Shown in pieces: positions 1 through 64,000 of a DNA stretch of 64,000 nt. The notes under the pieces were generated by a model. That model was not told the origin of the DNA, made no database searches, and saw nothing but the letters and a program-made list of their open reading frames with translations. Position 1 is the first letter of the stretch; each line of letters begins with the position of its first letter. This DNA is from Argopecten irradians (taxonomy: Eukaryota > Mollusca > Bivalvia > Pectinida > Pectinidae), in NCBI RefSeq assembly GCF_041381155.1, contig NC_091139.1:6014383-6078382 (forward strand), read 5' to 3'. The position numbers and the translations under genes are program-made.

Positions 1-3000
1 ATCAATACAACAATGCGCCATGCGACAGTGCAACATTATGCCATGCAACAGTCCGACAATGCGCTATGCGACAAAAACATTGTCACATGGCGCATTGTCG
101 AGTTATCGCATGGCGTAAAGTCTATAAAATTGATAAAAATTCATTATTTAGAATAGTTTCTTAACAAATACTTAAATCAATGTATACTTACCTAAATGCT
201 GTTGGTAGTTTTTCACGACTCCAGTTAACCATTCATGGAGGTTAACCATGAGTCGACATCTAAGGATGCTTACCATGTTGCCCTTTCTGTCGTCACTCGG
301 GTCTCGGAAAACTGAAACATATAGTCTTCAAAAATGGCCACCCAACGTGGTTACCATTTGCAGAGAAAGAAGTATATTATTATTGTAATAACAGTATATA
401 TGACTTGCGTATTTCGAAACATCAATGAATACGACAATGAGTCATGCGACAGTGCGCCAATATGTCATGCGACAGTGAGACAAATTCAATATTAATAACA
501 GTGTTTTTACAATTAATATGAGCAGATATTCTGGATATATGTTTGTCACGTTTTTATACTTACCTAAATGCAGTTTGTACTTCGTGACGATTTCAGTTTA
601 CCATTCATGGAGGTGAACCATCCGTCGTCATCCAAGGATGCTTACCATGTTGCCATTCCTGTCGTCACTCGGGTCTCGGAAAACTGAAACATATGGTACG
701 GCCACCTCTCGTGGTTACCATTTACGAGAGAAAGCAGTATATAATTAGTGTGATAGCAGTATGTATGATGTGCTTATTTCGAGACATCAATCAATACTAC
801 AATGCGAAATGCGACAGTCCGACATTATGCCATGCAACAGTCCGACAATGCGCTATGCGACAAACACATTGTCACATGACGCATTGTCGAGTTGTCGCAT
901 ACCGTATAGTCGATCAAATGGATGAAAATTCATTATTTAGAATATTTTCTTTACAAAAACTTAAGTTAAAGTATACTTACCTAAATACAGTTGGTAGTTT
1001 TTCACGACTCCAGTTAACCATTCATGGAGGTTAACAATGAGTCGACATCTAAGGATGCTTACCATGTTGCCCTTTCTGTCGTCACTCGGGTCTCAGAAAA
1101 CTGAAACATATAGACTCTAAAAACGGCCACCGTACGTGGTTACTATTTGCGAGAGAAAGAAGTATATAATTAGTGGAGGCGAACCATCCGTCGTCATTCA
1201 AGTATGTTTACCATGTTGCCCTTCCTGTCGTCACTCGGGGCTCGAAAAACTGAAACATAGTCTCCAACAACGACCAGGACTCGTTGTTACCATTTGCGAG
1301 AGAAAGAAGTATATAACTAGCGTGATAGCAGTATATATCACGTCCTTATTTCGAAACGTCAATGAATACGACAATGGGTCATGCAACAGTGCGACAATAT
1401 GTCATTTGACAAGTACGACAATGCGCTATGTAACAAACACACTGTCGCATGGCGCATGTCGAGTTGTCGAATGACTTATAGTTGCACAAAATGATAAATA
1501 TTCATTATTTAGAATAATTCCTTTACAAATACGTAAGTTAAAGTATACTTACCTATATGCAGTTGGTAGTTTTTCACGACTCTTTTTTACCATTCATGAA
1601 GGAGAACCATCCGTCGTCATCCAAGGATGCTTACCATTTGCCTTCCTGTCGTCACTCGGGTCTCAGAATACTGAAAAATATAGTCACCAACAAGGGCCAT
1701 GTTTTCGTGGTTACCATTTGCGTGAGAAGAAAAATATATAATTATATATAATGGCAAATCAATCAATACACTACAATGCGCCATGCGACAGTGCAACATT
1801 ATGCCATGCAACAGTCCGACAATGCGCTATGCGACAAAAACATTGTCACATGGCGCATTGTCGAGTTATCGCATGGCGTATATATAGAATAAGTATACTT
1901 TAAATTTAGTTTTTCACGACTCCAGTTAACCATTCATGGAGGTTAACCATGGAGTCACATCTAAGGATGCTTACCATGTTGCCCTTTCTGTCGTCACTCG
2001 GGTCTCAGAAAACTGAAACATATAGACTCTAATATAAACGGCCACGACGTACGACGTGGTTACTATTTGCGAGAGTCAAGCTATGCAATAAGAAGTATAT
2101 TGTCGAATTAGCACAAATGATACAAATTCATTATTTAGAACAGTGTCTGCTTACAATTAAAACTGAGCAGGTATTTTGGATATACAGCTTGTTCACGTTT
2201 TTTTACTTACCTAAATGCAGTTTGTAACGATTCATGGAGCGTGAACCATCCGTCGTCATCCAAGGATGCTTACGAAATGTTGCCATTCCTGTCGTCACTC
2301 GGGTCTCGGGAAAACTGAAACATATGGTTTCTCCAAAAACGGCCACCTCACGTGGTTACCATTTTGTGAAAGGCAGAAGTGTATAATTAATGTGAAACGC
2401 AGTATATATGATGTGCTTATTTCGAGATATCAATCAATACAACAATGCGCCATGCGACAGTGCAACATTATGCCATGCAACAGTCCGACAATGCGCTATG
2501 CGACAAAAACATTGTCACATGGCGCATTGTCGAGTTATCGCATGGCGTAAAGTCGATAAAATTGATAAAAATTTCATTATTTAGATAGTTTCTTAACAAA
2601 TACTTAAATCAAAGTATACCAACCTAAATTTTGCAGTTGGTAGTTTATTCACGACTCCAGTTTACCATTCATGGAGGATTAACCATGAGTCCACATCCAA
2701 GTATGCTTACCATGTTGCCTTTCCTGTCGTCACTCGGGTCTCAGAAAACTGAAACATATAGACTCTAAAAACCGCCACATTACGTGGTTACCATTTGCGA
2801 GAGAAAGAAGTATATAATTAGTGTGATAGCAGTTTATATGACGTGCTTATTTCGAAACGTCAATGAATACGACAATGTTTCATGCGACAGTGCGACAATA
2901 TGTCATGCGAATAATACTAACAATGCGCATGCTATGGCGCAAATACGAGTTGTCAATGCGTGCTATGCAATAAACACTTTTCGCATGACGCAGGTTTTGT

Positions 3001-6000
3001 CGAGTTGGTCGCATGGCGTGGTAGTGTGCACAAACCATGATGAAACAATTCATTATTAGAATTATGTTTCCCCTTCTGTTACAATTAAAACTGATAAGTT
3101 AAAGTATAGCTTACCTAAATGCAGTAATTGAATTATGTTTTATCATAAAAATCCAGCTTTTAACCAATTCATGTCAGAGTGGTTAAACCATGAGTCGTCA
3201 TCTAAGTTCAATGCTTACCACATGTCGCAAGGCGCACAGTTTCTGTCGTCACTCTGGTGTCTCGGAAAACTGAAACATATAGTCTTTCAAAAATGGCCAC
3301 CACACGTTGTTACCATTTGCCAGAGAGTGAGAATGGTATATAATTATTGTAATAACAGTATATATGAAAACTTGCTTATTTCGAAAACGCCCATCAATCA
3401 TAGACAATGATTAAATGTTGATAGCAAGTAGATGTGGCGTATTTCGAGATATGTCATGCGACATTATGCCATTCACGCAACCATTATGCCATGCAACAGC
3501 CGACATGCGGCTATGCGACAAATTCAAACATTATCAATGTCGCATTGTCTTATCGCAAGGCGTATAAGTTGAGTAAAATTATAAATATATTCAATTTGTC
3601 AGAATTTTTTATAACTAATACTAAATCTCAAAGCATACCTACCTAGATGCCGTTGAGGTGAGTTTTTCACGTATTTCAGTTTACCATTCATGGAGGTGAA
3701 ACCATGCTGTCGACATCCAAGGATGCATACCATGTTGCCCTTCCTGTCGTCACTCGGTCTCAGAAAACTAAAACATAGTGGTAGCTAAAACGCGGGCCAC
3801 CCGTAACGTGGTTACCATTTGCCAGAGAAAGAAGTATATAATTAGTGTGATAGCAGTAATAGATGATGTTCTTATTTCGATACGTCAATGAATACAGAAC
3901 AATGTCCATGCGACAGTGCGACAATAAGTCATGGCAGAAAATGCAACAATATGCTATGCGAAAATTACGACAATACGCCAAATACAACAAACACGACTTG
4001 ACCACATGGCGCATGTGTCGAGTTGAGTCGCATGCCGTATAGTCGCACAAATTGATAAAATTCATTTATTTAGAATAGTTTTTTCTTTACAATAAACTGA
4101 GAAAGTATAGTGTATACTAACCTAAATGCAGTTTTTATTTTTACCAATGCCTCTTTTTTACCATCTTCATCAGGAGGTGAAGCCATCCGTCGTCATCCAA
4201 TGATGCTTACCATGTTGCCCTGCCTGTCTTCACTCGGTTCTCGAAAAACTGAAACAATAGTTTCCAAAAACAGCCACCTCCACGTGGTTACCATTTGCGA
4301 AGAGAAAGAAGTGTATATAATTATTGTGATAAGCAGTATATTAATGATGGTGCTTATTTCCGAAAACGACAATGAATACGACGATGGACATTGGAAACAT
4401 GTGGCGCCATTATGGCCATGCGACAGTTCGACAAAAATGCCATTTGAAACAAGTAAACGGACGAGACGACAATGCAATCTGCAACAAACCACACTAATCC
4501 GCATTGCATGCCGCATTGTCGAGTTATCAAATGGACTTAATAGTTGCGACAAATTTTATAAAAATTCATTATTTATAATAATTTCTATTCTTTACAAATT
4601 AGTCAGTTAAATTATAAGCTACCCTATATGCAGTTTGATAGATTATTGTCACTGACTCTTTTTTACCATTCATGAAGTTTTAACCATGACCGTCGACATC
4701 TAAGGATAGCTTACTCATTTATGCTCTCTCTGTCGTCACTGTGTCTCGGAAAACCTTGGAAACAATAAAGACTTCCAACAACCTGCCACGTTTACGTTGT
4801 TAACCAATTGCGTGAAAAAAGAAGTAAAAAGATAAATGTAATTGGCAATAAGATAAATGACGTGCTTATTTTCGATACGGTCAATGAACAATGACTAATT
4901 TTTTCATGCGACATTGCGACAATATTTTGTAAGTCCGAAAGTTATAATAGTTACTGATTTCTATGATGTATATTTGATTTAGGCATTGTCGCACTGTCTC
5001 ATGGTGCGACAATGAGACATTGATACAATAGAGCTACTTTTTAAATTACGTCAAGTTAAAAAGTATACTTACCTAAATGCACTTGGTAGTTTTTCACATG
5101 ACTCCAGTTTACCATTCATGGAGGTGAACCATCCATCGTCATCCAAGGATGCTTACTTATGTTTATTTCTGTCGTCACTCGGGTCTCGGAAAACTGAAAC
5201 ATATAGTCTCCAACAACGGCCACATCCAAGTGGTTACCATTTGCATCATTGAGAATAATAATATGAATCCTTATTTGATAATAAAATGTCATATAATATA
5301 TTGTAAATTTTTCTACATTATTTTTCGCATTAAAAACACAATGCGAATACACATGAGTCATGCGATGCTTATGTCATGCGACAGTGAACAATTATAATTG
5401 CACAAATTGCATGTATTCGTATTAATAATGGCAGATATTCTGGATATTGTTTCAATACTTACCTAAATGCAGTTTGTAGTTTTTTTCAAGTGACATCTCA
5501 TTTACCATTCATGGAGGTGAACATCCGTCGTCATCCAAGGATGCTTACCATGTTGCCCTTCCTGTCGTCACTCGGGTCTCGCTGAAAATATATCTCAAAA
5601 CAACGCCACGTTTCGTGGTTACCATTTGCGAAAGAAGAAAGCATTAAATGTTGTGCATATATTGATTGAAAATGTTAAATATGATTTTCAGTATACCATT
5701 CACTAATGCATGGAGTTGAACAATCCGTCGTCATCCAAGGATGCTTCCCATGTTGCCCTTCCTGTCGTCACTCGGGTCTCGGAAAACTGAAACATATAGT
5801 CTCCAACAAGGGCCACGTTTCGTGGTTACCATTTGCGAGAGAAGAAAATATATCATTACTGTAATGGCAATATATATTTGAAGTCCTTATTTCGAAACGC
5901 CATTCAATATGGCTGACTTTTCCTCGCATTTGATAAGTCGAAAATTAGATATTTCTGATTTTCTATGGTGATTGATTTAGACTTTGTCGCACTGTCGCAT

Positions 6001-9000
6001 GGGCGACAATACGACATTGGAACAATGAGCCATGCGACAAACACACTGTCGCAAGGCACATTATCGCACTGTCGCATGGCACATTTGCGTACAAATTAAT
6101 GAAAATACATTAACCCTGCAGATAATACTGGGTGTTTGTCACAGTGAGAGTATACTTACCTAAATGCACTAGGTAGTTATTCAAGACTCTCAGTTTACCA
6201 TTTATGGAGGTGAAGCATCCATCGTCATCCAAGGATGCTTACCGTGTTGCCCTTCCTGTCGTCACTCGGGTCTCGGAAAACTGAAACATATAGTCTCCAA
6301 CAACGGCCACGTTTCGTGGTTACCATTTGCGAGAGAAGAAAATAATATAATTATTGTAATGGGAATATATATATGAAGTGCTTATTTTAACACGTCAATC
6401 AATATGGCCGACTTTCACTTCTATTTGATAAGAAGAGCTTTAGATATTTCTGATTTCTATGGTGATTGATTAAGGCTTTGTCGCACTGTCGCATTGGCGA
6501 CAATCCGACATTGGGACAATGAGCCATGCGACAAACACACTGTTGCATTGCACATTATCGCACTGTCGCATGGCACATTTGCGTACAAATCGATGAAAAT
6601 GCATTAACCTGGCAGATATACCGGGTGTTGTCACAGTGGGAGTATACTTACCTAAATGCACTTGGTAGTTTTACAAGACTCTCAGTATACCATTCATGGA
6701 CGTGAACCATCCGTCGTCATCCAAGGTTGCTTATCATGTTGCCCTTCCTGTCGTCACTTGGTTTTCGAAAAACTGAAAGATATAGTCTCCAACAACGGCC
6801 ACGTTTCGTGGTTACCATTTGCGAGAGAAAAAAATATATCATTACTGTAATGGCAATATATATTTTAAGTGCTTATTTTCGAAACGTCATTCAATATGGC
6901 TGACTTTCCCTTGCAGCTGTTAAGTCAAAACTTTAGATATTTCTGATTTCTATGGTGATTGCTTTAGGCTTTGTCGCACTGTCGCATGGGCGACAAAGCG
7001 ACATTGGAACAATGAGCCATGTCACAAACACAATGTCGCATGGCACATTATCGCACTGCCGCATGGCACATTTGCGTACAAATTGATGAAAATGCACATA
7101 AATGAAGATATATCTGATTTCTATGGTGATTGATTTAGGCTTTGTCACACTGTCGCATTGCACATTATCGCACTGTCGCATGGCACATTTGCGCACAAAT
7201 TGATGAAAACACATTAATCTGGCAGATACATCGCGTATTGATACAGTGAGAGTATATTTACCTTAATGCACTTGGTAGTTTTTCAAGACTCTCAGTATAC
7301 CATTCATGGAGGTGAACCATCCATCGTCATCCAAAGTGATCGTCATCCAAACCATGTTGCCCTTCCTGTCGTCACTCGGTTCTCGGAAAACTGAAAGATA
7401 TAGTCTCCAACAACGGCCACGTTTCGTGGTTACCATTTGCGAAAGAAAATATATCATTACTGTAATGGCAATATATATTTTAAGTGCTTATTTCGAAACG
7501 TCATTCAATATGGCTGACTTTCCCTTGCAGTTGATAAGTCGAAAATCAGATATTTCTGAATTCTATGGTGATTGATTTAGGCTTTGTCGCACTGTCGCAT
7601 GGGCGACAATACGACATTGAAACAATAAGCCATGCGACAAACACACTGTTGCATGGCATATTATCGCACTGTCGCATGGCACATTTGCGTACAAATTGAT
7701 GAAAAAACATTAACCTGGCAGATATACCGGTTATTGTCACAGTGAGAGTATACTTACCTAAATGCACTTGGTAGTTTTTCAAGACTCTCAGTATACCATT
7801 CATGCAGGTGAACCATCCGTCGTCATCCAAGGATGCTTACCATGTTGACCTTCCTATCGTTACTCGGGTCTCCAGTATACCATTCATGGAATTTAACAAT
7901 CCATCGTCATCCAAGGATGTTTAACATGTTGCACTTCCTGTCGTCACTCTGGTCTCGGAAAACTGAAAGATATAGTCTCGGACAACGGCCACGTTTCGTG
8001 GTTACCATTTGCGTGAGAAGAAAATATGTCATTACTGTAATGGCAATATATATATATCAAGTGCTTATTTTAACACGTCAATCAACATGGCCGACTTTCC
8101 TTTCCATTTGATAAGTCGAAAGTTAGATATTTCTTATTTCTATGGTGATTGATTAAGGCTTTGTCGCACTGTCGCATTGGCGACATGACGACAATACAAC
8201 AATGAGCCATGTGACAAACACACTGTCGCATGGCACATTATTGCAATGTCGCATGGCACATTTGCGTACAAATTGATGAAAATGCATTAACCTGGCAGAT
8301 ATACCAGGTGTTGTCACAGTGAGAGTATACTTACATAAATGCACTTGGTAGTATTTCACGACTCCAGTATACCATTCATGCAGGTGAACCATCCGTCGTT
8401 ATCCAATGATGCTTACTATGTTGCACTTCCTATCGTCACTCGGTTCTCCAGTAAACCATTCATGGAGTTGAACAATCCGTCGTTATCCAAGGATGCCTCC
8501 CATGTTGCATTTCCTGTCGTCACTCGGTTCTCGGAAAACTGAAAGATATAGTCTCCAACAAGGGCCACGTTTTGTGGTTACCATTTGCGAGAGAAGAAAA
8601 TATATCATTACTTTAATGGCAATATATATTGGAAGTCCTTATTTCGAAACGCCATTCAATATGGCTGACTTTTCCTCGCATTTGATAAGTCGAAAATTAG
8701 ATATTTCTGATTTCTATGGTAATTGATTTAGCCTTTATCGCACTGTCGCATGGGCGACAATGCGACATTGGAACAATGAGCCATGCGACAAACACAATGT
8801 CGCATGGCACATTATCGCACTGTCGCATTGGCACATTTGTGCACAAATTGATGAAAATGCATTAACCTGGCAGATACATCGGGTGTTGTCACAGTGAGAG
8901 TATACTTACCTAAATGCACTTGGTAGTTATTCAAGACCCTCAGTTTACCATTTATGGAGGTGAAGCATCCATCGTCATCCAAGGATGCTTACCGTGTTGC

Positions 9001-11066
9001 CCTTCCTGTCGTCATTCGGGTCTCAGAAACTGAAACATATAGTCTCCAACAACGGCCACGTTTCGTGGTTACCATTCGCGTGAGAAAAAAATATATAATT
9101 ATTGTAATGGGAATATATATATGAAGTGCTTATTTTAACACGTCAATCAATATGGCTGACTTTCCCTTCTATTTGATAAGAAGAACTTTAGATATTTCTG
9201 ATTTCTATGGTGATTTATTTAGGCTTTGTCGCACTGTCGCATTGGCGACAATGCGACATTGGGACAATGAGCCATGCGACAAACACACTGTTGCATTGCA
9301 CATTATCGCACTGTCGCATGTCACATTTGCGTACAAATTGATGAAAATGCATTAACCTGGCAGATATACCGGGTGTTGTCACAGTGGGAGTATACTTACC
9401 TAAATGCACTTGGTAGTTTTACAAGACTCTCAGTATACCATTCATGGACGTGAACCATCCGTCGTCATCCAAGGTTGCTTATCATGTTGCCCTTCCTGTC
9501 GTCACTTGGTTTTCGAAAAAATGAAAGATATAGTCTCCAACAAGGGCCACGTTTCGTGGTTACCATTTCCGAGAAAAGAAAATATATCATTACTGTAATG
9601 GCAATATATATTTTAAGTGCTTATTTCGAAACGTCATTCAATATGGCTGACTTTCCCTTGCAGCTGTTAAGTCAAAAGTTAGATATTTCTGATTTCTATG
9701 GTGATTGCTTTAGGCTTTGTCGCACTGTCGCATGGGCGACAAAGCGACATTGGAACAATGAGCCATGTCACAAACACAATGTCGCATGGCACATTATCGC
9801 ACTGCCGCATGGCACATTTGCGTACAAATTGATGAAAATGCACATAAATGAAGATATATCTGATTTCTATGGTGATTGATTTAGGCTTTGTCACACTGTC
9901 GCATTGCACATTATCGCACTGTCGCATGGCACATTTGCGCACAAATTGATGAAAATACATTAATCTGGCAGATACATCGCGTATTGATACAGTGAGAGTA
10001 TATTTACCTTAATGCACTTGGTAGTTTTTCAAGACTCTCAGTATACCATTCATGGAGGAGAACCATCCATCGTCATCCAAAGTTGCTTACCATGTTGCCC
10101 TTTCTGTCGTCACTCGGTTCTCGGAAAACTGAAAGATATAGTCTCCAACAACGGACACGTTTCGTGGTTACCATTTGCGAAAGAAAATATATCATTACTG
10201 TAATGGCAAAATATACATTGAAACAATAAGCCATGCGACAAACACACTGTTGCATGGCATATTATCGCACTGTCGCATGGCACATTTGCGTACAAATTGA
10301 TGAAAAAACATTAACCTGGCAGATATACCGGTTATTGTCACAGTGAGAGTATACTTACCTAAATGCACTTGGTAGTTTTACAAGACTCTCAGTATACCAT
10401 TCATGCAGGTGAACCATCCGTCGTCATCCAAGGATGCTTACCATGTTGACCTTCCTATCGTTACTCGGGTCTCCAGTATACCATTCATGGAATTTAACAA
10501 TCCATCGTCATCCAAGGTTGCTTATCATGTTGCACTTCCTGTCGTCACTCTGGTCTCGGAAAACTGAAACATATAGTCTCGGACAACGGCCACGTTTCGT
10601 GGTTACCATTTGCGTGAGAAGAAAATATGTCATTACTGTAATGGCAATATATATATCAAGTGCTTATTTTAACACGTCAATCAACATGGCCGACTTTCCT
10701 TTCCATTTGATAAGTCGAAAGTTAGATATTTCTTATTTCTATGGTGATTGATTAAGGCTTTGTCGCACTGTCGCATTGGCGACATGACGACAATACAACA
10801 ATGAGCCATGTGACAAACACACTGTCGCATGGCACATTATTGCACTGTCGCATGGCACATTTGCGTACAAATTGATGAAAATGCATTAACCTGGCAGATA
10901 TACCAGGTGTTGTCACAGTGAGAGTATACTTACATAAATGCACTTGGTAGTTTTTCACGACTCCAGTATACCATTCATGGAGGTGAACCATCCGTCGTCA
11001 TCCAAGGATGCTTACTATGTTGCCCTTCCTGTCGTCAAATGGATCTTGGAAAACTGAAACATATAG
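1..11066. repeat. Satellite array, about 0.3-0.6 kb monomers
   Basis: About 25 copies of one monomer follow head to tail. Each copy has a segment starting near TTACCATTCATGGAGGTGAA, then a block reading GTCGTCACTCGG, then CGTGGTTACCATTTGCGAGA, then an AT-rich spacer, then a CpG-rich block of interleaved GCGACA and TGTCGC motifs. The GTCGTCACTCGG landmark recurs at about 648, 1077, 1648, 1990, 2726, 3248, 3751, 5564, 5766, 6258, 6751, 7367, 7940, 8518, 9008, 9501, 10106, 10541 and 11029, so spacing varies from about 200 to 620 bp. Short open frames on both strands recur with the monomer and are by-products of the repeat. The array runs off the left edge of the window and ends abruptly near 11066. 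Confidence 0.93.
5690..11040. repeat. Higher-order repeat, five monomers of about 2.75 kb
   Basis: Within the satellite, landmarks at 5766, 6258, 6751 and 7367 recur at 8518, 9008, 9501 and 10106, offsets of 2752, 2750, 2750 and 2739 bp. Variant bases private to single monomers are shared between the two blocks, for example GGAGGTGAAGCATCCATCG at about 6207 and 8955. Monomer lengths in the first block are about 492, 493, 616, 573 and 578 bp. The second block lacks about 145 bp near 10208, shortening later offsets to about 2600. The unit of amplification here is therefore a five-monomer block rather than the single monomer. Confidence 0.88.
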
Positions 11067-11379
11067 TTAATTAATATAATTAAATTGTAATCAATATCAA
11101 ATGGATTGAGAGACACTCGGTTAACTGTTTTCAGCTTGCTGTTCAAGTGTAAAATGATCGATCAATTTCAATTACAGCGATACCGCTTATTATTTAGCAA
11201 AACTTGTAACGGTAAATAGTTTGGATCCCTTTGATCTCCTGCACAACTCGGCGACGATCAGTTTGCAAAACGTTTTTGATTGGCTGACCAATGAAGGGGA
11301 GACAATACATCTCAGGACCCCCTGTATAGATAGCAAGATATTTGTATAAAGATAAATTAGATGCCATCATAAAACAAGA

Positions 11380-13290
11380 GATCTGGATCTTGGCGCCCGC
11401 CAAAGAATGATATATATCTGACAAAGGAAAGATGGATCTTTTCTCTACTTTTTAAACTTTTTCAAACATACTACATATAAAATTTGAGACAGATCGCTTC
11501 AGTACCTTTTGAGAAATAGCGGTAACAAACTTCAACTATCAAAATCCAAGATGACTCCTTGGCGGTCATCTTGTTGATCAATCGGTCCCAAATCACAATA
11601 TGCACAACTAGGGACCTAGGGGAACCTACATGTGAAATTTGAGAAAGATCCATTCAATACTTTCTGAGAAATAGCGATAACAAACTTTAAATATAAAAAT
11701 CCAAGATGACTGCCTGGCAGCAATTTTGTTGACCGATCGGTCCCAAATCACAATATGCACAACTAGGGCCCTAGGGGAACCTACATATGAATTTTGAGAC
11801 AGATCCCTTCAGTACTTTCTGAGAAATAGCGATAACAAATTTTGAATAACAAAATCCAAAATGGCTGCCTGGCGGCCATCTTGTTAACCGATTGGTCCCA
11901 AAATGCAATATGCACAACCAGGTCCCTAGGGGAACCTACATATGAAATTTGAGACAGATCCCTTCAGCACTATCTGAGAAATAGCCATAACAAACTTTAA
12001 CTATCGAAATCCAAGATGGCGGCCTGGCGGCCATCTTGTTCACCGATTGGTCCAAAAATGCAATATGCACAACAAGGGCCCTATGGGAACCTTCATATTA
12101 AATTTGAGAAAGATCCCTTCAGCACTTTTTGAGAAATGGGGATATCAAACATTAACTATCAAAATCCAAGATGACCGGACCAAGGGTAACCTCCATGTGA
12201 AGTTTGAACAAAATTCCTTCTGTAGTTCTCAAGAAATATCGATAACAAACTTCAACTGCCAAAATCAAAGATGGCTGCCTGGCGGCCATCTTGTTTTTCC
12301 GATCAGCCGCAAAATCTGTATGGCACAACTAGGGACCAAGGGTAGCCTCCATGTGAAGTTTGAACAAAATCCCTTCAGTAGTTCTCAAGAAATATCGATA
12401 ACAAACTTCAACTGCGAAAATCAAAAATGGCAGCCTGGCGGCCATCTTGTTGTACCGATCAGCCGCAAAATCTGTATGGCATAACTAGGGACCAAGGGTA
12501 ACCTCCATGTGAAGTTTGAACAAAATCCCTTCAGTAGTTCTCAAGAAATATCGATAACAAACTTCAACTGCGAAAATCAAAAATGGCTGCCTGGCGGCCA
12601 TCTTGTTTTACCGATCAGCCGCAAAATCTGTATGGCACAACTAGGGACCAAGGGTAACCTCCATGTGAAGTTTGAACAAAATCCCTTCAGTAGTTCTCAA
12701 GAAATATCGATAACAAACTTCAACTGCCAAAATCAAAGATTGCTGCCTGGCGGCCATCTTGTTTTTCCGATCAGCCTCAAAATCTGTATGGCACAACTAG
12801 GGACCAAGGGTAACCTCCATGTGTAGTTTGAACAAAATACCTTTAGTAGTTCTCAAGAAATATCGATAACAAACTTCAACTGCCAAAATCAAATATGGCT
12901 GCCTGGCGGCCATCTTGTTTTTCCGATCAGCCTCAAAATCTGTATGGCACAACTAGGGACCAAGGGTAACCTTCATGTGAAGTTTGAACAAAATTCCTTC
13001 AGTAGTTCTCAAGAAATATCGATAACAAACTTCAACTGCCAAAATCAAAGATGGCTGCCTGGCGGCCATCTTGTTTTTCCGATCAGCCTCAAAATCTGTA
13101 TGGCACAACTAGGGACAAAGGGGACCCTCCATGTGAAATTTGAACAAAATCCCTGCAGCAGTTTTTAAGAAATAGTGATAACAAGCATTGTTTACGGACG
13201 GACGACGGACGACGGACCAAGGACCACGGACCACGGACGCAGGGCGATTTGAATAGCCCACCATCTGATGATGGTGGGCTAAAAACACCT
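11380..13290. repeat. Dispersed element carrying a 155/156-bp tandem array
   Basis: The landmark GATAACAAAC recurs at 11521, 11676, 11831, 11986 and 12141 (155-bp spacing), then 12241 (one short 100-bp unit), then 12397, 12553, 12709, 12865, 13021 and 13177 (exactly 156 bp each). Every unit holds a dyad around GGCGGCCATCTTG. The 156-bp units are nearly identical and divisible by three, which is why long artificial open frames appear at 12047-12484, 12509-12826 and 12944-13168; they are not genes. The left border has GATCTTGGCGCCC near 11392. The right border has a GGAC-rich run (13195-13240) and a hairpin at 13253-13281. A reverse-oriented relative lies at 17515-17950, so this is a mobile or dispersed family. 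Confidence 0.87.
13253..13281. other. Perfect hairpin at the end of the tandem-repeat element
   Basis: TAGCCCACCATC and GATGGTGGGCTA are perfect inverted arms of 12 nt around a four-base loop TGAT. The hairpin lies just after the GGAC-rich tract and appears to mark the right end of the 11380-13290 element. A short stem-loop near one terminus is a Helitron-like trait, but no clear CTRR end or opposite TC terminus was found, so the class is left open. Confidence 0.6.
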
Positions 13291-13840
13291 AATTCTAAAT
13301 TCACAAAAATTATATTACAAAAAGGTACAGTGACAATATACTAAAGAATTATAACTAAAAATCATAACGAAATGTTTCTTATGTTTTTATCTTAAACCAT
13401 GATGAATGAGTAAGAGAATGAAAGCAAATGAGTGTGGAATATATTCTGAAAACATACAATGATTATTTATAAGAAAAAAGAAAGCTAACAAAAGTATGGA
13501 AAAATGGATATACATGTAGATTGATTGACCAATATAAATCAGAAATTTGAATGGGAGTGTGAAAGTGAGTAAAAGTGTATGTATAGGAGTATATGTAATT
13601 ATATGTTTATATATACTGTAAAGATGAAATGATAAATGGGAAAAGGAAAAAAGAAATTAAAGCATTATCTATTAAAGGGAGGTAATGTTATAAAGGAATG
13701 GATTGTCTCCCCTAGATTAATGTTATAGAGTGGGAACAGTTTGTCTCCGTTTACGTATTACACAAACTACATGTATTAAATAATCTCTGGTAGCTTCTGA
13801 AAATAATCCTCAACCAGGATATTAAATCACCAAATATAAT
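13290..13840. other. AT-rich intergenic DNA, nothing recognised
   Basis: No open frame of note, no tandem period and no inverted repeat could be supported in this stretch. Confidence 0.5.
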
Positions 13841-14210
13841 AAGTACAAGAGGCCCAGAGGTCCTTTAACTCAGTAAATATGACCAAAGTTAGCTCTTTTA
13901 GTCCCAGCTACTCCAGACTAGTCCCAATCTGATTAAAGTACAGATCCTTATTATCACTACGTACGTTTGATAAGAGGATCTGACAACATCCCATTAGGGG
14001 TCACGCTCTGGTGACCTTTTGAAAATATTGCTGCTGCCAGAATCATGTCTTGGGACGAAACAGTTTTAAAAAACAGTCAGAATTATTTAATGGACATAGT
14101 CATCTCGCCCAAAGACCACAACAAAGCTAAGTGTATATGTATACTGGGACGAAATGGCGTTTTCAATTGATGTAGGTAGGTGTAGAAAATGCAATATATA
14201 TGTATACCAA
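13840..14210. repeat. Dispersed repeat, copy 1
   Basis: The segment containing GACAACATCCCATTAGGGGT (about 13981) and, some 180 bp on, a segment ending GTAGAAAATGCAAT resembles 27785-28025, where GACAACATCTCATTACGCGT and GGAGAAAATGCAAT occur in the same order and at a similar distance. No coding capacity is visible, so this is a non-coding interspersed family of unknown class. Confidence 0.5.
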
Positions 14211-14449
14211 CAGTATACATATATATATTTCTTATAGTAATATTTTATCAATACCTACAGCTTTGCCTATGTCTAGGAACTTAGAATATCGATAATATCA
14301 GTATGCGAAAAAAAAATCGCCCATACGACTTTGTGTTCTGGTATTAACATCTGGTAAGGGAACACCAGTATCACATAAGGTTGATATACATTGTAGATAC
14401 AAAGTAATCGTTTAAAACATTAGCTTTTCGTTCATTTTCTACCATAATA

Positions 14450-15640
14450 GTATTATTAACAGGATATCTTAATGGGGATATTAGAAACTGTATCACAACC
14501 CTTTATTAAATTACGCAGAAGTTTCCAGAAATCATTTTGGTTGTTTTTGGCAAAATTGTCTAATAGTCCATTTACATTAGCGAAAAATAATTCCCTGGTT
14601 CTGCGTTTTAAATTATTGACATGATTTCTTTGCTTTTTCAAATTTATCTAAATTTAGCAATGAATAGCTACGTTTAAGATGTTTATGTAACCTATTTCTC
14701 ACTCTTATTTCATGTCATAATTCATATGTAAACACGGCTTATCATTAGGTCTTATAATGATATTTTTAGTGGGAATACAAACATGGGCATAGTTGAGTAT
14801 TTTTTCAGAAAATAATTTACATATATCATTACATGATTGAGCGCCTCTAAATAACAAACACAGGGACCTGGCATATTTTGTATAAGATCATTAAAGTATC
14901 GGTAATTAGCATTTTTATAGCATGGTCACCAGACCGAACGTAAACAATTATTAGTACTTCAACCATAGTGGCATAGATATCATGATCAGAAATATATCGT
15001 GGTCTACATATATCGATAACACCGGAAAGCTCTATTTCGCACGCATCGCTGACCAGCACGGGATCTAGTGACGAAGCGCGCGTTCGACCTACAAATGTAC
15101 ACGTGTAGGTTTGTGTATGACATTGGAAAAGGAATATGGACGTATACTATCACTAAGTATATATAAATATGTGACGGGTGTCTGAGAGTCATTAAATGTT
15201 CAAGTCTTCAACTATTACCACATGCCGATTTTCATCAAGTGCGGTTTCAGTGCAGTTTTCAAATTGTTCCCAAAAAGGATTTATACTATCATTGAGTCTG
15301 TAAACTGTGCAAAGGAGGTATGAGGAATTGTTAATGAATATTCTACCCATACGACTTCACCTGATGGAAATTCTAAGTCAAGAAAACGTTTGGCATACAT
15401 ATAATAAGATATATAGACGACAACACCTCCACAATAGGAATGTACACGGTCTGTATATCGTCATCAGAAATAGTGCTGTCTAAATGAGATTCGGTGATGC
15501 ATACTACGTGGAATTCACATGCAATGTTTTGGAGGTGAGTTATTTTATTTCTTAAGCTGCGAATATTTATGTGGAATATAGTCAATATATCAGTGTTTGT
15601 GCATTGACCGGGGTTTACATGTATATCCATACAAATTAAT
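14450..15640 (-). mobile_element. Degraded non-LTR retrotransposon (LINE): endonuclease and linker
   Basis: Read on the minus strand, pieces in the expected order of an APE-type LINE ORF2 appear. Near 15590 there is FHINIRSLRNKITHLQNI and VCITESHLDS (endonuclease start). Then comes an E.P-type segment LEFPSGEVVWVEY near 15350, VVIVEDLN (GDFN-like) near 15215, and SGVIDICRPRYISDHDIYAT with the SDH motif near 14990. The linker follows as IPTKNIIIRPNDKP near 14740 and NDFWKLLRNLIKG near 14510. Frames change several times and stops occur, so it is dead. Style suggests the CR1/L2/Jockey group rather than L1. No reverse transcriptase follows to the left, so the copy is truncated there. Confidence 0.75.
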
Positions 15641-15736
15641 AGTAAAATATGTAGGACTAGAATAAAGTTTGTATTACTGAAATAACCATGTATAACCTGA
15701 AATAGAAGAGTGTAAAATGAGATCTTGAATGGACAA

Positions 15737-16293
15737 TTAAGGTTTAAGACCCTGTTTAAGATATCATGTCTAAGCTGTAGTTGAACAAAACCTAAATATT
15801 GTCAAATTTTCCGGACAATTTATATGTGTATGCCTTCATAAAGTCGAATCCGGTCAAACCAGCGTTCCTGCTACATGCTATAAACACTAGTAAACATAAT
15901 GACATGGCTGTTTGGTGACAGAAATATGTACTGAACCCTGTGGACATGCAAAACTGAAAATTTACATTTTTTGCATAATTTGCCAAAATTTACAAACAAC
16001 ACATCAGATACAACCTATACAGAGTCAACAGTATATCTAGTAAGGTTAGTACGGATGCATAGACACTTTATAGTAACCATCCTCGATACTCCAGGGGTTC
16101 CGATCACTTACTATCTCTACACGTGTAGATATCGTAAGTGACGGAACCCCTGGAATATCGAGGATGTTTAGTAACTAAGGACATGTACATGTATATGTAT
16201 GTTATGCAAATACACCTAATAAGTGAATACAGTGATATACAATGTATAGGCATACAAAAACATCACTAGTTTAAACAGGGTCTTAAACCTTAA
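15737..16293. mobile_element. TTAA-flanked non-autonomous DNA transposon
   Basis: GGTTTAAGACCCTGTTTAA at 15741-15759 is matched by its exact reverse complement at 16271-16289. Each end abuts TTAA (15737-15740 and 16290-16293), as expected for a TTAA target-site duplication of piggyBac-type transposition. The 549-bp interior shows no transposase and itself holds a foldback element at 16075-16169. The superfamily call rests only on the TTAA and inverted ends. Confidence 0.6.
16075..16169. repeat. Foldback MITE, 95 bp
   Basis: Left arm (AACCATCCTCGATACTCCAG then GGGTTCCG, CACTTAC and TCTACAC) pairs with right arm (GTGTAGA, GTAAGTG, CGGAACCCC then TGGAATATCGAGGATG) over almost its whole length. 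The element is essentially one long hairpin. It sits inside the TTAA-flanked element at 15737-16293, so it inserted later or is part of it. Confidence 0.85.
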
Positions 16294-16299
16294 AATATT

Positions 16300-17225
16300 G
16301 AGAAGTTCATGGTTTTCATAAAAAAAAATACATGTAATTGTAATTTTGTGCGATAACTCAAATGATTGTGATGTGTGCGCATGTAGAAATTGCATGTAGA
16401 AACCGAGATATGTTCATGAGTATGTCCAATGTTACGTGGCTTACATATTATATCAAACAAAGAGAAAAACAATACAAAAAACTTACACGTGGTTTTAGGT
16501 TTTTTGAGAGGAGAGATATATACCGTTGCCGTTGGTTATAAAATTCTTGCCATGTCCCTGTGATTTATGCCAGTATAATTTCACATACGGGAATGTAAGA
16601 CTTTGTTAATAAGTCTTTAAATCTAAACAATACTGTATATATATATATAAATATATCGTATAAATGAAATGTTCAAAATGGACTTGCCTTTTGCCTTTAT
16701 AAAGAGTTGCAATTCGGAAGCTCAAAATTGTGTTGTCAGTTCGCCGGACTTCTCATGAACAATGGATTAGGCGGGAATATTCCGACCAACGGTCAGATCG
16801 AGTCTTTGAAGTCATGTGACTAAGCACGGTCGCTTATGATGAGCATAATATCTACATGCTGTATATCGATACGTGAACGCATTGAAATACACATTACACA
16901 TAGCCGTGAAGAAATACGAAACGTTATTTATAATTCTACGAGTTATCCCTGAATTTAATTTTGATCTTCTGCATTATACTGATTATATTCGCCCTCAACA
17001 GTTAATCTAATGTTTCACCATTTCCAATTATAATGTATACCTTGCCGGTTTTTACCTACAGAACAGACGTGTACATGATCATGTTAAAACTATCTCGTTC
17101 AGAAATAATTGACGCCTGCATGAATTAATATTACACAAACCAGTCTATGTTAAATATGAAATAAGTTAAAGCAGAAGAATATGTTAGATATAATGCCACA
17201 ACTGTCAAAAAAATGACCAATTGAA
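16300..17225. other. Intergenic DNA, nothing recognised
   Basis: AT-rich sequence with short TA runs near 16630. No gene, tandem repeat or long inverted repeat could be supported. Confidence 0.45.
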
Positions 17226-17283
17226 AACCATCAGGTTTGATGAATAAAGCTATGAAAATCATTCGAATGGACAGACAAATATG

Positions 17284-17420
17284 TCACAGGGACCTGGCAC
17301 GATTTTTGTAACTAACAGTATACATACATATATATATATATGTATATGTATTAAGATATTATAATATATATATATATATGTATACTGTTGGTTAAATTTT
17401 TTCGTGCCAGGTCCTTGTGA
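17284..17420. repeat. Palindromic MITE nested in a dispersed repeat
   Basis: TCACAGGGACCTGGCACGA at 17284 and TCGTGCCAGGTCCTTGTGA at 17402 are inverted ends. Pairing continues inward through AACAGTATACATA and TATGTATACTGTT to a central TA repeat. It interrupts sequence resembling 28560-28735: the left flank contains GGTTTGATGAATAAAGCT (also near 28565), and the right flank contains a CCTGCAGAA block (also near 28692). Confidence 0.75.
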
Positions 17421-17514
17421 AACATGTATATACACAGAAGCTACAACATAAGATGTAAGTCTTATTTTTTTTGGATGGAAACATACCTGCAGAAATCATT
17501 TTAAAACTAGAAAT

Positions 17515-17950
17515 TGTCCGTCGTCCGTCCGTCCGTCCGTCAGTAAACAATCCTTGTTATCGCTATTTCTCAGAAAGTACTGAAGGGATCTTTCTCAAAT
17601 TTCACGTGTAGGTTTCCCTTGGTCCCTAGTTTTGCATATTGCATTTTGGGATCGATCGGAAAACAACATGGCCGACAGGCGGCCATCTTGGATTTTGTCA
17701 TTTGAAGTTTCTTATCGCTATTTCTCAGAAAGCACTAAAGGGATCTTTCTGAAATTTCATGTGTAGGTTCCCCTTGGTCCCTAGTTATGCATATTGCATT
17801 TTGGGACCAATCGGAAATCAGCATGGCCGACAGGTGGAGGAAGCAGGGAAAGAAGGAAAAGCAGAGAAAAGATCAGTCTTACAAAGATCCAATAAAGTTC
17901 ACTCAATGGTGGGCGCCAAGATCCCTCTGGGAGCTCTTGTTATAACAAGT
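17515..17950. repeat. Reverse-oriented relative of the 155-bp repeat element
   Basis: A GTCC-rich run (17518-17541) is followed by two units of the 155-bp family in reverse complement (TTATCGCTATTTCTCAGAAA near 17557 and again near 17712). Next comes a tail reading AGAAAAGATC and GGTGGGCGCCAAGATC near 17918, the complement of the left border of the 11380-13290 element. The shared borders with only two internal units indicate the same dispersed family before array expansion. The open frame at 17759-17959 is an artefact of this repeat. Confidence 0.75.
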
Positions 17951-18049
17951 TATTATTAGAAAAACATTTCCCTGTAGATTATCTTCAAATAACATAACTG
18001 CATGAAAGCTGTAAAACCAACGATAAGTTAGTTATGACCATTTAAACAA

Positions 18050-18990
18050 TATATTTATGACATGTGTATTTGACCCCTGTGAACTTGAATATGGGTCAAA
18101 GTCATTCCTAGTATCTGACTTTATAGCCCATCCCCTGGACGTCTTATATATGAAATATGAAGATCCTAGACCTTACAGAAGTAATAAAATCAAATTTATT
18201 GTTAAAAACAGAACCTTTAACATTTTACCCTTACCGAAAACCGGTAGTTGCCATTTTTTGTAGTAACATGTAGAGACAAAAAGTTTACGCTTAAGATTAT
18301 CTGCAAAAAAAATATTATTGGATGAAATCTGTGAAAAGAACTGTTAGTGAGTTAAATGCATTTTCAAAATTTTAAGATATGACGTCATAGCGGCCATTTT
18401 GTTTTTTTGATGAAGATGAAAATCATATCAAACGTTAGAGAACATTAGAGGGGTCTTTTCTATAGCAATTGCAGACTATATTAGTCATTCAGTTCGACAA
18501 TATATAATATTATTAAACATTTTGGCGGGAATTTAGCAAAGATCAAAGGATTGTTTTTCATAATGGCATACAGCATTAACCGGAAGTGCTACCGAAAAAT
18601 AAAAAAAAAATAAATTCATCAGAATGACATTCTGCATCGATATGTAAAAAGAAATTTCGCAAAATCAAAAAAAAAATAAAAATTCGTGAACTTTGACCCC
18701 ATAGCGAACTTTTTTGTTTGACCTTTGACCTAATTGCTGTAATTAAAAAAAAAGTTAGTCTTCTATACGATCTACATAAAACATCAAAAATATTTGCTGT
18801 ATCTTAAACGGTGTTTGAGTTATGGCTGTTTTAAACTTTTTAGGTATGACGTCATGGCGGCCATCTTGGATTTTTGACCAACTGAAAAATGTTGCGGTCA
18901 CCCCTTCAACTCATGCCATACAATATAACAATAAGGCCATTGGCATACCTCTTACCATTTTGAAGATCTTTTGGACACAAAAAAAGTGTA
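18050..18990. repeat. Two related blocks with TATGACGTCAT and GGCCAT motifs
   Basis: TATGACGTCATAGCGGCCAT at 18378 and TATGACGTCATGGCGGCCAT at 18845 lie 467 bp apart in similar AT-rich surroundings. This suggests a degenerate tandem or duplicated dispersed repeat. No protein-coding signal is credible here. Confidence 0.45.
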
Positions 18991-19109
18991 GAAGAATAAT
19001 AAAAAACAGAACAAAAACAATAGGTCTTTTCACCAAATGTGATCTGAGCGGTACGGTAGATATTAAGAATAATCGTTATGTTTGTTTTGGACAATAATAT
19101 GTAAATACA

Positions 19110-20313
19110 TACGAAAGCCGATTGTGCTCATTTTGGTAGAAGAAAAAATAAATAAATTTCGCGTAATTACGCGAAACTTTTGGCGTAACTACGCAAAACT
19201 TTCGCGTAATTACACGAAACTTTTGGCGTTATAAAATTTCGCGTAATAACGCGACACTTTGGCTTTATTACGCGAAATTTTCGCGTTATTACCGAAAAAT
19301 ATTTTATATAATTACATTGTTTGAGCCCTCGGAAGCCACATTTTGATTCCGGAAGCCACATTTAATATGGACGAGCAAGAACTTTGTCATCTGTACACAT
19401 GAAGTTGTCCGGAATGCTGAAGTTCACTCAAAATAAATGTTGAAATATCGTTTAAATCTGAAAATTGTTTGCTTTCAATAACTTTTAGGTGTAAAGCTAC
19501 AATATACTCCCCTACTCACGTGCATCCACATACTTTTCATGTTCATTTTAGAATAGGTTCTGATTACCATTTTACACACAATTTATAAGAAGCATAAACG
19601 TTTGTGTTACGGCTTATGAATTTTTTTTGTTGGAAATCCAAATGTATAAGACAAAAATTTCCACTATCCTATGGTCACGCGGAGGTCTATGTATAGCATA
19701 CCTGGTATGTACTTGGATCATTTTTTAGAAACATCAGTTTAATATTAGTGTTGTGGCGTCATAGTCTCATCGATATTGGACTTTTAAATTCCACTATCAA
19801 TAGGACATTGGGTTCATCAGGGTAGTGTCTTATCGCCATCATTTTTCTTACTAACAAGCACCTCAAATAATCCTATTGACATTTTTCAGAGAAAATTATT
19901 TTCTTATACAAATTACAAACTAGAGGCTTTTGATTCGCTTAATGTGCATATAGGTAAAACATAAAATAAAGACTTCCGATTACGTAAATTGGGGCGGTAT
20001 AACATCATCAAACAAAATATTAATTGTTTAAAAGTTTCGCGTAATAACGCGAAAGCTTTGCGTAATAACGCCAAAAGTTTCGCGTAATAACGCGAAAGTT
20101 TCACGCTTAAGTTTCGAATAATTATGCGAAAGTTTTACGTAGCAACGCCAAAAAACCGCGTAATAACGCGAAACGTAATAACGCGAAAGCTTCGCGTATT
20201 AACGCCAAAAGTTTCACGTAATAACGCCAAAGGTTTCGCGTATTAACGCGATAGTTTTGCGTAATTACGCGAATTTTTTTTTCTTCTACCAAAATGAGCC
20301 CAATCGGCTTTCG
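19110..20313. mobile_element. 1.2-kb non-autonomous transposon with palindromic subterminal arrays
   Basis: The ends are long inverted repeats: CGAAAGCCGATTGTGCTCAT at 19110 continues through TTTGGTAGAAGAAAAAA to 19146. Its reverse complement, with one or two mismatches, occupies 20276-20313. Just inside each end lies an array of short palindromes of the form CGCGTAATTACGCG or CGCGTAATAACGCG joined by AAACTTT-like spacers (about 19158-19295 and 20036-20272). The roughly 740-bp interior has no recognisable coding sequence. No clear target-site duplication was identified. Confidence 0.75.
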
Positions 20314-20339
20314 CGGAATAGTTATGTACATGATTTTAT

Positions 20340-21067
20340 ATATAACTGTATTTTTCCTAATAATAGAAAATGGAAAACTATTGTAAAAATTTCTGTCTCC
20401 ACAAAAAAGAAAATTGTTTCAGAGAACGTATTTCAAATGATCATGATTTTTGTAAATTTAGAAATATTCATTACCAGTTAAAACCACACTGTTTATGGAT
20501 GATATCTAAGAAATATCCTGTTCTTAGGGACAAGATATATTTTATCATGAATCTAATTGTAAAAATGAGAAACGAAAATTCAACAAAACTTTGTCATAGA
20601 TGTGGAATGATTTTTTAGGATCTATCTAGCAACTATAGGGATAAATTATGGATGGATATAGCCAATATTCATGATTTAACTTTCATTCAGTATATACATT
20701 CATTACCTGAAGATGAAATAATATATAAACTCTTTGGAAGCGAACTAAAATTCAGATTACGGCAGAACGAATTAAGAAGATTTTAGAATTGTCTGTGTTA
20801 TAAATATTTACAATATGTTCTCTCTCTACAATAACTAATCTATTAGATTGTGATTGCCAATTTCCAACAAAGTTATTTATTCATCAAGTGTTTGAATGTC
20901 ATTAAATTATAATCATATTCAATGTAACATGAAAAGTTGTAATTACAATAAAGATTTTTTTTCTCATAATTTAATTTTGCATATTATGTCTTTATTTATA
21001 TAAATATTATTATATAATGATATTGTAATCTTCAGTTTGGAGGAAATAAAGACTATTATTATTATTA
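20340..21067 (+). mobile_element. 3' end of a degraded LINE
   Basis: The plus strand carries a C-terminal LINE-like tail: LCHRCG near 20600, then after a stop SSNYRDKLWMDIANIHDL and LPEDEIIYKLFGSEL near 20625-20745. This is the layout of the cysteine/histidine region and terminal helices of many mollusc LINEs. A non-coding stretch follows and ends GGAGGAAATAAAGACTATTA plus ATT repeats at 21038-21067, a microsatellite-type 3' terminus typical of CR1/L2/RTE elements. The copy is 5' truncated and broken; its family is uncertain. Confidence 0.55.
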
Positions 21068-21730
21068 CAAGCTAACCGATATTTACATAATATATAATTC
21101 ATTTTTCGTAATTTTCAGTCATGTGGACATGACGTACATATGAATTATTTTACATGATGAATAATTTGCGTGCCCCTGTGCTTGGGCTGAGGTGACCAAT
21201 ATTACATTTCACGGTCCCGGAATAGCAGTTGAGATGGGTTGTTTTTATCTTGTACATAAAATGTACGTTCCTTCCACATATTCATAATTCTGAATATAAC
21301 TGTCGAAGACAGCTATATCTGGTCCAAATTATCGATGAAAAGTTACATAATACATATGTACTATAAGACCATGATCGAGTGTATTGTGGGTAGCGATAGG
21401 CATAGGACGTCTCCTTGCAGGCGGTATATGGAATTTTCAAGTTATTATTTGCCTAGATGAAATAAATGATTTGTTTTAATGTCCAGGAGACAGGAGTCAT
21501 CTCGACTTTCCGTGTCAACACCAAAATAAAACTAACAGGCCTATTCAAGGACACGTCCTTGGCCTATGTACTGTAAGATACTGACCGTGTATATATATCC
21601 GATGTAAATCCTCAGATATATAATTATTTATTCTGTAGTAATAGAGCTACATGTACATGTAGCCCTCGCCAGATATTGTGAATAGTTTGAATAGGCATGT
21701 TTGCATGATATATTAAAAAAAAGTGAAAAC
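21067..21730. other. Intergenic DNA, nothing recognised
   Basis: No gene, tandem period or inverted repeat could be supported between the LINE 3' end and the tRNA-like scrap. Confidence 0.45.
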
Positions 21731-21734
21731 AAAA

Positions 21735-21800
21735 TTGCCGCCGGTGGTGAGAATCGAAAGATCAGAAGATCTGCACGTTAACACTAAGCCAGATTTCTGC
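21735..21800 (-). repeat. tRNA-derived SINE-like scrap
   Basis: On the minus strand, TGGCTTAGTGTTAACG (21776-21791) resembles a Pol III box A. CTTTCGATTCTCACC (about 21746-21760) resembles box B at about the right spacing, followed downstream by a T-rich tract. No full cloverleaf can be drawn, so a SINE head or pseudo-tRNA is favoured over a working tRNA gene. Confidence 0.4.
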
Positions 21801-22300
21801 TTTTTTATATACAGTGATTTTTTTTATAAGAAGCAGATAACATTGTTATTTTTTTGATGATGTATGATTGAGTATTTCCTAATAGGAAAAATAAAAATTT
21901 GTAAATGTAATGTGCATGTAGCTGTTGTTTCAGCATGAAGTAAAGTGAAAAAAAAATTTATATTTCTTTTATTTTTCCATTTTATCATACATGTATAATA
22001 CACAACATTATATCAATCATACTTCCACAAACAAACAGAAAAAAAACCCACACACGCAAAGACACACATACTCCTCACACATATAGTTAGTCATATAGAC
22101 AAAACACTGCACAAAAGACAACACTGAAACTGCATTTTACAAAACATAACAATATACATTAGAAAAGCATTTAGATTAAATTATATAGCTTTAAAAAAAA
22201 AAAAAAAGACTATGGTGGTCAACTACTTGGAAAAATATACATGGTAAAGCATTAAGAAAGAAAGGTATGGTGACATTTTTATTTTTTTTTTTTTAAATAA

Positions 22301-23263
22301 TCATGATAATTCTAGTAAACTTTGCCATTTTACCCATTTCCTGTCAAATTTAACTTTCAGTATATTATCACTAATTTGTATATTAAATTTCTGAATATTG
22401 TACTGATCTTTAATATGATTTATGAAAGCTGTGATGGATAATGGTGTTTTTAGACATCTGGACTTATATATATACCATTTAATCATAAGAACTATTTCAT
22501 TATCAATTTCGCTATTTGTTACTCTATTATGAAATCCGAAAAGCAATGTTTCTTTATTAAATCTAAAGGGAATTAGCAGAGCATCAATAAAATATTCCAA
22601 AGTGTTGTAAAACTCTTGAATTTTGTAACAGTTCCAAAATGCGTGCTCAATAGTTTCTATTTCATCATTACATAGCGAACAAAAAGGGCTTTCTGTAATA
22701 CCTAATCTAAAAAGATGAACATTTGTTGTAAGTATATGATGGTTTATTCTATACTGTAGCCACTGCAATTTTGTATTTTGAGACACAAGAAAAGGGGTTC
22801 TATAAATCATTTTCCATTTATCATTGTCAAAGTTAAAAAAGTCTTCCCATTTTTTCCGTCCTGTTGCAATAGTATCATTTGAACTGAGTATATTGTAGAA
22901 ATCTTTTGCACCTTTTTTACTCTTAAAAAATAATCTAAGATATATTGGCATATAAGGGAAATTTAGAGTTACATTTGTCAGATCATGATTGGCAATATAT
23001 CTTCTAACACTAGTAGCAATGCCTTCAAACTGGAGAAAGTTGATGTTTAAATCATACCGTTGACAAAATTCGTTGAAAGTATATAAAATATTATCTTTTT
23101 TTATGAAATCATTAACTACAGAAATCCCTTTTCTGTACCAATCGTGATAAAAAATACTTTTGTTTTCAATTTTGAATAAATTAAAATTTAATTTGAATAA
23201 AATGGGTGTTTTCAATAGTGATTCAACACATTTTTCCAGTGACGTATTTTTTTGTTCTAACAT
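22301..23263 (-). pseudogene. LINE ORF2 C-terminal domain
   Basis: A 320-codon open stretch forms the C-terminus of the LINE ORF2, including TRKPFLVSQ-like LVSQNTKLQWLQYRINH and the zinc-binding CSLCNDEIETIEHAFWNC. It ends at a stop at 22301. The same domain recurs, more decayed, on the minus strand around 33200-32750, where FCNLCNSERESIIHLFWEC is visible. Confidence 0.85.
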
Positions 23264-23274
23264 ATACCAAGCTT

Positions 23275-24911
23275 TTAAAACATCTTTCCAAAAAAGATTT
23301 TTACATTTTTTTCACAATAAAAAATATATTCATTTCCACAATATGCTAGTTTATTCAAATCAATAAATGTGTTAACAATGGTCTTATATTTACTATCTCC
23401 AGTGAGAAGTCTCCTTATCCATGTTAGTTTTAGAGAAGCAATGAAAGAATTAACATGCACCATATTAAGACCCCCTTCATAATATTTCTTAATTACCACA
23501 TCTCTTTTGATTTTGTCAGTTTTACCATTCCAAAGGAAGTTGAAAAGTTCTGAATTTAGTTTTTTAATAAAATCATCACTAGGATTAGGTAAAGAGATGA
23601 ACAGGTGATTGAATTGAGATATTAGTAGAGATTTAATAACATGTATTTTACCTATGGGTGTAAGGATTCTTCTTTTCAAAGACTGAATAAGAGATTTTAA
23701 TTTAACAAGTTTTTTATCAAAATTTAGCTTTGGTATACGATGAAGGTCAACATGGAATTCTATGCCAAGGAGAGTAAACTTAGTATTTCCCCATTTTAAA
23801 TTCCACTCAGGATAGAAAATTTCATCACTATATTTTTTATTGCCAATCCAAATTATTTGAGTTTTGCTAGAATTTATTTTCAAGCCAGATAATTTAGCAT
23901 ATTCTTTTAATTCTTTCATTGCTTCTTTAAGAGACAATTTTGATCCATCTAAAATAAGAGAGGTGTCATCTGCATATTGCGATATTAAAATTGGCTGATT
24001 TTCTACACTGATGCCTTTTATGTTATTATTATTTCGAATTCTGATGGCTAAGATTTCTACACAGAGAATAAATATATATGGAGAAATAGGATCTCCCTGA
24101 CGGCAACCACGTTTGATTTCAAAAAAGGTGAGAGATAGCCCCCTTGATTGACTGCTGAAATTGCACTATTATTTAAAATATTTACCCATTTTCTCAGACT
24201 ATCTCCTAATTTAAAAAATTTCAATACATTGTCCATAAATTTCCAATCAACTGAATCAAATGCTTTTTCAAAGTCAATGATAAGTAACATACCCGATAAA
24301 TCATTTTCGTCTGCAAATTGCATCAAATCATATAATCAATCTAGAATTTTCACCGATATATCGACCCGATATAAAACCCGTTTGATCTTTATTAATCAAC
24401 TTATCTAAAACAAGTTTTACTCTATTTGCTATTGAACCAGACCCAATTTTGTATATAACATTTAGAAGAGAGATAGGTCTCCAGTTTCTGAGAAATTACT
24501 TGGGCTTTGAGTTACCGATAATTTTCCATTACTATATTCAAAATTTAGTGATCTAACAATAAAATGACCTAAGAATTTCCAAAAACATTTAAAAAATTCA
24601 ACAGTGAAGCCATCCGAACCAGGACTTTTCTTATTTTTCATGTTTTTTAAAGTTTTTGCTGCTTCACTGTATGTAATAGGACCTTCTAATTTATTAGATT
24701 CAGAGTTATCTAACCTGGGTACTTCACACTGAAATAAGAAATCATCTATGCTTTTTTCTTCAATATCTGCATTATTACCAAATGAATAAATTTCTTCAAA
24801 AAAAGATCTAACTTCATTAAGTATTTCATCCTGTTTTGTAACTATTGTCCCATTATCTTTCTCTATTTTTGGAATGATTTTAGATGTAAAATTTCTATTT
24901 TCCAAATTCAA
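23275..24911 (-). pseudogene. LINE ORF2 reverse transcriptase region
   Basis: The region covers several frames. It has KKSPGSDGFTVEFFKCFW (finger, about 24640), RPISLLNVIYKIGSGSIANR (about 24460), GFISGRYIGEN, IDFEKAFDSVDW (motif A, about 24265), RGCRQGDPISPYIFIL (about 24110) and QYADDTSLIL (motif C with YADD, about 23965). KLSGLKINSSKTQIIW, LLGIEF, and NFLWNGK follow. Catalytic Asp residues of motifs A and C are retained, but frame changes separate them. Confidence 0.85.
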
Positions 24912-25296
24912 AAAGTAACTTGTTGGTTTTTCCCCCTCATCTAGCCATTTTGCTTTTGATCTTATAATACTCCCCTTGATTTTCTTTTCTCTTATTTTTT
25001 CATTTCTTCTTTCTTTTCATCCAATCGCATAAAATCTATATTATCTTGGTCTTCCAAAAGCTTAATTTCATCATATAATAGTTTTTCTTTTTTATCCTGT
25101 TGTTTTTTCTTAAATGACGAATAAGAAATAGTTTTGCCTCTTATTTCAAGTAATAGAGTTTCTAAAAATAGTTGATCATTAATTTGAAATTGTATATGGT
25201 CATCAGGAATTTGGTCAAGTTTATCTAAATTATATATTGGGACAGCATATTGTTTTTTTATGTCTAAAATGAGTTTCTCTATTGTTTTAAGATATT

Positions 25297-26088
25297 CTAA
25301 GTCATGAAGAAGTAGATTGTTAAATTTCCATAATCCCTTTCCTTTTGTAAAATCATTAAACTTGAATAATTAACTGGACTAGAATGATCTGATCTGTACC
25401 CAGGCTCGATATCTGAGTGATTAATACTAGGTAATAAACTTTCAGAGACCAGGAAGAAATCCAAACGTGCCTGCTTTCTAAGGTTCCTTTTTCTCCATGT
25501 ATATCTACGAGTATGTGGATGACTGTCTCTATAAATATCTACTAAGTTAAGCTTCTCCATCAATTCTTCAACCCTCTCCCTAGCCCTTGGATTATTTACC
25601 TGTTTGTAGCTATCATCATAGTCTAGGTCCGAATCAAGTATTAAATTAAAGTCCCCACAAATTATATAATTACCATGGAATTCATTCAAAGTGTCTGATA
25701 TATTGCTATAAAAACCTGGTGAATCTGTGTTTGGACCATAAAGTGTCAGCAAAGTTATTTTTGTGCCCTCTATTTCTAGCTCTAAATAAAGAAAATTACC
25801 AGTCATGTCTTTTTTCTCTCTCAAAATTTTAAAATCAAAATTATTATTGAACAGAATAACCACCCCTCTAGAATTTGACTTATAAGAGCTAAAACAACAT
25901 TCAAAACCCCATTCTGATCTGATAATATTTTCAATGTCTGTAGTAAAATGCGTGTCTTGGAGACAGCATATATTGTACTGTTTACTTTTTAAAAATGTAA
26001 AAACATCTTTTCTTTTATTTTTATCCCCTAACCCTTGACAGTTTGCAGAGATTATTTTGATACCTTCCATAGTACGGTTATATAGCAT
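25297..26088 (-). pseudogene. LINE ORF2 endonuclease domain
   Basis: A 263-codon open stretch begins MEGIKIISANCQGLGDKNKR. It shows the APE-endonuclease landmarks ISANCQGL, CLQDTHF (usually QETH, here with Asp), LYGPNTDS, IICGDFNLI, TWRKRN, RLDFFLVS and the terminal GYRSDHS. It would nick target DNA during target-primed reverse transcription. The frame is lost shortly after SDHS and the protein continues in another frame as a GKGLWKFN linker. The Met at 26088 fits the usual ORF2 start because the endonuclease begins within ten residues. Confidence 0.85.
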
Positions 26089-26089
26089 T

Positions 26090-27780
26090 TAGTAATAGCT
26101 GACCACATTGAATATATTGAAGAAAGAACTGCAAGAACATGAATATGAGACACAAACAAACACAAAAAAACACAGAGATTTAAAACAATACTTTTTGGCA
26201 TAGAAATAGCCTGTATGAACATTCCATTACAAGTCTGGCCATCTCCTTAAACAAATATATTGAAGAAATATATGTTTTTTGTAATTCATAAATTTACCTC
26301 ATGCACAAGAAAAGTGAAAAAAATGATAATAACACATTGATCACAAATCACAAAGTTTTTTGTTGTTCTTTAATATACCTAGTTTACGATAATCTTTCTT
26401 TGTTATTTTATTGCTTTTTTTTCTGATATGCTCGAATGTCGGTGAAGACACCCTCTGAGAGAAATGAGTTAGATTTCGCCGAGACGAAGCACAGGCTCGT
26501 GTTACGTTGATACGGAGAAAACGACAGTTTTTATTTTATACCATGGAATATCAAAGTTATATGCAATGAGAAATTGTACATTACAATCTTTTTTAGATTA
26601 TATCTTTCTACTGCGTATGCATCGTAAAATTCTACTAAGTTGCATGAAAAATCACGATAACTGCAGGTACAGGTACAATGTAGACCTAACGTTATACATG
26701 TACAATGCACAGTCGATGTTGGGAACAGATCCGATTTGATGCATTCAACTCAAATATAAAAAAAATGAATGCTATTGCCGAAACCTTTTGGACTAGAGAT
26801 AGTCTTAAGTCTTCAAAGATCGCCTTTATAATGAATAAGAAAAAAACACGAAAAAATCACGATAGCTACTCGCTATCCAGTGGTACCGCGGTTTCATCGG
26901 TTTTCGACGGCGAAAGACCAAAATAGATTTTTTTACACACAATGTCAAACATATTCAATTCAAATCATTAATTATATGTTTCAGAAGCATGTTAATGATG
27001 TTTTTGTGCAATATTTCATGAATGTCATCTACTAAACGAAGCATTGTATCCACAAACGCTGTAAGATTTACATTGTAGCCTACGTAGGCCTACTGTTTCT
27101 TTTTGTCAAAGTGACGTTTAAATAATGAAATGTTTCAAGATAAAGTAACACTATTATTTGAAACTATGTTAAGCTGTATATGAGTGCAAATTGCCACCAT
27201 AATGCCACAAATGAATGCTTATTCAATCCTTCAAAACGTCAGCTTGCAAGGTCGAATCACCCGGGCTCATACATGTAGATCACTAAAAAGTGACGTCATT
27301 GGAATGTTCGGGATCAAACCGTCAAATTAAGAAATGGTAATCAGAATAAAGAAATTAATCATTTATTTACTCACATCGCAACATTTTCATATCGCAACTG
27401 TTACAGGAAATTCTTATTACTTGGTATCGAGTTCTATGCCTGATTAATCTCGATATTAGTGCTGAAAATATCTGGTTTATTGATATTGTTCCGCTACTTT
27501 TGTTGATTTTGAATTCGCAAATTCGAAGGGCGTCAGAACGCTTGTTTTCAACCGGAATCAACACCGTAGTGATAAAGACCTTCCAAGTGAATTTTTGCAT
27601 CGGGGGGAACAGGGACATAAAAAGTTAATTTTCTCAAAAAGTAAGAAAAATAAAATACATTAATTTTGCTGGAACACTAAAAAATCATTCTGATTTCGGA
27701 ACAGTTAGAGTCATGAATATACCTCTAACAGTATTTTTATTATTATTAGTATATATTATGTAAGTAATTATTAACGTACA
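26090..27780. other. Intergenic DNA, nothing recognised
   Basis: Short open frames (for example 26705-26926 and 27367-27618) have no recognisable domain, and no repeat period could be supported. If the LINE at 21950-26088 had an ORF1, it is not visible here. Confidence 0.4.
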
Positions 27781-27784
27781 GATC

Positions 27785-28080
27785 TCTATCATCACACCGT
27801 TTCAGACAACATCTCATTACGCGTCACGTGATGATCTTTCGGATTGACCAATCAAATTACTACTTCCAAATTTTTTGATAGAGGCAATATAGCTTGCAAG
27901 AGCTGTGCGAATCATTTTCGTGTATGTAGTCATATTGACCAATGAGAACAGAATACATATATGTGTGTACAGTCGTGACGAAGTGTCTTTTTCAGTTGGT
28001 GTACATAGGTGGAGAAAATGCAATCGCACTGAGGAACGCGGAGTATCAAGGAACGTGACTGTAACGGGATGGTGTCAGAT
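27785..28080. repeat. Dispersed repeat, copy 2
   Basis: Resembles 13950-14200 through GACAACATCTCATTACGCGT near 27806 and GGTGGAGAAAATGCAAT near 28010. The short open frames on both strands across this copy have no support as genes. Confidence 0.45.
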
Positions 28081-28559
28081 TCTCTATAGAAACTGAGCGA
28101 TTATAAGAATCTGTATTTTAATATGGTTATAAAAGTAAAAAAAATACAAACAAAAATAAGAATGATAAGTCATTGTCAATATAAATACATAATGAGACTT
28201 CAAAAACATCATGTAGGATAAAACTTTCCAGTAGAGTATATTGATTGAGGTATGTTCATAATTAATGTCAATGTCTGCTTCTGAATCACCATTTGAACCT
28301 TAAACAAGACGAAGCCAGTGTGTTTCATTTCCCATGACTACTACTATACTAATTAAAACACAGCATAAATCCTTGTGTTCTTGTTATGTTATATTTCATG
28401 GAATGTATCCATAACTATAAGTCTATAAGTGACCCGTAGCCGTTTATATTAAGATTTTGGACTGCTGCCCGGTTTATATGTGATCAGTTAAAGTTATATG
28501 TGCCGTAACTGGGCGATAATTTTGACATGCTATTTTTTCATCATTAATTTATTAAAAAC

Positions 28560-28740
28560 CATAAGGTTTGATGAATAAAGCTGTAAAAACCATTCAAATG
28601 GCTTCAGATGACTTATAAACGTTAGTTATAACACAGAAATTTTGTACTGAAAAATTGTTGTTTTTATGCCTTAAATATGTTAAAATGAAAACATGCCTGC
28701 AGAAGTCACTTCATAATTACTAAAAAACATTGTAAAAATG
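28560..28740. repeat. Dispersed repeat, uninterrupted copy of the 17.2-17.5 kb sequence
   Basis: GGTTTGATGAATAAAGCTGT near 28566 and the CCTGCAGAAGTCA block near 28693 match 17233-17515 in order. This copy lacks the palindromic MITE present at 17284-17420. Confidence 0.5.
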
Positions 28741-28964
28741 TGTAATGAAATTGTAGACCACAATTTTGCTTCATGGTCTCACCGTATGTACTCATTTCAC
28801 TTCACTATTAATGTAAATAAATGATTTTTGGCAGTATTGCCAAAATAATTTTCAGCTCTTATTTGTACATGTAAAATTAAAACCTATGCATTGAAAGCAC
28901 TGTAATTTTCAAAAATTCGGTAATTTTTGGTGATGAATAACATATTAAAAACTCATCTTGATTC

Positions 28965-29354
28965 GTGAGTATGAAAAATACGGCTCATATAACTTTAAAG
29001 GTATCAGCACAGCTCGAAGTTTCAAGGCATAAACAATCTCAGAAAACAATTTCAGAAGAGTCTCAAAACACTTCTGTAAGAAATCTGTATTTTGAACAAC
29101 GTACACATATCATTCATAGAAAATATTGGCAATATTCAGAATTTCAAGCTGAATGTATTAATTCCCTCTTTGAAAAAAAAACTTTCTTAAATGCACCAAG
29201 CACCGTTTTCGATGGTAATTATAATATTCTTTTAGGGATGAAAGTACACTGTCCCTTGCTGTACAGCAGCACGTACATATATACAACAGTGGCCATTTCG
29301 ATTTCAACACTTTTTCCACATTCACTCTTAAATTATACCAGCTACAGCTATTAA
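28965..29354 (+). other. Unrecognised 129-codon open frame
   Basis: An open frame starting MSMKNTAHITLKVSAQLEVS runs 129 codons without any domain, signal or repeat that I recognise. It lacks nearby splice evidence or a promoter. It may be chance in AT-rich DNA, or part of an old repeat. It is listed only because of its length. Confidence 0.15.
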
Positions 29355-29377
29355 AGAATAGTTAGAGTATATTCCTG

Positions 29378-29518
29378 TAAATCCCAACTTCGCTAGCTAA
29401 GGGTATAAGCCGATACTCTACTTTTAAATCCCAACTTCGCTAGCCAAGGGTATAAGCCGATATTCTACTTTTAAAAGTAGAGTATCGGCTTCTACCCTTG
29501 GCTAGCGAAGTTGGTAAA
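29378..29518. repeat. Foldback element with a duplicated arm
   Basis: AACTTCGCTAGCCAAGGGTA followed by TAAGCCGATA and TCTACTTTT (29431-29471) is followed directly by its near-perfect inverse (29472-29514). A second direct copy of the left arm lies at 29385-29425. The result is two direct units and one inverted unit of about 46 bp, able to form a long hairpin or alternative cruciforms. Confidence 0.85.
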
Positions 29519-29879
29519 TCCAATGGACATAATTCACGTATTCACAATCCAGTTTGATTTAAATACTTTATTTTGGCCAGTTTCTTTCAGGGGAAGCAAA
29601 GCTGATGTTTGTTTTACCCAATTCATTGCGTGAGCATTTTTTCATTTTGTTTTACACACAATACAATGAGGCAAGATTATAAAATTTATTGTTTTATTAC
29701 AACTGAAACATCCATCTAATTCAAAAGCAATTAAATCCTACCATGAGATGTACAAATTAAACCCTACAACCTAAACTATGAATAAATAACCTAACATGTG
29801 ACTTCTTTGGAGTTACTCGTATGACTGCAAACATACTAGTTATATAGGTAGACTTCTACCCTTATTTTAATTTGTTAAT

Positions 29880-30225
29880 TAACCTTATTTACCAGGGATG
29901 ACCCAGTTTATCAGTTTATCCTTTAGAAATATTGCAGGTAGACTTCTACCATGAATTTGGGGTGACCTTAATTACCATGGGCAGACCCATCTGGTATCAA
30001 GTCAATTTTCCTACTGGGGACCTTATTTACCGGGGGCGTCACCACCGGTATCAGGTTATGAATTTTTTCTACCAGGGACAATTAACCTTATTTACCAGGG
30101 GTAACACCTCAGCCAGTATCAAGTTAAATCCTCTGGTTTAATTGATAGATCTTATATACAGGTATAACTTTTATTCCTTTATTCCAGGGACAACCTTATT
30201 TACCAGGGGTACAACTTCAACCGGT
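29880..30225. repeat. Degenerate minisatellite of ACCTTATTTACCAGGGG type
   Basis: CCTTATTTACC with CAGGG or GGGGG occurs near 29882, 30012, 30089 and 30193, interleaved with variants of CACCTCAACCGGTATCAAG. Units are about 60-75 bp and imperfect. One more unit appears at about 30851-30893 inside the following duplication. Confidence 0.65.
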
Positions 30226-31757
30226 AACTGACCAGAGCCTAGCTACTAAGTACCTGGTATTCCCGTCTCCTAAAGTCTTGCCCAATCCTTATAGACTGCC
30301 TGGTCATGTGACTAATCAGCTAGATCCTCTAAACCCTTTATAATCTAAACTATGCACACGCCCCCACCCTGACCCCCACCCCACATGCATGACTCCACTC
30401 CCTTTCTACCATCACTGCCCTTCCTTGTCCAGACCCTATAGAAATTAATTATAGCCCCAGGCTGAATAACATTCCCCTGTAAACTCTCCTGTCCAGAACA
30501 TACTAATGACATCATCCCTGACTGTTTTGATCTCAAATAAACCTCCTGTCAAACTCTCCTAACTAAACAAAGCTATGTCTTATCTGACACCCTCATCCAA
30601 TTCTATTTTCCGACCCCCTCCTCTTCCCCATGTGTCTGCATTAATGCCCTGATTACAACATAAGGCAAACATGTACAGTACAACATGTAAATCACAAGTT
30701 ACAGAACAAATATTAATATAGGTGAAAAGTATATATTGTATTGTATATCAACAAAAATTAAACAAATTTACATTTTGTCAGATATGCAAGAAAACACTAA
30801 CTCTGGTTTAATTGATAGATCTTATATATAGGTATAACTTTTATTTTAGGGACAATCTTATTTACCAGGGGTACCACCTCAACCGGTATCAAGTTTAAAT
30901 CCTCTGAGTACCTTTTCATTTCAGAAAATTATTTAATTGATCTATCAATTATCTTAATTGGGGGTAAAATTGTTGTTTGCAACCATTTGATTGCCTTGTA
31001 ACCAGTTGTTTGTAATTCTTAAGTAACTCCAAACATATTAACATATGTTAATTAGTATCTTCAGAAAACATATTACAATAAAATATAATCAAAGGTAAGT
31101 AATCTACAAAACAACATACATTATAGGAGCAGACATTGGGGTGGTGGAAGTGCTGGTAGACTCTGTTCAAAGAATTATGAAACTGACCAGAGCCTAGCTA
31201 CTAAGTACCTGGTATTCCCGTCTCCTAAAGTCTTTCCCAATCCTTATAGACTGACTGGTCATGTGACTAATCAGCTAGATCCTCTAAACCCTTTATAATC
31301 TAAACTATACACACGCCCCCACCCTGACCCCCCACCCCACATGCATGACTCCACTCCCTTTCTACCATCACTGCCCTTCCTTGTCCAGACCCTATAGAAA
31401 TTAATTATAGCCCCAGGCTGAATAACATTCCCCTGTAAACTCTCCTGTCCAGAACATACTAATGACATCATCCCTGACTGTTTTGATCTCAAATAAACCT
31501 CCTGTCAAACTCTCCTAACTAAACAAAGCTATGTCTTATCTGACACCCTCATCCAATTCTATTTTCCGACCCCCTCCTCTTCCCCATGTGTCTGCATTAA
31601 TGCCCTGATTACAACATAAGGCAAACATGTACAGTACAACATGTAAATCACAAGTTATAGAACAAATATTAATATAGGTGAAAAAGTATATATTGTATTG
31701 TGTATCAACAAAAATTAAACAAATTTACATTTTGTCAGATATGCAAGAAAACACTTT
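30131..31757. repeat. Tandem segmental duplication with a 290-bp difference
   Basis: The 575-bp segment beginning ACTGACCAGAGCCTAGCTAC recurs nearly unchanged at about 30224-30796 and 31181-31757 (offset 956). Each is preceded by CTCTGGTTTAATTGATAGAT (30131 and 30802). The second unit contains about 290 bp (30890-31180) missing from the first. The few substitutions indicate a recent event. Minus-strand open frames at 30345-30536 and 31271-31492 are copies of each other and not credible genes. Confidence 0.88.
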
Positions 31758-32033
31758 ATTACACATTGCAAATCCCTTTTAGTTTCTAGATACAAAGTAT
31801 CACTTAATCATGTAATCACCAGTATAGACGTTATCCTGGTAGAACAAGGCTATGTCCATCCTTTAAGACATTTTAGAAATGAACAATTTTCGTTATTGAG
31901 GGATGCACTAAGGGTATTTCAACTTACTAGGTTTGTATGTGATGAATACATTGGTATTGTTAACTGCACGTATAAACATGTGAGTGAAAATGTCCATGCT
32001 TCACATGTTACTGGCATGACATGTGATAAATAG
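31719..32033 (+). other. Unrecognised open stretch without a start codon
   Basis: 105 codons are open up to TAG at 32031, including the segments LNHVITSIDVILVEQGYVHP, FSLLRDALRVFQLTRFVCDE and HVSENVHASHVTGMTCDK. There is no early Met. TTTTGTCAG precedes ATATGC at 31739, a possible but weak splice acceptor. Its left end coincides with the end of the 956-bp duplication. It could be a lost exon or an old coding repeat; no family was recognised. Confidence 0.2.
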
Positions 32034-32044
32034 AATGCACATAC

Positions 32045-33243
32045 CTGCTTTATTTTTTTGTAATTCTTTTATTTTTCCAAAGTGTCATTTCATCAACACA
32101 GTAAATAAATATATGATATTTACACGCAATCATACATACTTCCTCACCATTATTTTCAATTCTGTAATCATTACTACACTTTTAATTCAATTTACTCACT
32201 GTGACATTCTCTCTCTCAATCATACTGGGTTTAAGATAAAAACAAAAAAAAAAAAAAACAAAAAACAGAAAAAAAGACCATAGAAGATATGTATATAAAA
32301 TAGTTTGAAAAATATTTGGGGAAAAAACAGGAAAGAAAAAAATATATAAAGAGTTGTATTTATATATATATGGTGCATTTATATATTATGAGGACAAGGA
32401 TATATACAAAAAGAGCATCCATTCCAAGACACATACATACACTCACACAAACTTTCATTATCTTACACACCAAACACACATTAACACAGAGAAGAAGCAG
32501 AAGAGGAAAAGAAGAAGATGTGAGATGAAAAAAAGAACTACAAGTGTAGGATTATTTCTTTAAGCTAAAATTAATTAAAAAAAGTTGTGAAATTATTGAG
32601 AAACTGGATGGTAGGTAAAGTAACAGTATGTTTATTATAAAACCATATATAACTATATTTTAGAAGCAAATATTATTATTTCCTTCTATTCATAATTAAA
32701 CTGTATTAATTATATATGTTGCCATGTCGGAAACTGGGGTTTACACAAGAATTTTATTTAAATTTCATGAAAAAAAATTGCATGTACACATTCGAATGGG
32801 GAAACTATTTATTTCTTCTATATACACACATTGCCTTCAAATGCTTACAATCTGTATTAATTTATTCCATTTTTTCCATTCAGCTAAGAATTTAGTTTTT
32901 TTCTTTCTCCGTTTTGTTATTGACGCTATATTTTTGAACTTTATAATGATCATAAATGCAATATAGTAGAGAATTAATATTTAATGATTTGTGTTGGCAT
33001 CTACATCCGTAGAATCATATATGTATTAATGAATTGCATAAAATCATTTAGATATCCAAAAAACATGTTTTTTAATTCAGTCTAAATGGAATAAATAAAG
33101 CATACAATAATCTGTCAAATCGTTCGAGAAGGTTTTGAACTTGATCACATTCCCAAAACAAATGTATAATAGATTCCCTCTCTGAGTTACACAGATTACA
33201 AAAAATATTGTTTAGCAATTTAACAGAAAGGAGTCTGCTAAGG
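32045..33243 (-). mobile_element. 5'-truncated Tx1/L1-type LINE tail
   Basis: On the minus strand, FCNLCNSERESIIHLFWEC and LLYALFIPFRLN (about 33200-33080) match the C-terminal zinc region of the LINE at 21950-26088. More decayed terminal helices follow, then a long A-rich 3' UTR. The 3' end reads GGAAAAATAAAAG (about 32060-32072), as in the larger copy. The break at about 33243 abuts the duplicated NXPE promoter sequence, so either the LINE inserted at, or the duplication broke at, this point. Confidence 0.75.
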
Positions 33244-34125
33244 TATAAGGCAACATATGCCCCGCCTTTCAGTCGCCGCGATAGCCAATGAGAGGTCTTG
33301 TTACTTAATCCGCTGGGTACCTCACAGCATCATACAATGAAAGCGACATTATCAACACCTGTTGTATTTTGACAGTAAACGGTGTTTTCATTACATGACT
33401 ACACAAATAATTGTTATATCCATACAAGACGTGCGAAATTGACATGTTGAAAACGTTATAACTTTAATGCTTGGATTTACCCAAGCTCAACGACATTTAT
33501 TTATCTATGATAAATTTTCAAATATATTCTATACAGTCGGAAATTGCTTACTTTAGAAAGTATGCTTTTAAATATGGTTTGCGAATGATTTCATGTTTAC
33601 TTTGTTAAAGGGCCCTACATATAGTTATACCACGGTCATTTAAAGTATATTGTTTCTGTACTCGGTATTTAAAGTTGTGCCTATATACAAGGGATACTAT
33701 GGGCGTTAACGTCCGATGGTTCTTTCAATTGATTATATTATGTTTTGTTTCAACATCTTTCATCTTCATTTTCTCAAATATGTCTAGATCTAAACGGTTT
33801 GTATTTAACATATTTCTCTTTCTTACCAATTTACCTTTTTTTACTTTTTACTCAATAGTTTCTGCAATCAAACTAATTCTGAAAAATCTCAAATGTGATG
33901 TCTAATTGTATCTGAAAATTCGACTGACGAAGTGAATTATTGATTCATAGTTGTCCATTATTGATGAGTATTATCAACTTTAATGAATATGAACTCGCAA
34001 TTGACAAGATATCAAGTTATGTTTTAATTGGGATTTCTTTAAACATAACTGGAAGCTTGGTAATGCTACAAATTGATAAATATATTATTTTTTACATGAT
34101 ACACACACTAAGCTATACCATTTGA
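33244..34125 (+). pseudogene. Truncated NXPE-like gene fragment: promoter, exon 1, intron 1
   Basis: This segment is a close copy of 46835-47640 at the 5' end of NXPE-A. It keeps the TATA-like TATTTAAA (33666-33673) and exon 1 (33699-33796, 98 nt, MGVNVRWFFQLIILCFVSTS..., one residue different from NXPE-A). It also keeps the donor CG|GTTTGT and most of intron 1. The exon 2 acceptor is lost (ACAG became ACAT near 34098), and only about 27 nt of exon 2 remain before the 32-bp satellite begins. It cannot make an NXPE protein but may still carry a promoter. Copying was recent, judging by the near identity. Confidence 0.85.
33666..33673 (+). promoter_or_regulatory. Candidate TATA box of the truncated NXPE copy
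   Basis: TATTTAAA lies 26 nt before the ATG at 33699; in the intact paralogue NXPE-A the same motif lies 51 nt before its ATG because of a small insertion. Conserved surroundings support a shared core promoter. Confidence 0.4.
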
Positions 34126-36408
34126 TACTATCCAGATAATAACTTGTACGTACAAGATACTATCCAGATAATAACTTGTACGTACAAGATACTATCCAGA
34201 TAATAACTTGTACGTACAAGATACTAACTTGAACGTACAAGATAATAACTTGTACGTACAAGACACTATCCATATAACAACTTGTAAGTACCAGATACTA
34301 TCCATATAATAACTTGTACGTACAAGACACTATCCAGATAATAACTTGTACGTACAAGACACTATCCAGATAATAACTTGTACGTACAAGACACTATCCA
34401 GATAATAACTTGTACGTACAAGACACTATCCAGATAATAACTTGTACGTACAAGACACTATCCAGATAATAACTTGTACGTACAAGATACTAACTTGAAC
34501 GTACAAGATAATAACTTTTACGTACAAGATACTATCCAGATAATAACTTGTACGTACAAGACACTATCCAGATAATAACTTGTACGTACAAGACACTATC
34601 CAGATAATAACTTGTACGTACAAGATACTATCCAGATAATAACTTGTACGTACAAGACACTATCCAGATAATAACTTGTACGTACAAGACACTATCCAGA
34701 TAATAACTTGTACGTACAAGACACTATCCAGATAATAACTTGTACGTACAAGACACTATCCAGATAATAACTTGTACGTACAAAACTATCCAGATACGTA
34801 AAAACTTGTACGTACCAAGAACTATCCAGATAATAACTTGTACGTACAAGAACTATCCAGATAATAACTTGTACGTACAAGATACTATCCAGATAATAAC
34901 TTGTACGTACAAGAACTATCCAGATAATAACTTGTACGTACAAGATACTATCCAGATAATAACTTGTACGTACAAGATACTATCCAGATAATAACTTGTA
35001 CGTACAAGATACTATCCAGATATAACAACTTTGTACAAGTACTATCAGATAAAACTATCCAGATATCATATAACAACTTGTAAGTACAAGATACTATCCA
35101 GATAATAACTTGTACGTACAAGATACTATCCAGATAATAACTTGTACGTACAAGACACTATCCAGATAATAACTTGTAAGTACCAGATACTATCCAGATA
35201 AAAACTTGTACGTACAAGATACTATCCAGATAATAATTTGTACGTACAAGATACTATCCAGATAATAACTTGTACGTACAAGACACTATCCAGATAATAA
35301 CTTGTACGTACAAGATACTATCCAGATAATAACTTGTACGTACAAGATACTATCCATATAACAACTTGTACGTACAAGATACTATCCATATAACAACTTG
35401 TAAGTACAAGATACTATCCATATAACAACTTGTACGTACAAGATACTATCCAGATAATAACTTGTACGTACAAGATACTATCCATATCATAACTTGTACG
35501 TACAAGATACTATCCAGATAATCACTTCTACGTACAAGACACTATCCATATAACAACTTGTACGTACACGATACTATCCAGATAATAACTTGTACGTACA
35601 AGACACTATCCATATCATAACTTCTACGTACAAGATACTATCCATATAATCACTTCTACGTACAAGATACTATCCATATCATAACTTGTACGTACAAGAT
35701 ACTATCCAGATAATCACTTCTACGTACAAGATACTATCCAGATAATAACTTGTAAGTACAAGATACTATCCATATAACAACTTGTACGTACAAGATACTA
35801 TCCATATAATAACTTGTAAGTACAAGATACTATCCAGATAATCACTTCTACGTACAAGATACTATCCAGATAATAACTTGTACGTACAAGATACTATCCA
35901 TATAATAACTTGTACGTACAAGACACTATCCATATAATAACTTGTACGTACAAGACACTATCCATATAACAACTTGTACGTACAAGATACTATCCAGATA
36001 ATAACTTGTACGTACAAGATACTATCCAGATAATAACTTGTACGTACAAGATACTATCCAGATAATAACTTGTACGTACAAGATACTATCCATATAATAA
36101 CTTGTACGTACAAGATACTATCCAGATATAATTTGTACGTACAAGATACTATCCAGATAATAACTTCTACGTACAAGATACTATCCATATCATAACTTGT
36201 ACGTACAAGATATTATCCATATAATAACTTGTACGTACAAGATACTATCCAGATAATAACTTGTACGTACAAGATACTAACTTGAACGTACAAGATAATA
36301 ACTTGTACGTACAAGATACTATCCAGATAATAACTTGTACATACAAGATACTACCTTGAACGTACAAGATAATAACTTGTACGTACAAGATACTATCCAG
36401 ATTGACGG
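34125..36408. repeat. 32-bp satellite array with a palindromic core
   Basis: About 70 copies of a 32-bp unit made of TACTATCCAGATAATAA plus the perfect palindrome CTTGTACGTACAAG and GA. Variants include CCATATAAC in place of CCAGATAATAA, CTTCTACGTAC and GTAAGTAC. A 26-bp form lacking the TATCCAG part occurs near 34220, 34485, 36275 and 36350. Long mirrored open frames on both strands are artefacts of three units making 96 bp. A short relic of the same satellite lies in intron 1 of NXPE-D (43611-43722). Confidence 0.95.
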
Positions 36409-36640
36409 CTATATTTACTCCTAGTTTTGAAATTTCTGTCGTCAACTACACAAAAAGTTCCCCAGGAGGTCGTTGATTCCGTCTCAATTATTAGCCTATA
36501 GCTTCTGACTGTATATATTTTAAAAAAGTAAGTTGAAAAAAATATTTTATACGATTCTGTTTACGTTTATATATTGATGCATGTTACTCGTAAATGGCAA
36601 ATTAATCAAAATATAGACGTTATGACGTCATTTTTCAACA
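36404..36640 (-). pseudogene. Truncated NXPE-D-like 5' end (promoter and start region)
   Basis: The sequence from ATTGACGGCTATATTTACTC to about 36640 matches 44952-45180, the start-codon and upstream region of NXPE-D, with shared blocks such as GGAGGTCGTTGA, ATATTTTATACGATTCTGTT and ACTCGTAAATGGCAAAT. Read on the minus strand, the start codon is altered and only about ten coding bases remain before the 32-bp satellite. It is the partner of the NXPE-A-like fragment on the other side of the array. Confidence 0.8.
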
Positions 36641-36771
36641 GATAGTTTTTAATCCCTCGATTGGTAGGTTGTAGGTGATGTTTGTGTTCCAATAGGGCAT
36701 TTTTTGAAAGATCGTGCAGTTGCCGTGTTACCAAATTGAAGGTTCACATACTGGTTGTAAATTTATGATTA

Positions 36772-37035
36772 ATTAAGGATTAACATGGATAATTTTTTTC
36801 ATGTTATGGAGATATAATACAAAAATCTGAGTACTCTAAATAAAACGTAAAGCGATTTATGATGAGAGCGCACTCAGATTTTTGCGTTATATCTCCATAA
36901 CATCAAACATATACTCAAATTAATCCTTATAATCAATTTACTAAAGTCTCTTTCATCATTACGCCGTTATCTCAGCCAATCAGAAGCGACGTTACAAATG
37001 GCGACATCCTTTTGTCCTTTATGGGTTGATAAAGT
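36772..37035. repeat. Foldback repeat, copy 1 (NXPE-cluster family)
   Basis: CATGTTATGGAGATATAATA with CAAAAATCTGAGT (36800-36833) pairs with ACTCAGATTTTTGCGTTATA and TCTCCATAACAT (36871-36903). The downstream part CAGCCAATCAGAAGCGACGT (about 36972) recurs in the copy at 62835-63110. A third copy lies in intron 2 of NXPE-A (49125-49400). Confidence 0.8.
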
Positions 37036-37407
37036 TAATTTTTAAGTAAATGAAAAGTTTCAGAGAAGAAGTCATTTATATGAATATAGCCAAATTGATA
37101 AATCAAGTTTACCATTTGTAAAGTTTTAAGATTGGAGGATTATAAGAAAGCTACTACTCAAATTTTGAAGAGCGGTTATGAAGTCGATTGTTGACGGACG
37201 AACAGTTGAAATCACATATTCATTGACAATAAGTTATAATGTGTCAAGGTTTATTAATTACTTTTTATTTCTAAATTTTATAATTGTCCTAAATGGTTTG
37301 AAAACTTTTCATAATCTAATTTCAAAACTGAAAAAAATTGTTTCAGTTAATTTGTATATTAAACAACTCGCCGTGTGTTTATCGTGTAATGACATTTGAC
37401 GTTATAC

Positions 37408-38201
37408 TCAGCAAATAAATGAAAAGAGGAAATTTAACATCATTTCGTTAAAGAATGGGAACGTAGGGTGTACGTTCTCATTTTCATTCCCTACAGTGGC
37501 ATCCCATTGATCTATGAAATATACTTTGTCATGTGAATCTCTGAACTCCTCATACAATATTTGTTTGTAAACTCCACTGACATAATCAAACGGTTCGAGA
37601 AACTTTTCATATGTGAATGAGTGTGGCCCTTTAATGAAAATGTCTGAGTTTGGTGAACGCTCCAACAGCCGAAGTACAGCTTTTTTAGAACTGCGTATAT
37701 GATCTCTGTATCGTTTGGGAGTCGTTCTTGTTAAATGTGCAAACCAATGTAATATAACGATGGAACTTTTATTCGAAGGCAGCTCGTCTATTCTTGAGGC
37801 TACTGATCGCATGTATTCTGTTTGCTGCTCATTGCTGTAAAATGGAAATTCATGAGGCGACCAATACAAAGAGATTCCGCTATTAGCATTTACGGCTTTA
37901 GAGAATGTATGCCATTTACGTCGTAGATTATGTATTTGCGATTGTTCAATCATTATTTTTAAGCGTAATAATTGGGCTAAAGGCGTAAACCAATTCCGTG
38001 TTGTAGAATCTCCCGTCAGGAGCACTGGACGGTTCCTCAAGCACTTCCGGTAGTGTTTGTACTCCCACTGGATGCGGGATTTACAGATTGAAGACTGCCA
38101 TAGACCGTTGTAGAAGTAGCCTGTGGGGTTGGTTGTATGCCATGTGATCCTACTGCTGACATCACGACAAGAGTCTTGGAGATGCTGTGTAGAATCGACT
38201 C
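37408..38201 (-). CDS. NXPE-D exon 4: PC-esterase domain
   Basis: Begins after acceptor GTTCTCAG with RVDSTQHLQDSCRDVSS and carries ITWHTTNPTGYFYNGLWQS, PVLLTGDSTTRNWFTPLAQL (block with the nucleophile Ser), SSIVILHWFAHLTRTTP, NSDIFIKGPHSFTYE and YFIDQWDATVGNENENVHP (the D..H block). It is collinear with NXPE-A exon 4 at roughly 65-70 percent by eye. The acceptor lies only about ten bases from a 48-bp AT dinucleotide run (38212-38260), which may disturb intron 3 splicing and is prone to length change. Confidence 0.9.
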
Positions 38202-38206
38202 CTGAG

Positions 38207-38263
<57 letters not shown>

Positions 38264-41200
38264 TGATTTGCCTCAACTTTAAAACAAAACATTACTTGAA
38301 ATTCGTTGCTTGTTATCTTAGTTCAGGTTCCTGAAGAGATGATAGTTATATTTTATTTAGTAATGATATTTACAGATGGTTAAAAAATGCTAAAACTGAA
38401 ATTAATAAATTGAAGCAATGATGAAAAAATACTTACTTTCCAAAATATTCAGCACGGCTACTGTTTTCTTTAAGTTCCTATAATTTCTGGAACAAATGAA
38501 GAACATTAGGGTAATGCACCACTCTTCTCTGATTCTTTCTACCTATAACTGATCATATAAAAGAGTAAAAACTAAATACTTCCTTTCTTTCAATATGCTA
38601 GTCCTGTCGGACAATTGGGTGACATGGAGCTCTTTATTTTGCATACGTGGACGAGGGTATATCAATCGTGTTGACGGAATATCATTGGACATATCTCAAA
38701 AGGTGTAATTGTTTAATGCTAAATATGGTGTTATGCACTTTTCTTCATCATAAATACAGGGTTGCGAAACACAATTTATAACATACTTTAAAGCTTGACC
38801 AAAACATTTCCACTTGGCAATAGATTATACTTATTCCTTTTAGACGTTTCTTCTCAGGGCTTTAAACCATTTCAAGCCATTGTCTTGCAATGACGTAGTC
38901 AGTCAAATGTGTGTAGTATTAATTACTTACTTTCATAAACCAATATTGTTTATGAATCACACCAACTTAATATCGTTGGTCCTGCCCATCAAGCCCCGAT
39001 GAATTCAGCAAAACTGATTTCAAAATTGTGATACTCTGTCATGAAGGGAAGCTTGTTTGTGTTTGTTTTACATACTATCAACGAACAGCTGTATAAGCAA
39101 TTAAGGATGTGAAAGGAAAACGAAAACCAGAGTTCCAGGAGAAAACCAACAACTACTAATATGACCACAGGTAAGTAACTGACAACTGTAAAACCGGGAT
39201 GGGATTTGAACTCGAAACTCAGAGTTTAAAAGATACATTAGTGGTAACATGTTAGAAAATCTTAACACTCGGCCATCACGACCCCAAAAGGGAAATTGTC
39301 CCATGCTAAAGATTCGATTCGATGGACTCAGCAAAACCGCCCTCATAAGCTCCATTATATCTATGTTATATAGTAAAGGTTTCATTGAAAATGAAGGGGA
39401 AGTACTTTTCAGAAAAGTCGTTGAAATCAACAAACCGTTATACAATCTCGTCCAATGTGGATGATTCTAGCTGAATGTAGTAAAATCAGCGGATATAAAG
39501 AAGAAATTGTTGTGCGAATGAATATTATGTTGCTTCGATATTTGCAAGAATTTCAGGTCAAGACATTTTGGCAAGAAATTGACCAAGTCAACCTCCGATC
39601 CATATTTCTTGGCCTGCAATTCAGATTATTGCATTTTGCCCAATATGTAGATGATAAACTGCGATCCTCTATGGCTTTGGATTGATTCATATGTTGAAAC
39701 ATTACAGTTTACTCTACCCAAATAGGACAAATTACTAACCGAAAAAAGGATTCGTGTTTTTGATTGCATGCATAAATTCCCGATCCTTCGTAAATAAACC
39801 AGTCTTCACAGTTCAGGGATTCTGGTTTTCCACAGAAATAGGGCAAGTTGAAGTTTTTAGAGGTGAAGTTGCAATATTTTTGTACATCTGGAATATTTGG
39901 AACAACGCTACACGACGTGGTCTCATTCACGTTATGTCTTTTAAACACGGCTCTTTGAAATTCAAGCACTCCATATCTCTTAACAACATTCACATAAATC
40001 CCGATGTGCTCTTTTATATTTCCAATTGAAAACATTAGTTCTGGATTACCAGCCCAAATAGCTTTGACGAACCCGGTGTATGAACCATTTCCGTGGTCGA
40101 TGACATATCCGGCGACCGAGGCCTTGAGAGTGGTTTCCCGGAGCCAGACTCTGAGCATGTCACCCCCTACTGTAGCACGTTCTCCTCGTCCATTGTACAA
40201 CACTATATCAACTATAATCTCATCTCCAACTCTGAACTTTGTCCTCCGGACACTGACCAATGAGGTTGATATATTCACCAAGGAGGGATAATTATCGAAG
40301 TCGGTATATTGAAGAAAGTCATTTATTCTTTCAAGCGCCCTATTCGGGATGGTAAGATTTGAACCGTATTTGGAATTGACGACTCTGGTTCTAAGTTGAT
40401 ACAACCTGTAAAATGTCAAAACAAATCAATGATAAAATCATTAAAATACGAGTTAAGCCGTTATAATTGAAATGACGAATTAATACAAATTATAAAAATG
40501 TCCTTGAAACTATTTAATCTTGTAAACCCAAAACATTTCAGAAGAATCGCAATCGAATCAATCAATTATGAATGTATAATTTTGTATCTATCATAACTAT
40601 ATACCAAATCGTAACTGCATTAACTAGAATTGAATAGTCTGGTTTTCACAGGTTAAAGGGACAATTCACTCAGGCTAATTCTTTTACATAACCAAGAAGC
40701 AAAATATGGCATAAATGTATTGTTCTACATTTCTTATGAAACATATAACGTAAAACATTGACAAATTCCACGACATTGTTAAGTATTTTAATTAATATCG
40801 TTGAAACAACAAATCGTTGATCAATGCGACTAAGCAGGTACAATATGGACGCTGTACCCATACCCGAGCCAAAGTCACACACGTAAAATAAATAAACTAC
40901 ATAACCACTGAGAAGGGTATAAAATGATTTTAGGCAAGACAATTCACCTGATAAGGTAAAAACACTACTGTCAAACCGATTTGAGCAGTTCTAGATAAAA
41001 ATTGCATTACTCGACGAGCAAGGATCAGGGTTCGGCATACAAGAAGTTCGACCACAATGTGTAATGGCGGACAGCGAGCGAGTTTGAACATCTACATACA
41101 TGTCACAAACATGGGCTTTTCAGGCATATCACAGTAAAACCGACTGATCTAATTTCCATTAGAACTGGGTTTTTTCAATATGTAATGTTCCCTTAGACTG

Positions 41201-44200
41201 AATTGTCCCTTTAATGAACATCTCTACAATTTGATTTCTAGTTAGCTTTGAGTGTAGCTTTACACATGGACATCCATACAATTTGATTGCTTGGTATTTT
41301 TGAGCGTAGCTTTACAAATGGATATCGAAACATTTTGATTGGTAGGTATCTTTGAGTGAAGCTTTACAAATGAATACCCATACAATTTAATTGGTAGGTA
41401 TATTTGAGTGTAGCTTAGACAGATATCCACACAATTTGATTAGTAGGTATATTTGAGTGTAGCTACATTGTAGACATAGGGGTATCAATACAATTTGATT
41501 GCTAGGTATCTTCGAGTGTAGCTTTACACATGAAAATCCATATAATATGATTGCTAGGTATCGTTGGGAGTGGTTTTATACATGGGTATCTATACAATTT
41601 GATTGCTAGGTATCTTCGAGTGTAGCTTTACACATGAAAATCCATATAATATGATTGCTAGGTATCGTTGGGAGTGGTTTTATACATGGGTATATATACA
41701 ATTTGATTGCTAGGTATCGTTGGGAGTGGTTTTATACATGGGTATCTATACAATTTGATTGCTAGGTATCGTTGGGAGTGGTTTTATACATGGGTATCTA
41801 TACAATTTGATTGCTGGTATCTTTATTAGTAGCTATACACATGTATATTCATATAATCTGATTGCACGGTATTCTTGCTTGTAGCTTTACACATGGATAT
41901 CCACACAATCTGATTGCTCGGTATTCTTGCTTGTAGCTTTACACATGGATATTCAATTGATTGCTTGGTATCTTTATTGTAGCTTTACACATGGATATCC
42001 ATACAATCTGATTGCACGGTATTCTTGCTTGTAGCTTTACACATGGATATCCACACAATCTGATTGCTCGGTATTCTTGCTTGTAGCTTTACACATGGAT
42101 ATCCACACAATCTGATTGCTCGGTATTCTGGTTGTATCTTTACACATGGATATCCGTACAATCTGATTGCTCGGTATTCTTGCTTGTATCTTTACACATG
42201 GATATCCGTACAATCTGATTGCACGGTATTCTTGCTTGTATCTTTACACATGGATATCCGTACAATCTGATTGCACGGTATTCTTGCTTGTAGCTTTACA
42301 CATGGATATCCGTACAATCTGATTGCACGGTATTCTTGCTTGTATCTTTACACATGGATATCCGTACAATCTGATTGCTTGGTATTTTGCTTGTATCTTT
42401 ACACATGGATATCCGTACAATCTGATTGCACGGTATTCTTGCTTGTAGCTTTACACATGGATATCCACACAATCTGATTGCTCGGTATTCTGGTTGTATC
42501 TTTACACATGGATATCCACACAATCTGATTGCTCGGTATTCTTCCTGGTATCTTTACGCATGGATATCCACACAATCTGATTGCTTGGTTACCCACACAA
42601 TCTGATTGTTTGGTATTTTGGTTGTAGCTTTACACATGGATATCCGTACAATCTGATTGCTTGGTATTTTGGTTGTAGCTTTACACATGGATATCCACAC
42701 AATCTGATTGTTTGGTATTTTTAGTGTAGCTTCACACGTGCTGTTTATTATGAATATATCAACTTGAAATCAGTAATCGTGTCTTCTAGATTCAAACCGA
42801 TGTAATGGAAACAATTACGTACTGGTTTACGTTTACATCTGTTGCAGTTTCCTTATTGACAAAAAATCTCCGTGCTGGAACGAACATTGGCCAAAACAAA
42901 CCTTTATGACTTTAAACAATTTATTGTGAAAACTCGGATTTAAATCAAATGTATGTCAGCAAATATTGATATTGTAATATATGGTTTCTGCAATTTCTTG
43001 TTTTGTACAATTAATATTTTTCAAACAGAGATTAAAATGTATTACTGTCGGAATATTCAGGACCCGGATGCATTTAACTTCACATCGCAATTTTTAGACC
43101 CGCACGTTAACGTGTATTGATATCTTTTTTTCCCCTTTTTTTCCCCTTTTTTGATAATGTTGAAGGAACAATTAAGTAAAGCTTGTTCTGTTACATAACC
43201 ACGTAGCAACATATGGCATAAACGTAATGTTCTATATTTCCTATGAAACATATACACATAAAATATCGGAAAAAAACCCCGACATTGCGAAATTTTGTAG
43301 TTGAAATTCCAAATCGTATAGCAATACCGTTCAGCAAGTATAAAATGTACGCTGTACTCATACCCGAGCCAGTGTCAGGTAAGAAAAAAAACATATCACC
43401 ACCGAGGAGTTGATGAAATTGTTTTTTAACAGGTGCATGCACATAATATGGTTACCCCTCCTCCCCCCTCCCCCCTCCCCCTCATTCTTTACTCCATCAA
43501 TAAGGCCGGGTCAGAGTTCGGCAAACAAGACGTCCGACAACAACGTGTAATGGCGAACGGCGATCAAGTTTGAACATTTCCCACACATACACCATAGTGG
43601 GCTTTTCACCTGATACTATCTTGAGGGTACAAGATGATAACTTGTAAGTAGAAGATAATAACTTGTACGTTCAAGATACTATAAGTTGTACATACAAGAT
43701 ACTAACTTGTACGTACAAGATAAATAAAATTATACAGTGGCCCTAATACGCCGCTGTAAATTTCAGATTGGTTGCAATTGTGAGAATTAAATAAGAATCG
43801 AAACATTTTGTATCAAACGCTATAAAATATAAATAATCACGGTATTTATATGTATTTTATTTGCTTAAAGTCAGCTTAGCAAATTATTATAGTATTATTA
43901 CATACATTGTATAGGTATACATGTAGGTACAGGGAGTCAATTTAGTGGCCATCTTAGAATATGGAAAATGGTGTTCTTTCTACATTAAGTTTACACTACC
44001 AAAAACAATTTTTGCTAGATCACTTACAGAGTGAAATAGGGAAACATCTTTTTTTAAACAGCCATCTGGGATTTCAAAATGGCGCTCATTTTGAAATTAA
44101 AACAAGACTCAAAATATTCATGTATCAAACAGTAACGCCTTTTACGATCATGCAGTGAGCAGCAGGTAATTCTAACATCCTACCTCAGTGAAGGCGTTCC

Positions 44201-44965
44201 TTAAAACTAAGCTCATAAAACAGCTCAGTGAACAGATGATACCATTCATTAAATATGACCTAATTTATGCACGTGACCTAGCCAATGTGACCCTAGGATG
44301 TAAAAACATCTTAAGCAGGTCATGTCATGATCCATATGCAGTGCTAAACATCAATTTGAAGCTATCAAATATGTGAAAAATCCTAGTTTTCAGCAAAAAT
44401 ATTAAAGTTTTTAATACTATAATAGAATAAATGCTTAAATAGGTCACTGTGACCTACTTTTTGAATTGTCCATCAGTTTTGTGAACTGAACTTCACAAAC
44501 CCAATATTTACAGGCAAAACCTACAAAAAATGTTATCTTTATTCTAATATTTAATTAATTTGGACTTAAACAATGAAAATGTGAATTTTCATCTTTTGAC
44601 CTTTGACCTCTGAAATTACCATAAGCGCAGAAAAAATCGGATATTCTGAATAGCATACAATTTGCAGCTGACACTTATGTATCTTCATGCAAAATATTTT
44701 GCTTGTCACTGAGTGGCCGTAAAACCGGCCTAAGTGATACCCCTCCTTTGTTAACCAATATACCAATCCACAAACAATTGCAAACTGTTCAATGTAAATT
44801 TTCTGAAATTGACAAAGATATAATGATAAAAATCTGTTTAATCTTAATTATATTGAATACAAACCGCTTAATGTTGTATGATGATAAGAAGGTAAACCAG
44901 ATAAGTGGTAATAAAGTAGAGCCAATGATAATCCATTGTAAACAAATACGGAGATTGGCGGCCAT
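37408..44965 (-). CDS. NXPE-D: NXPE-like protein, four exons, 536 aa
   Basis: Exons on the minus strand: 44965-44865 (101 nt), 40405-39740 (666 nt), 38486-38437 (50 nt) and 38201-37408 (794 nt, stop TGA). All junctions keep phase and have GT..AG introns. The total is 1611 nt, 536 aa, the usual NXPE size. Residues about 10-27 (QWIIIGSTLLPLIWFTF) form a signal anchor, so the protein should enter the secretory pathway as type II. A neurexophilin-like domain follows, then a PC-esterase domain with GDS (Ser338), Asp503/506 and His517. The family is thought to act on glycans as an SGNH-type acyl enzyme; the substrate here is unknown. The start at MAANLRIC gives the 101-nt exon 1 shared with NXPE-B and -C; an in-frame Met lies upstream. 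Intron 1 (4.5 kb) holds satellites and a TTAA transposon. A candidate AATAAA lies at 37250-37255. Confidence 0.85.
39740..40405 (-). CDS. NXPE-D exon 2: neurexophilin-like domain
   Basis: 666 nt between acceptor TTTTACAG and donor CG|GTTAGT. It encodes about residues 34-256. It has the Ig-like core VGDEIIVDIVLYNGRGERAT, then GGDMLRVWLRETTLKASVAG and DHGNGSYTGFVKAIWAG. The C-terminal part is cysteine rich (CSVVPNIPDVQKYCNFT, FCGKPESLNCEDW). Several N-glycosylation sequons (NLT, NIS, NGS, NET, NFT) agree with a lumenal or extracellular location. The first sixty and last hundred residues differ clearly from the paralogues, while the core is almost identical at DNA level. Confidence 0.9.
40653..41214. 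mobile_element. 554-bp TTAA-flanked MITE in NXPE-D intron 1
   Basis: TTAA (40653-40656) precedes AGGGACAATTCA, and TGAATTGTCCCT (41199-41210) is followed by TTAA (41211-41214). This gives perfect 12-bp inverted ends and a TTAA duplication, the insertion signature of piggyBac-type elements. The interior has no transposase. A decayed relative in the same orientation lies at about 43150-43605. Confidence 0.85.
41220..42738. repeat. 52-bp minisatellite in NXPE-D intron 1
   Basis: Units contain TTTACACATGGATATCC, then TACAATCTGATTGC and CGGTATTCTTGCTTGTA. Spacing is exactly 52 bp in the homogeneous right part (for example 42191, 42243, 42295 and 42347) and looser, about 55-65 bp, in the older left part (41220-41870). 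Around 28 copies are present. Apparent open frames across it are repeat artefacts. Confidence 0.92.
43150..43605. repeat. Decayed relative of the 554-bp TTAA element
   Basis: Shares TTACATAACCA, ATATGGCATAAA, CATACCCGAGCCA and a GTGTAATGGCG block with 40657-41210 in the same order. The right end is cut where the 32-bp satellite relic begins. Confidence 0.75.
43611..43722. repeat. Relic of the 32-bp satellite in NXPE-D intron 1
   Basis: Three or four decayed units with AACTTGTACGT and ACGTACAAGATA match the 34125-36408 array. The relic lies about 1.1 kb inside the gene from exon 1. Confidence 0.85.
44160..44660. repeat. Probable dispersed repeat with a steroid-receptor-type palindrome
   Basis: AT-rich sequence with AGGTCACTGTGACCT at 44441-44455, a perfect AGGTCA inverted repeat with three-base spacer. 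GTGACCTA and TTTGACCTTTGACC also recur nearby. It lies in intron 1 of NXPE-D close to exon 1. Its status as a repeat is inferred from style only. Confidence 0.35.
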
Positions 44966-46739
44966 ATTTACTCCTGGTGTTGATGTTTCTGGCGTCAACT
45001 GCACAATAAGTTTCTCAGGAGGTCGTTGAATCCGCCTCAGTTAACAAACTACAGCTACTGACTGTATATATTTTAAAAAGCAATTTTGAAAAAATATTTT
45101 ATACGATTCTGTTCACGTTTATATAGTATACAATGTACGTCATTGATGCATGAAACTCGTAAATGGCAAATAAATCAAACCAGGCTACGCTTTTTACGCT
45201 CGAGATCCGCCATAGGCCTATATCACGCATGATGGACGCTTTTCCCGATACAATCAATTTATAAAATATAAATGTCTGGAACACTCAAGATTGCTTTTAG
45301 TGATCAATGAAGAATGTTTGTCTTGTGAAATATTTCGTCTATTATTAAGTTCAACACTGCAAATTTTAAATTGCTAGACGTTTAAATCATGTCATTATCA
45401 AACTAATGAATTTCAAAAAAATTCTCCAACTTAATATTATGCTACATGATCGATAATTTGATCAATTGCGGGATAGCATGATTACATAACTAATTGTTCT
45501 AACCATACAAGATGTGCGAAATTGATATATTGAAAACGTCTCTCATCACCTTAACAAGCGGTCAATCTAAAAATCGTAAAGCCAGTATCCAGACTGGAAG
45601 TAACCAAATAATGCTTAAAAACCAAAGTTGTAGATACTTGGAACAGTTTCAGAAAACGTAATGTCTGCAGAGGCTGAACTTTTTTAAATCGCGACTTAAC
45701 CAGAACTGGTACAATGAACCCTCCAAATTATCTTCTACTTGTTACAGTGCTACCTGATCGGTTATTTGATCATATACAAGGATACGCCTCCAGAAGGCCT
45801 TACTGACAAAATACAAGTGTTGGTATCGTTCGTGACCTATCAACTGATGTCGCGGATCATGATCAGTAGCTACCTAGATAGGTGAGTGACCCGATACAGT
45901 AATTAGACAATTGAAATATGTTATCTCGGCTACGATTGGTCGGGATAGCTACGTAGGCGTTGCAACGATACGAAGAACAATATTTCACGAAAGAGTAAAT
46001 TCAGAAAATACAACACTGCCACATCTTTTTAATCGGTATTATCAAACATATCACCTCTATATAAGTCTTAGTCACAACAGTCTTTTCCATTGTAAACAAA
46101 TTTACACAAATCCACATTTCTCCAACAGATTAGGAAGAAATGAATCTTTGATTTCTATGATTGCATTTGATTCAGTAAAGAAAAAATTGTAATTAAATTC
46201 AACAATATCCAACATTTCTAGAATAAACTGATTATCCTTTTGAATTCATGTCTAAATTATGTTTGTAAGTACATTTCGACTCGCATCTCCGACACGGTTC
46301 ACTTGGCCGCCGTGATGCTTCTTATTACTTTACCATATTTGGAATAACGTAAGTTTACACACAATTTTTTTAGCAGAAGAGATGATTTCACAGATTTTTT
46401 TTACTCAAGTTTGAAAAATTATTTTGGATACCCATAGGATACTGGTACTTATTAAGTTTCACAATTGTCTATTCTGAGTTTGTTGACTTTTTTTATTTCG
46501 AAACTTTTTACTTGTTGATTGTTTCATTTCGTCACGGTTTCCGGTAATTCACACATGGCGTTGTATTTGAACAGAATTACTTTTTTGTTGCGTTTGCCTT
46601 GGATTTTGTCACTTATAATTGACGAAACAGAAAATCCGCAGATTTGTTATTTGAAAATTGACTTTTTTAATACATTACAATTACATATGGGTATTATCCG
46701 GGAAATATATTTGTATTAGCCCGAATGTGATCACATCGG

Positions 46740-46859
46740 GGCTTGCAACACTATCGGCTAAGGTACAAGGCAATATATGCTTGCAACACTATATCGGTTA
46801 AGGTACAAGGCAACATATGCTTGCAACACTATATCGGTTAAGGTACAAGGCAACATATT
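46740..46859. repeat. Three tandem 40-bp units upstream of NXPE-A
   Basis: GCTTGCAACACTATATCGGT followed by TAAGGTACAAGGCAACATAT occurs three times (the first unit 38 bp). The truncated copy at 33.2 kb keeps only the last part (AAGGTATAAGGCAACATATG), so copy number changed after, or was lost before, the duplication. Confidence 0.85.
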
Positions 46860-47150
46860 TGCCCCGCCTTTCAGTCGCCGCCAGTGAAAGTGACATCCCC
46901 GATACCGATTGTATTTTGACAGTAAATCGGTGTTTTCATTACATGACTATAAGACGTGCGGAATTGACATATTGAAAACGTTATAACTTTAATGCTTGGA
47001 TTTACCCAAGCTCAACGACATTTATTTATCTATGATAAATTTTCAATTGCTTTTAAATGTGGTTTGCGAATGATTTCATGTTTACTTTGATAAAGGGCCC
47101 TACATATAGTTATACCACGGTCATTTAAAGTATATTGTTTCTGGACTCGG

Positions 47151-47158
47151 TATTTAAA
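47151..47158 (+). promoter_or_regulatory. Candidate TATA box of NXPE-A
   Basis: TATTTAAA lies 51 nt before the chosen ATG and is conserved in the truncated copy at 33666. Spacing would put transcription start near 47180. Confidence 0.4.
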
Positions 47159-47208
47159 GTTGTGCCGGAGTGACTAAGCCTACGAGAGTAATATATACAA
47201 AGGATACT

Positions 47209-50200
47209 ATGGGCGTTAACGTCCGATGGTTCTTTCAATTGATTATATTATGTTTTGTTTCAACATCTTTCATCATCATTTTCTCAAATATGTCTAGATC
47301 TAAACGGTTTGTATTTAACATACTTCTCTTTCGTTTACTTACCAATTTACTTTTTTACTTTTATTAAATAGTTTCTGCAATCAAACTAATTCTGAAAAAT
47401 TTCAAATGTGATGTCTAATAGTATCTGAATATTCGACTGACGAAGTGAATTATTGATTCATAGTTATTGTCCATCATTGATGAGTATTATCAACTTTAAT
47501 GAATATGAAATCGCAATTGACAAGAGCTCAAGTTATGTTTTAATTGGGATTTCTTTAAACATAACTGGAAGCTTGATAATGCTGCAAATTGATAAATATA
47601 TTATATTTTACAGGATATACACATTAAGCTTTAACATTTGTGGATACGAAACGAAATCTACGATTCCAAACTGGTCGTTGGAAAGGGTGAATGAATATCG
47701 CCAATTTACCGACCTAGACATTCTGTCGTTAGTGAATATGTCAACATCAGTCGTTAATGTTCGGAAGACTGAGTTCAGAGTTGGAGATGAGATTATAGTT
47801 GATATTGTGTTGTATAATGGACGAGGAGAACGTGCTACAGTAGGGGGTGACATGCTCAGAGTCTGGCTCCGAGAAATCACTCTCAAGGCCTCGGTCGCCG
47901 GATACGTCATCGACCACGGAAATGGTTCATACACCGGAATCGTCAAAGCTATGTGGGCGGGCAATCCAGAACTGATGTTTGCTATTGGAAATACAAAAGA
48001 GCACATCGGGATTTATATGAATGTCGTTCAGAAATATGGAGTAATAACATTCCTAAAAGCGGGATTTAAAAATAAGAATTTGACAGAGAACACATTGTGT
48101 AGCGTTGTGCCGAATATCCCAGATGTTACGTTGTACTGTAACTTTACAGCGCACAACTTCAACATGTCCTTTTTCTGTGGGAAACCCAAAATATTGACTT
48201 GTGCAGACTGGTCCGTTTATGAGCGAACGGACATCCATTCATGTAACAAGAAACATGATTTGATATTTCGGTAAGTTATGTAATGATATTCTTTATCAAA
48301 TGAAAATTATTACTCTATTAATTTCGGTCGTACAAATCGCTTTGCAACATTCGTTATAACATAATAAACATAAATTTCCAACTGGTATGTGTATCTTCAA
48401 TTTGGTACATGGCAACTGCACTATTTTTTTAATTGCTTTTGTCATACATTCCATGCCCCATTAAGACCACCACATACATCACCTACAACTTTGCTCTCCT
48501 TTTATTTACAATATATTTTCTTTGAACAAGAAAATCAACCGGAACGACAGACACAATCATTTACATTTTGGTATTCGCCTTCAAAATTATACTACCGTCA
48601 TGTTTATGCATACACAACAGCCATTCAGAAAAAGCGCGCCGTTGACTGCAGCTTAACCCCACCCTTTTCTCCATGACATCACAAAAATAGTGCCTATATT
48701 TAAGTTATTTTAAATAGATCAAATAGCAATAACACATTTAAAATAATAAATCTGTTTTATTGTATGTCTCCGATTATTTCGTACATGTGTTACATTGTAT
48801 TTGTAAACACTGACACATGGTAATTTGGAATGTCAAAAGAAATCCGCCAACATGTTTACATGTACAAATTGTATTCATACGCACTGAATAGTGTCACGTT
48901 CTGCACTCAAGTTATTGGGAAATAAATTGATCTGTCCCAACTTAGTTTATCGATACAGACACAGTAGCAATTCTAAATCTTAGAAAATGGCGCCATAACG
49001 TTCAATGTAGTAATTTTCACATTCATCTTACATTAACTTTGGTCTCCAATTCGCTAACTTAAAAACCTTTATATTTTGCATATCTTGAATTTCTTATCCC
49101 TGTACGCATAATCCGTAATTATTAAAGGATTACCTTTAATTGATTTCTCTTATGTTATAAAGATATAACACAAAATTCTGAGTGTGTACTCAGCAGTTTT
49201 GATGATGATTGTACGCTCTGAATTTTGTGTTATAGCTGAATACTATACCGAATAAATTTAATCCTTGTAATTCAATACACTACAAGCTCATTAGGTGACT
49301 CTTTTTCTATAAAATCATTACGACATTATATATTATTAAGTCTATTATAAACGACATTACATAAAACGACAGCACCATTGCTTTCCTTAATGGACTGATA
49401 AAGCACACATTCCAGCCAATGAAAATGCTCGTTTAAAACTATTTTTAATTATGGAAGGTTATATACTCTATAAAGTGGAATTGCGTCGCTCTCTGTAATC
49501 TTGAAAGAAAGTTTCTGCTGGCCTGTGATTGGCCAGTTTTCTTCTCCTGAACTGCCTTCAGTTTTACTATAAGATATTCAGGGATGAAAGCTTTAAAGCA
49601 TCGAGGATGAGATAAATAGTCAGATTGCCGGATAACAACAATAAACACTTTGGGCTCAGTTTTAAAATTGATAACGAAATAAAATTTAAGATTAAATGTG
49701 TATGTCAATTGTGTGGCTAACAGAAAGTAAACAAAGGTGTAGTGTGAAACGCCATTACCAAGTTCCATGTTACAGTATCTACTCCAAGTACATGCAGGTT
49801 ATTATATTAACCAGGCAAATATTTACCGAAAAGATTTGTCAACATGAAAGGAGATTAATAGAATCTTACATGGCTCTGTCAAGTGGACAGGGATATCTCA
49901 ACCCGAGAGAAAGAGTTTGGCTTGTTAAAATTGGTTTCGAGAAAGTTTTAAATTTTGTTCCTGAAAGGTAGTGGGCCTTTAATTCTGGCGAACAAAACAT
50001 GGTAATTAACTGAAATCGTTCTAATTGGTTGAATAAAAAAATTCAATTTTTTCGACCATCTATAATACAAACCTCGCAAAATAAAGAAATGTAAAAAAAA
50101 AAGCTTTTTAAAATGCAGAAACCTACTCCAAGCTATGCAGACATAACTAATAAAAGTGTAATCATCTTTCAATCGTCTATTGCATTTAGCTATTTTAACG

Positions 50201-52149
50201 CATCCACACTGCTTTTATCATTTACAAAAAACAAATGTACATAATGGATATTTAAGCTGAATCAAGCAAAATCCATATGTATCATATCTTGTCGAAAAAT
50301 CTGTTAAGCTTGACTTCACTCGGCATTAGCCTATGTATATCATTTCTAAAAATAAAATGATTGTAATCTTAAACGATTTTTCAGACGTTACAGATACATG
50401 AAGAAGAGTATTACCTTTGTGGACGTCTCGAAAAGTGAGTATTTTTGAAATTACGTTTTTAACATTAGGTTTTATGGTTTAAAATTTATGTGGTATTTTT
50501 TTCACCCGAGTGAAATTATCAGTTTTGATATTATCACTCACAATTAACCAATCAGACCATGCACACATTGAAAATATTTAATTATATAATATGACGTTAA
50601 GTACCTTCATCTTTGCATTTAAATTTTCGTTTTTACCTGTTTCAGTATGGATATTTTGTATTTGCATTCCACATGTGGAATTCAAATAATAAGCGTGGAA
50701 ATAATCAGGAGTGGGTATGGTAAAATAGGTATCGCAGGAGATTGAATTACATCTACCAGGCCTAGTCGTAAAACATAAATAGATTTTTTATGAATAGCAG
50801 TTATAATTCATCTCGTGAAGTTGACACTTATTTTTATTCATTCGAGTTTCGCACTAGAAACAAGAAATGTCCTCTATATATCTACACTTGAATAAAAATT
50901 CACCTTTTATTGGAATTCATGTTTCCATCAACTCCAACTTTTCAAAGTATTTTGTTTTGAAAAAAGAGTGGTTGTATTTCATTTTAGAATTTTTCATAAC
51001 TAACATGATGTATTCTTTATTTTAGTGGTAATTTCCTGAAAATAATGTTACACGGTGAATTTTGCCTCTAAAAACACCAGTTATGTTATTTTGTCGCGAT
51101 TTGATTTACACTTTAACAGTGATGGTCATAAATGTTAAATTTCTTTGACATATAGCTTTCCGAGAAGCTAAAATAGTGATATCAATACCCCGGAAAGAAT
51201 CTTATCTATCCCAATCACACTGGTTTCGGAATAAAATATTTATGTTTCGAACATACTCAAAACATGCATTCTATTTACACAGCAATTATTGATTATATTT
51301 TTGGCAGATATTGAGCATTATAGCATCGTTTATTTTATATCTGTTCTTTATTTATATTTCATGCCAGGAATCGTTACCGCACGACATCCTCAAGTATCAT
51401 GCCGTGACATCACCAGGACGGTCACGTGGCATACGACCAACCCCACAGGCTACTTCTATAACGGTCAGTGGCAGTCTTTAATCTGTAAGTCCATCATCCA
51501 GTGGGAGTACACACACTACCTGAAGTGTCTGAAGAACCACCCAGTGCTTATGACGGGAGATTCTACAACACGGAACTGGTTCGTGCCTCTAGCACGACTG
51601 TTACGTTTAAACATTACGGATGGTCGACTGGAAATAAAGGACAAGGCATTGCACACATTTGCTGAAGCCACTACTGAAGGATTATATTTATCCTGGGCGC
51701 CACATGAAATTCCGTTTTACAGCCTTGAGCAAAATAAAGATAACTTTCGATCAGTAGCCTCAAGAATAGACGCACTACCCTCAAATAAGAGCGCTATTGT
51801 TATTTTACATTGGTTCGGACATCTAACAAGAACGACACCCCAACAGTACAGGGATCATGTACGAAGTGCTAAAGAAGCTGTACTTCGATTGTTGGAGCGT
51901 TCACCAAACTCAGACATTTTCATTAAAGGGCCACACTCCTTCACATATGACATTTTTCTCGAACCATTCGATTATATCAGTGAAGTTTACAAACAAATAT
52001 TGTATGAGGAGTTCAGAGATTTGCACCATAGTGTTTATTTTATAGACCAATGGGACGCCACTGTAGGGAATGAAAATGTGAACATACATCCAGAATATCC
52101 ATTCTTTAATGAAATGATGTTAAATTTCGTTTTTTCACATATTTGTTAA
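47209..52149 (+). CDS. NXPE-A: NXPE-like protein, four exons, 528 aa
   Basis: Exons 47209-47306 (98 nt), 47614-48270 (657 nt), 50385-50434 (50 nt) and 51368-52149 (782 nt) join in phase through GT..AG introns to 1587 nt. Residues about 7-25 (WFFQLIILCFVSTSFIIIF) form a signal anchor. Exon 2 gives the neurexophilin-like domain and exon 3 a short basic linker RYRYMKKS. Exon 4 gives the PC-esterase domain with GDS (Ser334), Asp495/498 and His509. An SGNH-type acyl transfer or hydrolysis on secreted or Golgi glycans is the family expectation; the substrate is unknown. The start MGVNVRWF is conserved in the 33.7-kb copy; a further in-frame Met lies at 47170. A possible AATAAA lies at 52656. It is divergently paired with NXPE-D. 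Confidence 0.88.
47614..48270 (+). CDS. NXPE-A exon 2: neurexophilin-like domain
   Basis: Opens after TTTTACAG with RIYTLSFNICGYETKSTIPN and closes at TTTCG|GTAAGT. It contains RVGDEIIVDIVLYNGRGERA, GGDMLRVWLREITLKASVAG, DHGNGSYTGIVKAMWAGNPE and a cysteine-rich end (LCSVVPNIPDVTLYCNFT, FFCGKPKILTCADW). Sequons NMS, NGS, NLT, NFT and NMS suggest glycosylation in the lumen. Antisense open frames here (for example 47608-48006) recur in every paralogue only because the core tract is nearly identical. Confidence 0.9.
49125..49400. repeat. Foldback repeat, copy 2, in NXPE-A intron 2
   Basis: TTATGTTATAAAGATATAAC with CAAAATTCTGAGTG pairs with CTCTGAATTTTGTGTTATAG around a central loop near 49200. 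The right part (ATCATTACGACATTAT..., TGGACTGATAAAGC) follows as in the copies at 36772 and 62835. Confidence 0.75.
50385..50434 (+). CDS. NXPE-A exon 3: 50-nt linker exon
   Basis: Between TTTTTCAG and A|GTGAGT. It encodes RRYRYMKKSITFVDVSK. The same length and phase occur in NXPE-D (38437-38486, RNYRNLKKTVAVLNILE) and NXPE-C (55197-55246), which is strong evidence that this tiny exon is real. Confidence 0.85.
51368..52149 (+). CDS. NXPE-A exon 4: PC-esterase domain
   Basis: Starts after ATGCCAG with RIVTARHPQVSCRDITRTVT. Core blocks are WHTTNPTGYFYNGQWQS, HPVLMTGDSTTRNWFVPLAR (nucleophile block), SAIVILHWFGHLTRTTP, NSDIFIKGPHSFTYD and DQWDATVGNENVNIHPEYPF (D..H block). The domain ends the protein with MMLNFVFSHIC, an ending closely matched in NXPE-D and -C. 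Confidence 0.92.
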
Positions 52150-53355
52150 GATATACATGTATAAACATTACATACTTCTTAATATGCAAAACGCTTTAGT
52201 CCGGCTTGAACATGAATCGACGGTCGGTAGGATTTCGTATTTTAACTGTGTATTGGAATTAGAAGAATATAAGAAAATCCTGCAGATAATCATCATGTTA
52301 ATTAAATGTTATTTTGGGAGCTGTATTTGTTGGAGTCATTATTAGTAAAGACCGACAAAAGCGACGGATATCATAAAGGCTCGCTACCCAAAAATAGAAG
52401 GATATGGGTCAAATATTTTTTACTTACACCTACGAGTGGAATACGAACTGATCTCGGGCAATACACTCATGTCGCCTGAGACTGTATCACATGGAATACA
52501 GTCTCGTGACGTCAGGGCGTTAACAAAATTACTTTTTCCTCGGTAAAATCTCAACATTGTTTTTTTCAGAAATTAGGCTGGTTTAGTTAAAATATGGAAA
52601 CAACTGGATTTACGTTATCTTTTTAAAAGGTGGGATACCATAGTTGTAAAAATGCAATAAAAACAGAAACAAAACAAATGACCATAGGAATTGCAAAATC
52701 TCGGTTAAAAAATATTGTCAGTAGAGTAAGATTATAAGTCTGTTTATTGAAGAGTAAGATTTTGCTTCATTTATTTTGTATTTTGATTACATTGAACGCC
52801 AGCTCTCAAAATATGGTAATCGATAGATATGAAACACCATCAGGCAGCGTCGTGCATTTACAGGACTAAAACAAAAGGATCTGCTAACAATACCATCACG
52901 AATTAACATTATGATTTCGTATTCGGTCCATCTAACTATTACTGTGTTTTGCCTGATCTAAACACCACGTTTGACCCTTTGTATTTAAGAATACAGTCAA
53001 TGTGAAAGATAACCTGTTATTTTAAAAAACAAAGTAGATATTTATTTGTTCTGTGAAGCTTATTTGTCATGACATCAATGGTTGACATAGTCAATGTAAG
53101 TGATAGCCTGGAATTGACGATGTTTAAATCGCTCAATCCTTTTGTATATCAATGTGAAATATATATGTATGACGTATTCATATATTTATATATTTAAACA
53201 CAACAAGAATCAACAATGAAACAATAGCGTAATATATATAGATACATCTGTTTAAAACACAGGTTATTAGTCAAAGCATTATTAAATGTGTCGTTTTTGT
53301 AACAAGTTTAACATGAACGTAGACACATGCTTATTTTAATTTTGATTGGAATAAA
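52150..53355. other. Intergenic DNA between NXPE-A and NXPE-C
   Basis: Probably holds the NXPE-A 3' UTR up to about 52.7 kb (AATAAA at 52656) and the upstream region of NXPE-C. No other gene or repeat was supported. Confidence 0.45.
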
Positions 53356-56205
53356 ATGGCCGTAAACTCCCAGCTTTCTCTACGATGGATCATTGTCATT
53401 TCTCTTTTAACAACATTCGCGTGGTTGACGTTTTCAGCAGTAAACAGACCTAATCGGTTCGTGTTTGATCTGAGTATATATGTTTTATTTAGACATCTCT
53501 TTTCGAACTAGGAATAACTGTTGTGTATAGTTTTACATGCTGTTAAGCTGAGTATTTGAGGTGCGGATGAGCTATTCAAATCTCCTTGATTGCATTTTTA
53601 CAGTCATACTGTGTCCTGCATATTCTTATGACCTGAATAATGTTGGAAGACCAATAATTCTTTATGGTTAAGTTACGTACAAAACACTTCTAACTTCTGG
53701 GGCAACGTCCGATAGCCATTATATTTTTTGATATATTTTTTATTCAATTTGCATCACGCACGCATCAGTAGCGTCTTCGAATCCGCTTCCAATTCTACGA
53801 TTCCCGATGACGTTCTGGGCAGAATGAATCGATATCTTCAATATACCGACTTCGATAATTAATTCTCCTTGGTGAAATTATCAACCTCAGTGATCAGAGT
53901 TAGGAAGTCCAAATTCAGAGTTGGAGATGAGATTACAGTTGGTGTAGTGTTGTGCAATGGACGAGGAGAACGTGCCACAGTAGGGGGTGACATGCTCAGA
54001 GTCTGGCTTCGGGAAACCACTCTCAAAGCCTCGGTCGTCGGATACGTCATTGACCACGGAAATGGTTCATACACCGGAATCGTCAAAGCTATGTTGGGCG
54101 GGGGTAATCCAGAACTGATGTTTGCGATTGGAAATACAAAAGAGCACATCGGGATTTATATGAATGTTGTTAAGAAATATGGAATAATAACATTCCTAAA
54201 AGCGGGATTTAAAAGTAGTTTAACTGAGTCCACCTTGTGTAGCGTTGTTCCGAACATACCAGGTTGTATAGAATATTGCAACTTCACAGAGCAGAACGTC
54301 AATATGTCCTTTTTTCTGTGGAAAACCAGAAACCTTAACCTGTGAGGACTGGTCCGTGCATGAAGGATCAGGAATCCATTAATGTAATAGAAAACATGAA
54401 TCTATTTTTCGGTAAGTAAATTTTCCTGTTTTGGTTTTTAATATTTGTAATAAAAAAAAGGTTTTGCATCTATTAATACAAATTAAAGCGTTATATATAA
54501 GTACACAAAGAGAAATGCATTATATGGAATTTCTGTATACCTGGTTCATAGGTTACTGAAATAAGAACTGATTAAGAAGGGATACTTGACTATTTCTGTG
54601 TAGTATTTAATGTATATTCTTTAAGTTTTCCATTTCTTAATGATTGTTCAAAATGGAGATGAAACCAAAAGGCGATCGTTGTCCGATGCAACATACATAC
54701 GTACATACATAAACAATAGATTACAAATGAAAAGTAATATAATTTTGCCTATAGTGTCAATAATACCGTTTGTATTTTTTTTTATAATAGCAAGATATTT
54801 TTTTTCATATTAAAAGGATACTGACTTACCCTTATTGATTTGGATTTTGAATATATAAACGTTATTTTACATCGATTATGAAAAATGTTGTATAGTAACA
54901 GCTTATACAAAACACTTTTGGTGGTCCGAATCTAAGCACGCGAAGTGTCTTGGAGTAGGTGAAAACCAGAGTTCCCGGACAAAACCCAGTGGATCGGGCA
55001 TTTGATTTTTCTATTTATCTATCTCCCTGAATTGACACGATATTTCTAAAAATCTAAATTTTCCCGATTTACTGGTTGATGACCTTGCGATATCATTTCA
55101 CGAATGACAAAGATTTTATATGATTAGTATTGAAGACAATCTTATCCTTTTCAGTACAGTATTAACGTATGCTTATCTGTATCGTATTTTTTCCAGACCT
55201 TATAGATACTTAAAGAAAAGAGTAACCTTCCTCAAGGTATTACAGCGTAAGTGTTATTCTAGTCCCACCATTTGTTTAATGAAGCTATATCACATTCAGT
55301 TCATTTTATCTAACTGTTGATCTTAAGATTGCATTTGCAATAATTCAGGACCAAAAATAGATTTCCATACGGGTTTCTGTGTTACCTTACTTGGATAGAC
55401 GTGTAATAGGTGATTCAGTTCCTAATCCGAAAACGTAAGAAATCAATTCCTAATCCGAAAACGTAAGAAATCAATTCCTAATCCGAAAACGTAAGAAATC
55501 AATACTTTCTCTGAACGCTGGCCACGCCGATGACACTCCGTACGAATCACCACAGGCCCAATTTCAACTTGATGGTCCCATTTACCAACCACGAAGTGTT
55601 ATAATAAACTATGATGGAACATTATTGTTACCAATGAAATGTTCATATTTTGTACGTACATGTACATAAGCATTGGCTATCACTGTCCTTTATTTTATAA
55701 TTCACTTCAGGACTTGGTCCCGCACGCCATCCACAGGTTTCCTGCCGAGAAGTCAACAGGACGGTCACGTGGTATACCCAGAATCCCACAGGTTACTTCT
55801 ACAACGGTCGGTGGCAGTCTTTAATTTGTAAATCCCTCCTCAAGCGGGAGTACAATCATTACCTGAATTGCTTGAGAAACCGCACAATGCTCGTGACGGG
55901 AGATTCTACAACACGGAATTGGTTAGTACCTTTAGCCAAATTATAACGCGTGAAAGTAATGAATGGACAGCTAGAGATACAAGATAAAGTGTGGGATAAA
56001 TTTGCCAATGGCGTGGACTTTCATCGCGGAATATATTTGTATTGGGCGCCGCATGAGTTTCCATTTTATAGTCCTACTAGAGTTCAAGGTTTATTATATT
56101 GACCATTGGGACCCCACTGTAGGCAATGAAAATGTACATATACAGCTTGTATACCCTTTCTCTAATGAAATGATGTTGAATCTCGTGTTATCATTTATTT
56201 GCTAA
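53356..56205 (+). pseudogene. NXPE-C: unprocessed NXPE-like pseudogene
   Basis: All four exon positions survive: exon 1 at 53356-53456 (101 nt, MAVNSQLSLRWIIVIS...), exon 2 at 53769-54411 (acceptor CATCAG, donor CG|GTAAGT), exon 3 at 55197-55246 (50 nt) and exon 4 from 55711 to 56205. Disabling changes are an in-frame TAA at 53860, a frameshift near 54310 within the FFCGKP motif, a stop near the end of exon 2, TAA at 55944 and a deletion of about 0.3 kb in exon 4. That deletion joins the FYS segment directly to YYIDHWDPTVGNENVHI. The retained introns show that it arose by DNA duplication. The exon 2 core tract is still nearly identical to functional copies. AATAAA lies at 56225. Confidence 0.88.
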
Positions 56206-56265
56206 GTGTATGACGTCGTGGATCAATAAAATATGAACCAATTATGACAAGGGAAGCAACTACAT
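56206..56265. other. Downstream sequence of NXPE-C
   Basis: Contains AATAAA at 56225-56230, 20 nt after the terminal codon of the decayed exon 4; a likely ancestral polyadenylation signal. Confidence 0.4.
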
Positions 56266-56335
56266 GTGGGCGACCAAATAACTCAATTGGTAGAGTTTTA
56301 TGCGACCTCGAATCCCGGTCTGGCTTTGCATTATT
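56266..56335 (+). repeat. tRNA-derived SINE remnant
   Basis: TAACTCAATTGGTAGAG at 56279-56295 is close to the Pol III box A of tRNAs, and GACCTCGAATCCCGGTC at 56304-56320 resembles box B and the T arm. Only eight bases separate them, so the anticodon arm has been deleted. This is a SINE or tRNA fossil, not a functional tRNA gene. Confidence 0.55.
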
Positions 56336-56345
56336 CCTAATTTAT

Positions 56346-56506
56346 ATATTGGAGAGTTATCTGCACATGTGGGTAGGTATTGATTGTGACGTCATGTGTT
56401 TGCGAGCGTAACGTCATACGTTTCGGAGAAAACGACGTGAATTGCGTTCACAAAATAATGACGTAACAATAGATACCTCCCCGCAAGGGAGCTAACTCTG
56501 TAATAT
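56346..56506. repeat. Foldback MITE beside the SINE remnant
   Basis: GAGAGTTATCTGCACATGTG through GGTAGGTATTGATTGTGACGTC (56351-56393) pairs imperfectly with GACGTAACAATAGATACCTC and GCAAGGGAGCTAACTCTG (56460-56500). A central loop of about 65 bp separates the arms. Confidence 0.65.
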
Positions 56507-56509
56507 GCA

Positions 56510-58300
56510 AAGACGGAATATTTTGTACCAGAAACCAACCTCTGCTTGAACATTGATACGCTTAGCAGGAGATACCGAACCTGCGTAAAGAGTCTTCAAA
56601 ACGAAGGCTAAACAGAGAGGGCAGTGTGTATCTAGCTTCTGAATAAGGTCTATCATCGGCGACCAGATAGCCGATGACGTGTTTCAATGTGTTGCCAATC
56701 GTTTGTGGTTGACAAAAGTTTGGTTAGAGCGAGGAAAGTATCACACATTCCTCTAGAGACGTGCCTTTTATGATATACATTTTAGATGAAATTAAATTCA
56801 TCTTAATTTAAAGTAAGATTATTTGAACGTTAATGTCAATTTTGGTTACAGTACATTGCTTCTTTGTTGACACGAAAATGTAATCATTTTTATCATATCG
56901 CATGATATAATTTATATAATATATCGTATTTCTACATTACGTGACAGAATACTGGATTCTGATTGGCTTCACACATGTGAGCACTATTGAAGTGGCGCGA
57001 AATTGAACATGAATATATTGTGACGTCACCATTACATGACGTCATTATAACGTTGCGTTTCGACCAAGATGTCAAGATAGCGGACAGGCCGTGATGTACG
57101 GGGAAGGAAACAAATTTTGTTAATTTTGTAACAATGTTAATAATATGTTGTGATATGAAGATAACAGTGTAGATTTTCCTTTGAAGTGTTTCTGTTACGA
57201 TCAAATGAAAAAGTTTCATACACATAAGAAGGTCATGTACTAAACCAAAAATGGAGGGCACTATAGTCAAATTAACGTAAACGCCGCCATTTCGGTTAAA
57301 ATCGGTGAAAACAAATATTACCGATGCGCAATGTTGCGCGGGATATTTAAGCAGTTTCTGTGTACATAATTCGAGGAGATCACTACGTGTGTTTATGAAA
57401 CGTTAAAGAACGACATATTTAATGACTTGAGCGCATTGTAAACACTGCTTTGTGTGAGTATCTTCAATCTTGCATATTTATTTCATTTATGACATTGGTA
57501 ATCTAGCTTACACGGTTTGAGAAGAGGGTGCGTCCTGTAACTCGCTGTACAGTCAATACATATGTACATGTACGTTCGATCGTGTGACTGAAAATGATCA
57601 GAAGCAATCCAATTTAAAGATGAGCATTTTAGAAATGGTGCCTTTGTTTATACTGGTTTATCACAGCTGATTTGAAGACTGTCGGAAATGAATAGTGTTA
57701 CAATCTCCGAGTAACCAAGTAACTGTACATTGTTACTGTTATATGTCATATGACGTCACGACCGTCTATTGGCCATATGAATATCATACACTATAGACCT
57801 GACTGACATTGTATATACAATTCACAGGTTTCACAATGAATCTAATTAAGTAAGTAATTAATAAGTATTGGTCATCTGGTTCTTCGACTGCTTTCATTGG
57901 AATTTAATTTCAACAAGTTCTCCTTATTTTGTTATCATGGTGAGATATAAGTTAGGCCACGTCAATTTGAAAAAAAGTTCTTCGAGAATTTGAAATAGAA
58001 AATTGGAGCGACAGTGTGAATTTTTTTTAGGATTTTTATTTCTCATTTTGAGAGAAATCGGAGCGAGCTGGATGTAAAATTCTTTATTCTAATACCGTAT
58101 ATGTAGGATTTGACATGTTCCAATTCATTATATTTGAGTGATATTTGTTAGGTTTATGTTCTTGAAATGTTTTGCTATCTTTTAATAGCAGTAGAAACTT
58201 TAAATTTAGTAACTTTTATTGACTCCCAGAAATACATAAAAGTAAAGAAATGTAATCATGTAAGAATTCCCCCCCCCCTCCCCCCTCGACATTGTCTTAA
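56510..58300. other. Intergenic DNA with no recognised gene
   Basis: Contains several TGACGTCA-type sites and, near 57335-57350, GCGGGATATTTAAGCAG after a CpG-rich stretch, which could be a core promoter of an unidentified transcript. The minus open frame at 56932-57270 has no recognisable domain. Confidence 0.35.
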
Positions 58301-58307
58301 GACCATT

Positions 58308-59812
58308 ATGTGATTGTAGTCCAAGTTACCTAAGGGATGATATAGACTTTATAGCGCATCTTCCTCAAACCGTTGAAGATTTGAAGATGACGCAATACTT
58401 GTGAGCAGTCTATACACGAACATTCCACTTGATCTTGGAATCGAGGCAATAACATTTTGGCTTGACAAGATACCGCAAGTGATTAATCGACACAATTTAT
58501 CGAGATATTAAGTTTTTTAGAGTTGTGAAATTATGTTAAGATATGTGAATTTATGTCTTGAAATTGTTATTTATTTGTTCATTTTTGAATTCCGAATAAG
58601 GTGCTGGCACCGGATTCGTTATTCGAATTCCGAATCCCGAATTCCAAGCTAACTTCACGGAGCTAACTTCACGTTGCCGATTAATCAAAGGTTAAAATTT
58701 CCATTTCATAATTGAAGCTTTGAAAATCATAATAGAAAATAACTCATTCTATTTTGATGGGAAAACTTATCGACAAATACTTGGAACAGCTACGGGTACC
58801 AAAGTTGCTCCATATATGCTAATCATCTAGTCATGGGATTTTTAGAACGTAAACTTTACAAATTATTAGAGACACAGAATCATAATTCAACATTCACATA
58901 CGGAACATCTGGAAAAGATACATAGATGACTGTTTTCTCATCTGGTACATTATATACCCTAAATCAATGTACCATATTCACCATAGGATACAGCGAGACG
59001 GAACTAGCATTTCTTGATGTACTAGTACAAAAACAAGGAATAAGGATGACAACGGAGGTGTACTATTAAAATAAGGATATCCACCAATACCTAGATTTCC
59101 CCTCCTGTCATCTATCGAACACGAAACGAAATATCCCGTTCTGTTTTGCCAGGCGAATTTGCGCGATAGTAGTAGAAAGTGAAAAACGGGAAAAGAGACT
59201 GAATGAGCTCTACTCGTTTCTATTGAATCAACACTATCCAGAGAACCTGATTCTTAAAAGCATAGACCGGGCCAAGAAGATTTCAATAGAAAAACTTAGA
59301 TGTATGAAAGACAAAACCTCAAATAAGAATACTATTCCATTTGTCTTTACACATAAACCTGACTATACAAACATGGATCTAACCCCGATTTTACATGGAA
59401 GTGGTAAAATGAAGAACTTTGTTAAACCAGAGGATATACTGCAAAGTAAGAGATAGTTACCGAACCTGAAGAATAATCTTACAAGAGCAAAATTCGATAA
59501 TTCGAAACAAAGCACTACAACGTGACAAAATATGCGGAACCTGTGATTATATTGAAATTGGGACTATCATCACACTGAAAAACGAAAAAATCATCCGAAT
59601 AATAACCTAAACTGCAAGAGTACAAATCTTATATATTGTAGAACTTGTCCAACTTGCAAAGAAAATCAAATCGCCCAAACAGGAAATTCGCTTGCAGAAC
59701 GGGTGCGTGTCCATAAACAACAAATACGCACACCATTTAGATATATGCAGACGGAACATTTAGAATATTCCCTTTTAACAAGATGCCGGGTCCCTTCAGT
59801 ATAAAACGAAAA
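58308..59812 (+). mobile_element. Broken Penelope-like retroelement
   Basis: In order along the plus strand: SSLYTNIPLDLGIEAITFWL (motif A region of Penelope-type reverse transcriptase, about 58400), YFDGKTYRQILGTATGTKVA (about 58755) and a degraded YIDDCFLIW-like block (about 58920). ELAFLDVLVQKQG (about 59005) and HQYLDFPSCHLSNTKRNIPF (about 59080) follow, then a linker in the open stretch 59223-59456. Last comes LIYCRTCPTCKENQIAQTGN plus SLAERVRVHKQQIRTP (about 59620-59740), the GIY-YIG endonuclease signature. About 200 bp near 58500-58700 look foreign to the element. Several breaks make it inactive; it is of moderate age. Confidence 0.8.
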
Positions 59813-59941
59813 AACAAGGAAGCCGGGTTTATCTTTTTTTCAAATCGGCATTACACCATAAATATGTGTGTGACGCTATAATATAAACAATAGCCTCATC
59901 TTATTACGTCTCTTGCTCTATCATCCCACCTCTTTTTATTA

Positions 59942-60282
59942 CGACGTCATGATACAGTACTTATAATGATACGTCATAATACAGTAAGAAGCTAGGACGC
60001 CTTGAAGATTCCCAGGAGAGTTAAAAACGTTTGTGGCGAAATACTTGTGTTATATATGAATATATATATCAGTCAGTCGTTATTGTTTTCTTATTATTAT
60101 TATTTTGTATATGTATGAATATATATAGTTTTAAAAAAAAACCGGTTAATTATATATATAAAAAAACGAAATAAACTCCAGAATTCGTTTTAAGGCCTTT
60201 CTTCCTTCACAGGCGTCTTCAGGCGGCATGGTTGTTTTATTGTTGTATGACGTCATATTATAGTTACTGTATCATGACGTCA
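59942..60282. repeat. Inverted pair of probable Penelope-like terminal sequences
   Basis: ACGACGTCATGATACAGTAC (59941) and GTATCATGACGTCAT (about 60268-60282) are inverted. Just inside lie two facing blocks: GACGCCTTGAAGATTCCCAG with GGCGAAATAC on the plus strand (59997-60043), and GCCTGAAGACGCCTGTGAAG with AAGAAAGGCC on the minus strand (60195-60226). CTGAAGA plus GAAA blocks are usual near Penelope-like element ends and resemble the core of their hammerhead ribozymes, which is inference here. Confidence 0.5.
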
Positions 60283-60765
60283 TCAATATACATGTATATA
60301 TATTTGTTTCTGTATCATTATTTAAATGTTTGACACGGACCTTACATTACACTGTCGTGTTAACTGTACGAATCAACAGTGCATGCGAAATATAAATGAA
60401 TGTTAGTAAGTAACAATGTATTTACCCATTGATATTAAATATATTAAATCACCAGCGTACCATTCTGAATGTGTATACCTATACCTCCAAAAACTACTCA
60501 AGACGTAAGAACAATAGCCACAAAAGCCATTGTTATTGCTCTGTCTTGCGTTTTCTTTATTGTTATAACGCTCGAATTGATCTTCACAAGACATACGATC
60601 ATCTATTGTTTCAAATTAAGAAGACTGTTGGTAGTATTTTGTTGAATATTGAATGAAGCCTAGTTTATTCGAGTGTATTTAGAAACAGAAGTATGAAGTA
60701 ACAAACATGGTTTATGACTCCACCGGTCGAGATTGAAACACGTAGTGTAAAGATCATAGAACAAT

Positions 60766-61719
60766 ATGGCAGATTCCTTTCCTGTCTCCTTGCGATGGAT
60801 TATTATCGGTTCTGTTGTAACAACATTCATCTTTTTCACATTCTCAACATTATATAGACTAAAACGGTTTGTACTTATTTTGTATTTATAACATGTTCTT
60901 AAATGCTGATCAATATTTATATTACTTCATATTTCTTTACCATTTCTTCATCAAATTTGGATATCATAGTCTTTTCACCAATAACAGATAAATGGTTGCT
61001 GATCTGGGTGAATTATTTCACCGGCTTTATTTGTTTTGATTTGTTTTGAATGACAGGTTACATGGACTCGATCTCAAAACCACCAACGAATATGATTCAA
61101 ATTCTACGATTCCGAAAGGAGCTGCCATGAAAACGATAAATAAATATCAGTATACCGACTTCGACAGTTATCTTTCATTAGTGAATATATCAACCTCATT
61201 GGTCAGGGTCCGGAGGACAGAGTTCAGAGTTGGAGATGAGATTACAGTTGATATAGTGTTGTACAATGGACGAGGAGAACGTGCTACAGTAGGGGGTGAC
61301 ATGCTCAGAGTCTGGCTCCGGGAAACCACTCTCAAGGCCTCGGTCGCCGGATACGTCATCGACCATGGAAATGGTTCATACACCGGAATCGTCAAAGCTA
61401 TGTGGGCGGGTAAACCAGAACTTATGTTTGCGATTGGAAATACAAAAGAGCACATCGGGATTTTTATGAATGTTGTTCAGAAGTATGGAGTAATAGAATT
61501 TTTACGAGCAGGATTTACAAATCAGAATTTGACTGAAAACACAATGTGTAGTGTTATTCCAAATATTCCCAATGTGAAAGAGTACTGCAACTTTACAACA
61601 CTGAACTTCAACATGTCCTTTTTCTGTGGCAAACCGAAATCATTGGAATGTGAAGACTGGACTGTGTATGAGCGAACAGGAATTCAGACGTGTAGCGATG
61701 AACAAAAATCGTTTTTTCG
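60766..61719 (+). CDS. NXPE-B: NXPE-like gene, exons 1-2, continues past the window
   Basis: Exon 1 at 60766-60866 (101 nt) encodes MADSFPVSLRWIIIGSVVTT and the rest of a signal anchor, ending RLKR. Exon 2 at 61057-61719 (663 nt, acceptor TGACAG, donor CG|GTAAGA) encodes RLHGLDLKTTNEYDSNSTIP, the neurexophilin-like core (VGDEITVDIVLYNGRGERAT, DHGNGSYTGIVKAMWAGKPE) and the cysteine-rich end MCSVIPNIPNVKEYCNFT and FFCGKPKSLECEDW. No breaks are seen, so it looks functional. The 50-nt exon 3 and the esterase exon were not found before 64000, implying an intron 2 longer than 2.2 kb. Confidence 0.85.
61057..61719 (+). CDS. NXPE-B exon 2: neurexophilin-like domain
   Basis: Intact 663-nt exon with sequons NST, NIS, NGS, NLT, NFT and NMS. 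In its core it differs from the NXPE-D exon on the opposite strand at only a handful of bases over about 200, while the N-terminal segment is clearly different from the other copies. Confidence 0.9.
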
Positions 61720-62834
61720 GTAAGAAATGTAAAGATGCGCTCATTTAATGTTCTTTCATATGAAACTAACAATAACAATGTTTTTGACACTAGAAAACGC
61801 AATGCGTTCAGTGTCCCTTAACACTCCAAGTACTAATTATAATGGATTTGATGCTTCTGTGTTGTTAGCATTGCGACATCAATAGATCATTTTGTTTGAC
61901 ATCCATGCATACATCTATATGTATGTACCAATTTTCAAAAGAAAGAATGCCATTCAAATGGAAAAGTAATGGAGGAAGAAGCTAATTTTTCACTTCTACA
62001 CTAACAATGCTTTTAAACTTTCATGGCCAGTTTTCAATTTGTTTTTCTGATTAAATTTCTTTTCTGCATATCTATTACATGAAGCTACTTATCTCTAGTA
62101 AAACACAACTATTAATTACAATACTGACACTGTCAGTATAGGGGTACAGGTATATTTAGGTCCGCTAAATAATATACATCACTACTTTTAAAGATGCTCC
62201 ATCGCCGACAAAGCATAAACGATACTCATCATTTGAACAAATGAATCGTGTTTTTATATAAATATTTATTATTGTATGTGCATGTGTCTAATTAATACAA
62301 AAAAAATGATGCATGCGCAATCAGTATTTTATTCCATATAGGACATAGTGCAACATATTTTTCGGAATGCAATTGCTTTTTTTTATTTTTTATCTCGAAG
62401 TGAAATTAGAAGCTCAAACTTTTCAATTATGGAAATAGTGTAAAGCAAGTAACTTTTCTAACTAAAGAAAAATACTAAATCGTGTGTTCCTGTTTTTGAT
62501 TGAGAAAAATATCATTTGTAAGCGGTGGAGCATTTTTAACATGTCATTATTTGTTATATTCCAATTATTTTTATTTTCAGTTAACTGTAGGTCGCACACA
62601 TCCTTGATACTTCAGGGTTTACTTTCACTGCGGTTTTCACTATCACTATCGGTAAATCAACACGACAGTGGTAGTAACCAGAGGTGGATACAATAACAAA
62701 TAAAAACGCACGCATCAAATCTGTATCAATTTTAACAATCATGTCATAAACAAAATTGTCATTAAACGTAACGTGAAGCCAGTGTTATCAGGAATCGATG
62801 ACAGATATATATCTATCATAAATTAAATCAAGTG

Positions 62835-63110
62835 TTTCAGGATTAACTTTGATGATGGATCATTTATGAACACAATAATGTTAGTGTACTCAAATCAATC
62901 GCACAGTGGTTTATGATGACAGTACACTCAGATTATGTGTTATCACTCCATTAGATAAAAATTTCTATTCAAGTTAATCATTATAATTCTATTTTCTATA
63001 GATTTTAACCTCAAAATTTATTTTGGAACTCTTTTTTTTCTATACAATAATTACGCCTTTATATCAGCCAATCAGAAGCGACGTTACAAATGTGATAAAG
63101 TGAATAGCAC
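62835..63110. repeat. Foldback repeat, copy 3, in NXPE-B intron 2
   Basis: GTGTACTCA.. and ..AGTACACTCAGATTATGTGT with TATCACTCCATTAG mirror a decayed left arm. The right part CAGCCAATCAGAAGCGACGT (about 63064) matches the copy at 36772-37035 exactly over 20 bases. Confidence 0.7.
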
Positions 63111-64000
63111 TAACGGTAGTGACATCTACACAGTAACCTTTATGTGACAATTACTTGAATGTTATTGCTACTGTATATCAGTTTAATTCAAGTAAATCAG
63201 ATGTACAAAATCAGTCAAATTGAAGTGCGTGTAAAATTACATTTTTTTTCTGCAAACCGAATAAAATTTGAAATAAACCAATACAAACAATTGTAAGAAT
63301 TTACAATTTATTTGTGAGGGTTTACACTGATCATGATTTAGTTGTGGCTTATTTGTTATTATAATATAAGTATGAAATTGTAGTATTATGTGCAATAGTT
63401 AAAATCAAGCTGCATATTATATCATTTATCATCAAGGACAAAAAGTGTTTGTGTTTTATCTACATAACATACATTACATGAATATAGGGTAACCATAGCA
63501 ACCGAAACAAATTAACTATATATGGATTATTAGAAGCATCAGCGTATGAACAATACATGCAAATATATATGGTGTTGTTACACAAAATGTTCCTCCAATG
63601 TTGGTAAAAATGCATTTTATACTTTTTCCTTTATTACTTTAAATTGTCTTTAAGAACCCTGTACAGAAAGGGGTTAAGGATGTACATTGTATTCCTCTGA
63701 GAAGTCAAAATTTTCTTGTAATAAACTTTTTTTATATAGATTTTTGGAAATAGGAGTTCATACCATAAAAGATAATGGAAGAAAAATATATATGTCCTTG
63801 TGCTCCGTTTTGAGCTATTGTCACTCAAATATACCTAGTTGACAAAATATTAGATTTTACGGGAATTGTTGCCGTTTTGACGATATACACAAGAGTTTAA
63901 AGCCATAATTTCCTAATGAGGTTCTTGATATATATATGGATGTTTGTAGAATTTACTTCCAGTAGTCTTCTTTAAAAACATATCAATTTTGATTAATAAG
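63110..64000. other. Presumed NXPE-B intron 2, nothing else recognised
   Basis: AT-rich sequence without credible exon, tandem repeat or inverted repeat up to the window edge. Confidence 0.4.

What the first reader, a model, noticed from the sequence alone, without database searches (positions are those of the whole stretch)
33244..36640. A 32-bp satellite array bounded by two broken NXPE gene starts
On the left, an NXPE-A-like promoter and exon 1 points into the array and stops 27 nt into exon 2. On the right, an NXPE-D-like promoter also points into the array and stops at its start codon. In the intact locus these promoters point away from each other. The array thus sits on a rearranged duplicate of the divergent pair, with two potential promoters firing into about 70 palindromic repeats from both sides, a layout that could make double-stranded RNA and small RNAs.
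Basis: partly seen in the sequence, partly recalled or inferred. Interest (0 to 1): 0.75.

Follow-up and report, generated by a model that had tools for sequence, protein, structure and literature searches.

The report
Palindromic minisatellite between two pseudogene heads
In what looks like an animal (perhaps mollusc) genome, a 2.3-kb run of about 70 palindromic 32-bp repeats sits between the broken front ends of two NXPE-type genes; the repeats most likely grew from a small repeat cluster of the kind still found in a neighbouring gene's intron, so this is probably ordinary gene-cluster decay rather than a purposeful RNA-making locus.

Summary
A 32-bp array (34124-36402, 72 palindromic cores) lies between an NXPE-A-like promoter, exon 1, intron 1 and 26-27 nt of exon 2 on the left and an NXPE-D-like promoter on the right, both pointing inward; the parent pair is divergent. 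Corrections: the left copy has lost its splice acceptor; the right copy runs 11 nt past its start codon, which reads ATA. The flanks differ in divergence (95.1% and 86.7% identity, p=7e-5), so a single duplication of the pair is not supported. No inversion is needed. The array has a likely local source: NXPE-D intron 1 carries five 21-23-bp units (43609-43723) that match the right edge of the array better than any other part. A ragged zone at 34771-35077 may be a recombination point or an assembly join; the evidence that the halves differ is mixed. The unit is so palindromic that either strand alone folds strongly, so two promoters are not required for dsRNA; transcription is untested. Best reading: a minisatellite expanded between two NXPE pseudogene heads. 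Ordinary in kind, with a testable small-RNA possibility. Species not identified; no genome or reads were available.

The parts
33339..34123 (+). NXPE-A-like fragment: promoter/5'UTR, exon 1 (33699-33796, open, donor GT kept), intron 1, 26-27 nt of exon 2; acceptor AG at 34096-34097 reads AT. Weaker likeness reaches left to about 33241
   Evidence: 684 of 719 identical to 46886-47639
34124..36402 (.). 32-bp quasi-palindromic minisatellite, 72 cores; 58 of 71 spacings 32 bp, 8 of 21 bp
34771..35077 (.). irregular zone: 4 of the 5 spacings that are neither 21 nor 32 bp
36249..36372 (+). right edge of the array, the part most like the NXPE-D intron mini-array
36399..36610 (-). NXPE-D-like fragment: 198 bp upstream, start codon position 36412-36410 reading ATA, and 11 nt beyond
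   Evidence: 183 of 211 identical to 44952-45179
33090..33245 (-). LINE remnant (zf-RVT, below Pfam's gathering score) abutting the left fragment
   Evidence: PF13966 E=9.5e-5, 23.4 bits, cut-off 27.5
43609..43723 (+). mini-array of five 21-23-bp units in NXPE-D intron 1, likely source type of the array
44865..44965 (-). NXPE-D exon 1 (relative of the right fragment)
   Evidence: 101 nt, open, donor context G|GTTTGTATT as in A; 69% match to a third exon 1 at 60795-60871
47209..47640 (+). NXPE-A exon 1 (47209-47306), intron 1 and the first 27 nt of exon 2 (relative of the left fragment)
43159..43608 (.). partial copy of a MITE, ending where the intron mini-array begins; the copy at 40653-41214 has 19-nt terminal inverted repeats

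Best explanation
This is a decayed stretch of an NXPE gene cluster in which a minisatellite has grown. An older duplicate of the NXPE-D 5' region, with the small intron-1 repeat cluster that D still has, lost the roughly 1.2 kb between its exon 1 and that cluster. The cluster then expanded: a 9-bp gain in a 23-bp unit gave the 32-bp unit, which spread by unequal exchange or slippage, perhaps helped by its hairpin-forming palindrome. Separately, and more recently by divergence, a fragment of an NXPE-A-like gene came to lie on the other side of the array, possibly through recombination within the array. The two promoters face each other because the D-type gene reads leftward and the A-type gene rightward, and each fragment kept that strand. 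Shown: homologies, orientations, lesions, divergence difference, likeness of the right edge to the D intron cluster. Inferred: order of events, mechanism of expansion, direction of the 9-bp change, and that the locus has no function.
For: Of all 150-bp windows at 5-bp steps along the array, those at the right edge score best against the D intron mini-array (142; median 98; left edge up to 124; best on the reverse strand 86); the alignment covers the whole mini-array with one 9-bp gap and shares a CATAC core found in 1 of 72 array cores. The order in D (promoter, exon 1, mini-array, reading leftward) is kept at the array's right side with a deletion between. Both fragments are broken: acceptor lost, start codon lost. 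Identity 95.1% against 86.7%, p=7e-5. Promoter and intron of the A fragment diverge alike (16 of 297 and 14 of 298 mismatches, p=0.71), so no sign of constraint on the promoter.
Against: The left edge of the array also carries 21-bp units and scores above the median, so the D-intron origin at the right edge is favoured, not proved. Exon 1 of the A fragment is still open and 97 of 98 identical to A, though not significantly better than the intron (p=0.13). Gene conversion could make the A fragment look younger. Only one window of one assembly was available.
Confidence: 0.62

Rival explanations
1. Assembly artefact: two separate arrays of this repeat, one beside an A-like fragment or allele and one beside a D-like fragment, were joined by the assembler at the irregular zone 34771-35077.
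For: 4 of the 5 irregular spacings lie in this 0.3-kb zone, and left and right units differ at position 16 (C in 12 of 17 against 6 of 37, p=0.00016); the flanks differ in divergence; 4.9% mismatches and 8 gap events between the A fragment and A might be allelic in a very heterozygous species (heterozygosity point recalled).
Against: Both flanks belong to the same NXPE cluster, which a random join would rarely give; the 32+21+21 block with the CTTGAACG core occurs on both sides of the zone; mean unit differences between the halves (2.11) do not exceed those within the right half (2.29).
Confidence: 0.2
2. Functional small-RNA locus: inward transcripts, or one transcript folding on itself, make dsRNA; read-through also gives RNA antisense to NXPE-A exon 1 and 5' region or to the NXPE-D 5' region, silencing the intact genes in trans.
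For: One piece of each strand and length folds far below dinucleotide shuffles (320 nt: z about -19 on both strands, 30 shuffles; 1000 nt: about -21 and -18, six shuffles); the A fragment is 95% identical to A; Drosophila satellites are transcribed from both strands into piRNAs (PMC8321551, abstract and passages).
Against: No expression data; no constraint seen on the promoter copy; the D fragment keeps only 198 bp upstream; strong folding follows from any palindromic unit.
Confidence: 0.07
3. The array is the central repeat of a mobile element (HINE/Helentron or MITE), as for abundant satellite-like arrays in oyster, inserted between the fragments.
For: In Crassostrea gigas the 13 most abundant array clusters studied (49% of arrays detected) were central repeats of 11 HINE elements (PMC7492417, abstract and passages); the D intron mini-array abuts a partial MITE copy.
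Against: The array here runs directly into NXPE exon sequence on both sides, with no element module seen.
Confidence: 0.08

Closest known systems
Minisatellites grown from intronic or cluster-local repeats (general kind, recalled)
   Same: Short unit, likely local origin, shorter unit forms kept near both ends of the array
   Different: Unit is nearly all palindrome (26 of 32 positions match its reverse complement) and the array is bounded by two gene heads facing each other
HINE/Helentron-borne satellite-like arrays of Crassostrea gigas (PMC7492417, abstract and passages)
   Same: Short array within an assembled gene region
   Different: No left or right element module; flanks are NXPE gene fragments; unit 32 bp, whereas 160-180 bp units dominate the oyster satellitome, which ranges from 21 bp up (PMC8268682, passages)
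Drosophila hairpin-RNA loci (PMC10292708, PMC10317233; search listing with start of abstract only)
   Same: Self-complementary sequence next to copies of another gene
   Different: The self-complementary part is the repeat, not the gene copy; no small-RNA evidence
Dual-strand satellite piRNA loci of Drosophila (PMC8321551, abstract and passages)
   Same: Tandem repeat that could be read on both strands
   Different: There the transcripts come mainly from large heterochromatic blocks, and dual-strand clusters do not necessarily need promoters; expression here is unknown

Membership tests
Minisatellite/satellite-like tandem array | Head-to-tail copies of one unit well beyond chance | tested here: met
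NXPE gene family (flanking cluster) | Neurexophilin and NXPE4_C domains in the cluster's exons | tested here: met
   5 of 7 frames given hit PF06312 (3) or PF24536 (2) above cut-off; the other 2 gave none
Functional NXPE gene (the two fragments) | Start codon, splice sites and coding exons intact | tested here: not met
   A fragment lacks its acceptor and all but 26-27 nt of exon 2; D fragment reads ATA for ATG and ends 11 nt later
HINE/Helentron element | Left and right modules with subterminal inverted repeats and a 3' palindrome around the array | tested here: not met
   array abuts NXPE exon sequence on both sides; a separate search for subterminal repeats was not made
hpRNA / small-RNA locus | Long self-complementary transcript | tested here: inconclusive
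   the sequence can fold; whether it is transcribed could not be tested
hpRNA / small-RNA locus | Small RNAs made by Dicer or bound by Piwi | not testable with these tools
   no RNA data
Single duplication of the divergent pair | Equal divergence of both flanks from the parent pair | tested here: not met
   95.1% and 86.7%, p=7e-5; gene conversion not excluded

The most novel reading that the evidence does not exclude
The locus is a self-made RNA-interference source for its own gene cluster: read-through from either broken promoter passes an array that nearly equals its own reverse complement and then runs antisense through the other fragment, so that the array supplies the dsRNA trigger and the pseudogene heads supply the address (NXPE-A exon 1 and 5' region, NXPE-D 5' region).
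Probability: 0.05. Interest if true: 0.75.

Novelty: new member of a known kind. Interest (0 to 1): 0.3.

Why it matters
One window holds a small intronic repeat cluster and what looks like its expanded, altered relative next to a broken copy of the same gene, a usable case for how short satellite arrays start in gene clusters. If the RNA reading were true it would link satellite growth to silencing of a paralogous gene family in a non-model animal.

Tried and rejected
Whole-genome search: no genome is held for the window. Repeat patterns: 0 hits in viral contigs; in genome contigs 10 stretches with one match each, all titled as bacteria and read as chance, loci L001-L010 not studied further. 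NXPE last exon in viral contigs: 1 stretch matched a pattern, none confirmed. Rfam at gathering threshold: 0 matches in the window. Literature: NXPE with bivalve, 0 papers; NXPE with five mollusc words at two of six terms, 16,779 papers, none of the 20 listed holds NXPE; NXPE with gene family expansion, 1 mammal paper, listing only; intronic minisatellite / satellite DNA / mollus at two of three terms, 140 papers, none of the 10 listed holds 'intronic minisatellite'; satellite DNA with 'transcribed from both strands' and small RNA, 5 papers; hairpin-RNA terms, 11 papers, 6 listed. No search for the repeat unit in other animal genomes was possible.

Considered and rejected: constraint on the 14-bp core as a protein site. 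Core variation is lower than linker variation (mean 0.025 against 0.053 over 58 units of exactly 32 bp; the 13 others were left out), but the linker figure rests mainly on positions 16 and 25, and the numbers of distinct variants are alike (7 and 9). The 21- and 32-bp spacings are near two and three helical turns (10.5 bp per turn, recalled); noted, not taken as evidence.

Full report
Observation. The window holds a cluster of intron-bearing NXPE genes; an animal is implied and a mollusc, perhaps a bivalve, is my guess from recalled repeat types, not tested. The 32-bp array spans 34124-36402 and holds 72 cores within three mismatches of the 14-nt palindrome CTTGTACGTACAAG; the whole window has 80 such hits (72 array, 5 mini-array, 3 elsewhere) against 2.46 expected from shuffles. 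Of 71 spacings 58 are 32 bp, 8 are 21, 3 are 31, one is 34 and one 82. The 32-bp consensus matches its own reverse complement at 26 of 32 positions, and the array aligns to its own reverse complement from position 12 to 2274 of 2,279 at 72% identity with 98 gap positions.

Flanks. On the left, 33339-34123 aligns with NXPE-A 46886-47639: 684 of 719 aligned bases identical, eight gap events. The stretch 33241-33338, where A lacks about 65 nt, was left out of that count. The fragment holds promoter, an open exon 1 (97 of 98 identical), intron 1 and 26-27 nt of exon 2, but the acceptor AG reads AT. Of the larger gaps, A lacks a 23-nt piece that a similar block upstream of D (45477-45539, 87% over 63 bp) partly retains, so the fragment is not simply a copy of A as it is now. 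On the right, 36399-36610 aligns with 44952-45179, 183 of 211 identical, two gap events, covering 198 bp upstream, the start codon (ATA for ATG) and 11 nt beyond. D exon 1 (44865-44965, 101 nt) is recognised by its likeness to A exon 1 in reading and donor context and by a 69% match to a third exon 1 at 60.8 kb. D and A start codons lie 2,244 bp apart, divergent. Pfam names Neurexophilin or NXPE4_C in five of seven frames given. I did not model full transcripts, so 'intact' means open exons with splice sites where I looked.

Is it one duplicate of the pair? The mismatch fractions differ significantly (35 of 719 and 28 of 211, Fisher p=7e-5). Outside the fragments, the flanks match the D-A intergenic region only by the 40-bp motif at the left end (22-27 bp, E=0.002) and by short pieces at E of 0.02 or worse. 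One duplication with equal clocks is therefore not supported; gene conversion of the A side remains possible. No inversion is involved, as both fragments keep the strand of their relatives; a head-to-tail run of divergent pairs would place an A-type and a D-type gene face to face by itself.

Where the array came from. NXPE-D intron 1 holds five palindromes at 43620-43719 with spacings of 21, 21, 23 and 21 bp. When 150-bp windows were slid along the array in 5-bp steps, those at the right edge gave the best score against this mini-array (142; median 98; left edge up to 124; reverse strand best 86), and the alignment covers the whole mini-array with one 9-bp gap that separates a 23-bp from a 32-bp unit; a CATAC core, found in 1 of 72 array cores, is shared. 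The order promoter, exon 1, mini-array is the same in D and at the right side of the array, with about 1.2 kb missing between. I therefore read the array as an expanded D-intron cluster. Pairs of 21-bp units with the CTTGAACG core occur at four places, two in the first 400 bp and two in the last 150 bp, as expected if ends keep older units.

Seam. Four of the five spacings that are neither 21 nor 32 lie in 34771-35077. Of seven unit positions tested, two differ between left and right (17 and 37 units; the 4 in the zone set aside): C at position 16 in 12 of 17 and 6 of 37 (p=0.00016), T at position 25 in 2 of 17 and 16 of 37 (p=0.03, which would not survive correction for seven tests). Units are related by duplication, so p-values overstate the case. 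Against two distinct arrays, the mean unit difference between halves (2.11) lies between those within the left (1.13) and right (2.29) halves, and the CTTGAACG block occurs on both sides. The zone may mark recombination, decay, or a join by the assembler; only reads can tell.

RNA reading. Each strand folds strongly alone, from one piece per strand and length: 320 nt z about -19 on both strands (30 shuffles); 1000 nt about -21 (plus) and -18 (minus) from only six shuffles, with median pair spans of 451 and 225 nt. So one promoter would suffice for dsRNA, and two-sided transcription is not needed. Nothing here shows transcription. The A-fragment promoter has diverged like its intron (16 of 297 and 14 of 298, p=0.71) and its exon 1 is not significantly more conserved (p=0.13), so no constraint is seen. 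In Drosophila, satellites transcribed from both strands give piRNAs (PMC8321551, abstract and passages), which makes the idea reasonable but not specific.

Known kinds. In Crassostrea gigas the 13 most abundant array clusters studied (49% of arrays detected) are carried by HINE elements (PMC7492417, abstract and passages), while another study of that species also found satellites that mostly stand alone (PMC8268682, passages). Here both sides of the array run straight into NXPE exon sequence, so I do not place it among HINE elements, although the intron mini-array abuts a partial MITE copy. The main text of PMC8268682 has no hit for '32 bp' or 'gtacgtac'; this says little, since monomers are mostly in supplements or figures.

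Verdict. The description is accurate with small corrections. The most likely meaning is an expanded minisatellite in a decaying part of an NXPE cluster, with about a 20% chance that the join is an assembly fault and 5-7% that the locus is a real small-RNA source; these odds are judgements, not computed.

Noticed in passing
11471-13239: 155/156-bp tandem arrays followed by a GACGGACC-type microsatellite, a layout recalled as typical of bivalve HINE/pearl elements.
   Followed up: no
5709-9842: Tandem units of about 490 bp, 2.8 copies at each of two places, with 84-bp sub-duplications nearby.
   Followed up: no
40653-41214: MITE with 19-nt terminal inverted repeats (95% complementary); a partial second copy at 43159-43608 (69% identical) ends where the 21-bp mini-array begins.
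   Followed up: partly
41225-42737: 52-bp tandem array in NXPE-D intron 1, just beside the MITE.
   Followed up: no
22301-26088: LINE-like open frames on the minus strand; endonuclease-, reverse-transcriptase- and zinc-binding-like stretches read by eye, no family search made.
   Followed up: no
53780-56210: A further NXPE copy whose middle and last exons appear frame-broken, judged from split matches and short frames.
   Followed up: no
36757-36941: Short palindromic element right of the D fragment, with partial relatives near 49.1 and 62.9 kb.
   Followed up: no
30373-31628: Direct repeat spaced 956 bp, 100% identical over the 300 bases shown and 98.8% over an overlapping 256: likely a recent duplication.
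   Followed up: no
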